From Acidovorax sp. NCPPB 4044 (GTDB lineage Bacteria; Pseudomonadota; Gammaproteobacteria; Burkholderiales; Burkholderiaceae_C): a stretch of DNA of 64,000 nt. Below are positions 1 to 64,000 of the stretch, in pieces. The DNA lies in NCBI RefSeq assembly GCF_028069655.1, contig NZ_JAMCOS010000001.1:1518001-1582000 (forward strand), read 5' to 3'. Position 1 is the first letter of the stretch; the number at the start of each line of letters is the position of its first letter. The notes beneath the pieces are model-generated. The model was not told where the DNA came from. It was given only the letters and a program-made list of their open reading frames with translations, and made no database searches. The translations under genes and the position numbers were made by a program.

Positions 1-105
1 CGCCAGCCAGGCGTCGAGTTGCGCCTGGCCGCTCGCATCCCACGCCTCGCTCTCGCGCCGCGCCAGCCACTGCGCGGCGGCGTGCTCAATCTGCCTGCTG
101 TCCAT
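1..105 (-). CDS. fecR: FecR-family anti-sigma factor (partial, N-terminus only)
   Basis: The reverse strand from 105 encodes a start reading MDSRQIEHAAAQWLARRES, which runs off the left edge of the window. This is the typical N-terminal cytoplasmic segment (DUF4880) of FecR-type regulators, the membrane proteins that relay occupancy of an outer-membrane siderophore receptor to a FecI-type sigma factor. Its start codon lies inside the 3' end of the upstream sigma-factor gene (20 bp overlap), so the two are translationally coupled, as is usual for fecI-fecR pairs. Only 35 codons are visible; the transmembrane segment and periplasmic domain lie outside the window. Confidence 0.75.
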   Translation of the reverse strand, partial: MDSRQIEHAAAQWLARRESEAWDASGQAQLDAWLA

Positions 106-661
106 CGCGCGTCGACTTGAGTGCCGTGGCAGGCGCCGCAAGCGGAGGCGCCGCCGAGCCGTGGAAATAATCGGCCAGCAGGCGAATGCCCTTGGCCATG
201 TGTTTCTCTACGGTTTTTTCGCTGATACCCAGATGCACGGCGACCTCCTTCTGCGACAGTTCCTGCACACGGCGCAGCCACACCACTTCGCGGCAGCGGT
301 CCGGCAACCGATCGAAGGCATGGGTCAGGCGGGCGAGCAACTGGCGTCCTCCCATCCAGCGTTCCGGGGTGCACTCCTCCACTAAGACGAGCAGGGCGTC
401 CGGATCACCCACTGCTTCGATGGAGACCACCCGGCTGCGCCGGATGCGATCGGTGACCAGGTGATTGGCCGTGGCAAAGAGGAATGCCCGAGGGATGTCT
501 GGAAGCTGGCGGCTGGCCGACTCGTAGACGCGCGCATAGACCTCCTGGCGCAGATCGTGAACGTCATCGGGGTTGGGCCAGCATCGCCTCAGATAGGCGA
601 CCAGGGCGGTCTCGTGGATGAGGATGTGCTGGACAAACCATTCGTCGACGGCGCTGGACAT
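86..661 (-). CDS. ECF sigma factor, FecI family
   Basis: The protein is 191 residues, the normal size of an iron-starvation ECF sigma factor. Region 2 is seen in the first third (DVHDLRQEVYARVYE, then a DxIRRSR stretch). Region 4 is seen near residues 115-165, with LPDRCREVVWLRRVQ followed by the helix-turn-helix SQKEVAVHLGISEKTVEKHM. It is expected to direct RNA polymerase to iron-uptake promoters. The downstream fecR fragment overlaps its stop codon, and a TonB-dependent siderophore receptor lies 5 kb away on the same strand, possibly its target, although unrelated genes now separate them. The extension after residue 165 (SAAPPLAAPATALKS) is low-complexity. Confidence 0.85.
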   Translation of the reverse strand: MSSAVDEWFVQHILIHETALVAYLRRCWPNPDDVHDLRQEVYARVYESASRQLPDIPRAFLFATANHLVTDRIRRSRVVSIEAVGDPDALLVLVEECTPERWMGGRQLLARLTHAFDRLPDRCREVVWLRRVQELSQKEVAVHLGISEKTVEKHMAKGIRLLADYFHGSAAPPLAAPATALKSTRDGQQAD

Positions 662-1057
662 TCGGCCAGATTAGCCCAAACGGCCGCGCTTGGCAGCACC
701 GTTCGCGCACCGATGGAGGGTAGGGAAATGGCGCGCTCGTTCGACGCTCGTCGCAGAGGCGCTCTGTTGCAGGACGGGGCGAAGCAGGATTGCCGGCAAC
801 GGATTGCCAAGCGAATCCTCCTCTGGTGGAACGGCGGTGGTTTCCTGAATTGCTGCATCGGTGAGAGCGGTTGGGATGCGGCGAATGGGGCGCATCGCCC
901 GCGGCATGCGGTGGGGAAGTCGGCTCTTCATTCGTCTTGATACAGGCAGGGCGGCTGAGTGCATGGCGCGGGCGGTTGGAGTTCGAACTGGCCTGTGCAG
1001 CCTGCCTCCCTGAATCTGCCCATGTGTTTCCTGACCCAACCACCAAGGAAGAGATCG
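662..1057. other. Intergenic region between sigma factor and exported protein
   Basis: This is a divergent spacer of about 400 bp between the reverse-strand sigma gene and the forward-strand exported protein. Reading frames cross it on both strands but none shows a ribosome-binding site with a recognisable protein. I see no convincing tRNA, terminator or repeat. It probably holds the two divergent promoters. Confidence 0.4.
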
Positions 1058-1513
1058 ATGAAACTTCGTTATCGTCTGCGTCAAATACCGGCAACGGCCG
1101 TGCTTCTTGCCGCGCTGTTCGGCGGTGCCGTTGCATCCGCACACGCGGACACACCGCGTGCAGAAATCGCCTCGCAGGTGAAGACCTATGCGTCCAAGGA
1201 TGGCATCAAGGCATGGACGCTGCGGTACGGACCGCGCGAGAAGAACCAGGCCCTGATCCAGGTCACGGACTCCGACAGCGCGATCGACAAAAAGATTCTG
1301 TTGGCGACCACCGCCGCGACGGAGAAGGACACCCGCTACACGGTGCAGCTCAACGGCCGGCCCTATGTGCTGCTGATCCTGAGTGGAAGTGCCGGTGAGC
1401 TCTATGTTCCCGGATCCCCGAACCCTGCGTGGGTGCGTTACGACGAGTACCTTTCCGCGCAGAGCAATCCCGAGCATTACCTGACGGACTACGAGCAACA
1501 GGGCAAGCAATAG
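1058..1513 (+). CDS. Exported hypothetical protein
   Basis: The start at 1058 (MKLRYRLRQ) is chosen because AAGGAAGAG lies just upstream and because it gives a clean Sec signal peptide: basic n-region, hydrophobic core AVLLAALFGGAVASA, and a likely cleavage site after AHA near residue 28. The mature protein of about 120 residues has no motif I recognise. It is rich in Tyr, Lys and Asp and looks like a small periplasmic protein. An upstream in-frame ATG at 959 would bury the signal peptide and is rejected. Function unknown. Confidence 0.6.
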   Translation: MKLRYRLRQIPATAVLLAALFGGAVASAHADTPRAEIASQVKTYASKDGIKAWTLRYGPREKNQALIQVTDSDSAIDKKILLATTAATEKDTRYTVQLNGRPYVLLILSGSAGELYVPGSPNPAWVRYDEYLSAQSNPEHYLTDYEQQGKQ

Positions 1514-1597
1514 ACGCGTAGTGGAGCGCTACTGGCTGCAAAGCGCGACCGTGCCTCTCGGTCGCGAACGCCATCCGGTCCTGATCGAGGGATGTTC

Positions 1598-2728
1598 CTA
1601 GTTGGGCAACATCCCGAATTGACCAGCCCCCCACCTGTCGAAAGTCATGCCAAGGCCTGGAGGGGGCGTTGCGCGCGTCCAGCATCCCTGACTTTCACAA
1701 TCGAAGAAATCGACCGGAACAGGGCCGAGATCATCCTGAATGACCTGGTATGCGTAGTTGCAATAGACCTGGCTGCCGCGAAAGACAGACACGGCCACGC
1801 GCTGAATTCCGGTCCCATGCATTCGCTTCAGCAGATGCCGGTCATGCTCCCAAATCCCCCACCCGAACAGCGTCAGCGTGGATCGGGGCGATGTCAGCAC
1901 CTCCCGGTACACGGTAGCGAGGTAGTAGCTGTTCTGGATCGACGACACTTTCTGCTGCATCGTTCCCTCGCTGACGAACAGCGGAACGAAACGTTCGCTG
2001 CGCCAAGCATCGAGAATGGCCTCCAGCAAGCCTGCGCCGGCGCTGTGGATCTTCAACTCCTGCTCGACCCTATTGCGGCAAAGCGCCAGATTTCCGTGCG
2101 GATAGAAAACCAAGGTGTTGGTCTGCTCCCAATAGAGCTCTCGGAATTTCTGCCAAGCATCATCGAACGCACCGTGCGTTCCGTTTCCGAGGAAGCAATC
2201 CTTGAAGCGATGACCGTCTTGCACGTTCAGTCCATAGGTCATCGTCCAGTAGACCAACAAGTCGTAGTTCAACGAAATGACCGTATCGAACCCTTTCAGG
2301 AACTGGTACATGCTGGGCAGCAGGCCGTTCACCGCTTCGTACTGGGGATGTACATCGCGAACGGCCTGTATCAAGCAGTCTCTGACACGCACATAGGCCT
2401 GGTGCGTGCGATCGTCGGGGATTCGTAGCGACTTATTGACGTTGGATGCCTGCCAGACCAAGCGAAGGATCAGCTCGAAGTCCGGTGTCCCAAAAAAACG
2501 GAACAAGCGATCCACATCCTCTGTGATCAGACCTTCTCGCTGGGCATGCTCAAGCAGTGAGCCGTAGCCGAAGCTGGGAGACACGGCCATGCTGGCACCG
2601 TTGCCCAGCAGGATCGTGCCTCGGTGGTAGTGGGGTGCGATCTGCATCCATTGCGCGATGGGATGTGGCACTTCGGGTTTCTCCCTTTGGTTGCTCGTAC
2701 GGCCCTGTTTGGAGGGATTGTGGCGCAT
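1598..2728 (-). CDS. SIR2-like DUF4917-type protein
   Basis: This 376-residue protein has features of the SIR2-like/DUF4917 group: a nucleotide-binding loop ILLGNGASMA near residues 40-48, a central SLNYDLLVYW motif near residue 150, and a late FGWGIWEHDRHLL segment where SIR2-fold proteins carry another conserved strand-loop. SIR2-like domains in several bacterial anti-phage systems hydrolyse NAD+, so an NADase defence role is possible but is inference. No second defence gene is adjacent; a toxin-antitoxin pair lies divergently upstream. The start at 2728 has only a weak Shine-Dalgarno; an internal Met at 2647, just before the GNGAS loop, is an alternative. The leader upstream contains short direct repeats. 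Confidence 0.6.
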   Translation of the reverse strand: MRHNPSKQGRTSNQREKPEVPHPIAQWMQIAPHYHRGTILLGNGASMAVSPSFGYGSLLEHAQREGLITEDVDRLFRFFGTPDFELILRLVWQASNVNKSLRIPDDRTHQAYVRVRDCLIQAVRDVHPQYEAVNGLLPSMYQFLKGFDTVISLNYDLLVYWTMTYGLNVQDGHRFKDCFLGNGTHGAFDDAWQKFRELYWEQTNTLVFYPHGNLALCRNRVEQELKIHSAGAGLLEAILDAWRSERFVPLFVSEGTMQQKVSSIQNSYYLATVYREVLTSPRSTLTLFGWGIWEHDRHLLKRMHGTGIQRVAVSVFRGSQVYCNYAYQVIQDDLGPVPVDFFDCESQGCWTRATPPPGLGMTFDRWGAGQFGMLPN

Positions 2729-2812
2729 TCAGGCAATCCATTCACCTTGCGCTGGAACCCAGCCTTTTGGCCTTTTTTGGGTAGAGCCTTTCCCCTTGAT
2801 GCCCCTTCCATT

Positions 2813-2864
2813 CCCCTTTGCATCAGCCCCTTTGCATCCGGGGGCAAAGCTGCCCCTTTTGCAT
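2813..2864. repeat. Short direct repeats in leader of the SIR2-like gene
   Basis: The 12-mer CCCCTTTGCATC occurs at 2813-2824 and 2827-2838, and a variant CCCCTTTTGCAT at 2853-2864. The surrounding 100 bp is rich in CCCCTT tracts, which read AAGGGG on the strand of the downstream SIR2-like gene. They lie 85-136 bp upstream of that gene and could be operator sites or expanded low-complexity sequence. Confidence 0.5.
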
Positions 2865-2909
2865 TCAACGCAGGCAAGATCGACTTGCGCCAGACCATAG
2901 GGGGTGTAG

Positions 2910-2931
2910 GATATACATTACTTTGTATATC
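2910..2931. promoter_or_regulatory. Inverted-repeat operator of the AbrB/PIN module
   Basis: GATATACA (2910-2917) and TGTATATC (2924-2931) form a perfect inverted repeat around a 6-bp spacer. It sits 13 bp before the antitoxin start and next to the ribosome-binding site GAGGTGG. The position and symmetry match autoregulatory operators of AbrB-type antitoxins. Confidence 0.65.
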
Positions 2932-2944
2932 TTGAGGTGGCGCT

Positions 2945-3178
2945 ATGCAAGTCGCGAAGTGGGGTAACAGCTTGGCGGTGCGTCTGCCGTCGAGTCTGGT
3001 GGAGGCGCTGGAACTGCGGGAAGGAGATGACATCGAGATCGTCGTCGACGACCCGCGCTTGTTCGCGGTACGCAAGAAGCCGGGACCAGAGGCCATGCTG
3101 GAGCGGCTCCGTGCCTTCCGCGGCAAGTTGCCAGCGGACTTCAAATTCAACCGGGACGAGGCCAATGGCCGCGGGTAA
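2945..3178 (+). CDS. AbrB/MazE-type antitoxin (VapB-like)
   Basis: The 77-residue protein starts MQVAKWGNSLAVRLP, the standard opening of SpoVT/AbrB swapped-hairpin DNA-binding antitoxins, and continues with LVEALELREGDDIEIVV. The C-terminal 35 residues would wrap the partner toxin. The start is supported by GAGGTGG 5 nt upstream and a perfect inverted-repeat operator. The gene overlaps the following PIN-domain toxin by 14 bp, the usual antitoxin-first arrangement. Confidence 0.85.
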   Translation: MQVAKWGNSLAVRLPSSLVEALELREGDDIEIVVDDPRLFAVRKKPGPEAMLERLRAFRGKLPADFKFNRDEANGRG

Positions 3179-3578
3179 GGGCAAAGTGTTCCTCGACAGC
3201 AACGTGGTGCTTTACCTGCTGTCGGAGGATGCGGCGAAGGCGGACGGCGCGGAGGCCTTGCTGCAGCGCAGACCCGTCATCAGCGTCCAGGTGCTCAATG
3301 AAGTGACCCACGTCTGCGTGCGCAAGCTCAGAATGGGATGGGATGAGGTTGGACAGTTCCTTGCACTGGTGCGGTCGTTCTGCAAGATTGTCCCCTTGAC
3401 GGTCGATGTGCATGACCGCGCTCGCCAGTTGGCGCAGCGGCACCAGCTTTCGTTCTACGACGCCTGCATCGTGGCGGCGGCAACCATCGAGGGATGCCAG
3501 ACCCTCTACTCCGAAGACATGCACCACGGCCTCATCATCGAGGAAAGCCTGTCGATCCGGAACCCGTTCAACGTCTGA
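3165..3578 (+). CDS. PIN-domain toxin (VapC-like ribonuclease)
   Basis: The start at 3165 lies inside the antitoxin gene and gives a 137-residue PIN domain. Acidic active-site residues are visible: Asp in VFLDSNVVLYLL near residue 10, Glu in VLNEVTHV near residue 46, and Asp in SFYDACIVAAA near residue 102, with a further acidic position in LYSEDM. VapC toxins cleave initiator tRNA or rRNA when the antitoxin is degraded. The pair stands between the SIR2-like gene and a relic of conjugation genes and probably stabilises that segment. Confidence 0.85.
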   Translation: MAAGKGKVFLDSNVVLYLLSEDAAKADGAEALLQRRPVISVQVLNEVTHVCVRKLRMGWDEVGQFLALVRSFCKIVPLTVDVHDRARQLAQRHQLSFYDACIVAAATIEGCQTLYSEDMHHGLIIEESLSIRNPFNV

Positions 3579-3606
3579 TTTCGAGGAACTGCAGGAGGGC
3601 ACTCCG

Positions 3607-3981
3607 ATGGCAACTTCTCAGCCGAATGCATCATTGAGCCGTAGAGCAGGGCGTGCGACCGCGCGAGCGTGGCGTTGGCTGCTTTTTCGGAATAAGCAGT
3701 TCACGGAAAGGCTGATTGCTGCAGGGGCGCCTGCCGGTTTGGCAAAAGGCGTAAGTGCCTGCGTCCTGCTGCTGGTGGTCGGCGTTCTGCTCTACGCAGC
3801 GTTCTGGTTTGCCGCCGCGGTTCTGATTCTGGCTCTGGGCTTTGGGTTCGCTGCCAATGCGGCTGATGCGCTGGAGGAAGAGGACGAGCCGCCTCAATGG
3901 CGCAACGGCCTTCTAGGGTTCGGCCTTTACGACAAAGACGGCGTTCGGATCGATCCCTACGATCCGAACGAATTGGAGTAG
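3607..3981 (+). CDS. DUF3742 family protein (ICE-associated)
   Basis: The start at 3607 follows a strong GCAGGAGGG. The 124-residue protein has a basic N-terminus, a long hydrophobic stretch from about residue 45 to 80 (VSACVLLLVVGVLLYAAFWF and following), and an acidic tail ending NGLLGFGLYDKDGVRIDPYD. This pattern is that of DUF3742, found at the end of the conjugation module of GI-type ICEs next to a TraG_N-domain protein. Here it ends 3 bp from the stop of just such a gene in the opposite orientation. The rest of that conjugation module is absent, so it is probably a remnant. Confidence 0.7.
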   Translation: MATSQPNASLSRRAGRATARAWRWLLFRNKQFTERLIAAGAPAGLAKGVSACVLLLVVGVLLYAAFWFAAAVLILALGFGFAANAADALEEEDEPPQWRNGLLGFGLYDKDGVRIDPYDPNELE

Positions 3982-3984
3982 AGG

Positions 3985-5490
3985 CTACTTCAGAGCCTTC
4001 AATGCTATCCCGCCGCCCTTGCTGCCAGCCGCTTTGGCGTCGCCTACGCTGCTGGTGAGTCCTTGCACGAAAGCTCCAGCGCGTACACCTGCCCACGCGA
4101 GCGCGCTGACCCAGAATGCCGGCAGGACAAGAAACATGCTCGCCATCACGAAGTTGAGCAGCATGTCGCCGAACGCGTTGTTCAGTCCTAGCAATGGATT
4201 GAAATTGCTGTGCGGTGAATTCCACCCGTAAAGCGCGTCCAGGATTGTGCTGTCGATCCAGCGGGCCAGTTGGAACCAGAAGTCCACGAAGAAGAGTGCG
4301 AACTGCACGCAACTCATCGTCACCACGGCCTTGAGGTCGTAGGTGCCGAACAAAAGCACCATCGGCACGCAGATCACCATGGCCATCTTGAGGAACGACA
4401 GCACCATCGGCAGGGCCTGTCGGACGACGTCCATGGCCGGAAAGAACCCGACGGAGCCAGCGGCGAGGCCCACATCGGCTGCACCTCGCGTGACGATATT
4501 GGGCAGGGTCATGTCCACCTGACCACCATAGTCGGCATAGGCCCGTCCCTGATTCATCGTCTGCTGGCGGGGCGCGGCGATGGCGCGAATGATCGCGTCG
4601 TCGGCCTGCTGCCGCGAAACGAAGCTTGCCCAGCGTCCCACGCGGGCAAGCAGGCCTGGGTCCACCTGGGCCAGCAGCCGGCTGCGCAAACCCCGTTCGC
4701 CATCGCTCCACCATTGGCTGCAGGTAGGGTAGCCGCCGCCGTTCTGTACTTGTGCCAGCCCTGCGTCGCGGGTCGTGTCGTAAGGCCATGACGCGCGGGG
4801 TGTCTGGGAGTGGTAGCTGTCGTAGAAGCCACCCGTGCCCAGAAAATAGCTGGACCCGATCCAGGTCACATCGTCCATCTGGGCCTGCGAGAGTTCGGGC
4901 CGTCCCATGAAGAACTTCGCCCGTGCGGGCCCGTAACAGTCGCGGGTGAAGTCGGCCACCTCCTGGGCCAGCACCGGGTCGTCGATGCGCGTGCTGTCGA
5001 TGTCCATGCGCATCTGCCGCAGGTCCGTTCCGCAGGGGATGGCCGCGACGGCCGCACCGGTCACGGCCTTGGAGATGGCATGCATGAAGAACCACCACAC
5101 CGGCACCCGCGCACTCTGGTTGTTGAGCGTGGTGAAGGCTTGCGACCACCGCGTGTCCTGCGGTGTCGCCACATCGACCTTGCACTGCTTGGAGCGGCTC
5201 GCATCGAACTGGATCGTCTGGAGATCCACATCGATGAAGGGGATGCCGGCGAACAGGATCACCACGACGGCGGCCCACACGCGGTTCTCGATGCGGGCGG
5301 CCGAAAGCACGCCCTTGTTGCCTTCGTCCGCTCCCTCTCCCCGAGCCCGCAGCCATTCCTGGACGACGATGGCGACGAAGGGCAGGGCGAACGCGCCGCT
5401 CGCGACGAGGATGTTCCAGACGCCGTTCTGGACGATCCAGCCCACGAGGGTGAGGTAGTACTCAATGTAGTCGGTCGTGTAGAGCGTCAT
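3985..5490 (-). CDS. TraG N-terminal domain conjugal transfer protein (GI-type ICE)
   Basis: The start MTLYTTDYIEYYLTLVGWIV at 5490 is preferred over the longer frame because GAGG lies 6 nt upstream and because this is how members of the TraG_N mating-pair protein family begin. The 501-residue protein has hydrophobic segments near residues 15-50, 75-95 and several between about 370 and 480, with a Cys-containing periplasmic stretch between, consistent with an inner-membrane mating-channel component. It differs from the Trb system at 57-64 kb, so the window holds pieces of two conjugation lineages. No neighbouring T4SS genes accompany it except the convergent DUF3742 gene. Confidence 0.75.
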   Translation of the reverse strand: MTLYTTDYIEYYLTLVGWIVQNGVWNILVASGAFALPFVAIVVQEWLRARGEGADEGNKGVLSAARIENRVWAAVVVILFAGIPFIDVDLQTIQFDASRSKQCKVDVATPQDTRWSQAFTTLNNQSARVPVWWFFMHAISKAVTGAAVAAIPCGTDLRQMRMDIDSTRIDDPVLAQEVADFTRDCYGPARAKFFMGRPELSQAQMDDVTWIGSSYFLGTGGFYDSYHSQTPRASWPYDTTRDAGLAQVQNGGGYPTCSQWWSDGERGLRSRLLAQVDPGLLARVGRWASFVSRQQADDAIIRAIAAPRQQTMNQGRAYADYGGQVDMTLPNIVTRGAADVGLAAGSVGFFPAMDVVRQALPMVLSFLKMAMVICVPMVLLFGTYDLKAVVTMSCVQFALFFVDFWFQLARWIDSTILDALYGWNSPHSNFNPLLGLNNAFGDMLLNFVMASMFLVLPAFWVSALAWAGVRAGAFVQGLTSSVGDAKAAGSKGGGIALKALK

Positions 5491-5683
5491 GCGAGCCTCG
5501 GCCGTCATTCGTGACCAACGGGCCATCATGGCGGTCGAAGGATCCATGAGTGCGAGGCAATAGGCGCGGCAGCAGAACCGTATTGCGGCAGGGTGACGAT
5601 TTCTGGGCTGGCCCGGTGGATGCTCGATCCACCAGACTCGCACCCTGCAGGTTACAGCCGGCGGCGCGGCCGGCACATGCTTC

Positions 5684-7855
5684 TCACCATCGATAGATTG
5701 CGGTGGCGATCACGCGGCGTTCGTCGCCGTAATAGCAGTTGCCGTACTGGTCGCAATTGCCGATGTAGGTCTTGTCGGTCAGGTTGCGCACGTTCAGCGC
5801 GAAGGTCCAGCGGTCGATGTCGTAGCCGATCATCGCGTCGAACACCGTGAAGGACGGGACCTTGCCCGGCGCGGCGTTCAGGTCGCCGTAGTTCGACCCC
5901 GTGAAGCGGGCGCCCAGCCCCACCTTGATGCGGTTCGGGAAGCGGTAGTCGGCCCAGAGCGCTGCGGCATTGCGCGACACGGCCGTGAGCGGCTTGCCGA
6001 TCTCGCGCGCGGTGCTGCTGGCCGTGATCTCGGCCGTGGGCGTGTAGGTGTAGGAGCCCACGAGGTTCAGGCGGGGCAGCACCTCGGCCGAGGCTTCCAG
6101 TTCGAGCCCGCGCACCTGCACCTCGCCGGTCTGGCGCGGCACGAAGTTGTCGTCGGCGGTCAGGTAGTTCTTGCGGCGCAGATCGAAGATCGCCGCGCTG
6201 TAGCTCTGCTTGCCGCCTTCGGGCTGGTAGCGCACGCCGGCTTCGTATTGGCGGCCGGTCTCAGGCTTGAACGGCTGGCCCGTGGCGGGATTGCGCGTGG
6301 CCGTGGGCACGAAGGATTCGGTATAGCTCACGTACGGCGCCCAGCCGTTCGGCGCCAGGTAGGTGAGGCCGGCGCGCTTGGTGGCGCGGCTCTCGGAGAT
6401 CTTGGTGTGGCTGCCGTCCAGGCGGCTGTCCACCTCGCTGCTGGCGCGGTCGTAGCGCGCGCCCAGGGTCAGCAGCCAGCGGTCGTGCCACTTGATCTGG
6501 TCCTGCACGTAGAAGCCGGTCTGCGCCAGCGTGGCGACGCCGTCGTACCACGGGGCCGGGATCTGCACCGCGCCGCCGTACACGGGGTTGTAGATGTTGA
6601 GCGAGCTGGCCGAGCCGCCGCTGTAGCTGGTCTGGTCGATGCGCGTGCGCTGGTAGTCCAGGCCCACGAGCACCGTCTGCTGCACGTCACCCGAGCGCAG
6701 GCGCGTCTCCAGCTGGTTGTCGAGGTTCAACGCGCGGATGCGCTCGTTGCTGCCCGACACGGTGCGGCGCAGCGTCGTGAAGTTGGCCGGGTCGCGCGGG
6801 TTGGCGGGGTTCACGGTGATGAAGTTGCGGCCCTGGACGGCGCTGTAGTCCACGTCGAGGTGGCTGTAGCGCGCGTTCTGGCGCACGGTGAAGGCCTCGT
6901 TGATGCGGTGCTCGAACAGATAGCCGACCATCGAGGTGTCGAGGTCGAACCGGTTGTGCGTTGGGTCGCTGGCGAAGAGCCCGCTCGGGATGAACGTGCC
7001 GATGGCCGTCGGCACGAGCGAGCCCACGGCGGGGCGCGTGCGCGAGAACACGCCCGCGCGGGTGCGGCCGAACTGCGAAAGCAGCGTGAGGCTGGTGTCG
7101 CTCGAAGGCTTCCAGGTGAGCGAGGGCGCGATGAACGTGCGGTCGTCCTTCATGCCGCCGGCCGGCAGCTCGGCATCGCGCGTGAGCGCGGTGAGGCGGT
7201 AGAGCAGGGTGCCGTCCTCGCGCAGCGGGCCGGAGAAGTCCCCCGCGATCTGCTTGCGCCCGTGGTCGCCCACCTGCACCTGCACCTCGCGCAGGGGCTC
7301 GGCCGTCGGGCGCTTGCTCACCGCGTTCACGAGGCCGCCGGGGCCGCTCTGGCCGTAGAGCACCGAGGCCGGGCCGCGCAGCAGCTCGATGCGCTCGGCG
7401 CCGTAGCTCTCGATCGGCCAGATGCCCCAGTTGCCGTTGTTGCGCAGCGGCATGCCGTCCAGGTAGAAGCCCGGCGCATACGCATCGAAGCCGCGCAGCG
7501 AGATCCAGTCATAGCGTGAATCGGCGCCGAAGCGCGTGGGAATCACGCCCGGGGAGTAGCTGAGCGCCTCTTTCACGTTGGTCGCGCCTTGCGTTGTCAT
7601 GCGATCGGCAGGGATCACGGAAATCGACTGGGGGGTCTCGATCAAAGGCGTGTCGGTTTTTGTCCCGGTGGAGCTGCGCTGCGCTGGGTTGGATTGCTGG
7701 ATCACTGTCACGGTGGGCAGGACAGAGAGGTCTGCGGACGCAGTGGGCTGCGTTTGCGCTGCCGCGGTTGGAGGGGCGGACACGCTGGCCAGGATGATGG
7801 CCGCGAGCGGCGTCATGCGCAGCGCATGGCAGCGCCTGGTAAAGGTGTGTGTCAT
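5684..7855 (-). CDS. TonB-dependent siderophore receptor
   Basis: This 723-residue outer-membrane receptor starts at 7855, supported by GGAGCTCC upstream; a longer frame to 7942 would mask the signal peptide. After the signal peptide (PLAAIILASVSAPPTAAAQ) comes a plug domain with ETPQSISVIPADRM, SLRGFDAYAPGFYLDG and ERIELLRGPASVLYGQSGPG, then a beta-barrel ending in the aromatic YRW. This is the FhuA/FoxA-like TonB siderophore receptor family, which imports ferric hydroxamate-type siderophores using TonB energy. No FecA-type signalling extension is obvious, so direct control by the FecI-like sigma factor is uncertain. Confidence 0.88.
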   Translation of the reverse strand: MTHTFTRRCHALRMTPLAAIILASVSAPPTAAAQTQPTASADLSVLPTVTVIQQSNPAQRSSTGTKTDTPLIETPQSISVIPADRMTTQGATNVKEALSYSPGVIPTRFGADSRYDWISLRGFDAYAPGFYLDGMPLRNNGNWGIWPIESYGAERIELLRGPASVLYGQSGPGGLVNAVSKRPTAEPLREVQVQVGDHGRKQIAGDFSGPLREDGTLLYRLTALTRDAELPAGGMKDDRTFIAPSLTWKPSSDTSLTLLSQFGRTRAGVFSRTRPAVGSLVPTAIGTFIPSGLFASDPTHNRFDLDTSMVGYLFEHRINEAFTVRQNARYSHLDVDYSAVQGRNFITVNPANPRDPANFTTLRRTVSGSNERIRALNLDNQLETRLRSGDVQQTVLVGLDYQRTRIDQTSYSGGSASSLNIYNPVYGGAVQIPAPWYDGVATLAQTGFYVQDQIKWHDRWLLTLGARYDRASSEVDSRLDGSHTKISESRATKRAGLTYLAPNGWAPYVSYTESFVPTATRNPATGQPFKPETGRQYEAGVRYQPEGGKQSYSAAIFDLRRKNYLTADDNFVPRQTGEVQVRGLELEASAEVLPRLNLVGSYTYTPTAEITASSTAREIGKPLTAVSRNAAALWADYRFPNRIKVGLGARFTGSNYGDLNAAPGKVPSFTVFDAMIGYDIDRWTFALNVRNLTDKTYIGNCDQYGNCYYGDERRVIATAIYRW

Positions 7856-8305
7856 TAGGGGAGCTCCTTCGATGGCAGGGCCCGGTCGCGGGCATGAGAT
7901 GCGCCGCTTCCAGAGGGGTGGTGAAGATGGCTGCCTGGGCACTGGCCTGGGTGGCGAAGGGATGCTGCGGTCGTACCGCGACCCGAAGGAGTGCGGTACG
8001 GTGTTCGTTCAAGGTGGGCTCAAAGCCGGGGCGTGCTTTGAAGGCGGTAGCGGGGTTGTCTTTTTCTCTATCGAGATCAAGGGGGGGAATTACTGTCGTG
8101 CTGACGAAAGCGCGGACGGGAAGCCAAGGCCGCTGGCTCCTTTCGTGGCCGATGCGGCCCATTGACGTTTGCGGTCAGCGCTGGCAGTTTGTGCGCGCTG
8201 CGTGCGCAGCCACATCGCCTTCGCGTAGCACTGAGGCGAGACCAGCGGCGTCGGGTGCGGCTTCTCGGTGATGCGGAGGCCGCGACCAACCCAAGGGAGC
8301 AAGGT
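7856..8305. other. Intergenic region between TonB receptor and STY0301-type gene
   Basis: This divergent spacer of 450 bp is crossed by frames on both strands, none with a credible start and protein. It must carry the promoter of the receptor. I looked for a canonical Fur box and saw no clear match. Confidence 0.4.
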
Positions 8306-8761
8306 ATGGATGGATCTGCAATGAAGCTGCTGTGGGCACTCGCGCTGGGTTGGGCCTGTACGCCCGCCGCGGCGAAGGAAACGCTGCAATGTCCCGATAC
8401 GCTGCGCGTTTCCGACGCGGTGTTGCAGAGCCCGGACCTGCCGGCCGGGACGGGGATCGATTTGGAGCGCCATGGTTCGCTGAGCCTGTTCTCGGTAGGG
8501 GTGTATTCGGGCCATCCGCGCGACATGGCCCAGTTGATCCCGAGCAATGAGGGGGAGGCGCAGCCGCGTGGGAAATTGATCTCCATCTGGCGATTCGAAG
8601 GCCCCTATCCCTACGGCAAATACCTTGTGTGCGCCTATGGTCCCGTCGGGAGCGTCCAGGTCTACAAGCGCGTTGGCGATGCAGTGGCTGTCTGCACGGG
8701 AACGGCGAAGAAAGATGCGGCGCACGACGTCGTCCTCAGCGCGTCTTTTGAGTGCGAGTGA
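8306..8761 (+). CDS. STY0301 family exported protein
   Basis: The start at 8306 has GGGAG six bases upstream. The 151-residue protein has a short signal peptide (MKLLWALALGWACTPAAAK) and a mature part beginning with a Cys-containing strand, LQCPDTLRV, and ending VLSASFECE. This pattern matches the small exported STY0301 family, whose biochemical function is unknown. A second small membrane-protein gene follows within 20 bp, so the two probably form an operon. Confidence 0.6.
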   Translation: MDGSAMKLLWALALGWACTPAAAKETLQCPDTLRVSDAVLQSPDLPAGTGIDLERHGSLSLFSVGVYSGHPRDMAQLIPSNEGEAQPRGKLISIWRFEGPYPYGKYLVCAYGPVGSVQVYKRVGDAVAVCTGTAKKDAAHDVVLSASFECE

Positions 8762-8779
8762 GTTTTGGAGGTGTCCGGT

Positions 8780-9079
8780 TTGAGAAAAGCGGTACGGGTT
8801 GCGTACGCCGTTCTGTCTTGGGGAGGCTACGCCGCCGGAATGGTGCTGCTCTACGTTGTCTCGGGCAGCGAGTACCAGTGGCTGGAGGACATCGATCCGC
8901 AAATTCCCGCTGACGCGTTTGCAAGCAACGGAAACGCTCGTATCGCGACCATCGGTATCTTGGGATTGCTTCTGCTGACCCAGGGGATCCATGCGCTATG
9001 CACGTCCCACAGGCACGTGCGTTGGATTTGCGTCGGATTGATGGTGTTTGCCTGTCTGAGCCGGATGTGGTGGAACTGA
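8780..9079 (+). CDS. Small membrane protein of unknown function
   Basis: I choose a TTG start at 8780 because GGAGG lies at 8767-8771 with an 8-nt spacer; TTG at 8765 or GTG at 8771 are alternatives without good spacing. The 99-residue product has three hydrophobic helices: AVLSWGGYAAGMVLLYVVS, then IATIGILGLLLLTQGIHAL, then WICVGLMVFACLSRMWW. It lies directly downstream of the STY0301-type gene. No family recognised. Confidence 0.5.
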   Translation: MRKAVRVAYAVLSWGGYAAGMVLLYVVSGSEYQWLEDIDPQIPADAFASNGNARIATIGILGLLLLTQGIHALCTSHRHVRWICVGLMVFACLSRMWWN

Positions 9080-9482
9080 GCCCGTGGAGATGCGGCGTTC
9101 CGGCCATTCTGCCCTGGTAGTGCTGTCGTCGTAGATCGTACTGCGAGGTTGCATGCCTTGTCCGGGTTGGGCATCGTAGGAACGAAGGTAAAGCAAGCTT
9201 CCATCCTCCAGCCTGGCTTCCTTGGTGGTGGGTCGCGTATTGGCGTTGCCTAGATTGAAAAGACGAGCGAGAGGGCGTTTTCCCCACCGTGAGCACAGTG
9301 AGTGCGGGCGTCTTCAACGCGAGTCTCTGTCCATCTGCATCGCCAGATCGAGCGATGGCGGCCGCTCTTCCTTTGCCCTTGGCGTGGATCTCGCATCGTC
9401 GTTTCTGGCGATGGGATCCAGCTCAGCAGGTCGCACACGTTGAGCTGCAGCACCGCCAGAGATGACGATGCTAGCCAACCTG
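9080..9482. other. Intergenic region without recognised content
   Basis: About 400 bp between two convergent genes. Short frames exist on both strands but lack ribosome-binding sites and protein-like composition. I see no terminator hairpin with a T-run and no repeat. Confidence 0.35.
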
Positions 9483-9842
9483 CTACTTGATGCCGTGCAT
9501 CGCTCTGGCCCGTGCCGCGAGGACCTGCGCGTGCTCGTTATACGCTGGGTCAGCCGTCGCGTCGGCATCAGCCAAGAATGCGGCCACTGCCTCAGCGGTG
9601 GTCAAGTGTTCGGCCGGACCAAAGGGTAAGAGAGACTCCAGCCCAGCATCGACGCTGCGGGCCAGCTCGATAGCGCGAGCAATGTCAGCCTGCCGGCCGC
9701 TGTCGTCATTGGCATGCAGATCGGCCAGGGTGCGGCGCACCTGGTCAGGCGTAACGGCGCGAGCCGGGTCGGCCTTCATGGCGTCATATGTAGGGCCGAC
9801 CTTCTCGGACAGCCAGGTTTCAAGGTCTTTGGGGGCAGTCAT
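9483..9842 (-). CDS. Antitoxin-like small protein
   Basis: The start at 9842 (MTAPKDLETWLSEKVGPTYD) has AGGAG eight bases upstream. The 119-residue protein begins with a pattern, LETWLxEKVxPTYDAMKADPxRAVTPDQVR, that I associate with small addiction-module antidote proteins carried near recombinase genes on plasmids and islands. The second half is alanine-rich and probably helical. It is divergent from the serine resolvase. No toxin partner of normal size is adjacent, so it may be an orphan. Confidence 0.45.
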   Translation of the reverse strand: MTAPKDLETWLSEKVGPTYDAMKADPARAVTPDQVRRTLADLHANDDSGRQADIARAIELARSVDAGLESLLPFGPAEHLTTAEAVAAFLADADATADPAYNEHAQVLAARARAMHGIK

Positions 9843-9894
9843 CGGCTGAACTCCTGCGTCATCTGTGTCGGTCCTGCACTTGACCTTTCCCCTT

Positions 9895-9949
9895 GCACTT
9901 TGTTCATCAAACGGTTGTTTTCTGAACAGATCAAAGTGGAGCACTTTGT
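9895..9949. repeat. Repeats in divergent promoter, candidate resolvase site
   Basis: GCACTTTGT occurs at 9895-9903 and again at 9941-9949, and CAAAGTG/CACTTTG form a perfect inverted repeat (9932-9938 and 9942-9948). They lie 66-120 bp before the resolvase start, where Tn3-type res sites and their regulatory boxes usually sit. Confidence 0.4.
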
Positions 9950-10014
9950 GTTCGTGAAAAACCGCCTACAGGTGTTAGTATCGGCGTCAAGTTTTCAATG
10001 TCCTGGATGCGTCC

Positions 10015-10587
10015 ATGAATCAACGCATAGGATACGCCCGCGTATCGACTGATGATCAGCACCTTGACCTGCAGCGCGACGCGCTCCAGCAGGCTGGGTG
10101 CGGCGTGATCTACGAAGAAGCGGCCAGTGGCAAGAATACAGCGCGGCCGGAGCTTGAACAGTGCCGCAAGGCGCTGCGGGCAGGGGATACCCTGGTGGTG
10201 TGGCGGTTGGATCGGCTCGGGCGCAGCCTGCCCGACCTGGTGCAGGTCGTGACCGATCTTGAGCAGCGTGGCGTCGGCTTTGAAAGTTTGACGGAAAAGA
10301 TCGAAACCGGCAGCGCGGCTGGAAAGCTGATTTTTCATGTGTTCGCAGCGCTGGCCGAATTTGAGCGTGGTTTGATCCGGGAGCGGACGCAAGCCGGTTT
10401 GGCCGCCGCGCGTGCCCGAGGTCGCGCCGGTGGCCGCAAGCCGAAGCTGGACGAGCAACAGGTGAGAGAGATCAAGGCCTTGCTGCGCGACCCCGATATA
10501 CACGTGGCAGACGTGGCCCGTCGCTATGGCGTATCCCGAACCACGATTTACAAGCATTGCGGCGTTGTGCAACCGCGTCATCAATAG
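10015..10587 (+). CDS. Serine recombinase / resolvase
   Basis: This 190-residue Tn3-type resolvase has the catalytic N-terminal domain IGYARVSTDDQHLDLQRDAL (nucleophile Ser near residue 10), the arginine-bearing VVWRLDRLGRS near residues 60-70, and EFERGLIRERTQAGL near residue 125. A C-terminal Hin-like helix-turn-helix follows (VADVARRYGVSRTTIYKHC). Resolvases of this type separate cointegrates or multimers. No transposase gene accompanies it. It lies immediately upstream of the restriction-modification operon and may mark the edge of that insertion. Confidence 0.9.
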   Translation: MNQRIGYARVSTDDQHLDLQRDALQQAGCGVIYEEAASGKNTARPELEQCRKALRAGDTLVVWRLDRLGRSLPDLVQVVTDLEQRGVGFESLTEKIETGSAAGKLIFHVFAALAEFERGLIRERTQAGLAAARARGRAGGRKPKLDEQQVREIKALLRDPDIHVADVARRYGVSRTTIYKHCGVVQPRHQ

Positions 10588-10616
10588 CGAAGAAACAAAA
10601 GAGAGAACAAATTTCC

Positions 10617-12737
10617 GTGTCCAGACTGACTGATTTGATTGCCAAGGCAAAAGCCAAGGATTCTGCCCTGGGGGCCGAGTTGGATCGAGAGTTCAAGATT
10701 CTGTCGTCGCGCCTTCCCTTTGGCCTGAACTTCGAACGGCATAGCCCGGAGGCGGTGGAATTGCCGCTGCGCCCGATTAGGAAGGGCGACAAGGTGCGTG
10801 TGCTGCCAGAGCGTGGCACAACCCGAAAGGGTGATCAGCGACTATGGCAGGTGAAAACCATCCACAAGGCCAAGAAAACGGCTGACTTGGAGTTGCTGGG
10901 TGCGGCAGAGATCGAAATGCAGACCGTGGCGCTGAATGATCTGGTGGTGGTGGCCGAGTTCCGCGACACCGTCTATCCGGGCCTGGTCAGTACCGGCAAG
11001 GTGCAGCGTGGTGGCGACAAGCCGTGCCATACGGTCATCAATGGCGAAAACTATCACGTCCTCAAGGCGCTGACTTATACCCATCGGGGCAAGGTGGATG
11101 CTATATACATTGACCCACCGTACAACAGTGGAGCAAGGGACTGGAAGTACAACAACGATTATGTGGAGGGTGATGACCTCTATAGACACAGTAAGTGGCT
11201 AGCGATGATGGAGCGGCGCCTCAAGGAGGCCAAAGTGCTACTGAATCCTGAGAATTCAGTGCTAATTGTCACCATTGATGAGAAAGAATATCTACGGTTG
11301 GGGTTGCTGTTAGAGCAGACGTTTGAGGATGCCAAGATAGAAATGGTTTCTTCAGTCATTAATCCGAAAGGGACAGGTAGAACTGGCGACTTCGCTCGTA
11401 CTAACGAGTTTTTGTTTTTTGTACGGTTTGGATCGGCGATAGTGGGAGGGATGCCAGATAGTGAAGCTATTGGTGCTGAAGTTGCCTGGGAAACAATGCG
11501 TCGACGCAATCTAGCTTCGATACGAGGCAGAAAGGGGAAAGGGGCTTGCGGGTCGAATCAGTTTTTCCCGATTTTCGTGGATGCTGAGACAGGAGCAATT
11601 GTTGGTCGTGGAGATCCTTTGCCGCCAGACGTTGCGAGGGAAACCATCAAGCCGCCACAAGGTGCTGTGGCCGTTTTCCCAATTCGGGCTGATGGCACTG
11701 AAATGAATTGGGAGTACACAGATACTGCATTTGATAACTGGTGGCCCAAAGGCTACATAAGAGCTAATGGGAAAAAAAGTGAGCCACAACCTTATATTAT
11801 TCAGCATTTGCCAAACAAGGTTCGCAAAGAAATTGCTACTGGCATAGTTACTGTCAACGGAAGGCGAGAGGATGGGGCTGTAATTGCAAAGTATGTTGAT
11901 GCAACGTTAAAACATGTGACAACGCAATGGGAGTTTACATCTCATAGTGCGGAACATGGTGGAACCGGGGTTCTTAAAGCGGTAATTCCAGAAAGAAGAT
12001 TCCCATTTCCAAAATCCCTGTACGCCGTAGAAGACGCTCTGCGGTTTTTCGTGGCTGACAAGCCTTATTCCGTTATCCTCGATTTCTTTTCAGGCTCTGG
12101 AACTACCGCTCATGCCGTTATGCGACTCAACAAGCAGGATGGCGGCTATCGTCAGTGCATTTCCATCACCAATAACGAAGTCGCTGCCCACGAACAAAGA
12201 AACTTGCGCGAAGCAGGTTTGCGCCCCGGCGATATAGAGTGGGAAAAGTGGGGTATCTGCGACTACATCACCAAACCCCGCGTTGCCGCTGTCATTACCG
12301 GCAAAACGCCAGACGGTGAACCCATCAAGGGCGACTACAAATTCACCGATGAATTTCCGATGGCCGATGGCTTTGAGGAAAACGCTGAGTTCTTTACGCT
12401 CACCTATGAGACGCCGGTATCTGTCAATTACAACCTGGCGTTTAACAGGGTTGCGCCGTTGCTGTGGCTGCGAGCTGGAGCGCAGGGCAGTCGCATAGAT
12501 AGTGTGCCCGGCGATGGCTGGGCAGTGGCAGACGCCTATGGATTGCTCAGCAATGTGGATGCGGCCACACCTTTTATCAGGGCGCTGGCCAAAGCCGCTG
12601 AAATCCGCATTGCCTATATCGTCACCGATGACGACCGCCGCTTCCAGGCTATTGCTAAGCGGTTGCCTGATGGCGTCGAGCCGGTACGCTTGTATGAATC
12701 GTATCTGACCAATTTCAGCTTCACCAACGGAGAGTAA
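10617..12737 (+). CDS. mod: Type III-like restriction-modification methyltransferase (Mod)
   Basis: A GTG start at 10617 (MSRLTDLIAKAKAKD) with GAGAG upstream is chosen over the in-frame 10557. The 706-residue protein is an adenine-N6 methyltransferase of beta arrangement: catalytic DPPY near residues 165-170 precedes the SAM-binding FFSGSGTT near 490-497. The target-recognition segment in between, roughly 11230-12060, is clearly more AT-rich than its flanks, which suggests its specificity domain was exchanged by transfer. It methylates one strand of the host recognition site and supplies specificity to Res, whose gene starts 3 bp after its stop. Confidence 0.88.
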   Translation: MSRLTDLIAKAKAKDSALGAELDREFKILSSRLPFGLNFERHSPEAVELPLRPIRKGDKVRVLPERGTTRKGDQRLWQVKTIHKAKKTADLELLGAAEIEMQTVALNDLVVVAEFRDTVYPGLVSTGKVQRGGDKPCHTVINGENYHVLKALTYTHRGKVDAIYIDPPYNSGARDWKYNNDYVEGDDLYRHSKWLAMMERRLKEAKVLLNPENSVLIVTIDEKEYLRLGLLLEQTFEDAKIEMVSSVINPKGTGRTGDFARTNEFLFFVRFGSAIVGGMPDSEAIGAEVAWETMRRRNLASIRGRKGKGACGSNQFFPIFVDAETGAIVGRGDPLPPDVARETIKPPQGAVAVFPIRADGTEMNWEYTDTAFDNWWPKGYIRANGKKSEPQPYIIQHLPNKVRKEIATGIVTVNGRREDGAVIAKYVDATLKHVTTQWEFTSHSAEHGGTGVLKAVIPERRFPFPKSLYAVEDALRFFVADKPYSVILDFFSGSGTTAHAVMRLNKQDGGYRQCISITNNEVAAHEQRNLREAGLRPGDIEWEKWGICDYITKPRVAAVITGKTPDGEPIKGDYKFTDEFPMADGFEENAEFFTLTYETPVSVNYNLAFNRVAPLLWLRAGAQGSRIDSVPGDGWAVADAYGLLSNVDAATPFIRALAKAAEIRIAYIVTDDDRRFQAIAKRLPDGVEPVRLYESYLTNFSFTNGE

Positions 12738-12740
12738 CGG

Positions 12741-15341
12741 ATGAAGTTCACGCTCAAAGACTATCAGCGCGACGCCGTCCGCGAATCCTTGAACAATCTG
12801 GGTAAGGCTCGTCGCCTGTGGCATGGCGAGGCTGATAGGACTGCTTTTTCACTGACTGCGGTCACCGGCGCGGGTAAGACTGTGATGGCGGCTGCCACAT
12901 TCGAGGCGCTGTTTCATGGTGATGATGAATTCAGATTCGATGCCGATCCCGGCGCTGTGGTGATCTGGTTCAGCGACGATCCCAATCTGAACCAACAGAC
13001 CCGCTTCCGCTTTATGGAGGCCAGCGACCGCATCAATTACACCGACCTGGTGGTTGTGGCAAACACCTTTAATAGACCGAAATTCCAGGCGGGAAAAATC
13101 TATTTTCTCAACACCCAAAAACTCAGCAAGAGCAGCTTGCTGGTGCGTGGCCATGATCCTGAAGAGTTGGCCGCCAAGCTGGACGGTACCTTCCCGGACA
13201 TGCGCCCCGACTTGCGAGCCTACACGATTTGGGACACCATCCAGAACACCATTGAAGACCCGGAATTGACGCTCTATCTGGTGCTGGATGAGGCGCACCG
13301 AGGCATGGGCAGTCAGACGGCAGCCAGTCAGAACGACAAGAGCACTATCGTCCAGCGGCTCATCAATGGCGTTGGAAGCGTGCCCGGTATCCCGGCGGTT
13401 TGGGGTATTTCGGCTACGGTGGAGCGTTTCAACAAGGCGATTGAGTCGGCAGGCAAGCATATCAAGCTGCCTAACGTGGAAGTTGACGCTTCAAAAGTGC
13501 AGGAGTCAGGCCTGATCAAAGACACCATCCTGCTGGATATTCCAGACAATGTTGGCGATTTCGATACCGTTCTGGTGCGGCGGGCGACCGATAAATTGAA
13601 GGAATCCAGTCTTGCCTGGAGCGAGTACTCCAAGCAGCAACAAGAAGCTCAGCTTGTCGTGCCGTTGATGGTCTTGCAGGTGCCCAACACGCCTGATCCC
13701 AATGAAATCGGGCGGGCGCTGGATACTATTTTCGAACGCTACCCTGAGCTGCCGTCTGCCAGCGTAGCGCATGTTTTCGGGGATCACACCACGCAGCGCT
13801 TCGGTAACCGCGACGTGCCCTATGTCGAGCCGCAGCGGGTTCAGGAATCGACCTGGGTGCGGGTGCTGATTGCCAAGGATGCCATCAGCACCGGCTGGGA
13901 TTGCCCGCGTGCCGAGGTCATGGTTTCTTTTCGTGCGGCTAGCGACAAGACGCACATCACGCAGTTGTTGGGCCGTCTGGTGCGTTCGCCGCTTGCCCGC
14001 CGTATCCCTGGTAACGACCGCCTGAATGCAGTGGACTGCTTGCTGCCGAGATTCAATCGCAAGGCTGTGGAGCAGGTGGTCGATGAGCTAACCACTGGCA
14101 ACGAGGCAGCTACGCCAGGGCGCGTGTTGATCGATTACAGCGAGGTGCGGCCGAACCCTGCTGTCGCGCCTGCCGTGTGGGAGGCATTCGAGGCGCTGCC
14201 GTCACAAACGCGGCCGCAACGAGGTGCCAGGCCCGCAGTCAGACTAACCGCGTTGGCGCACGAACTGGCGTCCGACGATATTCTGTCCGGCGCAGGCCGA
14301 CGGGCACACGCTGAGATGCACAGGGTTCTGGATGCGTTTCAAGCCGACAACGACGCCAAGATCAAGGCCAAGCGACAGTCGGTGCTGGTGGTGGACGGCA
14401 AGACTGTGAAGGCAGACCTGCGGGGTCAGGGCCGGAGCCTGGAACAGTTCTGGGAAGATGCCGATGTGGCCGTGATCAACGATGCTTACCGACGTGCGGC
14501 GCGCATCTTTAGCCCGGCAATTGCTCATTCCTATGTTGACCATCTGGCCGGCCAGCAAGCCGACCGCGACGAAGACCCGGAGGGCTTTCTTGAGGCCATC
14601 ATGGAGGCCCGCGTAACCGTTGCTGGCTTGGGGCTGGTGATGGAAGCACAGGCTTATTTCGATGCCGAGGCCGATAAGCTAACGAAGGACTGGCTGGTCA
14701 AGTATGGGCCGCAAATCAAGGCGCTCAGTGACGATCGACGGGAATCCTACAGGCAGATCATCGAAATGAGCACGGAGCCGCAGGACGTGGGCTTGCTCAA
14801 GCCCGAGGCTCGTTATGAGGCGACCAAGGCGAACGAGAACGGCAAGGTGAGAGTGCTCCCGGTCTGGGATGGCCACTTGCTGTGCAACGAGGCCGGCAAG
14901 TACCCCGCTGAACTGAATGACTGGGAGCGGACGGTCGTCGAGACGGAATCGGCAAAGCCGGAATTCTCGTTCTGGTATCGCAACCCGCAGCAGCCAGGGC
15001 AGGCTTCGCTGGGTATCGCCTATGAAAAAGCTGGGCAGTACGGAATTGTTCGCCCAGACTTTCTGTTCTTTGCCACGCAGGGGGATGGCTCCCTTGTCAT
15101 TGATCTGGTTGATCCGCATGGGCTGCATTTGAGCGACGCGCTGGTCAAGCTGCAAGGCTTGGCGCTGTACGCAGCCAACCATGCCGATGCCTATCGCCGG
15201 ATCGAGTCCATTGCCCAGGTGAAGGGCAGCGACAAACTGCGCGTGCTTGACTTGAAACGGCCGGAAGTGCGGGATGCGATTGCCGTGGGCCAGGATGCAG
15301 AGGTTCTGTTCAGCAGCGGGTTGGCAGATGATTACCAGTGA
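12741..15341 (+). CDS. res: Type III-like restriction helicase-nuclease (Res)
   Basis: This 866-residue DEAD/DEAH helicase shows Walker A TGAGKT near residues 42-47, DEAH in VLDEAHRGMG near 181-186, and helicase motif VI-like HITQLLGRLVRSPLARR near residues 413-429. The C-terminal region contains RPDFLFFATQGDG followed by VIDLVDPHG near residues 771-790, a possible divergent PD-(D/E)xK nuclease core. Res subunits translocate or slide from unmethylated sites and cleave invading DNA together with Mod. It starts 3 bp after mod. Its last 14 bp overlap a small frame that bridges to the TrlF gene. Confidence 0.85.
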   Translation: MKFTLKDYQRDAVRESLNNLGKARRLWHGEADRTAFSLTAVTGAGKTVMAAATFEALFHGDDEFRFDADPGAVVIWFSDDPNLNQQTRFRFMEASDRINYTDLVVVANTFNRPKFQAGKIYFLNTQKLSKSSLLVRGHDPEELAAKLDGTFPDMRPDLRAYTIWDTIQNTIEDPELTLYLVLDEAHRGMGSQTAASQNDKSTIVQRLINGVGSVPGIPAVWGISATVERFNKAIESAGKHIKLPNVEVDASKVQESGLIKDTILLDIPDNVGDFDTVLVRRATDKLKESSLAWSEYSKQQQEAQLVVPLMVLQVPNTPDPNEIGRALDTIFERYPELPSASVAHVFGDHTTQRFGNRDVPYVEPQRVQESTWVRVLIAKDAISTGWDCPRAEVMVSFRAASDKTHITQLLGRLVRSPLARRIPGNDRLNAVDCLLPRFNRKAVEQVVDELTTGNEAATPGRVLIDYSEVRPNPAVAPAVWEAFEALPSQTRPQRGARPAVRLTALAHELASDDILSGAGRRAHAEMHRVLDAFQADNDAKIKAKRQSVLVVDGKTVKADLRGQGRSLEQFWEDADVAVINDAYRRAARIFSPAIAHSYVDHLAGQQADRDEDPEGFLEAIMEARVTVAGLGLVMEAQAYFDAEADKLTKDWLVKYGPQIKALSDDRRESYRQIIEMSTEPQDVGLLKPEARYEATKANENGKVRVLPVWDGHLLCNEAGKYPAELNDWERTVVETESAKPEFSFWYRNPQQPGQASLGIAYEKAGQYGIVRPDFLFFATQGDGSLVIDLVDPHGLHLSDALVKLQGLALYAANHADAYRRIESIAQVKGSDKLRVLDLKRPEVRDAIAVGQDAEVLFSSGLADDYQ

Positions 15342-15462
15342 CCGTCTAAGCGCAATAACGAATCAGCACATTCGAAATGGATCGATTAACGAAGTTATCT
15401 ATGATCCAAATACCGCGCAACTGGCAGGCTACGCGCGGACTCACTATAAGGATGGACCATGA
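15328..15462 (+). CDS. Possible 44-residue linker peptide between res and trlF
   Basis: A frame beginning MITSDRLSAITNQHIRNGS starts inside res, 14 bp before its stop codon, and ends with TGA overlapping the ATG of the next gene (ATGA at 15459-15462). It fills the only gap in the operon. The spacer is more AT-rich than its neighbours and the ribosome-binding site is weak, so this may be a coupling device or remnant of a longer gene and not a functional protein. No homologous family recognised. Confidence 0.3.
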   Translation: MITSDRLSAITNQHIRNGSINEVIYDPNTAQLAGYARTHYKDGP

Positions 15463-18134
15463 TGGAAAATCTGCGACCGAAGCAGCCAGAGGCTCGATCT
15501 ATGGTCTTTGCAGAAGGGGCGTTGTGGGTCCGCGCTGACTTTCATCTGCATACCCGAGCGGACCGTGAATTCAAGTTCACGAGCGATGACAACTTTTACA
15601 ACAGCAACTATGTGGATGCATTGGAGAAAGCGGGCATCCGATTGGGCGTCATCACCAACCACAATAAGTTCGACTTCGAAGAATTCAAGGCACTGAGAAA
15701 GACTGCCCAGAAGAAGGGTATTGCGTTGCTGCCAGGCGTTGAGTTGTCGGTCAATGACGGGGCCAATGGTATCCACACGCTGGTTGTCTTTTCCGATGAT
15801 TGGTTGGCCGATGGTCATGACCATATCAATCCCTTCTTGGGCGTCTCGTTCAAAGGAAAAGTCCCAGCCCAGTATGAGCAGGAAAATGGTCGATCTTCGC
15901 TGTCGCTGGTGAACACCATCGAGGAGTTGGAAAGCTACCACCGCGACTTCTTTCTCGTCTTTGCTCATGTCGAAGCGCCGAGTGGGCTTTGGGCCGAGCT
16001 GGATGGGGGGCGTCTTGCCGAGCTGGGCCGAAATGAGTTATTTCGCCGCCGCACGCTTGGCTTTCAGAAGGTGCGCACGTACAACAAGTTGCAAGAGAAA
16101 AACAAACCCTGCCGGACTAAAGCGCAGCAGCATCTAGGTGACTGGTATCCCGCCGAACTCGAAGGCTGCGACGCCAAATGCATAGAAGACATTGGTCAGG
16201 GCAAAGCCTGTTATCTCAAATTGGGCGAGCTGTCCTTTGAGGCGGTCAAGTTTGCCTTGAGCGATCCCGCTGCGCGGGTCGCCACGGAGCCGCCCAAGCA
16301 TCAGGCGTCGCACATCCGCAGCATCCACTTCGACGGGGGCATCCTCGATGGTCAGACGCTGCACTTCTCTTCCGAACTCAACACGCTGATCGGCATCCGG
16401 GGCAGCGGAAAATCATCCATCCTGGAGGCAGTACGCTACGCCCTCGACATTCCACGCGGCGAGAAGGCGCAGGACACCAGGTACAAGGATGAGTTGATCC
16501 GCCATACCCTTGGCAGCGGCGGCAAGGTGACGCTGACAGCATGTGACGTGTACGGACAGGAATTCACCATCTCCCGCATCTTCCGCGAAGCCCCGAATGT
16601 CTATTTGGGCGGCAAGTTGCAACCCGGCGTGTCGATCCGGGAGACTGTACTGCGCCGTCCGATCTACTTCGGCCAGAAGGACCTTTCCAGCACCGGCGAA
16701 GGCTTCGAGACCGATCTGGTGGAAAAGCTGGTTGGTGATAAGCTGCGTGTGCTGCGTGACGAAATAAAGGTTCAACGCCAGCGCGTGCGTGACGCTGCTC
16801 AGCGCTGGCTCAAGCTCAGCAACACGGCCGAACTCAAGCGCGACTTCGAGACCCAACTAAATGATGCCAACTTCCGTCTGACCAAGTTCGCCGAGCACGG
16901 TGTCGCCGATAAGCTCCAAAAGCGACTTGGCTTCCACCAGGACGCCACAGCGCTCGCGCGCATGATGGAGCGGGCAGACAGCTTCATTCTCGCTCTAGGA
17001 AGTCTGATTGCCGAGCATGAGGACGAGCTGCGGAACGCAACGAGCTACGTTTCCAAGCAGAACCCGGATTTCTTCACGGCCTACTACGCCGAGTTCTCCA
17101 ACCTCGTTGCCAAGGTCGATCAGCTCAAGCAGATCGAGCGAGAAGCGAACGTCATTGCAGCTCGCCTCAAGACCAAACAGGGCGAATTTGAAGGCGCAAG
17201 CAGGAGCCTTCAGGAGGAGTTCGCACAAGTCGAGCGCCAACTGGCTCAGGAGCTCAAGCAAACCGGCATGACTGCCATCCAGCCGGACGACTTCCTGGCC
17301 CAGCAGCAGCGCAAAACCAAGGCGGAGCAAATGCTTCAGGCGCTGGCCAAGCAGGAATCACAGCAGACCAGCATCCGCGACGCGCTGTTTGCCGAGATCG
17401 ACAAACTCAATGAACTATGGCTGAGCGAGTTCAACACCATCAAGGTAGAGCTGGACCGCGTGAACGCTGGCCACACCGCCCTGCAGATCGAAGCGGACTT
17501 CAAGGGTGACAAGGAAGCCACCATCAGCTTCATGCAGCAGATCTTCAAGGGCAGCAACATCCGCGAAACCACGCTGCGCGCAGTTATGGAGGACTATGCA
17601 GACTTCGGCGGCCTCCTGCGTGCCCTGCCGGGAGCCTTGGCGAAGGCCGGCAGCACCCCCGAGGTCTTCGAAAAGACTTTCATGCAGAACCTGACCGATT
17701 TCGTCACCTGGCAGGTGCCCAACCGCTTCGTCATCCGCTATCGCGGCAAAGAGTTGAAGCACCACTCTCTCGGGCAGCGCGCTTCGGCGCTGTTGCTGTA
17801 CGTGCTCAGCCAACGCCAGAACGACGTGATCATCATCGACCAACCGGAAGACGATCTGGACAACCAGACCATTTACGACGATGTGATCAAGCTGCTACGG
17901 GAAATGAAGCCTCACGCCCAGTTCATCTTTGCCACCCACAACGCCAACTTCCCGGTGCTGGGTGACGCGGAACAGGTGCACGCCTGCCAATACCAGGACG
18001 AGAAGGTCGCCACGCGAAGCGGCAGCATCGACGCTCGCCCGGTGCAGGACGCCATCATCAACATCATGGAAGGAGGCCAGGAAGCCTTCAACCGTCGCAA
18101 AGAGGTCTACAACCTATGGAAACCACAGAGCTGA
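15459..18134 (+). CDS. TrlF-type PHP phosphoesterase / AAA-SMC-like ATPase
   Basis: The 891-residue protein joins an N-terminal PHP metal-dependent phosphoesterase domain (HLH in RADFHLHTRAD, residues 29-31; ITNHNKFD; LLPGVELSV) to a RecN/SMC-like ATPase. Walker A IRGSGKSS is near residues 312-319, a long coiled-coil-like stretch lies between about 430 and 690, and VIIIDQPEDDLDN near 790 carries Walker B. The late histidine switch is ATHNANFPVLGDAEQ. Members of this group are annotated as TrlF-family AAA-like ATPases. The arrangement resembles nuclease-ATPase defence proteins that process DNA ends. AAGGA lies six bases upstream of the start. The last 19 bp overlap the AlbA_2 gene, so co-translation is likely. 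Confidence 0.75.
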   Translation: MMENLRPKQPEARSMVFAEGALWVRADFHLHTRADREFKFTSDDNFYNSNYVDALEKAGIRLGVITNHNKFDFEEFKALRKTAQKKGIALLPGVELSVNDGANGIHTLVVFSDDWLADGHDHINPFLGVSFKGKVPAQYEQENGRSSLSLVNTIEELESYHRDFFLVFAHVEAPSGLWAELDGGRLAELGRNELFRRRTLGFQKVRTYNKLQEKNKPCRTKAQQHLGDWYPAELEGCDAKCIEDIGQGKACYLKLGELSFEAVKFALSDPAARVATEPPKHQASHIRSIHFDGGILDGQTLHFSSELNTLIGIRGSGKSSILEAVRYALDIPRGEKAQDTRYKDELIRHTLGSGGKVTLTACDVYGQEFTISRIFREAPNVYLGGKLQPGVSIRETVLRRPIYFGQKDLSSTGEGFETDLVEKLVGDKLRVLRDEIKVQRQRVRDAAQRWLKLSNTAELKRDFETQLNDANFRLTKFAEHGVADKLQKRLGFHQDATALARMMERADSFILALGSLIAEHEDELRNATSYVSKQNPDFFTAYYAEFSNLVAKVDQLKQIEREANVIAARLKTKQGEFEGASRSLQEEFAQVERQLAQELKQTGMTAIQPDDFLAQQQRKTKAEQMLQALAKQESQQTSIRDALFAEIDKLNELWLSEFNTIKVELDRVNAGHTALQIEADFKGDKEATISFMQQIFKGSNIRETTLRAVMEDYADFGGLLRALPGALAKAGSTPEVFEKTFMQNLTDFVTWQVPNRFVIRYRGKELKHHSLGQRASALLLYVLSQRQNDVIIIDQPEDDLDNQTIYDDVIKLLREMKPHAQFIFATHNANFPVLGDAEQVHACQYQDEKVATRSGSIDARPVQDAIINIMEGGQEAFNRRKEVYNLWKPQS

Positions 18135-19291
18135 TCGACCTGCTCAGCCGGGGCGAGGACAGTCGGCAGCAGTTCAAGACGGACATCAACAACGCCGACG
18201 CCTTGGCAGCAGAGATCGTTGCCTTCAGCAACACCGCTGGTGGTCGCATCTTCATTGGGGTGAACGACGACGGTTCGGTGCGCGGTCTATCCGGCGCCGA
18301 CGTTGCTCGTCTCAACATGCTCATCGCCAACGTGGCCTCGCAGGTCGTGCGTCCCGCCGTGAACCCGCTCACGGAAAACGTGCCCCACCCGGCAGGCACG
18401 GTGCTGGTGCTCTCCATCGCTGAAGGCGTCAACAAGCCCTACATGGACAAGAACGGCGCGATTTGGGTGAAGAACGGCTCGGACAAGCGCCGCGCCACCT
18501 CGCGCGAGGAATTGCAGCGCCTGTTCCAGCAGGCGGGTTTGGTGCACGCCGACGAAACGCCCGTAGCGGGCTTGAGCGCGGGCGATGTGGACATGCCCTA
18601 TTTCGAAACCTTCTTCGAGCAGCAATTCGGTGAGCCGCTCGCCCAGCATAACCAGCCGCTGCCGCAGTTGCTGACCAATATGAACCTGATGAACCAGGGG
18701 CAGCTCAACGTGGCGGGCGGTCTGCTGTTCGCCAAATCACCGCACTACGCGCTACCCGCCTTCGTCGTCAAGGCCGTCGCCTTTGTCGGCACCCAGATTG
18801 AGGACGAACGCTACATCGACAGCCGCGACATCGTCGGCAAGCTGGCCGACGTGTTCCAGCAGACGCTGGGCTTTATCGTCGCTAACACCCGCGCCGCGCA
18901 GGGCGAGCAGGGCTTCAACTCCCAGGGGCAGCCTGAGATTCCCCGCATCGTCTGGGAAGAACTGGTCGCCAACGCCCTTATTCACCGCGACTACTTCGTC
19001 AGCGCGCCGATCCGCGTACTGGTCTTCGCGGATCGTGTCGAGATCATCAGCCCTGGCCACCTGCCCAACAACCTGACTATCGAGAACATCAAGGCCGGCA
19101 ACTCCAATATGCGCAACCCCATCCTGGCGTCCTTTGCCGCCAAGCTCCTGCCTTATCGCGGATTGGGTAGCGGCCTGCTGCGCTCACTGAGGGCATGGCC
19201 GCAGATCGAACTCATCGATGATCGGGCCGGCAACCTGTTCAAGGCTATCGTGGCGCGTCCCAGTGTGCTGGAGCTAGCCGGAGGTTCTTGA
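18116..19291 (+). CDS. AlbA_2 (Schlafen-like) / HATPase_4 protein
   Basis: This 391-residue protein starts within the trlF gene. The N-terminal domain, about residues 1-130, is an AlbA_2/Schlafen-type nucleic-acid-binding domain (SRQQFKTDINNADALAAEIVAFSNTAGGRIFIGV). The C-terminal half carries the divergent ATPase motif typical of its partner domain: VWEELVANALIHRDY near residues 282-296, RVEIISPGHLPNNLT near 310-324 and RGLGSGLLRSL near 350. Such proteins are usually called putative transcriptional regulators, but Schlafen-like domains can also be RNases. The physical coupling to TrlF and a type III R-M pair suggests a defence or regulatory role in that operon. Confidence 0.8.
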   Translation: METTELIDLLSRGEDSRQQFKTDINNADALAAEIVAFSNTAGGRIFIGVNDDGSVRGLSGADVARLNMLIANVASQVVRPAVNPLTENVPHPAGTVLVLSIAEGVNKPYMDKNGAIWVKNGSDKRRATSREELQRLFQQAGLVHADETPVAGLSAGDVDMPYFETFFEQQFGEPLAQHNQPLPQLLTNMNLMNQGQLNVAGGLLFAKSPHYALPAFVVKAVAFVGTQIEDERYIDSRDIVGKLADVFQQTLGFIVANTRAAQGEQGFNSQGQPEIPRIVWEELVANALIHRDYFVSAPIRVLVFADRVEIISPGHLPNNLTIENIKAGNSNMRNPILASFAAKLLPYRGLGSGLLRSLRAWPQIELIDDRAGNLFKAIVARPSVLELAGGS

Positions 19292-19353
19292 CTGCTCGGC
19301 TGGGAGGAAGTGGATAGGTTTCTGGTTTTTCGGACCGTCGCTATGGTGTCAAC

Positions 19354-19551
19354 ATGAAACTGCACGAAGAGAACGAACCGTTCTTCATCACTGAGGGCAT
19401 GGCCGCCGAGATGGCTGCTGCCGGCTACGAGTTCAAGCCTCCTGGCCATGCCAGAACGAAGAGCGTCCGCGATCTGTACGGATGGCAGCCCGGGGAGACT
19501 CTGGAAGAGGCCATTGCCCGGCACCAGCGCAGGCAGTGTTCATCCTCTTGA
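19354..19551 (+). CDS. Small hypothetical protein near island junction
   Basis: The frame encodes 65 residues beginning MKLHEENEPFFITEGMAAEM and including KSVRDLYGWQPGETLEEAIARH. Composition is protein-like but there is no clear Shine-Dalgarno and I recognise no family. It lies between the restriction operon and the integrase region and might be a truncated chromosomal gene cut by insertion of the element. Confidence 0.35.
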   Translation: MKLHEENEPFFITEGMAAEMAAAGYEFKPPGHARTKSVRDLYGWQPGETLEEAIARHQRRQCSSS

Positions 19552-19951
19552 TCTGAGCATGGCACTTTTCATGGCATCAATTAGGTGTCAATTCATAAGT
19601 TGTTGCTATAAAACGAGTTTTTATGCTTATAGATAATCGAGTGGGAGTGAAATCAGGTCCTTCGGGGACTATCGCTACCTATCGAAAATCCGACGTAACG
19701 TGTTGATTTCAAAGGAAATACGTCACGGCAGCTATCGGCGACTATCGCCGGGCAGCGAAACGGATTGACGGTAGAGGTGACGGTAGAAACCGGAGGCCGG
19801 ATTAAGACCTCCTTGTTTACTATCGAGACCAAATCGGTCTTTGACGGTAAATCACTCCTCTGGAAAGCTTGTTTCATGCGGCTTTCCAGGCATCAGCAGG
19901 TCTCCTGACCCCTGACGGTAAAAGCCGTCATGAACAGGAGGAAAAACCTCG
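19552..19951. promoter_or_regulatory. Integrase leader with arm-site-like repeats and probable left element end
   Basis: The 400 bp before int contain two families of short repeats. TGACGGTA(G/A)A occurs at 19766, 19778, 19842 and 19913, with a fifth copy inside the gene at 20031. CTATCG occurs five times (around 19669, 19679, 19732, 19742 and 19820). Direct repeats of this type beside a tyrosine recombinase gene are typical arm-type binding sites. CTTTTCAT at 19564 differs by one base from the TTTTTYAT core reported for Tn4371-family elements, so the left end may be near there, but the core is not proven. GGAGG just before 19952 is the int ribosome-binding site. Confidence 0.5.
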
Positions 19952-21208
19952 ATGCTTACCGACACCGCGCTGCGCAATTTGAAGCCTAAGTCATTGACTT
20001 ATAAGGCTTCTGACCGGGATGGGATGTACGTGACGGTATCGCCCACCGGTACCGTCACCTTCCGCTTCGATTACCGTCTCAACGGCCGCCGCGAGACCCT
20101 GACCATCGGCCGCTACGGGCCGGCGGGCATTTCGCTGGGGATGGCCCGTGAAAAGCTGCTGGACGCCAAGAAGGCCGTCGCCCAGGGCAAGTCTCCGGCG
20201 CACGAGAAACAGCGCGAGAAGCGCCGCCTGACCGCCGCCAAAAACTTCGGCGACATGACCGCCCAGTGGCTGGCCGGTGCACGGATGGCCGACAGCACGC
20301 GAGCGATGCGCAAGAGCATCGTCGATCGGGACATCCTGCCAGCGTTCCAGAACCGCCTGCTCAACGAAATCACCGCCGATGACTTGCGCGCCTTGTGCGG
20401 CAAGGTGAAGGGGAGGGGCGCCCCGGCCACCGCGGTGCATGTCCGCGACATCGTGAAGCAGGTCTATGCCTTCGCCATGCTGCATGGGGAGAAGGTGGAC
20501 AACCCGGCGGCCGACGTGGGCGCGGCCTCGATTGCGACCTTCGTACCCAAGGACCGTGCCTTGTCGCCGTTGGAGATCCGTTTGATGTCGCGGCAGATGG
20601 AGTCGGTAGCCACGTATCCGACCATCCGCTTGGCGCTGCGCATGATCCTGCTGACGCTGGTGCGCAAGAGCGAGCTGATCGAGGCCACCTGGGATGAGGT
20701 TGATTTCGAGAACGCGACCTGGACCATTCCGAAGCAGCGGATGAAAGGGCGCAATCCGCATGTGGTCTACCTGTCGCGCCAGGCGTTGGACATCCTGGTG
20801 GCGCTGCATACCTGCGCGGCTGGCTCGAAATTCGTGCTGCCGTCGCGCTATGACTCCGACCGCTGCATGTCCCACGCGACCCTCAACCGGGTCACTCAGA
20901 TCGTGGCGCAGCGGGCCAAGGCTGCAGGTCTGCCTCTGGAGCCGTTCACCGTCCATGATCTGCGCCGCACGGGCTCGACGCTGCTCAACGAGATCGGGTT
21001 CAACCGCGACTGGATCGAGAAGTGCCTTGCGCACGAGGAGGGGCGTTCTTCGCGCTCGATTTACAACAAGGCCGAATACGCCGAACAGCGGCGCCACATG
21101 CTGCAGGAGTGGGCCAGCATGGTCGATGCCTGGATCGACGGGCAGACCTACGTTCCAAAGCTGATGCCGGAGCACGTGGTCGTGCCGGTGTTGAGTTCGT
21201 TGGCCTGA
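19952..21208 (+). CDS. int: Tyrosine site-specific integrase
   Basis: This 418-residue integrase has the DUF4102-type arm-binding N-terminus (SLTYKASDRDGMYVTVSPTG), a SAM-like core-binding domain, and a catalytic domain with Arg in LVRKSELIEATW near residue 237, HDLRR near 334-338, and the nucleophile Tyr in RSIYNKAEY near residue 371. It would excise and integrate the ICE at its attachment core. It stands at the left end of the mobile region, transcribed inward, with repeats resembling arm sites upstream. GGAGG before 19952 fixes the start. Confidence 0.92.
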   Translation: MLTDTALRNLKPKSLTYKASDRDGMYVTVSPTGTVTFRFDYRLNGRRETLTIGRYGPAGISLGMAREKLLDAKKAVAQGKSPAHEKQREKRRLTAAKNFGDMTAQWLAGARMADSTRAMRKSIVDRDILPAFQNRLLNEITADDLRALCGKVKGRGAPATAVHVRDIVKQVYAFAMLHGEKVDNPAADVGAASIATFVPKDRALSPLEIRLMSRQMESVATYPTIRLALRMILLTLVRKSELIEATWDEVDFENATWTIPKQRMKGRNPHVVYLSRQALDILVALHTCAAGSKFVLPSRYDSDRCMSHATLNRVTQIVAQRAKAAGLPLEPFTVHDLRRTGSTLLNEIGFNRDWIEKCLAHEEGRSSRSIYNKAEYAEQRRHMLQEWASMVDAWIDGQTYVPKLMPEHVVVPVLSSLA

Positions 21209-21268
21209 AGTAGTGGTCAGGTTGTCACTTGACAACCTTGCCAATCATTCCCATACTGGAGACTGTTG

Positions 21269-21544
21269 ATGGCCCGTTCCTCTCATCCGAAGAAAGAGGT
21301 CGAGGAAGCACTCAGGCATGCCGAAGGGCAGGGTTGGCGCGTGGAGGTCGGCGGCAGCCACGCCTGGGGGCGGATTTACTGTCCGTACAACGACGCGGAG
21401 TGCCGCTGCGGCGAGTTTTGCATCACCAGTGTGTGGAGCACGCCGAAGAACCCAGGAAACCACGCACGCGCCTTGCGGCGCGTCGTGGATAACTGCACGA
21501 CGCACCCCACGCAGCAGGAGGCAGCCGACGATGCCGAGGAATAG
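21269..21544 (+). CDS. HicA-like small protein (putative toxin)
   Basis: The 91-residue protein reads MARSSHPKKEVEEALRHAEG and then GWRVEVGGSHAWGRIYCPYN. The segment ending G-S-H followed by a strand resembles the HicA mRNA-interferase core, where the His is catalytic. The remainder has a Cys cluster (CPYNDAECRCGEFC) not usual for HicA, so this is a divergent variant. The next gene, 4 bp downstream, could be its antitoxin. Confidence 0.55.
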   Translation: MARSSHPKKEVEEALRHAEGQGWRVEVGGSHAWGRIYCPYNDAECRCGEFCITSVWSTPKNPGNHARALRRVVDNCTTHPTQQEAADDAEE

Positions 21545-21548
21545 CGCA

Positions 21549-22073
21549 ATGGAATACACCTTCACCTTGAAATACCAGCTCGCCGATGATGACCGCGACC
21601 CGGGTGCGCTGGTCGAGCGCTTGGGCGAAGCCGGCTGCGACGATGCCCTGGTCGGCATCGGGCAGCCGGGGCGGCTCGCGCTCGAGTTCACCCGCGAGGC
21701 GGACAGTGCGGACGCGGCCGTGCGCAGCGCGCTGGCGGATGTGCGGCGCGCCGCGCCGTCGGCCAGACTGATCGAGGTCGCGCCGGATTTGGTCGGGCTG
21801 ACCGATGTAGCCGACATCGTGGGCGTGTCGCGGCAGAACATGCGCAAGCTGATGCTGGCCCATCCGGGCAGCTTCCCGGCCCCGGTGCATGAAGGCAGTG
21901 CGTCGATCTGGCACTTAGCGGATGTGTTGGCCTGGCTGCAAGCCAAGGGCAGCTACTCGCTGGCCAAGGACGTTCTGGAGGTGTCGCGCGCGGCCTTGGA
22001 GGTCAATGTGGCCAAGGAGGGGCGGCGCCTATCGCGCTCGGCTTCCAAGGAGTTGGAAGCTCTCGTTGGATGA
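21549..22073 (+). CDS. HTH protein, putative antitoxin of HicA-like gene
   Basis: The start at 21549 has AGGA eight bases upstream; an ATG at 21531 that overlaps the previous gene is an alternative. Of 174 residues, the first 80 resemble a small alpha/beta HicB-like fold (MEYTFTLKYQLADDDRDPGA). Residues about 80-135 carry a DNA-binding helix-turn-helix (GLTDVADIVGVSRQNMRKLM, then WHLADVLAWL). This domain order suits an autorepressing antitoxin for the HicA-like protein. Toxin activity for the pair is inference. Confidence 0.6.
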   Translation: MEYTFTLKYQLADDDRDPGALVERLGEAGCDDALVGIGQPGRLALEFTREADSADAAVRSALADVRRAAPSARLIEVAPDLVGLTDVADIVGVSRQNMRKLMLAHPGSFPAPVHEGSASIWHLADVLAWLQAKGSYSLAKDVLEVSRAALEVNVAKEGRRLSRSASKELEALVG

Positions 22074-22091
22074 GGGTGTCCGTCGCCGGCT

Positions 22092-22478
22092 TCATTCCTG
22101 ACCGGAACCCGCCCGAACAGGGCGTTTTCTTCGTAGGTGGACATCCGGCTTGGCGGCACAGATGCGAGGGGCCTGCTTGCGCTCCTCGATCCAGGCCTCC
22201 ACTTCGGCCAGGTCCCACACCACGCAGCGCGGCGTCAGATTGAAGCGCCTTGGAAACTCGCCGCGGCGCTCCATTTCGTAGATCGTCGTTTCGGCCAGAG
22301 GGACGATCTGCCGCAGCTCATGACGGCGGATGCTGCGACGAAATGGCAGCGCGCCGTGTTTCGGGAACTGCGGGAGATCGCCGTAGGCGTTCGAGCCGGG
22401 CAAGGGAAGCGAGACGGGTTGCGGGCGCATCCCGGCACTGCTGTCTCGGCCGATTTTCTCTGACGAGTTATTCTCCAT
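22092..22478 (-). CDS. AlpA-family DNA-binding regulator
   Basis: The start at 22478 (MENNSSEKIGRDSS) is chosen because GGAG lies six bases upstream; longer in-frame starts at 22490 and 22541 lack this. The 128-residue protein has a disordered N-terminus and an AlpA-type winged helix: RRHELRQIVPLAETTIYEME, then RFNLTPRCVVWDLAEVEAWI. AlpA proteins control excision and expression genes of integrated elements, consistent with the nearby integrase. It is divergent from the nuclease operon at 22616 and could repress that promoter as well. Confidence 0.8.
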   Translation of the reverse strand: MENNSSEKIGRDSSAGMRPQPVSLPLPGSNAYGDLPQFPKHGALPFRRSIRRHELRQIVPLAETTIYEMERRGEFPRRFNLTPRCVVWDLAEVEAWIEERKQAPRICAAKPDVHLRRKRPVRAGSGQE

Positions 22479-22615
22479 GTCGAACTCCATGGTTGTTCGG
22501 CGATATGTCTTGCCACCGTATGACGATATGGTGGCTTTCACTGGCTATCGCGGAAACTCACAGGAGCGTAGAGAGGCGTACTGAAGACAAACGGCCAGGG
22601 GAAGAGGGGGAGAAC

Positions 22616-23554
22616 ATGGCGACGGTAACGGTTTCTCCGATTCATTTCGAAGACTACAGCGGCCCCCAGTTTGAGCGCTTGGTCTTTGCGTATCACGTGC
22701 GCGCTGGCTGGAGTGACCTGATCTGGCACGGTCAATCGGGAGGCGACCAAGGGCGGGACATCTCGGGTATCGAGCTATTCGATGGCCAACCGCCACGCAA
22801 GACCGTCATCCAATGCGCGAACAGGGACACGCTGACCTTGGCGAAAGCCAAGGGCGATATGACCAAGGCGGTCAAGGCCGCTGCCGGGACGCCGGATGCC
22901 TTCAAGTTCGTCTCTCGTGGCGCTGTTTCGGACACCGGTCGAATACGGATCGGGCAAGCCGCAGCTTCCCTTGGGATTGCTCATGTGACGATATGGTCCG
23001 GCGTGGAATTCGAGGAAAACCTGCGGCTTCGTGCCGAGTTCCTGCTGCATCGTTTCGTTCAAGGTATCGAATTTCCCGACGCTGAAACGGAGATCCGAAA
23101 GTTCGTGGACGACTTCACTGACCTTTCGGATGCCGATGCGCTGCAATTGATGGCGGCTGTGTTCGACCGGCCTGCCTTTCGCACGCCGTTTCAACAGGAA
23201 AGCTCCTTGCCTGACTTCAAGCAGGCGGTCGAAGACACCATTGGCGCACTCAACACGGGCGTTTGGCGGACGCGCGAGGGCAACGAGATCAGGCGTATTC
23301 CTTCGATCCACCATCTTCAAGATCAACGCATTCAAGCGGTGCTTGCAAACGTGGTCCGTCAGGTCGATGAGCTACGCCGCATCTTCGTGACCCGTCTCAA
23401 GGACGGAGAGATCAGGCACTGCGGATGCGGTCAGGCGAAGTGCCCTACGTACATGCTCACGGATCGCGTTGCCGACGAACTGGACGAAGCCCGACGGAGA
23501 ATTCTGACGACGTTTCGATCGGTGCACTCGTCCTTTAATGTGAGTCTTCTGTAG
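22616..23554 (+). CDS. Mrr-like restriction endonuclease-domain protein
   Basis: A purine-rich ribosome-binding site (GAAGAGGGGGAG) supports the start at 22616. The first 110 residues of this 312-residue protein resemble a restriction-endonuclease-like fold: GPQFERLVFAYHV, then SGGDQGRDISGIELFDG (candidate metal-binding Asp), then KTVIQCANR where a Q-x-K strand normally stands, although here the Lys position is not conserved. A late Cys cluster (HCGCGQAKCPTYM) near residue 280 could bind metal. It heads a tightly spaced operon with a broken nuclease gene and two HEPN-type genes, suggesting phage or plasmid defence. Confidence 0.6.
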   Translation: MATVTVSPIHFEDYSGPQFERLVFAYHVRAGWSDLIWHGQSGGDQGRDISGIELFDGQPPRKTVIQCANRDTLTLAKAKGDMTKAVKAAAGTPDAFKFVSRGAVSDTGRIRIGQAAASLGIAHVTIWSGVEFEENLRLRAEFLLHRFVQGIEFPDAETEIRKFVDDFTDLSDADALQLMAAVFDRPAFRTPFQQESSLPDFKQAVEDTIGALNTGVWRTREGNEIRRIPSIHHLQDQRIQAVLANVVRQVDELRRIFVTRLKDGEIRHCGCGQAKCPTYMLTDRVADELDEARRRILTTFRSVHSSFNVSLL

Positions 23555-23560
23555 GCGAGC

Positions 23561-24046
23561 ATGGCAATGGCGTTGTCCGAAGATCAGATTTAGTATCTCA
23601 ACCGTCATGCGCCGGGCGAGGCTGTAGCACGCGCGCTGTTCGAACTACTGCGCAATGACCATGACTTGCTCGGCATCGACGCAAATGAACGATCCATCAC
23701 CTTTCGCTTCGCGATGTATCTCCAACAATATTTTCCTGATTGGAGCGTGGATTGCGAATACAACCGAGACGGCATTGAACCAAAGCGGCTCGGACATCTG
23801 GAGCTGTACCCGGACAGCGAAGACGTTGAGGCGAAGACCGTATTCCCAGATGTGATCGTTCATCGGCGAGGCACAAGAAGGAACTTTCTGGTCTTGGAGT
23901 TCAAGAAGTCAACGAGCCGCGTTGACCGACAGATCGACCTTCGGAAACTTTGGGGCTACAAGCAGCAGCTTGGTTACGAGCATGCCCTGTTTGTGGAGGT
24001 CGGCACCGAGGGGCAGGCGATCATCACCATGCTTGAATGGGCTTGA
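23561..24046 (+). pseudogene. PD-(D/E)xK nuclease gene interrupted by an in-frame amber codon
   Basis: From ATG 23561, 6 bp after the previous stop, the frame reads MAMALSEDQI, then TAG (23591-23593), then YLNRHAPGEAVARALFELLR and continues open to 24046. The downstream part contains FPDVIVHRRG followed by FLVLEFKKSTSR, a PD...ExK nuclease signature, and DLRKLWGYKQQLGYEHALFV. The coding character is continuous across the TAG, which could arise from CAG by one transition, so I read it as a nonsense mutation. Restart at TTG 23666 would give 126 residues that keep the active site but lose the N-terminal helices. Sequencing error or natural suppression are alternatives. Confidence 0.6.
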
Positions 24047-24064
24047 GAGGCGTCAGGGAAACTA

Positions 24065-24880
24065 ATGACACGTATCCCACTGTTCAGTTCGCAGCATCTT
24101 GAAGCTGCGTGTCGGGTGCTCGCCGATACCGAGCGCGGCTTGAGTGGTACGCAAATCGAGCGCTTGCTGCAAGAGATCGAGGTCGCGGACACTTCGCCAG
24201 GCATGACAAAGTGGAAGCGGCTGTTCAATGCGTTGGCTGGTGCGCAGAACCAGCATCAGTTCGGCAACCATCTCATCATGTTCATCAACCGTGCGATGAA
24301 CCCAGTGAACTACGCCCGCGACGCTGCGGCGTTCGCATGGCGGCGCGACGAACTCAATGTGGTCCTTGCCTTCTCCGGCTTTTACGTGCGCGAAGATGGC
24401 AGGGTTGGGTACGCTGATAAGGCCACAACGCTTGATGCAGCGCGCGCACGAGCTGGACGGCTTAAGGCCGCGCTGGAAAGCCGCGTCGTCCACGCGGAGG
24501 TGCTGAACTATTGCCGTGCCGAACTGCTGGACGAAAACTACTTCCATGCCGTTTTCGAGGCAACGAAAGGCGTTGCAGAGCGGATTCGCCTACTGTCGGG
24601 TTTGAACGGTGATGGCGCTGACCTGGTGAACAAAGCATTCGCGGGCCAGCAGCCCGTTCTTGTCTTGGGGCCACTCTCCACCGAGTCCGAGAAGAGCGAG
24701 CAGAAAGGCTTTGCCAATTTGCTGATTGGCCTGTTCGGTGCGGTGCGCAATCCTCTGGCCCATGCACCCAAGACGAATTGGCCCATGTCCGAACAAGACG
24801 CACTGGACATCCTGACCCTGGTATCGCTGATTCACCGCAAGCTGGACGGCACCATGAAGGCAACTGCCGTTTCTCCGTAA
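24065..24880 (+). CDS. TIGR02391-type (Ymh) HEPN protein
   Basis: This 271-residue protein has a TIGR02391/Ymh-type C-terminal domain: VLNYCRAELLDENYFHAVFEA near residues 150-170, then GFANLLIGLFGAVRNPLAHAPKTNW. The RNPLAH segment (Arg228 to His233) is the R-x4-H motif of HEPN ribonucleases. The N-terminal 130 residues are a helical region of unknown role (LSGTQIERLLQEIE). HEPN proteins often act as abortive-infection RNases. It is third in an operon of nucleases and another HEPN gene. Confidence 0.72.
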   Translation: MTRIPLFSSQHLEAACRVLADTERGLSGTQIERLLQEIEVADTSPGMTKWKRLFNALAGAQNQHQFGNHLIMFINRAMNPVNYARDAAAFAWRRDELNVVLAFSGFYVREDGRVGYADKATTLDAARARAGRLKAALESRVVHAEVLNYCRAELLDENYFHAVFEATKGVAERIRLLSGLNGDGADLVNKAFAGQQPVLVLGPLSTESEKSEQKGFANLLIGLFGAVRNPLAHAPKTNWPMSEQDALDILTLVSLIHRKLDGTMKATAVSP

Positions 24881-24997
24881 GGGTACCCATCGCAGATGGC
24901 TGCTGACAACGCGAGGGAAGCCACCGATGGGCTGTGGAGAAAGCACAGGTCTCATAAGAGCCAAGCTGAGTTAGATTGTTCTTTTCAAGGGGCAGCA

Positions 24998-25759
24998 ATG
25001 AACTATGAACTCTTGGAGGATTCGGCATGGCGCGGCCCTCTCATGCTGGCGATGCAGCGCGCCATCGTGGCCGATTTCAACTCGACGGATTGGCAAGAGC
25101 TTGGCTACCTGACAGGGTTCCACGACTACATTCGTGGACACGCCCGGCTGCTGCGAAGTTTGGGGTTCGGGGACAAAGACTACGGTGCCTGTGTCTTTCA
25201 GGCGCTCGAGTATTTTGCGAACAACGATATCCAGGCCTTGGTTGCCGTCGTAGATCATCCTAAGGTCCGCCCGCATCTTGAACGGGATCAGGCGGCCAAA
25301 CTGATTGAACTGGGATACCGGGCGGGGCATGTTCCCGCTGTGCTGCCGACTGTTTCTGCCTCGGAGGTCGTGCGTCTCGCTCTGCAAGACGCCGATCACT
25401 TGCTTTCTACATCGGGGGCGCCGAGTGCGATTGATCGCCTTCACACCGCCATGCACGGATACCTGAAGTCCACTTGCCAGGACTGTGCGATCTCGCTCCC
25501 CGAAGGGGCGACGCTCACGCAGGCCTACAAAGCGCTTCGTGCTCACCATCCAGCATTGCAGTCGCTAGGGGCGCATGACGGGGAGATCGGCAGAGTCCTG
25601 GCGTCATTTGCATCCGTTCTCGATGCGCTCAACACCCTCCGCAACCATGGAAGTGTCGCCCATCCCAACGACGACATTGTTGAGCGGGCCGAGGGCGAAT
25701 TGGTGGTCAATGCCGTCCGAACGATCTTTCACTACTTGAGCCAGAAGATTCGTTCGTGA
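24998..25759 (+). CDS. Abi_C (abortive infection) HEPN protein
   Basis: AAGGGGCAGC lies just before the start at 24998. The 253-residue protein has an N-terminal module (LGYLTGFHDYIRGHARLLRS) and an Abi_C-type C-terminal domain: DRLHTAMHGYLKSTCQDCAI near residue 150 and ALNTLRNHGSVAHPNDD, where Arg215 and His222 form an R-x6-H HEPN motif. Abi_C proteins are linked to phage exclusion. It ends the operon and converges on the CHAT-domain gene. Confidence 0.75.
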   Translation: MNYELLEDSAWRGPLMLAMQRAIVADFNSTDWQELGYLTGFHDYIRGHARLLRSLGFGDKDYGACVFQALEYFANNDIQALVAVVDHPKVRPHLERDQAAKLIELGYRAGHVPAVLPTVSASEVVRLALQDADHLLSTSGAPSAIDRLHTAMHGYLKSTCQDCAISLPEGATLTQAYKALRAHHPALQSLGAHDGEIGRVLASFASVLDALNTLRNHGSVAHPNDDIVERAEGELVVNAVRTIFHYLSQKIRS

Positions 25760-25892
25760 TCGCAGGATGTCGGCACCTTTATGCCGTCAAGTTCTCGGGG
25801 ATCGCAGCCGGCCAAACACGGGCCTTCGACCTCGATCCTAGATGCAACGTATGCGTCCAGCCGAGTCAAGTTTGATCTGAAGCCTGCCACCC

Positions 25893-28800
25893 TTACGTGC
25901 CCGGCGGTCGGACAAGCAAAGGGTCCCCATAAACCGTCATCGCCAGAGAAAACTGTGGCTCGCGTTCGCGCCTGGCAGCCATTCGCTTGTTCGCCTCGTG
26001 GCACGCATCCATGGCCGTAGCGCCCTGTTCCCAATGTGCCAAGAATCCCTCAAGCCAAGGTCCGGCTGCGAGCGATTCCAGTGGCCAGGGGGAGGCGATG
26101 ACGGTACGGCACCCCTGTTCCAGCAGCATCTTCGGCAACCCCACCGTAGTGCTGGCGCTAGGATGCCGATCCATGCGTCCGCCGCTGCATACGAAGAGGA
26201 TTACCAGTTCGACCCGGGCCAGCGCTTGGGCGAGCGCCAGCGGGGATTCCTTCAGCGCGCCCTCGTCAACGATACGCCGAAAGTACCTCTCCCCCCGTGC
26301 CAGCTGCCCATGGGTCGTCACGATCGCCATCTGTGCACCCTCCAAGCCTTGAGGTAGGTCGCGCGAAGTGTCCAAGGTTATACGATAAGAATCCAGATGC
26401 GCCTCGAGCATTCCTCTGACGACGCTCATCGCGTCTAACTCTGCCGGGTCGCCTGCGTCGGAGAGCCACGCCACGCGGCGGTCACCATCTGTCCTTGTCC
26501 TCTGGCGGATAGCCTCGAGCCAAGTTAGAGACGGCACCATGCCAATTGCGGTGTCGTAGCCGATGAGGTCGCCGTCGGGCCGCACTACCAAGTTGAACGC
26601 GACCTGCGCAACTTCCGGCTCGGCCACGATCAAGACGCGAGTACCCTGCGGCAGGGGGATAGTGAAAGGGCGCATCGATTCATAAAACTCGCCGTCCCCC
26701 ACACTCCGAAACCGCGACCCGTTGCCATCGACGTCTACGCGCTTCCGGGGGTCGATCAATCCATACCTGAACGGGTAGGTCTGCGACCAAGCTCGCAGTC
26801 GGTCCCTTGCGGTAGTTGAAGATCTCGGGGCTCTCTGGACTTCCGCACCATCGGGCTCCACGATGGTGGCGACCAATTCGCCCGCGCTGTCGTGTGCCAG
26901 CATCAGCACGGAGACTTGATGCTCCTGAGCGAGCGACCGTGCAAAGCGGATCGGGCCGTCCACAGTCAACGGAGCTGGCGGAGCCTCCAGCGTCAGTCCG
27001 CGATCAGCCAGCAACTCAATCGCAAGGCAGGCGTCCTGCACTGTCACTTCCGGATCGGCAGGCGCCAGAAGCCGAGGGGCAACCAGGTTGGTGGCGTAGG
27101 CGTCGGTGGGAGCGTCCGATGCATACCGAGCGCGCGCCGTGCGATTGTGCAGGTCGACCAGCTGCGCCGCCGTGGGCCGTTTTGCGGAGATTGCCTGCAG
27201 GGTGAGAGCGGCTTCGGGCCCGATAGCCGTCAGCGCCTGTTGCTTGGCCGCAGCTGCTTCCACGGTCAGTTGGCCACCCGCACGCTCGTACAGACCCAGT
27301 GCCTGCACGAAGAGATATGCCGCCGCGAACAGCTCATCCCCCAGCCGGACGGCGTCGAGAAACACTCGCTGGCAGTTCTCCTGGAAAGTCTGCAGAGCCG
27401 CGACTTCCATGTTCGCCCCCCGGCTCATTTGCAGGGTCAGGCCGACGACCTCCAGTCGGTGCTGCATAGCTTCAGTCATTCCGAGCTTGCCGAAAAACGA
27501 GCTGCATTTTTCCAGCAGCACCTCGGCTGCGTCGTGAAGACCCATGTCGCGAAGTGTTCGTAGGTGCGTGTAAGTCTCGTGGTACAGATTGCTCGCGGGC
27601 AGCCGCGCGCGGGTGGCCCCGGCACATGCGATAGCGAGGAGGGCATCAGTGGCATCATGCGCCCGCTGATAGATGTCGGCGTAGGCGCTCCAGGCGAGGC
27701 GCCTTCGTCCGGGCTGGTCACCAGCGATCTCGAGAATGAGTTCGGCCAGGTCCCGTGCGCGCTGGTGATTGTTCATCAGAGAAAACTTCACCGACAGAGC
27801 GCGCAAGGCTTGCAGGTCGTCGTAGGTGCTTGGGATATGGCGCGCCAGCGGCGCCAGGATGTGTGCCTGAAAGCTCAAGTCTTCGAGATCGTCCGCCTGG
27901 TCGTACTCCACGACGCCGTGTTCAATGAAGTTCCGGATGAGCCGCGCAAGCCCAACTGCATCCGCGCCCACCACACCGGCAGGAAGTGGCACACGCGGGT
28001 CGACCATCACCTGTTGCTTCGCCCACTCTTTCCAGCGTTGCTGGAAATTCTGAAATTCCTCGTCGGTTGCCACGTCGACGCCGGATTCTTCCGCGATCGG
28101 CTCAGGCATGTTGTCCGCGAACTCTGCAGCTACCGCAGCGATAAGGGCCAAGCCCTCGCGGCCTGCAAACTCGACGGACAGTGTTCTGCGGAGCAAGGCT
28201 CGGATTTCCTTGTCTCCGGGGTGTTGTCCCAGATGCTCGACGAGCAACTTTAGCGGCTCCACATACACACCGAGCTGTTCCCGACTGGCCGCTTCCACCA
28301 GGAACAACGCGCGGATGGTGCGCACAATGAGCTTGGCGGCAGCAGGAGCAAAGCGAGTGCCTGGAATCAGCAGTCCGGCGAGGCCCCAAGCGGCCTGCGG
28401 ATCGCCGGACACCTCCGCATGCGTCGCGGCACACATGGCAGCAAGATCATGGTGCTGCGGCCATTGGGTCCGCACTTCCTCCAGCAGCACCTGGTAGTCG
28501 ATGTCGGTCTCCGGTGCGAGTCTTTCCGCGAGTAGCGTGTGGACCTCCGTGAACCCGGTCCGTGCGATGGGGCTGGCCTTTACCTCGTACGCATTCTGTC
28601 GGCAGATCTGGAGCATGCGAATCTCGCAGTCGTACTGCAGGTCTCGGTTCGCAGGGAAGAGGGTCTTGAATCGCGTCCAGCCCCGCTCCACCAAATCCGC
28701 GTCGCGCATCGACGTGGCAATTTGCAAGCAGGCCGACAGCGACTCCTCCTGCGATATTTCGCCAAGGGCTCCGTCGATCAAGCGCTTGGCCGTCGGTAGA

Positions 28801-29708
28801 TCATCGCCTTGATGACAGATCGCTGCCAGGCGCGAGGCCGAGCTGGCCGGTACCGTGGTTTGCTCTAGCAGTTCCCTGATTAGCTTCGCGGCACCTTCGC
28901 TGTCACCGGAGTGGTGAACGATCTGGATGCGAGCTTGAAGCTTCATCAAAGCCGGGAGCGCCTCCGCATCCAACTGGTCGAGCGCCTCTGCCGCGCGACC
29001 CGTCTTGGACAAGGCCACCATCTTCTGGACGCGCGGCAGGAAAGACTCTTCATTGGCGATGCGAAAACTGGCCATGCTCAGGTGCTCGACGTCCCCGATC
29101 AGATTGATGTTCACGGGCTTGATCGGAGGATCAGCGGGGCTAGTCAGGAGCAAGAAGCGCGACTTCTGCTTGGCGAGGACAATCAGCTGCTGCGCTGTAG
29201 CAACCGTTGCACGCACCCAGGTGTCTTCTTCCAGTTTGAGCGCCGCGCCCCTTTCTCCCGTCGAGGGTGCATCGGGATTGCTGTACAGGCTCACGTCCGG
29301 GACAAAGACGAACTGCTCGGCAGGTGCCTCGTCGAATGCATTTACCAGGCTGCGGGACTCGAGATCGCTGCACCGAACGAAGGTGAACATTGCCCTCAGC
29401 GCCTTTTGCTGAGCAGGGCCCATCTGCTCTTCCGGATCCAACGGCAGGCCCTGCAGGAGGAGTTCGAACGTGGCATCCGCGTCGTGGACCCACACCTCAG
29501 ACGGAGGGGCGATGAAAGTGGTGCCGCGGTAGACCAGTCTCGAGGTCTCCTTGTGGCGCAGCATGAAAGCGGCGGGCCAGCAGCGTGCGAGCATCTGCTC
29601 CTGGGAAGCGTGCAGGATGAGCAGGGCATCTCCTGGTTGCGGGAGGTACTGCGTATTGAACAGGTCGGACAGCTTGAAATTCTCAGAGCTTTCGGCGTTG
29701 ACAGACAT
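25893..29708 (-). CDS. TPR-CHAT caspase-like protein
   Basis: The 1271-residue protein ends in a CHAT (caspase/HetF-associated) peptidase domain: AIVTTHGQLARG supplies the catalytic His near residue 1133 and LFVCSGGRMDRHP the catalytic Cys near 1174, followed by TVIASPWPLESLAAG. Residues about 230-900 are almost all amphipathic helix pairs typical of TPR-like repeats. The start at 29708 (MSVNAESSEN) is chosen for AAAGGGA eight bases upstream; an ATG 45 bp further upstream has no Shine-Dalgarno. TPR-CHAT proteases in bacteria are effectors of defence systems. Here there is no CRISPR array, and its neighbour is the HEPN operon it faces. Confidence 0.78.
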   Translation of the reverse strand: MSVNAESSENFKLSDLFNTQYLPQPGDALLILHASQEQMLARCWPAAFMLRHKETSRLVYRGTTFIAPPSEVWVHDADATFELLLQGLPLDPEEQMGPAQQKALRAMFTFVRCSDLESRSLVNAFDEAPAEQFVFVPDVSLYSNPDAPSTGERGAALKLEEDTWVRATVATAQQLIVLAKQKSRFLLLTSPADPPIKPVNINLIGDVEHLSMASFRIANEESFLPRVQKMVALSKTGRAAEALDQLDAEALPALMKLQARIQIVHHSGDSEGAAKLIRELLEQTTVPASSASRLAAICHQGDDLPTAKRLIDGALGEISQEESLSACLQIATSMRDADLVERGWTRFKTLFPANRDLQYDCEIRMLQICRQNAYEVKASPIARTGFTEVHTLLAERLAPETDIDYQVLLEEVRTQWPQHHDLAAMCAATHAEVSGDPQAAWGLAGLLIPGTRFAPAAAKLIVRTIRALFLVEAASREQLGVYVEPLKLLVEHLGQHPGDKEIRALLRRTLSVEFAGREGLALIAAVAAEFADNMPEPIAEESGVDVATDEEFQNFQQRWKEWAKQQVMVDPRVPLPAGVVGADAVGLARLIRNFIEHGVVEYDQADDLEDLSFQAHILAPLARHIPSTYDDLQALRALSVKFSLMNNHQRARDLAELILEIAGDQPGRRRLAWSAYADIYQRAHDATDALLAIACAGATRARLPASNLYHETYTHLRTLRDMGLHDAAEVLLEKCSSFFGKLGMTEAMQHRLEVVGLTLQMSRGANMEVAALQTFQENCQRVFLDAVRLGDELFAAAYLFVQALGLYERAGGQLTVEAAAAKQQALTAIGPEAALTLQAISAKRPTAAQLVDLHNRTARARYASDAPTDAYATNLVAPRLLAPADPEVTVQDACLAIELLADRGLTLEAPPAPLTVDGPIRFARSLAQEHQVSVLMLAHDSAGELVATIVEPDGAEVQRAPRSSTTARDRLRAWSQTYPFRYGLIDPRKRVDVDGNGSRFRSVGDGEFYESMRPFTIPLPQGTRVLIVAEPEVAQVAFNLVVRPDGDLIGYDTAIGMVPSLTWLEAIRQRTRTDGDRRVAWLSDAGDPAELDAMSVVRGMLEAHLDSYRITLDTSRDLPQGLEGAQMAIVTTHGQLARGERYFRRIVDEGALKESPLALAQALARVELVILFVCSGGRMDRHPSASTTVGLPKMLLEQGCRTVIASPWPLESLAAGPWLEGFLAHWEQGATAMDACHEANKRMAARREREPQFSLAMTVYGDPLLVRPPGT

Positions 29709-30012
29709 AACCACGGTCCCTTTGTCGTCGTTGTGATTTCGAAAGTCTGCCATGGCCGCCCGAGCACGAACGCGTCGAGCTGCTCACGCGACGACTTGCA
29801 GGCCTTAGGCAATGCTGGCCGGCAGTTAGGCACGAGTGATAGTGGACGGCTCGCTGGCCCTTTCATCGTGCCACGGCGTTCTCGCCGTCAAGGGCTGCGC
29901 ATGCCGTGCACGCTTGCGGCCTGCGGCCGTCGTTGCCCCTTGACTGCTTGTGCTGCGCCGTGACCCGGACGGGCTGGGCAATTCCGCCCGGCCACCTTCC
30001 AGGGACTGCACC
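29709..30012. promoter_or_regulatory. Divergent leader of DUF2958 gene with GTCAAGGG/CCCTTGAC stem
   Basis: The 300 bp between the CHAT gene and the first DUF2958 gene hold an inverted repeat, GTCAAGGG (29887-29894) and CCCTTGAC (29937-29944), enclosing GC-rich sequence with GCGGCCTGCGGCC. The same closing stem sequence recurs before the DUF932 gene, suggesting a shared structured leader. No coding sequence recognised. Confidence 0.5.
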
Positions 30013-30363
30013 ATGGACTACACATTCATCACTGACGAGCAGCGCTTGGTGCTGCTGGCCAACGGCCGCGAATCTTTGCAGAACCCGGACTTTGATCCGG
30101 CCCCCGTGGTCAAGCTGTTCACGCCGGATGCCGGCGCGACTTGGCTGCTAACTGAGATCGACCCGGACGACCACGACCACGCTTTTGGCCTGTGCGACCT
30201 CGGCCTGGGGATGCCTGAACTGGGCTGGGTCAGCTTGGCCGAACTGGCTTCGGTGCGCGGTCGGCTTGGGTTGCCGATCGAGCGCGATCTGCACTTTCGT
30301 GCGGAGAAACGATTGAGCGCCTATGCGCGTGATGCGCGACACGCTGGCCGGATCATCCACTAA
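30013..30363 (+). CDS. DUF2958 protein (copy 1)
   Basis: The 116-residue protein reads MDYTFITDEQRLVLLANGRE, then VVKLFTPDAGATWLLTEIDP and FGLCDLGLGMPELGWVSLAE. This is the DUF2958 pattern, a small protein carried by many ICEs and plasmids next to DUF932 and ParB genes. Its function is unknown. A paralogue lies at 37856. It is preceded by a GC-rich leader with a GTCAAGGG/CCCTTGAC stem. Confidence 0.85.
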   Translation: MDYTFITDEQRLVLLANGRESLQNPDFDPAPVVKLFTPDAGATWLLTEIDPDDHDHAFGLCDLGLGMPELGWVSLAELASVRGRLGLPIERDLHFRAEKRLSAYARDARHAGRIIH

Positions 30364-30394
30364 CCGGGCAAAGGGCCGTCGCAAGATGCCTCGT

Positions 30395-31066
30395 TCACGG
30401 TCTCAGCAGATCCGGCAGGCAATCGGCGAAGGCCGGCTGGATCTTGCTTACCGGCTTGGCCACGGCTTCGTCGCCGGTAAGGACTGCCATCGTCATGCCG
30501 GTCATGGTCATCAGACCGTTCGAACTGCGCAGCACCTGTAGCGCAAGATCAACCGGAAAGCCCTCTGCACTTCGCCTTAGTGGATGAATGCCGCCATGCA
30601 CGAATGAGTTCATGGCGTGCCAGGTCACTTCCTTGAAGTGCGACAGCATCTGATGCGCGGCTGCCGGCGCACCTTGTCCCACCCGTTTGCCGATCTGTTC
30701 GATCATCTCGCTGGCGCCGGGGAGATTCTTGGCGGCCTGTTCGCTCTCCGGGGTCAGGGGAGCCATGAGCTTATCGATCGCGGCATCGCTGGCGGCATAG
30801 AGCAGCCACATTCCCCGTGTCAGGGCCTCGAATTGCAGCCGCATGAGGCTGACTGCCGAGGTGGGTAGTCGCAGCGCCATCAACGCGCGTAGTGCAACCG
30901 CATGCTCCTCCGCGACCAGGCACATGCCAAGAGCCGCTTCCCCGCGTGGCGAACCGTCGAATTCAGCATCACCCAGCAGGGTATTCAGCCGTTCGTGCAA
31001 GGCGTTCGAGCGTTGGAGCATGTGCTCCAAGGGATCGTCGCTGTGGATGGTGGTCTTCTCCTGCAT
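30395..31066 (-). CDS. DUF6988-like helical protein
   Basis: The start MQEKTTIHSDDPLEHMLQRS at 31066 is chosen because the codons upstream of it are GC-rich leader sequence containing a dispersed repeat. The 223-residue product is predominantly helical, with RLQFEALTRGMWLLYAASDA near residue 90 and AMNSFVHGGIHPLRRS near 165. It resembles the uncharacterised DUF6988/DUF5677-type families seen in ICE accessory regions. The H-x8-VHGG pattern is compatible with a HEPN-like fold but the R-x4-6-H motif is not clear. Oriented against its neighbours. Confidence 0.55.
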   Translation of the reverse strand: MQEKTTIHSDDPLEHMLQRSNALHERLNTLLGDAEFDGSPRGEAALGMCLVAEEHAVALRALMALRLPTSAVSLMRLQFEALTRGMWLLYAASDAAIDKLMAPLTPESEQAAKNLPGASEMIEQIGKRVGQGAPAAAHQMLSHFKEVTWHAMNSFVHGGIHPLRRSAEGFPVDLALQVLRSSNGLMTMTGMTMAVLTGDEAVAKPVSKIQPAFADCLPDLLRP

Positions 31067-31204
31067 GCCGGCATCGTATGGTGGCGCCGTCCGCGGGGCG
31101 TCCCCGGCCATGGCATGGCCGGTCGCGCTGTCGTGCTGCGCATCGAACCCCCTGCGGGGTTTCGCCCCATTCGGGCTTCCATCGTTCCCTCGCTGCACTC
31201 GGCT

Positions 31205-31345
31205 GACGCCTTCGGCCCGGCTCGCTGATCCGGGCCTGCGCGCTGCGCTTGCCTCCAGGGGATCGGCTATGCAGCCCATCCCCGCCGCGCTGTGCTTGGC
31301 GCCCCTGGGATACCGCCGAACCGGCCGCGCCGGATCGGCCTTCGC
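31205..31345. repeat. Dispersed GC-rich intergenic repeat, copy A
   Basis: This segment shares long blocks with 35881-36082 and 37124-37328: CTTGCCTCC(A/G)GGGG, ATCCCCGCCGCGC, CTTGGCGCCCCT, ATACCGCC(G/A)AACCGG and GCCGGATCGG in the same order. It is the most diverged of the three copies. All lie in long leaders of core ICE genes. Confidence 0.6.
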
Positions 31346-31451
31346 GCCTGCGGCGCTGCGCGCTTCGCTTGCGTGGGGTCGGCGTGGAGAGCGGGCCGTT
31401 GCCTGTCCAGCCATCTTTCCTGAATCCATCACCTTGCTCGCGACTGTAGCC

Positions 31452-31550
31452 CGCGGCCGGGTGCCGTCAAGGCGCGCAGGGCCGTGTCCTCGGCTGCGCC
31501 TGCGGGCCGCACCAACCCTGCGCTTGCTTCCTTGACGGCACCCGGCCGCG
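31452..31550. promoter_or_regulatory. Long inverted repeat / structured leader upstream of DUF932
   Basis: A perfect 21-bp inverted repeat has arms at 31452-31472 and 31530-31550 (containing GGTGCCGTCAAGG and its complement). An inner pair GCGCAGGG/CCCTGCGC lies at 31474-31481 and 31516-31523. The element would fold into one strong stem-loop about 160 bp before the DUF932 start. There is no T-run, so it is not a simple terminator. Confidence 0.65.
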
Positions 31551-31706
31551 CGCTCCCTTTCGTCGCGGGCGATGAACTCAGGAAAGACGGTGGCAACGAG
31601 GCCAACCGGGTTCTTCGTGCCGACCCCACCGGAAGCCCGAAGAGGGCTCTGAATCTAGGAATCCGGTGAGGCTTTTTCAACAGTCAACTTTGTCAGGAGA
31701 AATGTC

Positions 31707-32534
31707 ATGCAACTCGCTTCCCGTTTCGCACCGCGTTCGCCGGTGCTGCGTTCGGAACATCCTTTGTCGGATGACCAGATCCGGACCGTGGTGCCGTCCA
31801 TCTTCGCGGACGCACCGCATGAAAGCCGCTCCGAGCGGTACAGCTATATCCCCACCGCTGCGGTGCTGACCGAGCTTCGCAAGGAGGGTTTCCAGCCCTT
31901 CATGGTGTGCCAGACCCGCGTGCGCGACGAAGGCAAGCGCGAGCACACCAAACACATGCTGCGCCTGCGCCACTCCAACCAGATCAACGCGCGCGAGGCC
32001 AACGAAATCATCCTGCTGAACTCCCACGACGGGACGAGCAGCTATCAATTGTTGGCGGGGATGTTCCGCTTCGTCTGCAAGAACGGGCTTGTCTGCGGCG
32101 ACACAGTGGCCGACGTGCGCGTGCCGCACAAGGGCGATGTGGCCGGGCATGTGATCGAAGGGGCGTATCAGGTGCTGGATGGCTTCGAGCGCGCGCAGGC
32201 ATCGCGCGAATCGATGGAGGCCATCACGCTGGATGCCGGCGAATCGGAGGTGTTCGCCCGTGCTGCGCTGGCCCTCAAGTACGACGACCCGACGAAACCC
32301 GCACCCATCACGGAATCGCAAATCCTGATGCCGCGCCGCTTCGACGACCGCCGCCCCGACCTGTGGAGCGTGTTCAACCGCACGCAGGAGAACCTAACCA
32401 AGGGCGGATTGTCTGGCCGCGCCGCCAATGGCCGCAGGCAGCAGACCCGCCCCGTGCAGGGCATCGATTCGGACATTCGCCTGAACCGTGCCCTGTGGCT
32501 GCTGGCAGATGGTATGCGTCAGCTCAAGGCCTGA
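31707..32534 (+). CDS. DUF932 phage/plasmid-like protein
   Basis: AGGAGAAATG precedes the ATG at 31707. The 275-residue product shows the DUF932 pattern: SERYSYIPTAAVLTELRKEG, HMLRLRHSNQINAREANEII, and SYQLLAGMFRFVCKNGLVCGD. DUF932 proteins occur on plasmids, phages and ICEs beside ParB-like genes; their function is not established. It is the first gene of a DUF932-ParB pair and follows a long structured leader. Confidence 0.9.
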   Translation: MQLASRFAPRSPVLRSEHPLSDDQIRTVVPSIFADAPHESRSERYSYIPTAAVLTELRKEGFQPFMVCQTRVRDEGKREHTKHMLRLRHSNQINAREANEIILLNSHDGTSSYQLLAGMFRFVCKNGLVCGDTVADVRVPHKGDVAGHVIEGAYQVLDGFERAQASRESMEAITLDAGESEVFARAALALKYDDPTKPAPITESQILMPRRFDDRRPDLWSVFNRTQENLTKGGLSGRAANGRRQQTRPVQGIDSDIRLNRALWLLADGMRQLKA

Positions 32535-32600
32535 CCCCTCACACGGAGGGGCGCGGCCCCTCCATTCCTTGCCTGTATCTCTTTTGATTGGAGTCCCATC

Positions 32601-34634
32601 ATGAACGCCGTTACCAACACCGAAGTCCAAGCCGTCAACACCGCAGCGAACGTGCTGCAAGCCGCCGACCCGAGCAAGCACATGATTCTGGTTCCGCTAT
32701 CGCGGCTGGTGCTGCGCTCCACGGGCCGCAATGTGCGCAAGACCCCGCGCATGTCCATTCCCGAACTGGCCGCATCCATCCAGCGTGTGGGCCTGCTGCA
32801 AAACTTGATTGTGATTCCCGCCGCCGATGGCGTGCATTACGAGGTGGTGGCCGGTGGCCGTCGCCTCGCGGCGCTCAAGCTGCTGGCGAAAAAGCACCGC
32901 ATCGCCAAGGATTGGCAGGTGCCTTGCCTGCAAGTGGCCGATGGCACGGCCCGCACCACCAGCCTCACCGAGAACGTGCAGCGCGAGGCCATGCACCCCG
33001 CTGACCAGTTCGAGGCGTTTGCCGCGCTGGTGGCCGAGGGCCGGCCCATCGAGGACATTGCGGCGGATTTCAGCGTCACGCCGCTGGTGGTGCAGCGCCG
33101 TTTGAAGCTGGCGAATGTCTCGCCGCGCCTCATGGACGACTACCGCGACGATGCCGTCACGCTCGATCAGTTGATGGCTCTGGCCATCACCGACGATCAC
33201 GCCGCGCAGGAGGCCGCGTTCTACGATGCGCCTCAGTGGCAGCGCAGTCCATCCACGCTGCGCGAGCGCCTGACCGAGCGCGAGATTGGGGCCTCGCATG
33301 CGCTGGTGCGCTTCGTCGGGCTGGACGCCTACGAAGCCGCAGGCGGTGGCATCCGCCGCGACCTGTTCGCAGAGGGCGATGCGGGCGTGTACGTGTCCGA
33401 CACCGTGCTGCTGGAAACGCTGGTGCGCGAGAAGCTGACCGGCATGGCCGACACCATCCGTACCGAGGGCTGGGCCTGGGTGGACGCCACCCCCGCCATG
33501 ACCCATGCCGACCTGCAAGCCTTCCAGCGTGCTCCGAGAGAACGGCGCACGCCGAACAAGCGCGAGGCACAGCGCATCGAGAAGCTGCAAGCCAAGATGC
33601 AGGGCATCGGCGAAGCCGTGGATGCCGCGATGGACGCCGACGACGAGGACAAGGCCGAAGCCTTGGAGGAGGAGGGCGAACGCTTGGGCGAGCAGTTGCA
33701 GGCGCTGGAAGATGGTTTGCTGGGCTACGGCGCGAAAGTCCGCGCCGCCGCCGGCGCCATCGTCACCATCGACCGCAATGGGGAGGCCGTGATTCATCGC
33801 GGGCTGCTGCGCGAGGCCGAGGCCAAGGCATTGCGCACGCTGGAAAAGCTGCGCCAAGGTTTTGCCGATGGTGAAGGTGCGAACGTCGAGGACGGCGAGA
33901 CAGCAGAAGAAGCTCAAGCTCCCGCCGTGTCCGACCGGCTGGCGCAGCGCCTGAGCGCGCACCGCACCGCCGCGCTGCAAATCGAGGTCGCCCGGCATCC
34001 GCAAGCGGCGCTGGCCGCGCTGGTGCATGGCATGGTGCAGAGCGTCTTGCAGGGTCGCTACTACGGGCACGACATGCTGATGGGGGTTCGCCTCACCGTG
34101 CAAGACCGGCTGGAAGGCATGGCCCCGGACTGGCCGGAATCACCCGCCGCCCTGGCACTGCGCGAGATGCAGCAGGCATGGGGCGACAAGCTGCCCGAGG
34201 ACAGCGCCGCACTGTTCGCCGCGCTGCTGGCGATGGAGCAAGGCGAGCTGGTCCAACTGCTGGCCGTATGCGTGGCGGGGGCGGTGGACGTGGTAACCCC
34301 GCGCGCCACGCCGCACCAGCCCGGCGCGGAACTGGCGCAGGCCGTGGGCCTCGACATGGCCGCATGGTGGAAGCCGAGCGCGGAAGGCTACTTCAAGCAC
34401 GTTCCGAAGGCCGCGATCCTGCAAGCCGTGGGCGAGTTCGCGCCGGATCACGTCAACCGGCTGGGCAAGCTCAGGAAGGCTGACATTGCCAGCGAAGCCG
34501 AGCGGCTGGCCGGTCGCACGGGCTGGATGCCTGCCATCTTCAAGGCCGAGGGGCCGCAGGAGGCCGCATCGGACAAAGGCCCGGAAGAAGCCCCCGCCGT
34601 GGTGGATGAAGCGGCCGAAGCGTTGGCCGCTTGA
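32601..34634 (+). CDS. ParB/RepB/Spo0J-type nuclease-domain protein
   Basis: This 677-residue protein has a ParB N-terminal domain between about residues 30 and 140 (RNVRKTPRMSIPELAASIQR, YEVVAGGRRLAALKLL, TSLTENVQREAMHPADQFEA) and a KorB-like helix-turn-helix (IAADFSVTPLVVQRRLKLAN) near 150-170. The C-terminal 450 residues, with acidic coiled-coil-like segments (DAAMDADDEDKAEALEEEGE), are typical of the large ParB-like proteins of ICEs and not of chromosomal ParB. It may load on DNA using CTP, or have nuclease activity; both are inference. Expressed after DUF932 with a 66-bp spacer. Confidence 0.88.
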   Translation: MNAVTNTEVQAVNTAANVLQAADPSKHMILVPLSRLVLRSTGRNVRKTPRMSIPELAASIQRVGLLQNLIVIPAADGVHYEVVAGGRRLAALKLLAKKHRIAKDWQVPCLQVADGTARTTSLTENVQREAMHPADQFEAFAALVAEGRPIEDIAADFSVTPLVVQRRLKLANVSPRLMDDYRDDAVTLDQLMALAITDDHAAQEAAFYDAPQWQRSPSTLRERLTEREIGASHALVRFVGLDAYEAAGGGIRRDLFAEGDAGVYVSDTVLLETLVREKLTGMADTIRTEGWAWVDATPAMTHADLQAFQRAPRERRTPNKREAQRIEKLQAKMQGIGEAVDAAMDADDEDKAEALEEEGERLGEQLQALEDGLLGYGAKVRAAAGAIVTIDRNGEAVIHRGLLREAEAKALRTLEKLRQGFADGEGANVEDGETAEEAQAPAVSDRLAQRLSAHRTAALQIEVARHPQAALAALVHGMVQSVLQGRYYGHDMLMGVRLTVQDRLEGMAPDWPESPAALALREMQQAWGDKLPEDSAALFAALLAMEQGELVQLLAVCVAGAVDVVTPRATPHQPGAELAQAVGLDMAAWWKPSAEGYFKHVPKAAILQAVGEFAPDHVNRLGKLRKADIASEAERLAGRTGWMPAIFKAEGPQEAASDKGPEEAPAVVDEAAEALAA

Positions 34635-34729
34635 CCCTCGATACAGACCAACGCCCCGGCCCCGGCCGGGGCGTTGGCTTGCAGGAGCCAGACCGATGCC
34701 TACCACCGACACTACAAGCCCATCCGCGG

Positions 34730-34909
34730 ATGGCGGCGATCTATGCATTGGGCGCGGTGCGTGCCCGCCGCTGGCACGGCGCTGGCGATGTGCGTGGCTA
34801 CCGTCCACCCTCGGGCTGGACGGCCCGCGCTGACCTCACGGACGTTCACCCCATCACGGGCCGCGCCCTGGCGCGGGCCGTGTGGTGGATCATCGAGACG
34901 AAGGAATGA
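34730..34909 (+). CDS. Possible small protein after parB-like gene
   Basis: A 59-codon frame reads MAAIYALGAVRARRWHGAGD and ends ALARAVWWIIETKE, with protein-like composition. A better ribosome-binding site (AGGAG at 34683-34687) precedes an ATG at 34696 in another frame that soon becomes arginine- and cysteine-rich. A frameshift between the two, or an unrelated start, is possible. No family recognised. Confidence 0.35.
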   Translation: MAAIYALGAVRARRWHGAGDVRGYRPPSGWTARADLTDVHPITGRALARAVWWIIETKE

Positions 34910-35077
34910 CGCCAGCACCCGGCCCAAGCCGTTCCGGCCTGGGCCGGGTGGATTCAAAAATCCGGGCGCGGCGGTGGCCGCGCCCGGTGTTGAACCCCGA
35001 AGACCAGCCAGAACGCCGCAGCCTTCGCTACCGCCTCGGTTGCGGCGTTGGTGAGTCGGTCGATGGCGAGGGCACGA

Positions 35078-35746
35078 TCACACCTTGATCGGGCCAAACA
35101 TTCCCGTGTAGATCAGCGTTTCCCAAACCTTCTTGATCCCCTGTCCGGTCTCCTGGCTCACAAACAGCGACGACCTGGCGCCGTGAGGTGCGCCCAGGAA
35201 ATACGAACGCATCGACTCCCAGGTCTCCGCGACCTGCGACCAGGTCCAGCACGGAACTTCTTTCTCCAAGATCAGGGGCACAGCGATAGCCAGGGGGATC
35301 ATCTTGTCCATCGGCAACGGCTCTTCCCAGTTGCATTTGACCAGGATCGGGGTTGCCTCCGCGCTGTAGAACTGCACATCCAGCTTCTCTGCCGTGATGT
35401 ACGCCGCGTGGTGGCGAGGCAGGGCCAGCACGGAATCCAGGACCTTCTGGCCATCGCCATAGGGGCAGGTGATGAACCCGTGGGCGAAGTACCGCGTGTG
35501 ATCGAGGCCCTTGTAGCCACAGCGATCGCTGGGGGTGGTCACGGGATGGCGGTCATCGTGATTGCGTACCAGCGGGTGCCATGAGGGGTATCGGTCAACT
35601 ACCGGCCCGAGTTCAGTCACGATGTCTTCTAGTGCCCTTTTGCTCCGGAGGCGCTGCGATTCGTCCGCATCCCGAGGGCGGGGGACAAGGTACTTCTCCA
35701 CCTCTTCGTATCCTGCTTGTGCTGCTTCATCTGCTCGGAACGCCAT
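35078..35746 (-). CDS. Hypothetical protein with iterated operator
   Basis: GAGGTG five bases before the ATG at 35746 supports this 222-residue gene. The protein contains ALEDIVTELGPVVDRYPSWH, FAHGFITCPYGDGQKVLDSV and PLILEKEVPCWTWSQVAETW. It is soluble with no recognised domain. Its 5' flank is AT-rich and carries three regularly spaced direct repeats. It is transcribed against the surrounding core genes, as accessory insertions often are. Confidence 0.6.
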   Translation of the reverse strand: MAFRADEAAQAGYEEVEKYLVPRPRDADESQRLRSKRALEDIVTELGPVVDRYPSWHPLVRNHDDRHPVTTPSDRCGYKGLDHTRYFAHGFITCPYGDGQKVLDSVLALPRHHAAYITAEKLDVQFYSAEATPILVKCNWEEPLPMDKMIPLAIAVPLILEKEVPCWTWSQVAETWESMRSYFLGAPHGARSSLFVSQETGQGIKKVWETLIYTGMFGPIKV

Positions 35747-35767
35747 GATTCACCTCGTTTTGCTGTG

Positions 35768-35820
35768 TTGTGCGTGAATTTATTGTGTTGCGCATGAAAT
35801 GTCAATATTGTGCGTAAATT
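35768..35820. repeat. Three 13-bp direct repeats at 20-bp spacing
   Basis: TTGTGCGTGAATT (35768-35780), TTGCGCATGAAAT (35788-35800) and TTGTGCGTAAATT (35808-35820) start exactly 20 bp apart, about two helical turns, in an AT-rich patch inside GC-rich DNA. They lie just upstream of the reverse-strand gene and are probably operator sites for a cooperative DNA-binding protein. Confidence 0.65.
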
Positions 35821-35880
35821 GATTGATTTATGATGATTGGCGGTTCGTAGATCGACAACCATGAGCGTGCCGGCGCAACG

Positions 35881-36082
35881 CGCCGTCGGGCTCTCGGGCT
35901 GCGCCCCGTGCCGACTTCGCTGTCACGGCCATTCGGCATAGATCCCTCACGCCTTCGCGCCTGCGGCGCTGCGCGCTTCGTTTGCCTCCGGGGGACAGTC
36001 CTGCGGACTCTCCCCGCCGCGCATGGCTTGGCGCCCCTCGATACCGCCGAACCGGCATGCGCCGGATCGACCGGGCCAGCGC
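35881..36082. repeat. Dispersed GC-rich intergenic repeat, copy B
   Basis: Nearly collinear with copy C at 37124-37328. Shared blocks include CGGGCTGCGCCCCGTGCCG, TGTCACGGCCATTCGGC versus CGTCACGGCCATTCGGC, and TCACGCCTTCGCGCCTGCGG, followed by the TTTGCCTCCGGGGG and ATACCGCCGAACCGG blocks. Confidence 0.7.
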
Positions 36083-36401
36083 CCCGCTGCGATGGACGGG
36101 GCGCTGGCGAACACGCCGGCGCTTGCTGCGGCAGGTTGTGCAAATGCGTGCTGTCCTCAACGCTGGCGGTTCCTGCCCATCACGTCGCGAAGGACGATTG
36201 ACGCCAGTTCACGTCATCCCCGCCCGGCATCGCCATGGAGTTTCCACGCCACGCCTCAAGACCGGCGCTGCAAGGTGGGGCGGGGGCGTTCTCGCCTGTC
36301 GTCGGGGGGTGAACTGGCCCGCGTTAGTGGGCGAGCCGGCGCAGCCTTCGTGCGGAGATGCCGAGCCGGCCCCGTCTCCTTGCGGTGCGGTTCGGCCCAA
36401 G

Positions 36402-36607
36402 GCGTCCTTGTGTTGTTGTGAATCCTGGCGGTGGCGCGGCTGCGCCTCGGGCTTCATGGCTGCAACCGTCCGGCGAAAAGAATTTCCCCTCTGCTGCGCA
36501 GATTCCTCGCGCGATAAATTCTTTTCGCCTCCCGGCTCTCCACTGCGTTGCGACCGCAAGCGGTGCAGCCCGCCCGTCCCCCGCCGGCCGGATCACAACA
36601 AGGACGC
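36402..36607 (+). promoter_or_regulatory. Candidate structured RNA leader of DUF736 gene
   Basis: GCGTCCTTGT (36402-36412 region) can pair with ACAAGGACGC near 36597-36607, closing a domain of about 200 nt. Inside it GGCGAAAAGAATTT (36472-36485) pairs perfectly with AAATTCTTTTCGCC (36516-36529). The element ends about 40 bp before the DUF736 start. The layout is that of a cis-acting structured leader. I recall a radC RNA class described in leaders of DNA-handling genes on mobile elements; identity with it is untested. Confidence 0.5.
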
Positions 36608-36646
36608 GATGGGCGCGAACCTTGTTCCACCAAAAGGAGTTTCATC

Positions 36647-36961
36647 ATGGCCAACATCGGCAGCTTCAACGCAGACAAAGACGGCTTCACCGGCACGCTT
36701 CGCACCCTGACGCTCAACGTCAAGGTCAAGCTGGTTCCCAACGACAAGGGCGACAACGAGAAGGCCCCCGACTTCCGCCTGCAGGCCGCCGGTCACGACA
36801 TCGGCGCGGCGTGGAAGAAGACCAGCGAAGCCGGGCGGGAGTACATCTCCGTGACACTCGACGATCCTTCGTTCCCGGCCACGGTCTACGCCCGCCTGAT
36901 CGAGGGCGAGAACGGCACGCACGACCTGATCTGGTCACGCAGCAAGCCCCAGGCGGCGTGA
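36647..36961 (+). CDS. DUF736 protein
   Basis: AAAGGAG precedes the ATG at 36647. The 104-residue product starts MANIGSFNADKDGFTGTLRT and continues with FRLQAAGHDIGAAWKKTSEA and YISVTLDDPSFPATVYARL, the DUF736 pattern found across ICEs and plasmids of Proteobacteria. Its function is not established. The gene sits alone between two long GC-rich leaders, each with a copy of the dispersed repeat. Confidence 0.9.
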   Translation: MANIGSFNADKDGFTGTLRTLTLNVKVKLVPNDKGDNEKAPDFRLQAAGHDIGAAWKKTSEAGREYISVTLDDPSFPATVYARLIEGENGTHDLIWSRSKPQAA

Positions 36962-37337
36962 CCGCCGCCCGCAGCGCCCCGCCACACGGCGGGGTGCTGC
37001 GCTGTGGGTTCGCCCCCAACGCGGCGGCAGCAGGTCGTGGCCCATGGCGGGCCGTGTCTTCCTGGTCTTCCTGTCTAGAGGCAGCGTCTGCAGTGGTTGT
37101 CTCGGCCTGGCGTGTCGGCGCGGTGCGCCGCCGGGCTTTGCGGGCTGCGCCCCGTGCCGTCTTTGCCGTCACGGCCATTCGGCCCAATCCCTCACGCCTT
37201 CGCGCCTGCGGCGCTGCGCGCTTCGCTTGCCTCCGGGGGAAAGCCCTGCGGGCTATCCCCGCCGCGCAGGCTTGGCGCCCCTGGAATACCGCCAAACCGG
37301 CTGAGCCGGATCGGCCTTGCCAGCGCATGCGCACACG
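36962..37337. other. Non-coding spacer containing repeat copy C
   Basis: The 376 bp between DUF736 and the convergent regulator gene contain no gene. Most of it is dispersed repeat copy C, preceded by CGCCCCGCCACACGGCGGGGTG, a hairpin-forming sequence directly after the DUF736 stop that could terminate or stabilise the transcript, although no T-run follows. Confidence 0.45.
37124..37328. repeat. Dispersed GC-rich intergenic repeat, copy C
   Basis: The best-conserved partner of copy B. Blocks in order: CGGGCTGCGCCCCGTGCCG, GTCACGGCCATTCGGCC, TCACGCCTTCGCGCCTGCGG, CTTGCCTCCGGGGG, TATCCCCGCCGCGC, GCTTGGCGCCCCTGG, ATACCGCCAAACCGG and GCCGGATCGG. Confidence 0.7.
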
Positions 37338-37631
37338 CTATGGCGTGCCACCCTTCTTCGTCACCGTCTCCAGCTCCTGCCGCACCTGCGCCAGCAGCTG
37401 ATCGGCCTGCCGCAGGTCGTCACCGGCATAGGCCAGCGTCAGCAGCGTGAGCGGGTGAACCTCCATGACCTCGCACAGTTCGGCCAGCTTGTTCAGCGTC
37501 GGGCTTTTCATGTCCCGCTCCAGCGTGCTCATGTAGGTGCGGCTGGACACGTCGGAGAACGCCTCCTGGCTCAATCCACGCGCTTTCCTGATGGTCTTTA
37601 GTGCCTCCGACAATGTATGTTTCGCTGCCAA
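37338..37631 (-). CDS. XRE-family transcriptional regulator
   Basis: A TTG start at 37631 is supported by GGGGAG eight bases upstream. The 97-residue protein is a Cro/C1-type helix-turn-helix: LSEALKTIRKARGLSQEAFS, then SRTYMSTLERDMKSPTLNKL, with a short helical tail (DDLRQADQLLAQVRQELETV). It is divergent from the second DUF2958 gene. The palindrome GCCCTATAGGGC, 40 bp upstream of its start, is a likely operator. Confidence 0.85.
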   Translation of the reverse strand: MAAKHTLSEALKTIRKARGLSQEAFSDVSSRTYMSTLERDMKSPTLNKLAELCEVMEVHPLTLLTLAYAGDDLRQADQLLAQVRQELETVTKKGGTP

Positions 37632-37670
37632 CCCTGGATCTCCCCAAAATCCAAGATGACAGTCGATTGC

Positions 37671-37694
37671 GCCCTATAGGGCTACAATCTATAG
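37671..37694. promoter_or_regulatory. Palindromic operator between XRE gene and DUF2958 gene
   Basis: GCCCTATAGGGC (37671-37682) is a perfect 12-bp palindrome, and its core CTATAG recurs at 37689-37694. It lies in the divergent promoter between the XRE regulator and DUF2958 copy 2. A second perfect palindrome, TGCGGAATTCCGCA, is at 37730-37743. Autoregulation by the XRE protein is the simplest reading. Confidence 0.55.
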
Positions 37695-37855
37695 TGTTCA
37701 TTCATGCCGGCTTGCCGCTTTTGTGCTTTTGCGGAATTCCGCATCCACGGCTTCGCACAGAAGCGCAAAGCCGCTTGCGTGTTTTTCCTCCTATCCGCCG
37801 ATACGCTTCTGTGCTTTCACGCTTCGGCGGCTATGTGCGAATGAGGGGGTAACCC

Positions 37856-38203
37856 GTGGACCGACTCATCACCGAGGAAGAGCGCAGGCAACTGCTGGAC
37901 CACGGCGCGGCTCGTGTCGCTGGCCAGGCCATCGACCCGCAGCCCGTCGTGCGGCTCTTCACCCCGGACGCGCACGCCACCTGGCTGCTGGCTTCGCTCA
38001 GCCCAGCCGATGGCGACACGGCCTATGGCTTGATCGACCTGGGGATCGGCATGCCTGAGCTGGGCGAGATCAAGCTGTCCGACCTCGCGTCCATCGTCGG
38101 GCCGCAGCAGCAGCCCGTGATGCGGGATCGGTATTTCCGGGCGGCGCGCTCCCTGTCGGAGTACACCCGGCTGGCCCAGGAGAACGGTTCCATCTTCGAT
38201 TGA
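37856..38203 (+). CDS. DUF2958 protein (copy 2)
   Basis: A GTG start at 37856 follows GAGGGGG. The 115-residue protein, MDRLITEEERRQLLDHGAAR, then VVRLFTPDAHATWLLASLSP and LIDLGIGMPELGEIKLSDLA, is clearly a paralogue of the protein at 30013; the FTPD-x-x-ATWLL and DLG-x-GMPELG blocks are shared. Both are DUF2958. The copies flank the DUF932-ParB-DUF736 block, which may reflect assembly from two modules. Confidence 0.85.
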   Translation: MDRLITEEERRQLLDHGAARVAGQAIDPQPVVRLFTPDAHATWLLASLSPADGDTAYGLIDLGIGMPELGEIKLSDLASIVGPQQQPVMRDRYFRAARSLSEYTRLAQENGSIFD

Positions 38204-38545
38204 GCCGTTCGCGCCACGGCCAAGCCGGGCGCATTGAGGCTATTTCGGTCTTGTTCCAGACCTGTCAGCCCTTAGTCGGCACTGTTGCACCAAATCAGTG
38301 ACACTCTGGCAAAACCAGCCATGACGCAGGGAGCGTCATGGGGCACGGTGGATGGCGCAGGAGGCGGCATTTCCTCGCGCGCCACCGTCGCATTCAGACG
38401 ATCCGCACAACGGACAGTATTGCTTTTCGTCTTGACACGCAAGTTACCAATCTGCCAGCTTATTCACGATTGGATGCTGGTTTGATGTAGTGACGTTCGC
38501 GTGTGCCTGTGACGGCTTTCCTGCGATTCCAGGGGAGCTTGCGTC
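38204..38545. other. Intergenic region with a perfect hairpin
   Basis: No gene seen. CCATGACGC (38319-38327) and GCGTCATGG (38333-38341) form a perfect 9-bp stem with a 5-nt loop, without a T-run, so it is more likely an operator or RNA hairpin than a terminator. The right part is less GC-rich and contains TTGACA at 38432, a possible -35 hexamer for the next gene, though no well-spaced -10 is clear. Confidence 0.4.
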
Positions 38546-39292
38546 ATGGCCGAGCCGCACCACCTTGCGCAGTGGTATCCCACTGCGGCGTATCTCTATG
38601 TCCTGTGCCTGGACACCCTTGCTTTGGCCTGGGAGTACCTGCGCCGCCATCCAGACTACCGGCTCGACTGGCTACGCCACCATCGCCGCCGACCAATGCA
38701 TCAGGTCGCACAAAACGCGGCCCATCGCTGGGGCCTGCGCCTGCTGGAAGACCCGGTCCTGGATGCGCGCGACGCGCATCCGGCCTGGCTGCCTGGCCAC
38801 GATGCCGTGGTGCAGCTTCATCCCGACGCCGATCCGCCGCCCGATGCCGCGGCCTTCGCGTTCTGGCACATCCCCGGCCACAAGCAACTGCTGCATGACG
38901 GCAAAGGGCTGGCGCTGATCGCCCGTAGCCCCGGCCATTGCGCGCGCTTTGCGGTGGCGCCCGGCCTGGAGGACGGCATGGCGGTCGCCTATGCCCATCG
39001 CGGAGGTCGCGGCAGTGCTGCGCCTGCGCGCGACTCGGCATCCATGCATGCTGTAAGGCCCCGGCCACCGCCCGCCGCCTTACAGGAGTTGCACACCCTG
39101 CAGGCGCTCGACGCGACCCTGACGGGCGCGTCCTTGCGCGAGATGGCCGAAGGTCTGTTCGGTGCCGATGCCGTGGCCACCGGCTGGCATGCCGATGGCG
39201 ACCTGCGCGCCCGCGTGCGCCGCCTGGTGCGCCGGGGTGATGCACTGATGCGCGGCGGCTATCGCCGCCTAGCACAGCTCCCCCCCACTTGA
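38546..39292 (+). CDS. DUF6499/DUF2285-type DNA-binding protein
   Basis: GGGGAGC precedes the ATG at 38546. The 248-residue protein has an N-terminal module (YLYVLCLDTLALAWEYLRRH, DUF6499-like) and a C-terminal DUF2285 part (LQELHTLQALDATLTGASLR, then RVRRLVRRGDALMRGGYRRL) carrying a helix-turn-helix-like segment. Proteins of this architecture are conserved immediately upstream of repA-parA in ICEs of this family and are thought to be regulators of the maintenance or transfer genes. Confidence 0.82.
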   Translation: MAEPHHLAQWYPTAAYLYVLCLDTLALAWEYLRRHPDYRLDWLRHHRRRPMHQVAQNAAHRWGLRLLEDPVLDARDAHPAWLPGHDAVVQLHPDADPPPDAAAFAFWHIPGHKQLLHDGKGLALIARSPGHCARFAVAPGLEDGMAVAYAHRGGRGSAAPARDSASMHAVRPRPPPAALQELHTLQALDATLTGASLREMAEGLFGADAVATGWHADGDLRARVRRLVRRGDALMRGGYRRLAQLPPT

Positions 39293-39412
39293 GAAGGGAC
39301 GTTTTGAAGAGGACGCAAAACGTCCCTGAGCAGCGGAGCTTCGTTTTCTGAGACTGCCTCCATCCGGTTGCGCTGTGTTGCCGGAACTTTGAAAGCTATG
39401 GAGGTACCCCCC

Positions 39413-39703
39413 ATGCGTCCTGCTCCTTTGCGGCCTGCCGCCGCTCCCGCAATCGCTTCGACCGCTGCCGCGCAGCCGCAGCGCTATCTCACCAACGACG
39501 AAGCCGCCGACTATCTGCGCCTGTCGCCGCGCACGCTGGAGAAGCAGCGCGTGCTGGGTGGCGGCGCCAAGTTCCGCAAGTTCGGCCGCCGCGTGATGTA
39601 CGCCGTGGCCGACCTCGACGCCTGGGCCGCCGAACGCAGCTTCGACAGCACCTCCGATCCCGAGTACGCCGAGCACCATGCGGCGGACAGCCGTGTGCGC
39701 TGA
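39413..39703 (+). CDS. Excisionase-type helix-turn-helix protein
   Basis: GGAGG seven bases before ATG 39413 fixes the start. The 96-residue protein has a low-complexity N-terminus and then a MerR/excisionase-like winged helix: RYLTNDEAADYLRLSPRTLE, then GGGAKFRKFGRRVMYAVADL. Such proteins bend DNA for excision or regulate neighbours. It directly precedes repA and may control replication, or assist Int although 19 kb away. Confidence 0.85.
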   Translation: MRPAPLRPAAAPAIASTAAAQPQRYLTNDEAADYLRLSPRTLEKQRVLGGGAKFRKFGRRVMYAVADLDAWAAERSFDSTSDPEYAEHHAADSRVR

Positions 39704-39729
39704 TCTCTGGCGCGCGGGTGGCCTTCGCC

Positions 39730-40563
39730 ATGTCCAGCCCTCCAGGGGCAGTCAGGCAAGAACGCGAACAGCTCGACCTGTTCCGCGCCTTGCCGGGCGA
39801 CATGGCGCCGCGCGACAGCCAGGACCTGATGGCCTTTCCGTTCTTCTCGCTGGCGAAGTCGCGGCGCACGGCGCCGATCAACTTCCAAGCCAGCGGCGTG
39901 ACGATCCGCGTGGAGGGCACGCAAGAGCACGGCATCGCCACGATCTGGGATGCGGATGTGCTGATCTGGGCGGCCAGCCAGATCGTGGAGGCGCGCGACG
40001 CGGGCTTGCGCCCGTCGCGGCTGATGCAGGCCACGCCCTACGAGATCCTGCGCTTCATCGGGCGCGGTACGTCGCTGCGCGACTACCAGCGCCTCAAGGC
40101 GGCCCTGGATCGCCTGCAATCCACCACGGTGGCTACGTCCATCCGCGAGACCACGGGAAGGCGTCTGCACCGCTTCTCGTGGATCAACGAGTGGAAGGAA
40201 CTGGCCGACGCCCGCGGCACGCCGCTGGGCATCGAGCTGATCCTGCCGGACTGGTTCTATGGCGGCGTGCTGGATGCGGCACTGGTGCTGACCATCGATG
40301 CGGGGTATTTCCGGCTGACGGGCGGCATCGAGCGCTGGCTGTACCGCCTGGTGCGCAAGCACGGCGGGCACCAGCCCGGCGGCTGGCAGTTCGACTTCCG
40401 TCACCTGCACCGCAAGTCGGGCAGCACAGCGAAGCCCTACGACTTCGCCTGCGACCTGCGCGCGCTGGTGGCGCGGCAGTCGCTGCCCGGCTACGTCCTG
40501 GGCATCGAGCGGATGGACGGGGCCGAGCTGCTGACGTTCCGCCCGGTGCGTCCCGTGCCGTAG
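39730..40563 (+). CDS. repA: Replication initiator RepA
   Basis: I use ATG 39730; GTG 39718 is an alternative. The roughly 277-residue protein matches plasmid replication initiators of the RepA/RPA type: LMAFPFFSLAKSRRTAPINF, GIATIWDADVLIWAASQIVE, YQRLKAALDRLQSTTVATSI, and GYFRLTGGIERWLYRLVRKH. Two winged-helix domains are expected. Directly downstream lie three perfect 17-bp iterons and an AT-rich stretch, the expected binding and opening sites. The excised ICE could replicate or persist as a plasmid-like circle. parA follows. Confidence 0.9.
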   Translation: MSSPPGAVRQEREQLDLFRALPGDMAPRDSQDLMAFPFFSLAKSRRTAPINFQASGVTIRVEGTQEHGIATIWDADVLIWAASQIVEARDAGLRPSRLMQATPYEILRFIGRGTSLRDYQRLKAALDRLQSTTVATSIRETTGRRLHRFSWINEWKELADARGTPLGIELILPDWFYGGVLDAALVLTIDAGYFRLTGGIERWLYRLVRKHGGHQPGGWQFDFRHLHRKSGSTAKPYDFACDLRALVARQSLPGYVLGIERMDGAELLTFRPVRPVP

Positions 40564-40843
40564 ACGGCACGGGGATAAACGGTGCGAAGCCTGTGTACGG
40601 GCTCGTGCTATCAGGCGTGCCAGGTCTCGTGCTATCAGGCGTGGGACTATCGTGCTATCAGGCGTGTCCATCGGCCGCCAAGCCAATGCTGGCGCGGGTT
40701 TCGGCCTCCCTTAACTTCCCTAACTTAAATGCTCTAACTTTTAGTAGAAGCGCCGCGCCTCGGTGGACAACCGCCGAACCCACTGACGAAAGGCCCCGAA
40801 AGCAGCAGCAACAGCCCGGCTTTTCAGCAGGGAGGGCCGGGCC
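40564..40843. other. Putative vegetative origin region
   Basis: The 280 bp between repA and parA contain the iterons at 40603-40666 and then an unusually AT-rich patch (about 40709-40750) with repeated CTAACTT, a plausible DNA-unwinding element. No gene is seen. The arrangement repA, iterons, AT-rich patch, parA is that of a theta-replicating plasmid origin. Confidence 0.6.
40603..40666 (+). repeat. Three 17-bp iterons
   Basis: TCGTGCTATCAGGCGTG occurs without mismatch at 40603-40619, 40627-40643 and 40650-40666. The starts are 24 and 23 bp apart, so the copies lie on roughly the same helical face. They begin 40 bp after the repA stop codon. Confidence 0.85.
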
Positions 40844-41482
40844 ATGATCGTCGCGCTGCTGAATCAGAAAGGCGGCGTGGGCAAGACCACGCTTGCCACC
40901 CACATCGCCGGCGAGCTGGCAATGCGCGGCCAGCATGTCGTGTTGCTGGACGCCGACCCGCAGGGTTCGTCGCTGGACTGGACGCAGCGCAGAAGCCAGC
41001 AAGGCTTGCCACGGCTGTTCAGCGCCGTGGGCCTCGCTCGCGAAACCCTGCACCAGGAAGCGCCAGAACTCGCCAGGCGGGCCGATCACGTCATCATCGA
41101 TGGGCCGCCCAGGATCGCAGCGCTGGCGCGTTCTGCGCTCTTGGCGGCCGAGCGCGTGCTGATCCCGGTGCAGCCCAGTCCCTACGACCTGTGGGCCAGC
41201 GCCGAGATGGTGGCGCTGATCCGGGAGGCGCAGGTGTTCCGGCCTGCGCTGCGCGCGGCCTTCATCATCAACCGACGCGTCAGCACCACCGTGATCGGGC
41301 GCGAAGCGCGCGGTGCGCTGGCCGATCAGCCGCTTCCTGCGCTGCGCGCGGAAGTGCATCAGCGCATCGTGTTCGCCGACAGCGTGGCCGCTGGCCGGCT
41401 TGCACGCGAGACGGCGCCGGACAGCGCCGCCGAACGGGAAATCACCGCCCTTGTGGATGAATTGCTGCGGTGGACGACATGA
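40844..41482 (+). CDS. parA: ParA partition ATPase
   Basis: The 212-residue protein has the deviant Walker A KGGVGKTT at residues 9-16, VVLLDADPQGSSLDW near 35-50, and HVIIDGPPRIAALARSALLA. No N-terminal helix-turn-helix is present, so it is the short class Ib type of ParA. It would segregate the element's circular form with the ribbon-helix-helix protein encoded directly after it; the two genes overlap in ATGA. Confidence 0.93.
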   Translation: MIVALLNQKGGVGKTTLATHIAGELAMRGQHVVLLDADPQGSSLDWTQRRSQQGLPRLFSAVGLARETLHQEAPELARRADHVIIDGPPRIAALARSALLAAERVLIPVQPSPYDLWASAEMVALIREAQVFRPALRAAFIINRRVSTTVIGREARGALADQPLPALRAEVHQRIVFADSVAAGRLARETAPDSAAEREITALVDELLRWTT

Positions 41483-41763
41483 CAGCGAAGCAGCCGGCCA
41501 ACAGCAAGCGCACGGCCAAGCGCGTCGGCATCGGCGTGCGCCCGCCTGCGAATCCGCACGCCGAGGCGTGGATTCGCCAGGGCGATGCAGATGCACTCAA
41601 CAAGGGCGACCTCTACACGGCCCGCCTCACCCTCGACATCACGCCCGCCATGCGGGCGCGCATCAAGGTATCGGCCTTCACGCAAGGCGTGACCGTGGCC
41701 GACCTGCTGCGCGGCCTGCTGGAGCGGGAGTTTCCCGAGAACCACAGGGAGAACACACCATGA
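41479..41763 (+). CDS. Small ParA partner, RHH-like
   Basis: The 94-residue protein starts in the ATGA overlap with parA. A basic, disordered N-terminus precedes LYTARLTLDITPAMRARIKV and TVADLLRGLLEREFPEN, a ribbon-helix-helix pattern like that of the small partners (ParG/ParB-like) of class Ib ParA. It probably binds a centromere near this operon and autoregulates it. Confidence 0.7.
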   Translation: MTAKQPANSKRTAKRVGIGVRPPANPHAEAWIRQGDADALNKGDLYTARLTLDITPAMRARIKVSAFTQGVTVADLLRGLLEREFPENHRENTP

Positions 41764-42359
41764 CTGCATCCACTGCACCAGCCGTCGCGCCTGCCGCTGT
41801 CGCGGCCACGGCCACGGCCACGGCCACGGCCACGGCCACGGCCACGGCCACGGCTGCGCCACAGCCATCATTCATCGCACCTTCCGGCCAGCCAGCCAGC
41901 GCGCCGCTGACGCGCGTGGCGCTGGCCTACATCGAACCGCGTTTCAAGCTCTACCTGCGCTTCGGCGAACCCGCGCGCACGCACCAGCTCGACCGCTGGC
42001 GGCGCAGCGCGGTGTTCTTGCCAGGTGCGGTGTTCTGCCGCGTGCGCTGGCACGCCAACGACTACGGCACCGTGCGCTGGCAGCTCATGGTGATGCAAGC
42101 CTGCACACCGCTGGACGCGGCGCAGCGCATCCCCGGCGTGCAGCCCGGCGCGCGCCTGCTGCTGCACGCCGAGGGCGACGGGCAAGTGCGCGCCGTGCTG
42201 GAACGCATCGACGCCATCGAGGCGCTGGGCATCGCGCCTGTCGCCGTCTCGCCCGCGTACTGGCGCACGCTCGCCAACCGGCTCGCCGCGCGCCTGCCGC
42301 TGCCCGAATACACCGCCGAGCGGCACGCCGCCTGGCTGACCGGGAGGGCGCTGCCATGA
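41760..42359 (+). CDS. DUF2840 protein with Ala-Thr repeat
   Basis: ATGA overlap with the preceding gene. Of the 199 residues, about 1-35 are low complexity with a run of alternating Ala-Thr coded by eight GGCCAC hexamers. The rest is a DUF2840 domain: LTRVALAYIEPRFKLYLRFG, then GAVFCRVRWHANDYGTVRWQ and a C-terminal AYWRTLANRLAARLPLPEY. DUF2840 genes are fixed between parA and traF in this ICE family; their function is unknown. The hexamer tract can change length without frameshift. Confidence 0.85.
   Translation: MTASTAPAVAPAAVAATATATATATATATATAAPQPSFIAPSGQPASAPLTRVALAYIEPRFKLYLRFGEPARTHQLDRWRRSAVFLPGAVFCRVRWHANDYGTVRWQLMVMQACTPLDAAQRIPGVQPGARLLLHAEGDGQVRAVLERIDAIEALGIAPVAVSPAYWRTLANRLAARLPLPEYTAERHAAWLTGRALP
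41804..41851 (+). repeat. Eight tandem GGCCAC hexamers in the DUF2840 gene
   Basis: Eight perfect copies of GGCCAC are tandem at 41804-41851 and encode the Ala-Thr run. Copy number changes would keep the reading frame. Confidence 0.9.
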
Positions 42360-42955
42360 CCACCGTTTCCACCCCCGGCACCGCGCCGCGTCCTCGCTCG
42401 CACGCCCGCTCACGCTTGCGCGCTCGCATCGTGCTCACGGGCTTCGCCGCCTGCGGCCTCGCTGCGCTGGCCTGGGCGTCCTTCGTGCATCCGCTGCCGC
42501 GCCTGATCTACAACCCGTCCGACAGCGTGGCGGTCGGCTGGTATCGCATCGACCCGTTCGACCCACGCACCGCCTCGCTGCCACGTCCCTTGTCCGTGGA
42601 CAGCATCGTGCTGGTGCCGCTGCCGACCACGGCCGCCGCACTCGCTGCGCAGCGCGGCTATCTGCCGGTGCGCGTGCCGCTGCTCAAACGTGTAGGCGCA
42701 GTCGCGCCGCAGCACGTTTGCGTTTTCGATGCGCTGGTGTGGATCGACGGCGTGCCGGTGGCTGCCGTTCGGCCCGCCGATCGGCTGGGCCGCCCGCTGC
42801 CATCCTGGTCGCAGTGCCGGCAGCTTCGGCCTGGCGAACTGTTCCTTCTCAGTGTGACCAACCCGGCGTCGTTCGACAGCCGGTATTTCGGGCCGGTCAG
42901 CGCATCCGCCGTGATCGGCGTCGCGCGCCCGATCTGGCTGGAGGCCCGCCCATGA
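42356..42955 (+). CDS. traF: S26-family signal peptidase TraF
   Basis: The 199-residue protein has one N-terminal membrane segment (IVLTGFAACGLAALAWASFV) followed by the S26 peptidase motifs: PSDSVAVGWYRID with the catalytic Ser near residue 60, VPLLKRVGAVAPQHVC with the catalytic Lys near residue 111, and SFDSRYFGPV. TraF in RP4-type systems processes the TrbC pilin into its cyclic form; the trbC gene is in this window at 58418. ATGA overlap with DUF2840. Confidence 0.88.
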   Translation: MTTVSTPGTAPRPRSHARSRLRARIVLTGFAACGLAALAWASFVHPLPRLIYNPSDSVAVGWYRIDPFDPRTASLPRPLSVDSIVLVPLPTTAAALAAQRGYLPVRVPLLKRVGAVAPQHVCVFDALVWIDGVPVAAVRPADRLGRPLPSWSQCRQLRPGELFLLSVTNPASFDSRYFGPVSASAVIGVARPIWLEARP

Positions 42956-43407
42956 TGGCCGCCGACTCGCTGCACGTTGCCGTGCATCTTGTCGTGCCAT
43001 CGGGCATGCCGATCCCGTGGCTTTCCGCATGTCGTCGCGCGTGCAGTGCGAGCGCCGATCCTTCGTATCGGGCGCCGCACTTCGCGCTGCCTTCCCATGT
43101 GCAGGCGTCTTGCCTCGAACGCGCCCGGCCTATGGCCGTCGCCGCGTTCGCCGGCGCGCTGGCTGCTCGCGCAGCAGCGCCGCCGGGCCGCCGCTGCTCG
43201 GAGCGCCAGCGAGGGGCAAAGGCGGAAGGCAAGACAAAAGGACGCGGCACCGGGCCGCGTCGAAAGCCAGTCTGCACGTGGGGGTGGCGCGGCACGGAGC
43301 GGCTTCGCCGCCGTGCCGCGTGTGGCCGGAGGCCCGCGCCAAGACAGGGCTACCCGCGTGCTTCGCACGCCGGGGTACGCCCCAGCTTTCAGGGAGCGCA
43401 GCCATGA
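42952..43407 (+). CDS. Doubtful frame between traF and relaxase
   Basis: A 151-codon frame starts in an ATGA overlap with traF and ends inside the start of the relaxase gene. After the first 30 residues (MMAADSLHVAVHLVVPSGMP) the composition is mainly Ala, Arg, Pro and Gly with no recognisable domain, and it crosses two strong hairpins. It may be a small transfer protein, but a non-coding oriT region is as likely. Confidence 0.3.
   Translation: MMAADSLHVAVHLVVPSGMPIPWLSACRRACSASADPSYRAPHFALPSHVQASCLERARPMAVAAFAGALAARAAAPPGRRCSERQRGAKAEGKTKGRGTGPRRKPVCTWGWRGTERLRRRAACGRRPAPRQGYPRASHAGVRPSFQGAQP
43288..43377. other. Paired hairpins upstream of relaxase, candidate oriT
   Basis: CGCGGCACGG (43288-43297) pairs with CCGTGCCGCG (43311-43320), with CGGC/GCCG extending the stem around a TTC loop. 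A second hairpin has GCGTGC (43356-43361) pairing with GCACGC (43365-43370), extended by TACCC/GGGTA. They end 27 bp before the relaxase start. Relaxases usually act at a nic site next to such inverted repeats, close to their own gene. The nic base cannot be assigned. Confidence 0.4.
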
Positions 43408-45380
43408 GCGACCGCCGCGACGACGATTTCCGCGTGCGCCCCAGCGCCCCGAAGAACCGGGGCACGGGCCTGGGGCAGAGCTTCGTTTCCAAGGTGCTCA
43501 AGCAGACGGGCAAGGCCAGCGGCGGCAAGTCCGCAGTGCGCCGTTCTGGCGCAGCGCATGGCACCGGCCAGCGTCCCCGCTCGCGCCTGGGGCGCGGCCA
43601 CACGGCCGCGCGCTTCGCCGGCGCGAAGCTGACGCCCATGTCGCGGCGCGTGACCATCAAGACGCTGCTGGTGAATCACCAGCGGGCCAGTCCGCAGTCG
43701 CTCGCCAAGCATCTGCGCTACATCGAGCGCGACGGCGTGGGCCGCGACGGCGAGCCGGGTCAAGCCTATGGCCCGCAGACCGATGCCGCCGACCTCGACG
43801 CCTTCAAGGAACGCTGCGCCGACGACCGGCACCACTTCCGCTTCATCCTCTCGCCCGAGGATGGCGCGGAAATGGAAGACCTGCGCACCTACACGCGGCA
43901 CCTCATGGGCCGCATGGAGGCCGACCTGGGCACGGGCCTCGATTGGGTGGCCGTGAACCACTGGAATACCGACAACCCGCACACGCACATCGTCGTGCGC
44001 GGGCGCGACGACACCGGCAAAGACCTCATCATCGCGGGCGACTACATCGCCGACGGTTTCCGCCATCGCGCCGCCGAACTGGCGACCGAATGGCTGGGGC
44101 CGCGCACCGAGCTGGAGATCCAGCAGACCTTGGGACGCGAGGTGGAACAGGAGCGGTGGACGAGCCTGGATCGCACCTTGAAGCGCGAGGCCAGCGACGA
44201 TGGCCTGGTGCATGTCGAACGGCTCAACGAACCCCGCTTGCAACGGCAACGCCTGCTGCTGATCGGTCGCCTGCAACGCTTGCAGCGCCTGGGCTTGGCC
44301 GGCGAGACGCAGCCGGGCACCTGGGCCGTCCATGCGGATGCGGAAAAGACCCTGCGCGCCCTTGGCGAGCGTGGCGACATCATCCGCACCATGCAGCGGG
44401 CCATGCGCGGCGAGCCGCGCGAACTGGCGGTGTTCGAGCCGGGGGACGACGGCCGAACCATCCTCGGGCGCGTGGCCGCGAAAGGACTGGCCGACGAGCT
44501 GCGCGACCGAGGCTATCTGGTTATTGACGGCGTGGACGGCAAGGCCCATTACGTCGCGCTCAACGCCCGCGACGAGCTGGCGAACTATCCGACCGGGGCC
44601 GTGGTGGAGGTGAAGGGATCGGCCAACGTGCGCGCGGCCGACAGGAACATCGCCGCGCTGGCGAGTGATGGCCTGTACCGCACCGATCATCACTTGGCCG
44701 TGGCGCAGGGCCAGGCCGTACCGGGCCGCGACCCGCAGGAGGTCGTGGCGGCCCACGTCCGCCGGCTGGAAGCCCTGCGCCGGGCCGGCATCGTGGAGCG
44801 CGTGACCGAAGGACTATGGAAGGTGCCGGACGACCTGACCGAGCGTGGCCGCCAGTACGACGCGCAGCGCCTGGGCGGCGTGGCGGTAGAACTGAAGTCG
44901 CACCTTCCCATTGAGCGGCAGGCGCGCATGATCGGGGCCACCTGGCTCGACCAGCAGTTGATCGGCGGCGGCTCGGGCCTGGGCGACCTGGGCTTTGGTG
45001 GCGAGGCCAAGCAGGCGATGCAGCAGCGCGCCGACTTCCTGGCCGAACAGGGGCTGGCCGAGCGGCACGGGCAGCGCGTGATCCTGGCGCGCAACCTGCT
45101 GGGCACGCTGCGCAACCGGGAACTGGCGCAGGCCGCCAAGGACATCGCCGCCGATACCGGCCTGGAGCATCGCCCGGTGGCCGATGGCAAGCGTGTTGCC
45201 GGCATCTACCGCCGCAGCGTCATGCTCGCCAGCGGGCGCTACGCGATGCTCGATGACGGTATGGGGTTCAGGTTGGTGCCGTGGAAACTCGTGATCGAGC
45301 GACACCTGGGTCAGCAGATCGCTGCGACGGCTCGGGGCGGGATGGTGAATTGGGAAGTCGGCCGAGGTCTCGGCAGATAA
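43404..45380 (+). CDS. rlxS: RlxS-type relaxase / mobilization nuclease (DUF3363)
   Basis: The 658-residue protein has a basic N-terminal tail (residues 1-80), a VirD2/MOB-type relaxase domain with KTLLVNHQRASPQSLAKHLR and the metal-binding NPHTHIVVRG (His193 and His195), and a C-terminal DUF3363 region (NRELAQAAKDIAADTGLEHR and downstream). It would nick oriT and pilot the DNA strand through the Trb channel via TraG. ATG 43404 follows GGGAG. The accessory cluster begins directly after it, a known insertion hot spot in such ICEs. Confidence 0.9.
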   Translation: MSDRRDDDFRVRPSAPKNRGTGLGQSFVSKVLKQTGKASGGKSAVRRSGAAHGTGQRPRSRLGRGHTAARFAGAKLTPMSRRVTIKTLLVNHQRASPQSLAKHLRYIERDGVGRDGEPGQAYGPQTDAADLDAFKERCADDRHHFRFILSPEDGAEMEDLRTYTRHLMGRMEADLGTGLDWVAVNHWNTDNPHTHIVVRGRDDTGKDLIIAGDYIADGFRHRAAELATEWLGPRTELEIQQTLGREVEQERWTSLDRTLKREASDDGLVHVERLNEPRLQRQRLLLIGRLQRLQRLGLAGETQPGTWAVHADAEKTLRALGERGDIIRTMQRAMRGEPRELAVFEPGDDGRTILGRVAAKGLADELRDRGYLVIDGVDGKAHYVALNARDELANYPTGAVVEVKGSANVRAADRNIAALASDGLYRTDHHLAVAQGQAVPGRDPQEVVAAHVRRLEALRRAGIVERVTEGLWKVPDDLTERGRQYDAQRLGGVAVELKSHLPIERQARMIGATWLDQQLIGGGSGLGDLGFGGEAKQAMQQRADFLAEQGLAERHGQRVILARNLLGTLRNRELAQAAKDIAADTGLEHRPVADGKRVAGIYRRSVMLASGRYAMLDDGMGFRLVPWKLVIERHLGQQIAATARGGMVNWEVGRGLGR

Positions 45381-45515
45381 CCGAAATGAACCTGAGCCAT
45401 GCGTATCGCATGCAGGACTCGCGTTGCCGTCGTTGGCTGCCACGCACCTCATCTTGTGCTTGCAAAAGAAATGAACTAGCATTCACTAATTAAATGAACA
45501 TTGATTCACTTCTTC
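45381..45515. promoter_or_regulatory. Relaxase-cargo junction with TetR operator-like repeat
   Basis: TTCACTAATTAAATGAA, about 45483-45499, is a near-palindrome (TTCA...TGAA) in an AT-rich patch just before the TetR gene. It marks a sharp compositional change from the GC-rich relaxase gene and is a likely autoregulatory operator. Confidence 0.5.
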
Positions 45516-46187
45516 ATGGCATATCGGCAAACCCCCGCCGTTGAGGCGCGGCTGCAAGACAACCGCAGCCGCATCCTGGAAGCTGCCCGAGCCTTGGTAA
45601 GTGAGGGCGGCTGGAGCGAAGCGCAAGTGGCCAACGTAGCGGCGGCGGCCGGCATTGCCACCGGCACCGTGTATCGATATTTCCCGTCCAAGGCGGAGCT
45701 TTTCGCGGAGGTGCTGTCGCGGGTGTCTCAGCGCGAGGTGGTGGTCATGACTGAGATCGCACAAGCAGATGGCACCGCCATGACCCGGCTACATGCTGCT
45801 GTCGCGACATTCGTTAAGCGCGCAATGCGCAACCCTCGGCTTGCCTACGCGTTGATCGCAGAGCCATGTGACAGGGAAATCGACGAGGCCCGACTGACTT
45901 ACCGAGCCTCCATCAGCGAGGTGATCCGCGCCATCGTGACCACGGGGCAAAAGACCACCGAAATGCGGAGCGACGTGCAGCCGAACATTGCCGCTACCGT
46001 CATCGTGGGCGGCTTCATGGAGGGCTTGATCGGCCCGCTTTCGCCCCTGAGCCGCCAACGTCACGAGGACACGGATGAGTACCAGCGCGAAGTAGCCTCG
46101 CTGGCTGACCAGATCGCCCGGCTGGCTTGCGCCAGCGTGGCACTCGCCACCGCCAGGGTTCAACCGCTTCAACGGAGAGACGCATGA
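45516..46187 (+). CDS. TetR-family regulator of the cargo cluster
   Basis: ATG 45516 is preferred to TTG 45501. The 223-residue protein has a TetR DNA-binding domain (ILEAARALVSEGGWSEAQVA, then AGIATGTVYRYFPSKAELFA) in residues 20-65, followed by a helical ligand-binding domain (RNPRLAYALIAEPCDREIDE). It is co-transcribed with the following acyl-CoA dehydrogenase gene (ATGA overlap), so it probably senses an acyl-CoA or the acid substrate and represses the operon. Confidence 0.9.
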   Translation: MAYRQTPAVEARLQDNRSRILEAARALVSEGGWSEAQVANVAAAAGIATGTVYRYFPSKAELFAEVLSRVSQREVVVMTEIAQADGTAMTRLHAAVATFVKRAMRNPRLAYALIAEPCDREIDEARLTYRASISEVIRAIVTTGQKTTEMRSDVQPNIAATVIVGGFMEGLIGPLSPLSRQRHEDTDEYQREVASLADQIARLACASVALATARVQPLQRRDA

Positions 46188-47896
46188 ATAGGCCCCTTCC
46201 ACCTCAGATCCTCGAAGTGACTGCTGATCGCTACGACACGCACAAGGTGCTTAACCAGGCGCAGCCCGCGGCCGGCTTCAACGCCTTCAGCGGTGATGCC
46301 TTGCTGTGCGCGGCCATCGAGCGCGAGGCCCCGTGGGCCGCGGCCCGATGCGCGGCGCTGGGCGCCTTGGCTGGCGACGAGGGCGTGCAGGAGCTGGCGC
46401 GATTAGCGAACCGCCACACTCCAGAGCTCAAGACCCATGACCGCTTCGGCAACCGCATCGACTGGGTGGAGTTCCACCCAAGCTGGCACGAACTGATGTC
46501 GCTGGCGTGGAGGCACGAGGTGCCGAATCTCTCATGGCGCACCAAGGAGAAGAGCGGCCACTATGCGCGTGCAGTGCTTTCCTATATCTGGAACCAAGTG
46601 GAGCACGGAACGGCCTGCCCTACGGGCATGGCCTATGCCTCCTACGCTGGCTTCGAGGCTGAGCCGGCGCTTGCCATTTGGAAGGAAAAATCCCTGGGAA
46701 CGGTATACGAATTCAGCCGCCGTGAAGTGGGCGACAAGCCCTCCGTCGTGATCGGCTACGCAATGACCGAAAAGCAGGGTGGCTCCGACCTCCGCGAGAC
46801 GCAGACCACGGCGCGTTTCTCCCACTCAGCCGACTACCACGGCGCGACTGCGCACTGGTACGAGCTGACCGGACACAAGTGGTTCTGCTCGGTGCCGCAG
46901 TCTGATGGCTTTTTCACGCTCGGCAAGGTAAACGGCGGCGTCACCTGTTTCTTCCTGCCGCGCACGCTGCCGGACGGCAGTTACAACCGCTTCCTCGTGC
47001 AGCGGCTCAAGGACAAGGCGGGCAACAAGTCCAATGCGTCGAGCGAGGTCGAGTACGCGGGCACGATGGCCATCCGTGTCGGCGAGGAGGGGCGCGGCCT
47101 GCGCGAGATCCTGTCGCATTCGCACCTCACCCGTATGGATTTCGCCGTCGGCTCGGCGGGCTTAATGCGCCAGGCGCTTACGCTCGCGCTGCGTCACACC
47201 ACGACGCGCAATGCCTTTGGCACCACGCTCGCCGAGCGGCCCATGATGACCAACGTGCTGGCCGACATGGCAGTGGAGGTCGAGGCCGCTACGCTGATGG
47301 CGCTGCGCGTGGCCAAAGCCACAGACCTCTTGGAGGCAAGCGAACACGAAAGGCTGCTGGCCCGAGTGGCGACGCCCGCGGCTAAGTTCTTCAACTGCTC
47401 ACGCGCGCCTTCGATTGCCAACGAGGCGCTGCAGTGCCACGGCGGCAACGGCTTCATCGAGGAGAACCCGATGGCACGCGTGTACCGCGAGGCACCGCTC
47501 AACAGCGTTTGGGAAGGCACGGCCAACATGATGTGCATGGACGTGCGCCGCGCCATGATCCGCGACGCGCGCACCATCGACGCGCTATTCGACGAGCTAA
47601 AGCCCCTGGCGGGCCAGGATGCGCGATTCGACGCGCTGGCGGCACATACCGAACGCCTCGTGCGGGCAGCGGTGGACGACGAATTCCTCGCCCGCCCGAT
47701 GACAGAGGCGGTGGCTCGCGTGCTCCAGGGCGCCGAGATGCTGCGCCACGGCGGTCAGGAGGCGGCGGATGCATTCCTCACTACGCGCAGTCCGGTTGCG
47801 CGCGGCGCATGGGGGGCACACTACGGAACCCTGGCTGCATCGGTCGGCCAAGTTGCAGCGCAGCAGATCATTCGCAGGGCGATGGTGACTGCCTGA
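46184..47896 (+). CDS. AidB-like acyl-CoA dehydrogenase
   Basis: GGAGAGA precedes the ATG at 46184, which overlaps the TetR stop. The 570-residue protein is longer than ordinary acyl-CoA dehydrogenases and matches the AidB branch: VGYAMTEKQGGSDLR-type FAD loop (read as VIGYAMTEKQGGSDLRETQT near 185-205), WFCSVPQSDGFFTLGK, RMDFAVGSAGLMRQALTLAL, and ALQCHGGNGFIEENPMARVY followed by NSVWEGTANMMCMDVRRAM. E. coli AidB protects DNA, but many relatives are metabolic isovaleryl-type dehydrogenases. The gene context with a CoA ligase favours metabolism. Confidence 0.85.
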   Translation: MNRPLPPQILEVTADRYDTHKVLNQAQPAAGFNAFSGDALLCAAIEREAPWAAARCAALGALAGDEGVQELARLANRHTPELKTHDRFGNRIDWVEFHPSWHELMSLAWRHEVPNLSWRTKEKSGHYARAVLSYIWNQVEHGTACPTGMAYASYAGFEAEPALAIWKEKSLGTVYEFSRREVGDKPSVVIGYAMTEKQGGSDLRETQTTARFSHSADYHGATAHWYELTGHKWFCSVPQSDGFFTLGKVNGGVTCFFLPRTLPDGSYNRFLVQRLKDKAGNKSNASSEVEYAGTMAIRVGEEGRGLREILSHSHLTRMDFAVGSAGLMRQALTLALRHTTTRNAFGTTLAERPMMTNVLADMAVEVEAATLMALRVAKATDLLEASEHERLLARVATPAAKFFNCSRAPSIANEALQCHGGNGFIEENPMARVYREAPLNSVWEGTANMMCMDVRRAMIRDARTIDALFDELKPLAGQDARFDALAAHTERLVRAAVDDEFLARPMTEAVARVLQGAEMLRHGGQEAADAFLTTRSPVARGAWGAHYGTLAASVGQVAAQQIIRRAMVTA

Positions 47897-48500
47897 TAGC
47901 TCCTTGGGGGAGGCTAGGGGCGTCAGGTATCGGTGCTCCCGTCCATCGTTCAGCTGCCTTGATAAGCGTCAATACGTCGCGGAAGCGTGGATGCTTGCAG
48001 TCATGCAGCCATTCGAACAGCACCATTTCGTGTGTCACAACGGTGGCGCCTGCTTGTGCCAAACGACTCATCGCTGCGGCATGATCGTCGATCCGTCGTG
48101 AGCCGCTCGCGTTAGCGACAACCCATACGCGTTTGTGGGCTCGAAGCAGCCCAAGCGCTGTTTGCATCATGCAGACGTGGGCTTCGCAGCCTGCGATCAC
48201 AATCTGATTGCATTTCTCTTTTGCCGAGTCCAGAGCCTCAAGCAGTCCATCTGCACAGGCATCAAAGTGCGTCTTGACAACGGTGCTGGCACATTCAGTT
48301 TTCACAAGCTCAACGTTTGGGCCAAGTCCTGACGGGTTCTGTTCCGTACCCAGCACTGGAATGCTCAGCGTTCGAGCAGCATGTGCAAGGAGTTGGGCAT
48401 TGCCCAGCACTTGATCCGCGCCATGGATGGCTGGCATCAAGCGCGTCTGATAGTCCACCAGCACCAGGGCGCTCGTCTGCGCTTTGATAGTGTCCATCAT
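47868..48500 (-). CDS. Isochorismatase-family hydrolase (triad intact)
   Basis: The 210-residue cysteine hydrolase keeps the family triad: Asp in LVLVDYQTRLMP near residue 17, Lys in VVKTHFDACADG near 75, and Cys in IVIAGCEAHVCMMQ near 108. The substrate is unknown; family members hydrolyse isochorismate, nicotinamide or N-carbamoyl compounds. ATG 48500 overlaps the TetR stop as TGATG. It converges on the acyl-CoA dehydrogenase gene with a 29-bp tail overlap. A diverged paralogue lies at 50881. Confidence 0.88.
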   Translation of the reverse strand: MMDTIKAQTSALVLVDYQTRLMPAIHGADQVLGNAQLLAHAARTLSIPVLGTEQNPSGLGPNVELVKTECASTVVKTHFDACADGLLEALDSAKEKCNQIVIAGCEAHVCMMQTALGLLRAHKRVWVVANASGSRRIDDHAAAMSRLAQAGATVVTHEMVLFEWLHDCKHPRFRDVLTLIKAAERWTGAPIPDAPSLPQGAIRQSPSPCE

Positions 48501-49189
48501 CACTTCCGACAGGCGGTTTCGGCTCGGTTGATCAGTTGCTCCAAGTACTTCTCAAACAGATCTTGCGACGCTTGCTTGAACATGCGAATGCGCCCCGTGT
48601 GGCTGAGCACCAAAAGTCCCACGGTATGGGCGAAAAGTGCTGTGATCTCTTCGAGCGCCTGCTGCGTTGGCATTCCGAGGTGCTGCAGCGCGTCTTGCGT
48701 TGGCTGCAATGCGTTGCGCAGACGCGCATTGAGTGTCTCGTTCAACTCGGGTGTTAGGCCCCGAGGCTGCATCCCTTGGAACAGGTAGAAGCCGAGATCC
48801 AGGTCACGCGGATTCTCCCGGTAGAAGTCGAAGAACGCCTTCGCAGTCGCCCGCGCGCGAGCCGGCCCTGAGGGATTCTTGTCCAGCGTTTCCTGAACGC
48901 GCTCATTGAGCCTGTCGAGCGATTCACTCAACAAGGTGCCGTACAGCTCTTCTTTGCTGGCGAAGTAGCTGTAGATCGCGCCCGGTGTGTAGCCCGCCCG
49001 GTGCGCGATCTCCCGGATGCTTGCTTTTTCCATCCCGAGTTCGAAAAACGCGGATCGAGCGGCATCCAGCACGAGTTCACGCCTCACGTCGGCAAGCGCT
49101 TGGTGCCGAAGCTGACGTGGATCGTCCGCTGTTTCGGCCTTTTTGGAGGGCACGCGGCGGGTCTTGATGGGTGCGGTCGGTGTGCTCAT
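48500..49189 (-). CDS. TetR-family regulator (second)
   Basis: Start at 49189 (MSTPTAPIKTRRVPSKKAET). The 229-residue protein has a TetR domain near residues 38-85 (ELVLDAARSAFFELGMEKAS, then AGYTPGAIYSYFASKEELYG) and a helical C-terminal domain. It overlaps the isochorismatase-like gene in TGATG and is divergent from the HpaB-like gene. An inverted repeat in the intergenic region is a probable operator controlling both directions. Confidence 0.9.
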   Translation of the reverse strand: MSTPTAPIKTRRVPSKKAETADDPRQLRHQALADVRRELVLDAARSAFFELGMEKASIREIAHRAGYTPGAIYSYFASKEELYGTLLSESLDRLNERVQETLDKNPSGPARARATAKAFFDFYRENPRDLDLGFYLFQGMQPRGLTPELNETLNARLRNALQPTQDALQHLGMPTQQALEEITALFAHTVGLLVLSHTGRIRMFKQASQDLFEKYLEQLINRAETACRK

Positions 49190-49215
49190 GCGGAAAAGTA
49201 TAAACGTTGACAAAT

Positions 49216-49256
49216 CCATTGAACACCGTTTAAATCCAGTCTCCAATGTTTAATGG
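49216..49256. promoter_or_regulatory. Inverted repeat between TetR and HpaB-like genes
   Basis: CCATTGAACA (49216-49225) and TGTTTAATGG (49247-49256) are inverted with one mismatch, separated by 21 bp, in the AT-rich divergent promoter. The right arm overlaps the GGAG ribosome-binding site of the HpaB-like gene. A TetR operator is the likely reading. Confidence 0.5.
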
Positions 49257-49264
49257 AGACCGCG

Positions 49265-50884
49265 ATGAATGCATCTAGCCAAGCTGCACCTGCCAGCAAA
49301 GTCAATCTGATGTCGGGCGAGGAGTACCGGGAGTCCTTGCGTCAGTACAAACCCAAAGTCTTCGTCGATGGACGCGAAGTGAGCAGCGTCGCCGACGAGC
49401 CAGCCTTCGGACCGGGGGTCAATGCGCTGGCTTTCACCTACGACTACGCCCTGCGCCCGGAACTCGAGCCAATAGCCCTGGCCACGCAACACAGCCGCAA
49501 CCGCGTGGTGAGCCGCATGCTCCACGTGAACGAGTCGTCAGGCGACCTGCTCAACAAGCTCGAAGCCGTGCGTGTGCTATGCCAAGAGACAGGCTGCGCG
49601 CAGCGCTACCTCGCCCACGATGCGCTCAATGGCATCTACCAAGCCGTAGCACACATCGACGATGCGCGCGGTACCACCGAGCACCGCGACCGTTTCGCGG
49701 CCTACCTGGCCGATGTGCAGGATCGCGATCTTTCGCTGGGCGTGGCGATGACGGACGCCAAGGGCGACCGCAGCAAGAAACCGCATCAGCAAGCCAACCC
49801 TGACACCTACGTGCATGTGGTCGAGAAGAACGGGAAAGGCATCTTCATCAGTGGCACCAAGGCCATCGTGACTGGCGGTCCCTACATGCATGAGCTGTTG
49901 GTTATGCCCAGCCGCAACATGGGACAGGAGGATGCAGCCTTTGCCGTGTGCTGTGCCGTGCGAGTGGATGAGCCTGGCATCACCATCGTCTCGAGGCCGG
50001 CGGGCCGGCCTGGTGAAAAGCTGGAGCATGGCGACGCGCTGTTCTCCCGTAAGTACGGCCAGTCCACCGCCGTAGTCATCTTTGATCGAGTCTTCGTGCC
50101 GTGGGATCGCGTCTTCTACGTTGACGAGTGGGAGCACAGCAATGTGTTGACCTACAGCTACGCCACGCACCACCGTCATAGCTGCATTGCCGCCCGAGCG
50201 GGCTTTGGCGATTTGCTGATCGGCGCTGGTGCCTTGATGTGCGAGGCTAACGGCCTGGACCCCGCTAAGAAGAGCAACCTGCGTGATCCGATGGTCGAGC
50301 TGATCAAGATCACGGAAGGCTTCTACGCATGTGGCGTGGCTGCCAGCGTCTATGCAACCAAGGACGAGCACAGCGGCTCTTTCATGCCCGAACCGGTGTT
50401 CAGCAACATCGGCAAGCTACTACTGTCCACGCAGATCTATGACATGCATCGAATCGCACATGAGGTGTCCGGCGGCTTGATCGTCGCGCTGCCCGGCCCG
50501 GATGAGGATCACAATCCGGCGACGTCGGCAAAGCTGTCTGAAGTCCTGCAAGCTAACACGAGCATCCCATACGAGCAGCGCATCCAGACGGCTCGCTTCA
50601 TCGAGGACCTGACTGCGTCGTATCAAGGGGGCTGGTACTCCGTGATCAGTCTGCATGGCGGCGGTTCGCCGGCCGCGATGAAACAGGAAATCTGGCGCAA
50701 CTATCCCGTGGGCTCCAAGGTTGAGCTGGTGGAGCGCCTGTTGGACCGCGGTGTCCTACATGACGAGAAGCGCGCCATCACGCAGAACCGTCAGCCAGGC
50801 AGATGCTGCGATACCGGTTGCACGACGCCGGGCAAGCCAGTCATGGTTCCTCTGCCTGTCAGCACCAAGGTACCCCAGGCATGA
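49265..50884 (+). CDS. HpaB / 4-hydroxybutyryl-CoA dehydratase-family flavoprotein
   Basis: GGAG six bases before ATG 49265 sets the start. The 539-residue protein follows the family throughout: LMSGEEYRESLRQYKPKVFV, MTDAKGDRSKKPHQQANPDT, KAIVTGGPYMHELLVMP, VFIFDRVFVPWDR-like VVIFDRVFVPWDRVFYVDEW, and SLHGGGSPAAMKQEIWRNYP. By recalled comparison to clostridial AbfD, TGCAQRYLAHDA keeps one cluster Cys but has Tyr at the second position, and HHRHSCIAARA keeps the His but has Ala at the last Cys ligand. A Fe-S dehydratase is therefore less likely than a flavin monooxygenase, and no reductase gene is adjacent. The C-terminal 40 residues contain RCCDTGC. Confidence 0.78.
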   Translation: MNASSQAAPASKVNLMSGEEYRESLRQYKPKVFVDGREVSSVADEPAFGPGVNALAFTYDYALRPELEPIALATQHSRNRVVSRMLHVNESSGDLLNKLEAVRVLCQETGCAQRYLAHDALNGIYQAVAHIDDARGTTEHRDRFAAYLADVQDRDLSLGVAMTDAKGDRSKKPHQQANPDTYVHVVEKNGKGIFISGTKAIVTGGPYMHELLVMPSRNMGQEDAAFAVCCAVRVDEPGITIVSRPAGRPGEKLEHGDALFSRKYGQSTAVVIFDRVFVPWDRVFYVDEWEHSNVLTYSYATHHRHSCIAARAGFGDLLIGAGALMCEANGLDPAKKSNLRDPMVELIKITEGFYACGVAASVYATKDEHSGSFMPEPVFSNIGKLLLSTQIYDMHRIAHEVSGGLIVALPGPDEDHNPATSAKLSEVLQANTSIPYEQRIQTARFIEDLTASYQGGWYSVISLHGGGSPAAMKQEIWRNYPVGSKVELVERLLDRGVLHDEKRAITQNRQPGRCCDTGCTTPGKPVMVPLPVSTKVPQA

Positions 50885-51576
50885 GCCTAGTGCCCTCGTG
50901 GCAACTTCCACGATGGCGACGCACATCTGATCCTCGAAACAAAGCTGTCTCAGCAGGGGAGGCGTCGTCTCTTTGCAGTCCGGCCAACGTTTCGGGGGGG
51001 ATTGAACCGAGTGTACCGACGGCTTGCTCCGTCATTTTTGTTGGGTTCCAAACGGAGTTGATGCCGCTAGTCCACGGCGCACAAAAGGCCACGGATGTAG
51101 CTCAAGTGCTGGCCGGTGCGGCCCAAGCGGCGGGTGTTCGCGCAGTAGCACTAGAGATTGATCAAACCAAGTGGGGACCCACCATCGCCTGCGTGCGGCA
51201 CCGGTGCGATTCCATTATTGAGCAGCCTGACCTCTGCACTTTCGATGGCCGCCTATTGGCCAGCTTGTGCGCGGGAAGAGCTGCGCCAGAACGATTCGTC
51301 CTGGCGGGTTGCGAGGACCATACCTGGCTGCTTCAAGCAGCCCTACTTGCGATGGGCCGAGGCCATGAAGCCTGCATAGTCCAGGAGGCCCGCATCTCTC
51401 GCGGAATGCAGGATGCTGCGATCGCGGCGCAAGTCCCCCGTGAAAAAGGCGGGACGTTTGTATCGGCAGCGGACGTTGTTCACGGTTGGTGTCGGTACAA
51501 GGAAACACAAAAGCTAAATGCGCTGCTGCAGCTCGTCAAACGAACTGCGGCTGGCGGATCAGATGGATGGAGATAG
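50881..51576 (+). CDS. Isochorismatase-fold protein lacking catalytic Asp/Lys
   Basis: ATGA overlap with the HpaB-like gene. The 231-residue protein aligns with the isochorismatase at 47868: VIFVGFQTELMPLVHGAQ corresponds to its LVDYQTRLMPAIHGAD, so the catalytic Asp is Gly. SIIEQPDLCTFDG corresponds to TVVKTHFDACADG, so the Lys is Gln. The Cys in VLAGCEDHTWLLQA is kept. A non-hydrolytic role is likely, for example binding a ligand or the adjacent enzyme. The first 70 residues are extra and unlike the family. Confidence 0.72.
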   Translation: MSLVPSWQLPRWRRTSDPRNKAVSAGEASSLCSPANVSGGIEPSVPTACSVIFVGFQTELMPLVHGAQKATDVAQVLAGAAQAAGVRAVALEIDQTKWGPTIACVRHRCDSIIEQPDLCTFDGRLLASLCAGRAAPERFVLAGCEDHTWLLQAALLAMGRGHEACIVQEARISRGMQDAAIAAQVPREKGGTFVSAADVVHGWCRYKETQKLNALLQLVKRTAAGGSDGWR

Positions 51577-51578
51577 TG

Positions 51579-53465
51579 ATGAGCTACGCAGAGTTTTATC
51601 AGCGGTCAGTCGAGCAGCCAGATGCGTTCTGGCGAGAGCAGGCCGAACTGATCGACTGGATTCAGCCGTTTTCACAGGTCCACGACGGCAGCAACGCGCC
51701 GTTCGAGCAATGGTTCACAGGCGGGAAATTGAATCTTTGCCACAACGCGGTCGACCGCCATGCTTTGAACCGACCGGACGACAAGTCTTTGGTCTGGTGC
51801 TCCACAGAGGTTGATCGAGAGGTTGTCTTCACCTTTAAGGAGCTTCTGCGGGAAGTCCAGGCGATGGCGGCATCGTTGCTCTCGCTCGGGGTCCGTAAGG
51901 GCGATCGGGTATTGGTCTACATGCCTATGATCCCTGAGGCCGTGTTCTCTATGCTGGCATGCGCGCGGATCGGCGCCGTCCACTCTGTGGTTTTCGGCGG
52001 ATTCTCCAGTGTGAGCCTAGCAACGCGAATAGACGATGCTCAGCCAACGATCATCGTCTCTGCGGATGCAGGTTCGCGCGCAGGCAAGGTGATTCCATAC
52101 AAGCCGCTATTGGACGAGGCGATCCGACTTGCTAATTACAAGCCAGCGCATGTGCTGATGGTGGATCGTCATCTAGCTGATTGGGACAGCGTTTCGGAAC
52201 GCGATGTCGACTACGGGCCGCTGAGGATGGCTCAACTCGATAGACCAGTGCCTTGTGTCCCACTGGATTCCACTGACACGAGCTACACCCTCTATACCAG
52301 CGGAACCACGGGAAAACCTAAGGGCGTCCAACGCGATGTCGGCGGCTACGCCGTCGCACTGGCTGCCAGCATGAAGCACGTCTTCCTCGCTGAAGCAGGA
52401 AAGACGTTTTTCGCTACTAGCGATGTGGGATGGGTTGTCGGACATAGCTATATCGTCTACGGCCCGCTGATAGCTGGCATGGCGACCATCGTGTACGAGG
52501 GGACGCCGCTTCGGCCAAATCCCTCAATTTGGTGGCGACTCGTAGAGAAATATCAGGTCACCACCATGTTCAGCGCGCCGACCGCCATCCGCATTTTGAA
52601 GAAAGAAGGTCCAACGGCATCCGCTAGCCACGACCTGGGTTCGCTACGGGCGTTGTTCCTCGCCGGAGAACCCCTGGACGAGACCACTTCCGCATGGATC
52701 GCTCAAGCATTGAGGATTCCTGTCATCGACAACTACTGGCAGACGGAGTCCGGCTGGCCGATCCTCACCTTGGCGCAAGGCATTGAACCACTGCCCGCGA
52801 AACTAGGAAGCACTGGCTTGCCCGTGTACGGCTACAGGGTGCGCATCGTGGACGAGATAACTGGCGAAACGTTGACGGAACCCCATCGAAAGGGACTGAT
52901 CGCCTTGGAGGGGCCATTGCCGCCCGGCTTTATGCAGACCGTCTGGCGGGACGATGGCCGCTTTCTCAAGACCTATTGGCAATCGGTGCCAGGGAAGCGC
53001 CTGTACAGCACATTTGACTGGGGATACCGCGATGAGGATGGGTACTACTTTATCGTCGGCCGGACCGATGACGTCATCAACGTTGCTGGGCATCGACTCG
53101 GTACTGGAGAGATCGAGGCGAGCATCGCCACAAATGAACGAGTAGCAGAGGTGGCCGTTGTCGGCGTTAAGGACGGAATTAAGGGGCAGGTGGCTGTGGC
53201 ATTCGTAACCCGTAAGCAGAACAGCTCGGACGACGATTCCGATACCTTGGAGCGCATGATCTGCAAAACGGTCGAGCAGCAAATTGGAGCTGTTGCCCGT
53301 CCAGCCCGCATCCATTTCGTTGAGATGCTACCCAAAACTCGATCGGGCAAGCTTCTTCGCCGTGCGCTGCAAGCCGTGGCAGAAGGCCGAGATCCTGGCG
53401 ATCTCAGCACGATGGAGGACCCCGGCGCTTTACGGCAGATCGAGCAGCAGTTGAGGCAGGGATAG
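51579..53465 (+). CDS. Acyl-CoA synthetase, PrpE/ACS-like
   Basis: GGAG six bases before ATG 51579, 3 nt after the previous stop. The 628-residue enzyme has the acetyl/propionyl-CoA synthetase order: N-terminal FYQRSVEQPDAFWREQAELI, AMP-binding TLYTSGTTGKPKGVQRD near residue 233, NYWQTESGWPI near 387, FDWGYRDEDGYYFIVGRTDD near 490-510, and TRSGKLLRR near 588-597 with the catalytic Lys. It would activate a short carboxylic acid to its CoA thioester, feeding the acyl-CoA dehydrogenase and perhaps the HpaB-like enzyme. Confidence 0.9.
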   Translation: MSYAEFYQRSVEQPDAFWREQAELIDWIQPFSQVHDGSNAPFEQWFTGGKLNLCHNAVDRHALNRPDDKSLVWCSTEVDREVVFTFKELLREVQAMAASLLSLGVRKGDRVLVYMPMIPEAVFSMLACARIGAVHSVVFGGFSSVSLATRIDDAQPTIIVSADAGSRAGKVIPYKPLLDEAIRLANYKPAHVLMVDRHLADWDSVSERDVDYGPLRMAQLDRPVPCVPLDSTDTSYTLYTSGTTGKPKGVQRDVGGYAVALAASMKHVFLAEAGKTFFATSDVGWVVGHSYIVYGPLIAGMATIVYEGTPLRPNPSIWWRLVEKYQVTTMFSAPTAIRILKKEGPTASASHDLGSLRALFLAGEPLDETTSAWIAQALRIPVIDNYWQTESGWPILTLAQGIEPLPAKLGSTGLPVYGYRVRIVDEITGETLTEPHRKGLIALEGPLPPGFMQTVWRDDGRFLKTYWQSVPGKRLYSTFDWGYRDEDGYYFIVGRTDDVINVAGHRLGTGEIEASIATNERVAEVAVVGVKDGIKGQVAVAFVTRKQNSSDDDSDTLERMICKTVEQQIGAVARPARIHFVEMLPKTRSGKLLRRALQAVAEGRDPGDLSTMEDPGALRQIEQQLRQG

Positions 53466-53514
53466 GGCAGAAGGCCGGGCTGCAGAAGCCTGGCCGCCTC
53501 TAGCGGGAGCATAG

Positions 53515-54429
53515 ATGGAACTGAGGCACTTGCGATGCTTTCTTGCGGTTGCGGAAGAACTCCATTTCGCGCGTGCTGCCGAACGGCTGCACATCGACCA
53601 GTCGCCGCTATCCCGAACGATCAAGGAGCTTGAGGAAGAACTTGGCGCTCGGCTGTTCGCCCGCACCACACGCAGCACGCAACTGACCCACGCCGGTCGG
53701 GTGTTCCTCGCGCAAGTGCCGCGCGTCTTTATGGCGCTGGAGCATGCCTGCGATAGCGTCAAGTCCGCAGCCAACGGCTTCTCCGGACAACTTCGGATCG
53801 CGCTCTCCGATGGCATCACGCCCTCGCGCTTGCCGGCTCTGTTGGCGAAATGCCGAGAGGAAGACCCGGAGGTTGAGATTCGACTGTTCGAGGTTTCAGT
53901 GGCACAGCAGATCAAGGGCTTACACGATGATCTGTACGACGCCGGATTCTCAATGGCCGATGACATAGGCGATGGCATCGTGGCCGTTCCTGCCTGGGAA
54001 GACGAATTGATGGTGGCGGTGCCAACCCGCCATCCCGTGCTGGCCCACAAGCATGTTCCGTTAGAGGAAGTGCTGCGCTATCCGTTAGCACTATGCGATC
54101 CAGCGATATGCGAAGGGCATGCACGTCAAGTCGATCGCGTCTTGAATCGTTACGAGCAAACTCCTCTGATCGCGCAGCGTGTGGCCTCCTACGAGGTGAT
54201 GATGACCCTGGTCTCAGCCGGGCTGGCATTGGGTTTGGCGGGTGCCGCGCACATTGCATCCGGCCGTGGTCCGGGCGTTGTGGCCCGGCGTTTGGCGGGC
54301 AAGCCGCAGATGCTGACCACCTACCTGCTGCACCGTGATGCGGAGTCCTCCGAGGTGCTGGCTCGGTTCATCAAACGCGTGGCCTCCATTGATTCGGCGG
54401 ATGGCTCCGGCGCCGCCGAAGACTCCTGA
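53515..54429 (+). CDS. traR: LysR-family regulator TraR
   Basis: The 304-residue protein has a LysR winged helix at residues 1-60 (MELRHLRCFLAVAEELHFAR, then RLHIDQSPLSRTIKELEEEL) and a substrate-binding domain (SGQLRIALSDGITPSRLPAL). In Tn4371-type ICEs a LysR gene called traR stands at this place before eexN and traG, and it is read here as that core gene and not as a regulator of the upstream cargo. Both are possible because the cargo operon ends just 49 bp upstream. Confidence 0.85.
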   Translation: MELRHLRCFLAVAEELHFARAAERLHIDQSPLSRTIKELEEELGARLFARTTRSTQLTHAGRVFLAQVPRVFMALEHACDSVKSAANGFSGQLRIALSDGITPSRLPALLAKCREEDPEVEIRLFEVSVAQQIKGLHDDLYDAGFSMADDIGDGIVAVPAWEDELMVAVPTRHPVLAHKHVPLEEVLRYPLALCDPAICEGHARQVDRVLNRYEQTPLIAQRVASYEVMMTLVSAGLALGLAGAAHIASGRGPGVVARRLAGKPQMLTTYLLHRDAESSEVLARFIKRVASIDSADGSGAAEDS

Positions 54430-54454
54430 CCTACCCGCTGAAAGGACCGGAACC

Positions 54455-54682
54455 ATGAACAAGCTGATGTTGCTGATGCTGGCCGCCGCGCTGGCCGCAT
54501 GCAGCCCCTCCCAGTCTTCAGAAACCGTTGACTACCTCGTGGCCCATCCCGAGCGTCTCAAGGAAGTTCAGCGCCTGTGTAAGGAAGACAGGCCGAAGGC
54601 CGGCGAAGAACTCTGCCGCCGCGCGGCCGAAGCCGCCAACCGACGCTTCTTCGGTGAACGGCCGGAGCAGAAACCCAAGTAG
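54455..54682 (+). CDS. eexN: EexN family lipoprotein (entry exclusion)
   Basis: The 75-residue lipoprotein has a signal peptide MNKLMLLMLAAALAAC with lipobox LAAC (Cys16), then ETVDYLVAHPERLKEVQRLC and a second Cys in ELCRRAAEAANRRFF. This is the pattern of EexN proteins, which block uptake of a second copy of the element by the same Trb system. It follows traR and is closed by a rho-independent terminator 50 bp downstream. Confidence 0.85.
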   Translation: MNKLMLLMLAAALAACSPSQSSETVDYLVAHPERLKEVQRLCKEDRPKAGEELCRRAAEAANRRFFGERPEQKPK

Positions 54683-54731
54683 CACCCTTCGCCGTCGCTT
54701 GGCCGCGACGAAGTCTTGCTGTTACCTCACT

Positions 54732-54764
54732 ACGCCGCAATGCGCTCGAGCTTGCGGCGTTTTT
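54732..54764 (+). terminator. Rho-independent terminator after eexN
   Basis: ACGCCGCAA (54732-54740) and TTGCGGCGT (54752-54760) form a perfect 9-bp stem with an 11-nt loop, followed by TTTTATTG. It separates traR-eexN from traG-trb. Confidence 0.85.
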
Positions 54765-54898
54765 ATTGTCTTCGCTACAGCAAGAATCCTGGTTTTTTCG
54801 GCCTGAGTTCACGCCAATACGGTCTTTGACCTGCCTGTGCACGTGCATTGATCCTCGGTGCTGCGGCACATCCCCGTGCCTCGACGGGAGGTCAGTCA

Positions 54899-56920
54899 AT
54901 GCAAGGGACGAACGTGCTGTTCGGCCAGGTCGCTGTCGTGTTCGGCATCGTGATCGCTGGCGTGTGGGGTGCCACGCAATGGACGGCTGCCGCCCTGGCC
55001 TATCAACTGCGCCTGGGCTCGCCCTGGTTCGATTTCTTCGGCACGCCGGTCTACCACCCGTGGCGTCTGTTCGAGTGGTGGTTCTTCTTCGATGCCTACG
55101 CGCCGCACGTCTTCGACATCGGTGGCGCGATCGCGGGCGGCAGCGGCCTAGTGGCCGTGGTGGTTGCCATCGGCATGTCTATCTGGCGCTCGCGCCAGTC
55201 CAAGCTGGTCACGACCTACGGCTCGGCGCGCTGGGCGAATGCCAATGACATTCGCAAGGCGGGGCTATCGAGCCCGGCGGGCGTCTTTCTTGGTCAGCAT
55301 GACGGCCAGTACCTGCGGCATGAAGGGCCGGAACACGTCCTGACCTTCGCGCCCACGCGCTCGGGCAAGGGCGTGGGTCTCGTGGTGCCGACACTTCTAT
55401 CGTGGCCTGCGTCCGCCGTCATTCATGACATAAAGGGCGAGAACTGGCAGATCACCGCCGGCTGGCGCTCGCGCTTCTCGCACTGCCTGCTGTTCAATCC
55501 GACCGATGCGAAGGCAGCGGCCTACAACCCGCTGCTGGAGGTGCGGCGCGGCGCGCATGAAGTGCGCGACGTGCAGAACATCGCCGACATCCTGGTTGAT
55601 CCCGAAGGCGCTCTGGAGCGGCGCAACCACTGGGAGAAGACTTCGCACGCGCTGCTGGTCGGGGCCATCCTGCATGTGCTCTACGCGAGCGAGGACAAGA
55701 CGCTGCGCGGTGTCGCCAACTTTCTCAGCGACCCCGCGTGTCCCTTCGAGCTGACGCTGCACCGGATGATGACCACGCCGCACCTCGTGAACGAGGAAGG
55801 TGGTGGCCCGCATCCCGTGGTGGCATCGGCCGCGCGCGAAGTCCTGAACAAGAGCGACAACGAGCGCTCGGGCGTCCTGTCCACGGCCATGTCGTTCCTC
55901 GGCCTGTACCGTGACCCCACGGTGGCCGAAGTCACGTCACGCTGCGATTGGCGCATTGCCGACCTGATCGCGGCCGAGCATCCGGTGTCGCTGTACCTGG
56001 TGGTGCCGCCCTCGGACATCAGCCGCACCAAGCCGCTGATTCGCCTGATCTTGAACCAGATCGGCCGCCGCCTCACTGAATCGCTCGACGGCTCCGACGG
56101 CATTGCCCGTCGCCACAAACTGCTGCTGATGCTCGACGAGTTCCCGGCGCTCGGCCGGCTCGACTTCTTCGAGACAGCCCTGGCCTTCATGGCGGGTTAC
56201 GGCATTCGCAGCTTCCTCATCGCGCAGTCGCTCAACCAGATCGACAAGGCGTATGGGCAGAACCATTCGATTCTGGACAACTGCCATGTGCGCGTGACCT
56301 TCGCCACCAACGACGAACGCACGGCCAAACGAATCTCCGAGACGCTAGGCACCGCGACCGAGCTGCGCGCGCAGCGCAACTACGCTGGCCATCGGCTTGC
56401 GCCGTGGCTTGGGCACCTCATGGTGTCGCGTCAGGAAACGGCTCGGCCGCTGCTCACGCCCGGTGAAGTCATGCAGCTACCGCCCGATGAGGCGGTGGTG
56501 ATGGTATCCAGCGTGGCGCCGATCAAGGCCAAGAAGCTGCGCTACTACGCGGACGCCAACCTCAAGCAGCGCGTGCTGGCGCCGCCGGTACTGGCCGCTG
56601 CCTCCATTTCTGGCCGCTATGCCGATGCGCCCCCGGCACGCGCGGATGACTGGAGCAGCCTTGCGATTCCCGCCGTTCCGCCGACACCGGCCATGGAAGC
56701 CGTCGATGACATGGGCAGCGCCGACGACGGCGGCCCGCGCCGCCAGCCCGAACTCACGGAGGCCGTCGCCTACGACCCCGAAGGCATCGCGCCCGCGGCC
56801 GACCTCGCGCTGCTCGATGACGACGACCCGCCGCTTCCCCTTCCGCGCCAGCTCGACCCGGCCCTGCAGCGCTCGGCCCGGCTGGCATCCCTCGACCCTG
56901 ACGACGGAATCGATCTATGA
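54899..56920 (+). CDS. traG: VirD4/TraG coupling protein
   Basis: GGGAGG precedes ATG 54899. The 673-residue protein has two N-terminal membrane segments (VAVVFGIVIAGVWGATQWTA and IAGGSGLVAVVVAIGMSIW), Walker A PTRSGKGVG near residues 150-158, Walker B LLLMLDEFPALG near 410, and the C-terminal low-complexity acidic tail (LALLDDDDPPLPLP). It couples the relaxase-DNA complex to the Trb channel. It starts a tightly overlapping operon that continues through the trb genes. Confidence 0.93.
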   Translation: MQGTNVLFGQVAVVFGIVIAGVWGATQWTAAALAYQLRLGSPWFDFFGTPVYHPWRLFEWWFFFDAYAPHVFDIGGAIAGGSGLVAVVVAIGMSIWRSRQSKLVTTYGSARWANANDIRKAGLSSPAGVFLGQHDGQYLRHEGPEHVLTFAPTRSGKGVGLVVPTLLSWPASAVIHDIKGENWQITAGWRSRFSHCLLFNPTDAKAAAYNPLLEVRRGAHEVRDVQNIADILVDPEGALERRNHWEKTSHALLVGAILHVLYASEDKTLRGVANFLSDPACPFELTLHRMMTTPHLVNEEGGGPHPVVASAAREVLNKSDNERSGVLSTAMSFLGLYRDPTVAEVTSRCDWRIADLIAAEHPVSLYLVVPPSDISRTKPLIRLILNQIGRRLTESLDGSDGIARRHKLLLMLDEFPALGRLDFFETALAFMAGYGIRSFLIAQSLNQIDKAYGQNHSILDNCHVRVTFATNDERTAKRISETLGTATELRAQRNYAGHRLAPWLGHLMVSRQETARPLLTPGEVMQLPPDEAVVMVSSVAPIKAKKLRYYADANLKQRVLAPPVLAAASISGRYADAPPARADDWSSLAIPAVPPTPAMEAVDDMGSADDGGPRRQPELTEAVAYDPEGIAPAADLALLDDDDPPLPLPRQLDPALQRSARLASLDPDDGIDL

Positions 56921-57363
56921 GCCAGCACCGCTTGAACCTCTTCATCCAGCCCGAGCACGCCAAGCGCCTGGACGAACTGGCCGCCATGAAGGGCGTGTCC
57001 AAGTCGTCCATCGTCGCGGCTGCCTTGGCATCCTGGCTGTCGCCCGATGCGGCCGACCAGCGCGAAGCTGCGATTGCCAAGCGGCTCGATCGCCTGTCGC
57101 GCCAAGCCGAGCGCATGGAGCGCGACCAGAACATCCAGATCGAGACGCTCGCCCTGTTCATCCGCTACTACCTCACGGTGAGCACGCCGGTGCCCGAGGC
57201 CCATCAGGAGGCCGCTCGCGCCCAGGGCAAGGCGCGCTTCGAGCAATTCGTCGAACAGCTCGGCCGCCATCTGCTGCGTGGGCGCAGCCTGGTGCGCGAC
57301 GTGGTGGAGGAACTGAACCCCGACCCCACGCGCGTGGATGACGTGCAGGAGCGCGCCTTATGA
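56917..57363 (+). CDS. CopG/RHH-domain protein of the trb operon
   Basis: ATGA overlaps at both ends. The 148-residue protein starts with a ribbon-helix-helix: HRLNLFIQPEHAKRLDELAA, then GVSKSSIVAAALASWL, followed by a helical region (REAAIAKRLDRLSRQAERME). It is conserved between traG and trbB in this ICE family and probably autoregulates the transfer operon. Confidence 0.88.
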   Translation: MSQHRLNLFIQPEHAKRLDELAAMKGVSKSSIVAAALASWLSPDAADQREAAIAKRLDRLSRQAERMERDQNIQIETLALFIRYYLTVSTPVPEAHQEAARAQGKARFEQFVEQLGRHLLRGRSLVRDVVEELNPDPTRVDDVQERAL

Positions 57364-58421
57364 GCGCCGTTGCTTCCTCTTTCGCAGCCAAGTCGCTGGA
57401 CCGCCGCATCCAGATGCTGCGCACGGCGATGGGGCCGCTGATTGCCGCCGCGCTGGAAGACCCGGACGTGGTGGAGATCATGCTCAACCCCGACCGGACG
57501 CTCTGGATCGACCGGCTTTCAACAGGACGCGCGCCGATGGGCGTGGAGCTGTCCGAAGCCGATGGCGAGCGCATCATCCGGCTGGTTGCGGCACACGTCG
57601 GCGCGGAAGTCCACCGCGGCCAGCCGCTCCTGACGGCCGAGCTGCCCGAGACCGGCGAGCGCTTCGAGGGCATCCTGCCGCCCGCTGCACCGGGCCCAGC
57701 CTTCGCGTTGCGTAAGCGCGCGGTGGGCGTGATCCCGCTGTCGCGCTACATCGAGGACGCCATGATGACCGCCGAACAGGCGGGTCTGCTGGTGCGCGCC
57801 GTGCGCGAGCGCCAGAACATCCTGATCGCCGGCGGCACCAGCACAGGCAAGACCACGCTCGCCAACGCCTTACTCGCCGAGATTGCCGCCACTGGCGACC
57901 GCGTGCTGGTGCTCGAAGACACGGTGGAACTGCAATGCGCGGCCCGCGACCACGTACCGCTGCGCACGCGCCAGGGCGTGGTGTCCATGACCGAGCTGGT
58001 GCGCTCATCTATGCGCCTGCGGCCGGATCGCGTGGTGGTCGGCGAGGTGCGCGGCGCCGAAGCGCTGGATCTCATCAAGGTCTGGGGCACTGGCCATCCG
58101 GGCGGCATCGCCACGATCCATGCCGGCTCCGCCCTGGGCGCACTGCTGCGCCTGGAGCAATTGATTCTCGAAGTGGCGGTGAACCCGTCCCGTGCGCTGA
58201 TCGCCGAGGCGGTCAACGTGGTGATCCACATCGCCGGGCGTGGGCGCAAGCGCCGCATCGAGAGCATTGCGCGCGTCGTCGGCTTCGACGGCGCGGGCTA
58301 CCACTTGGCGGATGCGCTTGAGGCGCCGGAGACGCCGTTTCCTGAGCTACCGCCGGTTTCCCCCGCAGCACCTGCAGCTGCGCCTTCCCCGTCCCTTGAC
58401 CAACCTGGAGAACTGCCATGA
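57360..58421 (+). CDS. trbB: TrbB conjugation ATPase (VirB11-like)
   Basis: The 353-residue VirB11/GspE-type ATPase has an N-terminal domain (EIMLNPDRTLWIDRLSTGRA), Walker A GGTSTGKTT near residues 158-166, the Asp box VLVLEDTVELQ and the His box VKVWGTGHPGGIATIHAGSA-type segment IKVWGTGHPGGIATIHAGSA near 240. It forms a hexamer at the base of the channel. The proline-rich C-terminus (PELPPVSPAAPAAAPSP) is variable in the family. Confidence 0.93.
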   Translation: MSAVASSFAAKSLDRRIQMLRTAMGPLIAAALEDPDVVEIMLNPDRTLWIDRLSTGRAPMGVELSEADGERIIRLVAAHVGAEVHRGQPLLTAELPETGERFEGILPPAAPGPAFALRKRAVGVIPLSRYIEDAMMTAEQAGLLVRAVRERQNILIAGGTSTGKTTLANALLAEIAATGDRVLVLEDTVELQCAARDHVPLRTRQGVVSMTELVRSSMRLRPDRVVVGEVRGAEALDLIKVWGTGHPGGIATIHAGSALGALLRLEQLILEVAVNPSRALIAEAVNVVIHIAGRGRKRRIESIARVVGFDGAGYHLADALEAPETPFPELPPVSPAAPAAAPSPSLDQPGELP

Positions 58422-58801
58422 CGCAGATGATCGTTCCTGCTTTCCGTACTTCCGCAAATCCTCTAAGCCGGCCCGCGCGGCTGGACGGTCTGGCTCGCCC
58501 GGCCCTGCAGGGCCTGATGCTCGCGGCGCTGATGCTGCTGCTCGCGGGCACTGCGCAGGCCGCGGGCTCCTCGATGCCGTGGGAAGGCCCCTTGCAGTCC
58601 ATTTTGGAGTCAATCCAAGGGCCGGTGGCACGCATCGTGGCCGTCATCATCATCATTGCTACGGGCCTCGCGCTTGCGTTCGGAGACACGTCGGGTGGCT
58701 TTCGCAAGCTGATCCAGATTGTGTTCGGTCTGTCCATCGCCTTCGCGGCTTCGAGCTTCTTCCTGTCCTTCTTCAGCTTCTCGGGCGGGGCCGTCGTATG
58801 A
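58418..58801 (+). CDS. trbC: TrbC conjugative pilin (VirB2-like)
   Basis: The 127-residue protein has a long signal segment (LQGLMLAALMLLLAGTAQAA) and two hydrophobic helices (IVAVIIIIATGLALAF and IVFGLSIAFAASSFFLSFFS), the VirB2/TrbC pilin layout. TraF, encoded at 42356, is expected to process it. ATGA overlaps with trbB. Confidence 0.9.
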   Translation: MTQMIVPAFRTSANPLSRPARLDGLARPALQGLMLAALMLLLAGTAQAAGSSMPWEGPLQSILESIQGPVARIVAVIIIIATGLALAFGDTSGGFRKLIQIVFGLSIAFAASSFFLSFFSFSGGAVV

Positions 58802-59082
58802 ACGCGGCCCACGATGGAGTGCAAGGCTTCGCGCCCGGTTTCGAGGTTCCGCTGCATCGCTCGCTGACGGAGCCGATCCTGCTAGGCGGCGCACCGCGCA
58901 CCGTGGCGATCGCCAACGGCACCTTGGCCGCCGCCGTCGGGCTCGGCCTGCAACTGTGGATTCCTGGCGTGGTGCTCTGGATCGCCGGCCACTCGCTGGC
59001 GGTCTGGGGCGCGCGTGTCGATCCGCAGTTCATGCAGGTCTTCGCTCGCCACATCAAGCACCGGCCGCTGCTGGACGTGTAG
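58798..59082 (+). CDS. trbD: TrbD (VirB3-like) channel protein
   Basis: Start in the ATGA overlap at 58798. The 94-residue protein carries VPLHRSLTEPILLGGAPRTV, then hydrophobic LGLQLWIPGVVLWIAGHSLA and a short cytoplasmic end, matching VirB3/TrbD. It associates with the TrbE ATPase at the inner membrane. Confidence 0.88.
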   Translation: MNAAHDGVQGFAPGFEVPLHRSLTEPILLGGAPRTVAIANGTLAAAVGLGLQLWIPGVVLWIAGHSLAVWGARVDPQFMQVFARHIKHRPLLDV

Positions 59083-59094
59083 GGGGACGCCGCC

Positions 59095-61581
59095 ATGCTG
59101 AACCTTGCCGAATACCGCCAGCGGCCCGCGCTGCTGGCCGACTGGCTGCCCTGGGCCGGACTGGTGGCGCCGGGCGTCGTCTTGAACAAGGACGGCAGCT
59201 TCCAGCGCACGGCACGGTTCCGTGGGCCCGATCTCGATAGCGCCACGCAAGGCGAGCTGATCGCCACGTCGGCGCGCTTGAACAACGCATTGCGCCGGCT
59301 GGGCTCGGGCTGGGCCTTGTTCATCGAGGCCGAGCGCCGGCCGGCAGCGGACTACCCGCACTCGGAGTTTCCTGAGCCGCTGTCCTGGCTGGTGGACGAG
59401 GAGCGCCGGGCCGCCTTCGAGGAGTCGGGCAATCATTTCGAGAGCGGTTACCACCTGACGTTGCAGTACCTGCCTGCGGAGGAGTCTCGCGCCCGCGCTG
59501 CGGGCTTGCTGTACGAGAACAAGCCCACCGAAGGCGTGGACTGGCGCGAGCGTCTTGCGGCCTTCATTGCGGAAACGGATCGCATCTTCGACCTGCTCGA
59601 TGGCGTGATGCCGGAGATCGCGTGGCTCGACGACAGGCATACGCTGACTTACCTGCATGCGACGGTTTCGACTCGGCGCTATCGGGTGAACGTGCCGGAG
59701 GTGCCATTCCACCTCGACGCGCTGCTGGCCGATGCACCCCTGATCGGCGGCCTGGCGCCGATGTTGGGCGACCAGCACCTGCGCGTGGCGACGGTGCGGG
59801 GTTTTCCGACCTCGACCTGGCCGGGGATTCTGGACGACCTCAACCGCCTGGGTTTTGCGTACCGCTGGAGTACGCGCTTTCTGTGCATGGACAAGGCCGA
59901 AGCAGAAAAAGAGCTGGTGCGGCTGCGCCGCCAATGGTTCGCCAAGCGCAAGAACGTGGTGGCGCTGCTGCGCGAAACCATCTTCCAGCAGGAAAGCCCG
60001 TTGGTCGATACCGACGCCAGCAACAAGGCGACCGACGCCGATGCCGCCCTGCAGGAGTTGGGCAGCGACCAGGTGGCCTTCGGCTACGTCACCACCACGG
60101 TGACGGTGCTCGACGCCGACCCCGCGGTGGCTGACGAGAAGCTGCGCATGGTGGAGCGCGTGATCCAGGGGCGTGGCTTCGTCACGATCCCCGAAACCTT
60201 GAACGCGGTCGATGCGTGGCTCTCGTCTATTCCGGGCCATGCCTACGCCAACGTGCGCCAGCCAATCGTCTCGACGCTGAACCTGGCGCACCTGATACCG
60301 GTGTCCGCAGTGTGGGCCGGGCCGGAGAAGAACGACCACCTCGACGGCCCGCCGCTGATCGTCACGCGCACCGAAGGCGCGACGCCGTTCCGGCTCGTGA
60401 CGCACATCGGCGACGTGGGCCACACGCTGGTGGCCGGCCCCACGGGCATGGGCAAGTCGGTGCTGCTCGCCACCTTGGCCATGCAGTTCCGGCGCTATCG
60501 CGGTTCGCGCATCTTCACCTTCGACATGGGGCGCTCGATGCGCGCCACGATCCTGGGCCTCGGCGGCGAGCACTACGACCTCGGGCTGGATGGCGAAATC
60601 GCTTTTCAGCCCTTGGCGCGGATCGACCGTGAGGGTTACCGCAGTTGGGCCGCCGAATGGGTCGAAGGCCGCTTGCGCCATGAAGGCGTGACTGTCGGAC
60701 CCGAAGAGAAGGCGGCTGTCTGGTCCGCCCTGGGCAGCCTGGCCGGCGCCCCGCTGGAGCAACGGACGATGACCGGCCTGTCGGTGCTGCTGCAATCGAA
60801 TGCACTGCGCCAGGCTCTGGCGCCCTATGTGCTGGGCGGCGCGCACGGCAAGCTGTTGGACGCCGACCACGACCGTCTGGGCATGGCCGACGTGCAGTGC
60901 TTCGAGATGGAAGAACTGATGCACAGCAAGGCAGCCGTGATGGCCGTGCTGGGCTATCTGTTCGCGCGCTTCGATGAACGCTTCGACGGCGCGCCCACGC
61001 TGCTGATCCTCGATGAAGCCTGGCTGTTCCTCGATGACCCGGTGTTTGCTGCGCGCATCCGGCAGTGGCTCAAGACGCTGCGCAAGAAGAACGTGAGCGT
61101 CATCTTCGCCACGCAGTCGCTGGCGGACATCAAGGATTCGAGCATCGCGCCGGCCATCATCGAGAGCTGCGCGAGCCGCGTCTTCTTGCCCAATCCACAG
61201 GCGACCGAGCCGCAGATTCGCACGATCTACGAGGGCTTCGGGCTGAACGCTCGCCAGATCGAGATCGTCGCCACCGCGCAGCCCAAGCGCGACTACTACT
61301 ACCAATCGCGCCTCGGCAACCGCCTGTTCGACCTCGACTTGGGGCCGGCGACGCTGGCTTTTGCGGGCGCTTCCACGCCGCAAGACCAGCGCGACATCGA
61401 CGCAGTGCTCGCGGCGGCCGCCGCCTCCGCGTCTTCCACGCCTTCCGCTTCCTCCCCGTTCGCAGCCGCATGGCTGCGCCACCGCAGCCTCGATTGGGCG
61501 GCCGAGCTGCTGCGCGAGTTTCCCGGCATGCCGCCGGGCGCCGCCGTTGTCCCCATCCATTCTCAGGACACCCGACCATGA
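59095..61581 (+). CDS. trbE: TrbE conjugation ATPase (VirB4-like)
   Basis: The 828-residue protein shows the VirB4 pattern: N-terminal LLADWLPWAGLVAPGVVLNK, Walker A GPTGMGKS near residues 447-454, Walker B LLILDEAWLFLDDPVF near 637, and FATQSLADIKDSSIAPAIIE near 672-691. It powers pilus assembly and substrate transfer. The start at 59095 is 12 bp after trbD. Confidence 0.94.
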   Translation: MLNLAEYRQRPALLADWLPWAGLVAPGVVLNKDGSFQRTARFRGPDLDSATQGELIATSARLNNALRRLGSGWALFIEAERRPAADYPHSEFPEPLSWLVDEERRAAFEESGNHFESGYHLTLQYLPAEESRARAAGLLYENKPTEGVDWRERLAAFIAETDRIFDLLDGVMPEIAWLDDRHTLTYLHATVSTRRYRVNVPEVPFHLDALLADAPLIGGLAPMLGDQHLRVATVRGFPTSTWPGILDDLNRLGFAYRWSTRFLCMDKAEAEKELVRLRRQWFAKRKNVVALLRETIFQQESPLVDTDASNKATDADAALQELGSDQVAFGYVTTTVTVLDADPAVADEKLRMVERVIQGRGFVTIPETLNAVDAWLSSIPGHAYANVRQPIVSTLNLAHLIPVSAVWAGPEKNDHLDGPPLIVTRTEGATPFRLVTHIGDVGHTLVAGPTGMGKSVLLATLAMQFRRYRGSRIFTFDMGRSMRATILGLGGEHYDLGLDGEIAFQPLARIDREGYRSWAAEWVEGRLRHEGVTVGPEEKAAVWSALGSLAGAPLEQRTMTGLSVLLQSNALRQALAPYVLGGAHGKLLDADHDRLGMADVQCFEMEELMHSKAAVMAVLGYLFARFDERFDGAPTLLILDEAWLFLDDPVFAARIRQWLKTLRKKNVSVIFATQSLADIKDSSIAPAIIESCASRVFLPNPQATEPQIRTIYEGFGLNARQIEIVATAQPKRDYYYQSRLGNRLFDLDLGPATLAFAGASTPQDQRDIDAVLAAAAASASSTPSASSPFAAAWLRHRSLDWAAELLREFPGMPPGAAVVPIHSQDTRP

Positions 61582-62342
61582 AACTGTCTACCACCTCCAA
61601 GCCCCGGCTCGCCGCACTGGCCACCGCCTGCGTTCTGGTCTTCGGCATCGCGCTACCCGCGCACGCGCTGTTCGGCGTCGGCGACATCGTGCTCGACCCG
61701 ACCAATCTGGTGCAGAACACGCTCACCGCCGTTCGCACGCTGGAGCAGATCAACAACCAGATCCAGCAGCTCCAGAACGAGGCGCGGATGCTCATCAACC
61801 AGGCGCGCAACCTGGCCAGCCTGCCGTCCAGCGTGGTGGGCCAGCTGCGCGCCAACCTGGCGACCACCCAGCGGCTGATCGCGCAGGCCAAAGGCCTGGC
61901 CTATGACGTGACGAGCATCGACCGCGAGTTCGCCCGTCTGTATCCAGAGCAGTACGCCGCCACGGTGAGCGGCAATCAGATGTACCAGGACGCTCAAGCA
62001 CGCTGGAAGAACACGCTCAACGGCTTGCAGACCACCATGCAGATGCAGGCCCAGGCTTCGCAGAACCTGAGTGATGACGAAGGCGTGCTGGCCGACCTCG
62101 TGGGCAAGAGCCAGTCGGCCGTCGGCGCCCTGCAGGCGATGCAGGCCATGAACCAGCTGCTGGCCCTGCAGGCCAAGCAATCGATCCAGACGCAGCGGCT
62201 ACAGATCACGCAGGACCGTGCGGCCTCGCTGGAGCTGGCGCGGCAGGCCGCTGCCGTCGAGCGTGGCCGCGAGGTGACGCGCCGCTTCGTGGGTTCCGGC
62301 ACGCCGTACACGCCGCAGTCCGTCAACTTCTACGGCAACTGA
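61578..62342 (+). CDS. trbJ: TrbJ (VirB5-like) protein
   Basis: ATGA overlaps trbE. The 254-residue protein has a signal peptide (LAALATACVLVFGIALPAHA), then a long helical domain (TAVRTLEQINNQIQQLQNEA; ATTQRLIAQAKGLAYDVTSI) and a C-terminal RRFVGSGTPYTPQSVNFYGN. This matches TrbJ, a periplasmic minor pilin-like component. Confidence 0.9.
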   Translation: MKLSTTSKPRLAALATACVLVFGIALPAHALFGVGDIVLDPTNLVQNTLTAVRTLEQINNQIQQLQNEARMLINQARNLASLPSSVVGQLRANLATTQRLIAQAKGLAYDVTSIDREFARLYPEQYAATVSGNQMYQDAQARWKNTLNGLQTTMQMQAQASQNLSDDEGVLADLVGKSQSAVGALQAMQAMNQLLALQAKQSIQTQRLQITQDRAASLELARQAAAVERGREVTRRFVGSGTPYTPQSVNFYGN

Positions 62343-62354
62343 CGAGGCGGGGTC

Positions 62355-63716
62355 ATGAACGACGTTTCGGTCATCGACCGCTTCCTCGACACGTTCTCGC
62401 GCTACATCGATTCGGGCTTCGGCCTGCTGCAGGGCGAGGTGGCGTTCCTGACCGCGACGTTGATCGTCATCGACATGACGATCGCCGGGCTGTTCTGGAC
62501 TATGGGGCACGCCACCGGCCAGGGCGAGGACGTGATCGCTAAGCTGATCCGCAAGGTGCTCTACGTGGGCGCCTTCGCCTACATCATCGGCAACTTCAAC
62601 ATGCTGGCCGGCATCGTGTTCCGGTCCTTCGCCGGCCTGGGCCTGACGGCCAGCGGCTCGACCTTGAGCATGGGCAACTTCCTGCAGCCCGGGCGGCTGG
62701 CCAAGACCGGCATCGATGCGGCGGCGCCCATCCTGGACCAGATCCGGGAGATGGCGGGCTTTCCCGAGGTGTTTATCAACATCGCGCCCATCGTCGTGCT
62801 GTTCCTGGCCTGGTTCATCGTCATCCTGTGCTTCTTCGTGCTGGCGGTGCAGCTCTTCGTGACGCTGATCGAGTTCAAGCTGACCACACTAGCGGGCTTC
62901 GTGTTGGTGCCGTTCGCACTGTGGAACAAGACCGCGTTCCTGGCCGAGAAGGTGCTGGGCAACGTGGTCTCCTCGGGCATCAAGGTGCTGGTGCTGGCCG
63001 TCATCGTGGGCATCGGCACAGGGCTGTTTGCCCAGTTCCAGGTTCACCCCAGCGAACCGTCGATCGACCATGCATTGGTCATCATGCTGGCCTCGCTCTC
63101 GTTGCTCACCTTGGGCATCTTCGGGCCGGGCATTGCCACCGGGCTGGTGTCCGGGGGACCGCAGCTCGGCGCGGGTGCGATGGCCGGCGCTGCCGTCGGC
63201 GCGGCCGGAGCCGCTGTCGCCGTCGGCGCCGCGGCCACGGGCGTGGGCAGCGCGGTGGCCGCCGGTGCCCGCATGGCGCCTGCCGCCGCCAAAGCGGTGG
63301 GGAGCGGCGCCCGCACTATGGCCTCGACCGCCAGCAGCGCCAGGTCGGCGTACCAGGCCGGTTCCGCATCGGCCGGTGGCGGGCTCAAAGGTGCTGCCGC
63401 CGGCGTGGGCAATGTCGCCAAGACGGGCGCGCAGGCGGCCGGGCAGAAAGTGGCCAATAACGCGCGCTCGATGAAGGAGCGTGTCGCCGCCGCCTTCCGG
63501 CCCGATGACGCCTCATCGGCTTCAGGGGCAGGCGCCACAGCACAAGCCGCGAACGACGCTGACCCCGCGCCCCGATCCACCGAGCAACCCGCCTGGGCCA
63601 AGCGCCTGCATCGCCGGCAGCAACTCACCCATGCCGCCACGACCGCCGCCCACACGCTGCGGGGCGGCGATGGGGGCAGCTCCAGCCAAGGCCCGAGCCT
63701 GCGGGAAGACAGGTGA
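62355..63716 (+). CDS. trbL: TrbL (VirB6-like) membrane protein
   Basis: The 453-residue protein has several membrane segments in residues 25-270 (VAFLTATLIVIDMTIAGLFW; VVLFLAWFIVILCFFVLAVQ; VIMLASLSLLTLGIFGPGI), then a Gly/Ala-rich segment and a basic, disordered C-terminal tail (WAKRLHRRQQLTHAATTA). This is the TrbL/VirB6 layout of the central inner-membrane channel. The tail composition is typical of this ICE family. Confidence 0.92.
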   Translation: MNDVSVIDRFLDTFSRYIDSGFGLLQGEVAFLTATLIVIDMTIAGLFWTMGHATGQGEDVIAKLIRKVLYVGAFAYIIGNFNMLAGIVFRSFAGLGLTASGSTLSMGNFLQPGRLAKTGIDAAAPILDQIREMAGFPEVFINIAPIVVLFLAWFIVILCFFVLAVQLFVTLIEFKLTTLAGFVLVPFALWNKTAFLAEKVLGNVVSSGIKVLVLAVIVGIGTGLFAQFQVHPSEPSIDHALVIMLASLSLLTLGIFGPGIATGLVSGGPQLGAGAMAGAAVGAAGAAVAVGAAATGVGSAVAAGARMAPAAAKAVGSGARTMASTASSARSAYQAGSASAGGGLKGAAAGVGNVAKTGAQAAGQKVANNARSMKERVAAAFRPDDASSASGAGATAQAANDADPAPRSTEQPAWAKRLHRRQQLTHAATTAAHTLRGGDGGSSSQGPSLREDR

Positions 63717-63760
63717 AGACGGATGGCTTTCGATTCCTGAACTTCAAGGAGAACCCTTAT

Positions 63761-64000
63761 GCGATTCAAAAGACCCCAGGTGCGCTACGCCGACACGCCG
63801 CAGCCCGCCACGCCGTACCAAGCCGCCGGCCAGGTGTGGGACGAGCGCATCGGCTCGCCGCGCGTGCAAGCGAAGAACTGGCGCTGGATGGCCTTCGGCT
63901 GTCTCGCGCTTGCACTGCTGATGGCCGGTGGCCTGGCCTGGCGCTCGGCGCAGTCCATCGTCACGCCTTACGTCGTGGAGGTGGACAACGCGGGCCAGGT
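63761..64000 (+). CDS. trbF: TrbF (VirB8-like) protein, truncated by window edge
   Basis: AAGGAG eight bases before ATG 63761. The visible 80 residues (MRFKRPQVRYADTPQPATPY, then one membrane segment WMAFGCLALALLMAGGLAWR and TPYVVEVDNAGQ) are the N-terminus of TrbF, the VirB8-type core protein. The periplasmic domain lies outside the window; trbG and trbI are expected next. Confidence 0.9.

Follow-up and report, generated by a model that had tools for sequence, protein, structure and literature searches.

A TrlF-TrlG gene pair adjoining a type III Mod-Res pair in Acidovorax and other restriction-modification systems elsewhere

The operon and its gene products

The window considered here (the whole stretch of DNA that was analysed, 64,000 nucleotides of Acidovorax sp. 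NCPPB 4044, contig NZ_JAMCOS010000001.1, positions 1,518,001 to 1,582,000) contains an operon in which Mod, Res, a 44-residue frame, TrlF and an AlbA_2 protein succeed one another at spacings of 3, -14, -4 and -19 bp. This order, on rechecking of coordinates and frames, and the families that an earlier note had assigned to the proteins (Mod, Res, TrlF and AlbA_2/HATPase_c_4), on profile matches, are both confirmed. The features are:

10015..10587, + strand: serine recombinase (resolvase; PF00239, PF02796), left edge of the exchangeable slot
10556..10616, no strand: left junction zone, where resolvase similarity stops; Mod similarity begins at 10612-10618
10617..12737, + strand: Mod, type III N6-adenine methyltransferase (GTG start, 706 aa)
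12741..15341, + strand: Res, type III helicase and putative nuclease (866 aa)
15328-15462, + strand: 44-aa frame, its larger part the scar at 15363..15462
15342..15362, no strand: right junction, between the Res stop and the start of GIY-YIG similarity (15363 in 8/8 relatives)
15363..15462, + strand: scar, the 3' end of a T5orf172/GIY-YIG nuclease gene (DNA alignment, C-termini comparison, Pfam of the intact L011 gene)
15459..18134, + strand: TrlF, PHP plus SMC/Rad50-like ATPase (891 aa; NF045780)
15743..16342, + strand: patch in the PHP region of trlF, a mosaic made by recombination (95-100% identity to L006)
18116..19291, + strand: TrlG, the AlbA_2 protein (391 aa; AlbA_2 14-127, HATPase_c_4 297-359)
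19354..19551, + strand: 65-aa frame that recurs 3' of trlG in other loci
19952..21208, + strand: tyrosine integrase, downstream of the operon

The Mod, Res, TrlF and AlbA_2 genes are free of internal stops in the rechecked frames, and co-expression of Mod-Res-TrlF-TrlG is likely because the genes overlap. A sigma-70 promoter scan returned no sites against 3.4 expected, and terminator-like sites occur at about the chance level (14 on both strands against 10.2 expected), with all those on the + strand lying within genes. Other defence genes, PD-Lambda-3 and an AbiJ-like gene, adjoin the operon and make the window a defence island. The 65-aa frame follows trlG in four of eight MmeI-context loci (L009, L011, L043, L051) at 92-98%, and has counterparts in L010, L017, L020 and L044 at 49-89%; the N-terminal 172 residues of the tyrosine integrase are 95% identical to the integrase of L010, another TrlF-TrlG carrier.

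Type III restriction-modification (R-M) systems recognize an asymmetric site, cut 25-27 bp away and require two head-to-head sites. Mod is a beta-class methyltransferase of this type, with DPPY ahead of FxGxG; it matches PF01555 and the full length of the PADLOC MTase_III profile PDLC03645 (948 bits, positions 1-709 of 709) and is similar to EcoP15I Mod and Mbo45V. Its probable target-recognition region spans ~11440-11985, a stretch in which the nearest relatives cease to be similar at the DNA level. In phages, Mod matched 144 records, two of which have a place spanning 80% or more of the query. Res matches PF04851 (45.5 bits) and retains intact TGAGKT and DEAH helicase motifs, whose residues T42, G43, G45, K46 and T47, and D183, E184, A185 and H186, are invariant in 39 sequences. 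Its putative nuclease motif, PD...D[LI]VDPH, is atypical, with PD and PH kept and the canonical ExK absent, yet is of a type retained across the family; Res yielded no PDB match.

TrlF combines PHP and AAA-like ATPase domains as in TrlF proteins of the Photorhabdus temperature-restriction locus (TRL) type, scoring 585 bits against NCBIfam NF045780 (cut-off 350). The PHP motifs HxH, H, E, H, H and DxK were counted across 58 sequences, and the ATPase is SMC/Rad50-like with a long coiled coil (mean pLDDT of the structure model, 81). TrlG, with AlbA_2 (PF04326, 72 bits) and HATPase_c_4 (PF13749, 49 bits) domains encoded directly 3' of trlF, has the composition and position of a TRL-type TrlG, and its AlbA_2 fold is that typical of Schlafen-type RNases. 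E14 and Gln19 are invariant in 53 sequences and D52 is conserved to at least 90% in 42. In what we take to be the catalytic positions of the Schlafen three-acidic set as applied to TrlG, Gln19 probably occupies one of those expected to be acidic, and we are therefore unsure of RNase activity in TrlG.

Recurrence of the pair beside unrelated restriction systems

The earlier note had read the four genes as a composite system, restriction being backed up by a PHP-ATPase together with a protein of Schlafen type. As a fixed quartet this is not supported by comparison: the four genes occur together in none of 61 TrlF loci, gathered in one scan with a TrlF query and dominated by close relatives, and in none of 53 Mod loci, a set that leaves out the distant, short L069-L086 and includes eight plasmid matches, other plasmid matches being left out. 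Such rare co-occurrence is what that note had named as counting against its proposal. More specifically, Mod and Res gave no match at E 1e-3 in the 61 TrlF loci, and TrlF and AlbA_2 none in the 53 Mod loci, 32 of which show at least 3 kb past Res. Res is present in 47 of the 53 and six show none; with TrlF in none of them, Mod-Res is a self-sufficient pair. A true composite type III system, with TrlF and TrlG as subunits required for Mod-Res restriction, could claim the tight overlaps in the window and, in L143, a stretch that weakly resembles Mod (63 bits; 27% over 196 residues) ~7 kb from a TrlF-TrlG pair. However, with no second case of the quartet in either set, and with 47 Mod-Res pairs lacking TrlF and TrlG in the stretches examined, we regard it as highly improbable.

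What recurs is the pair, and this part of the earlier proposal holds: comparison of loci identifies TrlF-TrlG as a portable two-gene module beside several unrelated R-M types, whose AlbA_2 member limits growth in Photorhabdus, according to the part of the source drawn on (PMC7554251). The pair is found in type I operons, beside MmeI, helicase and GIY-YIG genes, beside an Eco57I-type pair, beside the type III pair of the window, and alone. Among 30 well-flanked TrlF loci (the other 31 of 61 being excluded for short flanks), 12 adjoin type I genes and 11 have no probed R-M gene, where 'none' signifies that no probe matched; in L012, for instance, an HNH, type II-like gene lies immediately upstream. 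The MmeI class of this census rests on MmeI and helicase probes, and its HsdR_L048 probe is a rough slice. L036, too short for the census, contains the start of an Eco57I match. On a Pseudomonas and a Yersinia plasmid the pair occurs without R-M genes. TrlF relatives at 48-50% identity on three further plasmids (L144, L145, L146) show no TrlG in the fetched stretch, three of 55 closer relatives lack it, and in L057 a PARIS-like AriAB gene adjoins a TrlF. On a quick TrlF tree with 16 of 58 rows unlabelled, contexts cluster beyond chance (none of 200 shuffles gave so low a value), and hence switching between R-M contexts is frequent yet not free.

These distributions bear on whether the pair is tied to restriction at all. 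It is possible, though we hold it doubtful, that TrlF-TrlG defends on its own, as a module that occurs in the same islands and insertion sites as R-M genes without being functionally tied to them; the overlaps would then reflect gene packing. The 11 loci with no probed R-M gene, the two plasmids carrying the pair without R-M genes, the defence-island character of the window with its PD-Lambda-3 and AbiJ-like neighbours, and the self-sufficiency of Mod-Res all suit such a view. In contrast, the annotation of three type I loci shows the pair inside the operon itself, flanked by hsdR and hsdS and with overlaps of 4 bp, and R-M systems of several unrelated types are joined to the pair. Further, type I genes beside 12 of 30 loci, a count inflated by near-copies, lie far above the rough chance of <1% per locus, taken from the single HsdR-strength ResIII match in 5.3 Mb of the window's genome.

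Replacement of the restriction genes ahead of trlF

The 44-residue frame does not represent a gene of its own. DNA alignment and comparison of C-termini identify its last 32 residues as the 3' end of a T5orf172/GIY-YIG gene, which also rules out a small regulator or antitoxin gene; derivation from hsdS is ruled out by the Pfam assignment of the intact gene. Eight relatives have the GIY-YIG gene at the same place, following genes for an MmeI-type methylase and a helicase, and similarity to it begins at 15363 in all eight. The scar is still in frame and overlaps the start of trlF by the same 4 bp as the GIY-YIG gene does; because it still feeds the trlF start, it may have retained a coupling role.

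As reconstructed from these alignments, the locus is a recombinant, in which Mod-Res replaced an MmeI-type methylase, a helicase and the GIY-YIG gene between the resolvase and trlF, leaving most of the 44-residue frame as a GIY-YIG remnant. The module exchange itself is demonstrated. The scar, together with near identity to an MmeI-context locus, indicates that Mod-Res was placed ahead of TrlF-TrlG recently, and such recent assembly also speaks against TrlF and TrlG as required subunits of a type III system. The resolvase DNA is 71-76% identical (blastn) to that of L013, L023, L026 and L049; similar recombinases lie just ahead of trlF in L023, L026 and L031 (the last by protein cluster) and ahead of the MmeI operon in L013 and L049. 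The trlF gene is a mosaic produced by recombination: it is mostly 94-100% like L009, whereas the patch at 15743..16342 is only 72-85% identical to L009 and 95-100% identical to L006, a type-I-context relative. No repeats of at least 14 bp were found within the two slot-end stretches tried, a third stretch (19240-20000) holds one 14-bp direct repeat pair, and the longest words common to both junctions (7 bases direct, 6 inverted) are as in shuffles.

The Photorhabdus temperature-restriction locus and a possible back-up role

By sequence, TrlF and the AlbA_2 protein of the window are homologues of TrlF-TrlG in the TRL of the insect pathogen Photorhabdus laumondii, a locus which the portion of PMC7554251 drawn on describes as a three-gene operon, trlR-trlF-trlG, that is induced on temperature upshift and in which trlG mutations permit growth at 36 C. 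TrlG domains correspond closely (AlbA_2 14-128 and HATPase_c_4 298-365 in Photorhabdus, 14-127 and 297-359 in the window; PMC7554251, in part), and 12 of 13 Photorhabdus mutant residues match the window's TrlG if either numbering offset, 0 or -1, is permitted at every position; the residue count itself permits a single change of offset (0 up to residue 36, -1 from 75). The pYR3 locus named in the same portion of PMC7554251 shares its TrlF and TrlG protein accessions with L004, whose proteins are 52% and 60% identical to those of the window. Type I remnants reported there in pYR3 were not recovered by our HsdM probe (best E 1.2). The TRL differs from the window in having trlR; in the window the pair follows Mod-Res, which lies upstream of trlF, and trlR is not seen there. 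A Y. ruckeri trlR query matched, among the fetched loci, L004 and L140 only, and kinship of trlR with the HTH gene ahead of hsdR is ruled out, as the two do not align. Since the portion of PMC7554251 drawn on describes no R-M genes in the Photorhabdus locus, an R-M partner is not obligatory for TrlF-TrlG.

What the TRL authors report, in the same portion, is arrested growth at 36 C rather than phage defence, and they favour physiological temperature control over defence (PMC7554251). A reading of the pair as a growth regulator that responds to temperature or stress and became trapped in an island accords with the growth of trlG mutants at 36 C and with induction on upshift (PMC7554251, in part). 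Nonetheless, we consider it improbable: repeated residence within R-M operons and on mobile elements, and the PARIS-like AriAB gene beside TrlF in L057, fit defence better, and the heat arrest could be a guard misfiring. Among the matches listed, with thin coverage of subscription papers and preprints, we found no literature linking the TRL to phage defence or R-M and no phage test of TrlF or TrlG; matches listed for PHP/Ppl, Schlafen and rlo genes held nothing specific to TrlF, and TrlF, AlbA and PHP are absent from the main text of PMC13092281.

Several known systems offer thematic parallels. In the parts of the sources drawn on, PrrC, in the EcoprrI type Ic operon, is a translation-directed growth-arrest gene within an R-M operon, and RloC is its homologue. 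Both unite an ATPase and an anticodon nuclease within one protein, whereas the window has two proteins, with AlbA_2 and PHP domains, and the pair stands beside several R-M types. PARIS (AriA-AriB) likewise couples an ABC-type ATPase to an effector that answers anti-restriction, but AriB is a Toprim protein, and AriA models align with TrlF only near its C-terminal ATPase motifs, with at most 37.5 bits. Ppl, a single-gene system, shares the PHP and SMC-like ATPase combination, though TrlF, at 156 bits to NF042955, falls far under the Ppl cut-off of 1000 bits. Finally, the BREX-adjoining genes for a Schlafen RNase, a minimal histidine-kinase-like ATPase and a wHTH protein, in the part of PMC12839542 drawn on, present a back-up effector beside a defence core, resembling TrlG in joining AlbA_2/Schlafen to a histidine-kinase-like ATPase; unlike the window, they are tied to BREX, and TrlF, PHP and AlbA are absent from that paper's main text.

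We favour, with modest confidence, a recombinant locus in which a portable TrlF-TrlG gives abortive back-up to whichever R-M system fills the slot. TrlF, through its ATP-driven SMC-like body and PHP phosphoesterase, would sense infection, damaged DNA or the condition of the restriction complex and would restrain or trigger TrlG; TrlG would be a growth-arrest effector acting on RNA or the translation machinery via its Schlafen-like AlbA_2 domain. With TrlF sensing and TrlG arresting under its control, the pair would thus serve as an abortive back-up for the R-M system in the slot. The Photorhabdus selection, in the portion of PMC7554251 drawn on, yielded no trlF mutation, and hence TrlF may not control TrlG. 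A guard function is what we infer here; tentatively, it could extend to a restriction guard independent of R-M type, monitoring type I, type IIG-like and type III enzymes alike through their activity or their DNA products, with the Schlafen-like protein arresting growth when restriction fails and the Photorhabdus temperature restriction being an autoimmune misfire.

These observations connect the published heat-arrest locus, hitherto unexplained, with several classes of restriction system, and the scar provides a clean record of R-M replacement next to a conserved partner. As the pair adjoins differing restriction systems and its Photorhabdus relative stops growth in heat, they suggest a back-up growth-arrest defence able to partner many restriction systems, one module that may be plugged into different R-M operons. 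This plug-in idea is testable by comparing one TrlF-TrlG pair across partners of type I, MmeI type and type III.

Genes of the window operon and their recurrence

The genes and spacings that the earlier note had read in the operon proved correct: the coordinates were rechecked, Pfam, NCBIfam and PADLOC searches bore out the families of Mod, Res, TrlF and the AlbA_2 protein, and the successive gaps from Mod to AlbA_2 are 3, -14, -4 and -19 bp.

Genes of the window operon
10617-12737, Mod
12741-15341, Res
15328-15462, 44-residue frame
15459-18134, TrlF
18116-19291, AlbA_2/HATPase_c_4 protein (TrlG)

The note's further proposal, that these genes constitute a composite type III system, found no support. 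A TrlF scan of one genome per species yielded 61 loci, none of which matched the window's Mod or Res (tblastn, E 1e-3). The reverse check covered 53 loci at which a Mod relative is clearly present, drawn from viral contigs, eight plasmids and other genomes; neither TrlF nor AlbA_2 occurred in the DNA examined around any of them. Res adjoins Mod in 47 of these 53, 32 of the 47 having at least 3 kb of DNA past Res. Mod and Res therefore form a pair that is self-sufficient. The quartet was encountered in the window alone, with no other case among the 61 TrlF and 53 Mod loci. The genome search for the four-gene neighbourhood that the note had called for thus produced no second case; the nearest is L143, whose TrlF-TrlG (52% and 59%) has a stretch of weak Mod similarity, 27% across 196 residues, some 7 kb off. 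Mod and TrlF are both rare: at an E limit of 1e-60, TrlF was found in 1/100 relatives and 2/369 class genomes and Mod in 4/369 class genomes, the window's genome being counted each time.

The TrlF-TrlG pair and the Photorhabdus TRL

The Photorhabdus temperature-restriction locus (TRL) encodes homologues of the window's TrlF and AlbA_2 protein, there called TrlF and TrlG; TRL is the name under which this module is already known in print. According to that account (PMC7554251), AlbA_2 spans residues 14-128 of Photorhabdus TrlG and HATPase_c_4 residues 298-365, the same layout as in the window protein; trlG mutants and an operon deletion permit growth at 36 C, and a plasmid-borne TRL operon restores the block. 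Eleven of the 13 residues altered in those mutants are unchanged in the window protein, allowing one numbering-offset change. That TrlG limits growth is supported by the literature. The account also names a relative on the Yersinia ruckeri plasmid pYR3, where trlR and trlF are separated by two small genes that carry a type I methylase annotation; these remnants were not recovered with an HsdM probe. The pYR3 TrlF and TrlG accessions are identical to those of L004, whose proteins share 52% and 60% identity with those of the window. Among the literature matches listed, none links TRL to the guarding of restriction-modification (R-M).

Where the DNA extends 400 bp or more past TrlF, AlbA_2 follows it in 52 of 55 loci (exceptions L035, L052 and L057; fragmentary matches in L008, L047 and L062). 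TrlG was not found in the stretch read beside the TrlF relatives (48-50% identity) of three plasmids. In L057, a fused AriAB (PARIS-like) gene (12974-14584; PADLOC, 464 bits) follows TrlF without TrlG, and in L023 a 1315-aa NACHT-domain protein (13842-17789; PADLOC PDC-M54A, 41 bits) lies directly 3' of TrlF-TrlG.

R-M partners of the module

DNA similarity to 15 loci with type I genes beside trlF is confined to about 15504-15525 to 19260, ending near gene borders, with identities over the module of 84-92% in 13 and 76-77% in two. Three type I loci read with annotation have the pair embedded in the order hsdR-trlF-trlG-hsdS-AAA-hsdM.

Type I loci with the embedded pair
IncA plasmid
IncC plasmid, beside Tn7-like transposition genes
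E. coli chromosome, beside Tn7-like transposition genes

The module region is matched in 39/5426 E. coli genomes, and both genes are present in every one of the best 20 of 41 matching E. coli records. In L027, L035, L048 and L052, hsdM and hsdS precede trlF and an hsdR-like gene follows, two of the four being without trlG. Eight further loci carry, ahead of trlF, genes for an MmeI-type methylase, for a DEAD helicase and for a T5orf172/GIY-YIG protein (Pfam read on L011, whose methylase is a type IIG enzyme by PADLOC). L042 has its partner genes on the other side, trlG being followed there by an Eco57I-type methylase and by a ResIII/T5orf172 protein. Among 30 loci flanked by 4 kb or more on each side, 12 had type I, six MmeI/helicase and one Eco57I-type genes, and 11 had no probed gene. 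On the TrlF tree these contexts require 17 changes, against a minimum of 6 and a shuffled mean of 23.4 (as low in 0/200 shuffles); hence, the partners switch repeatedly, yet not at random.

On a Vibrio tubiashii plasmid (L146, 1-10613), one of the three plasmids above where TrlG was not found, TrlF ends a run opening with brxL, and TrlF may also associate with BREX. The guaB/guaA-like genes upstream of TrlF-TrlG in L012, L020, L024, L030 and L044 (guaA in L044 and guaB in L012 identified by eye, the others by protein cluster) suggest a shared integration site.

Replacement of the MmeI-type genes by Mod-Res

Homology to the eight MmeI-context loci begins at 15363 in 8/8, and small-frame residues 13-44 are the C-terminal end of the GIY-YIG protein encoded there, with the frame and the 4-bp trlF overlap unchanged; L020, without MmeI genes, likewise retains an end of this gene. 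Mod similarity begins at 10612-10618, immediately past the serine recombinase gene, and Res ends at 15341. These junctions and the remnant show that Mod-Res replaced the methylase, helicase and GIY-YIG genes between the recombinase and trlF. The exchange was recent, since each of the thirteen 200-base blocks of backbone that cover 16543-19142 shares 98-100% identity with L009. Repeats at the two junctions, or shared between them, did not exceed chance.

The trlF PHP region (15743-16342) departs from this pattern, being 95-100% identical to the type-I-context L006; the module itself therefore recombines across contexts. This region was exchanged between type-I-context and MmeI-context lineages, and the PHP domain may accordingly fit the R-M partner. 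Together, these observations demonstrate the portability of the module, the exchange of its partners, its scar and its mosaicism.

The main rival holds that TrlF-TrlG and R-M genes are merely co-resident in defence islands, and the window is such an island, with these genes after the operon:

23666-24880, PD-Lambda-3 A and B pair (PADLOC, 273 and 593 bits)
24896-25759, AbiJ-like gene, next after the pair
25893-29753, minus strand, 1286-aa protein with a C-terminal CHAT domain, adjoining the defence genes

The real finding is that the TRL module is portable and that its R-M partners can be exchanged. By analogy with PrrC and PARIS, presented in a recent review as R-M guardians, and with the back-up role of Schlafen-kinase genes beside BREX (PMC12839542), we infer that growth arrest by TrlF-TrlG would serve as a defence back-up to restriction.
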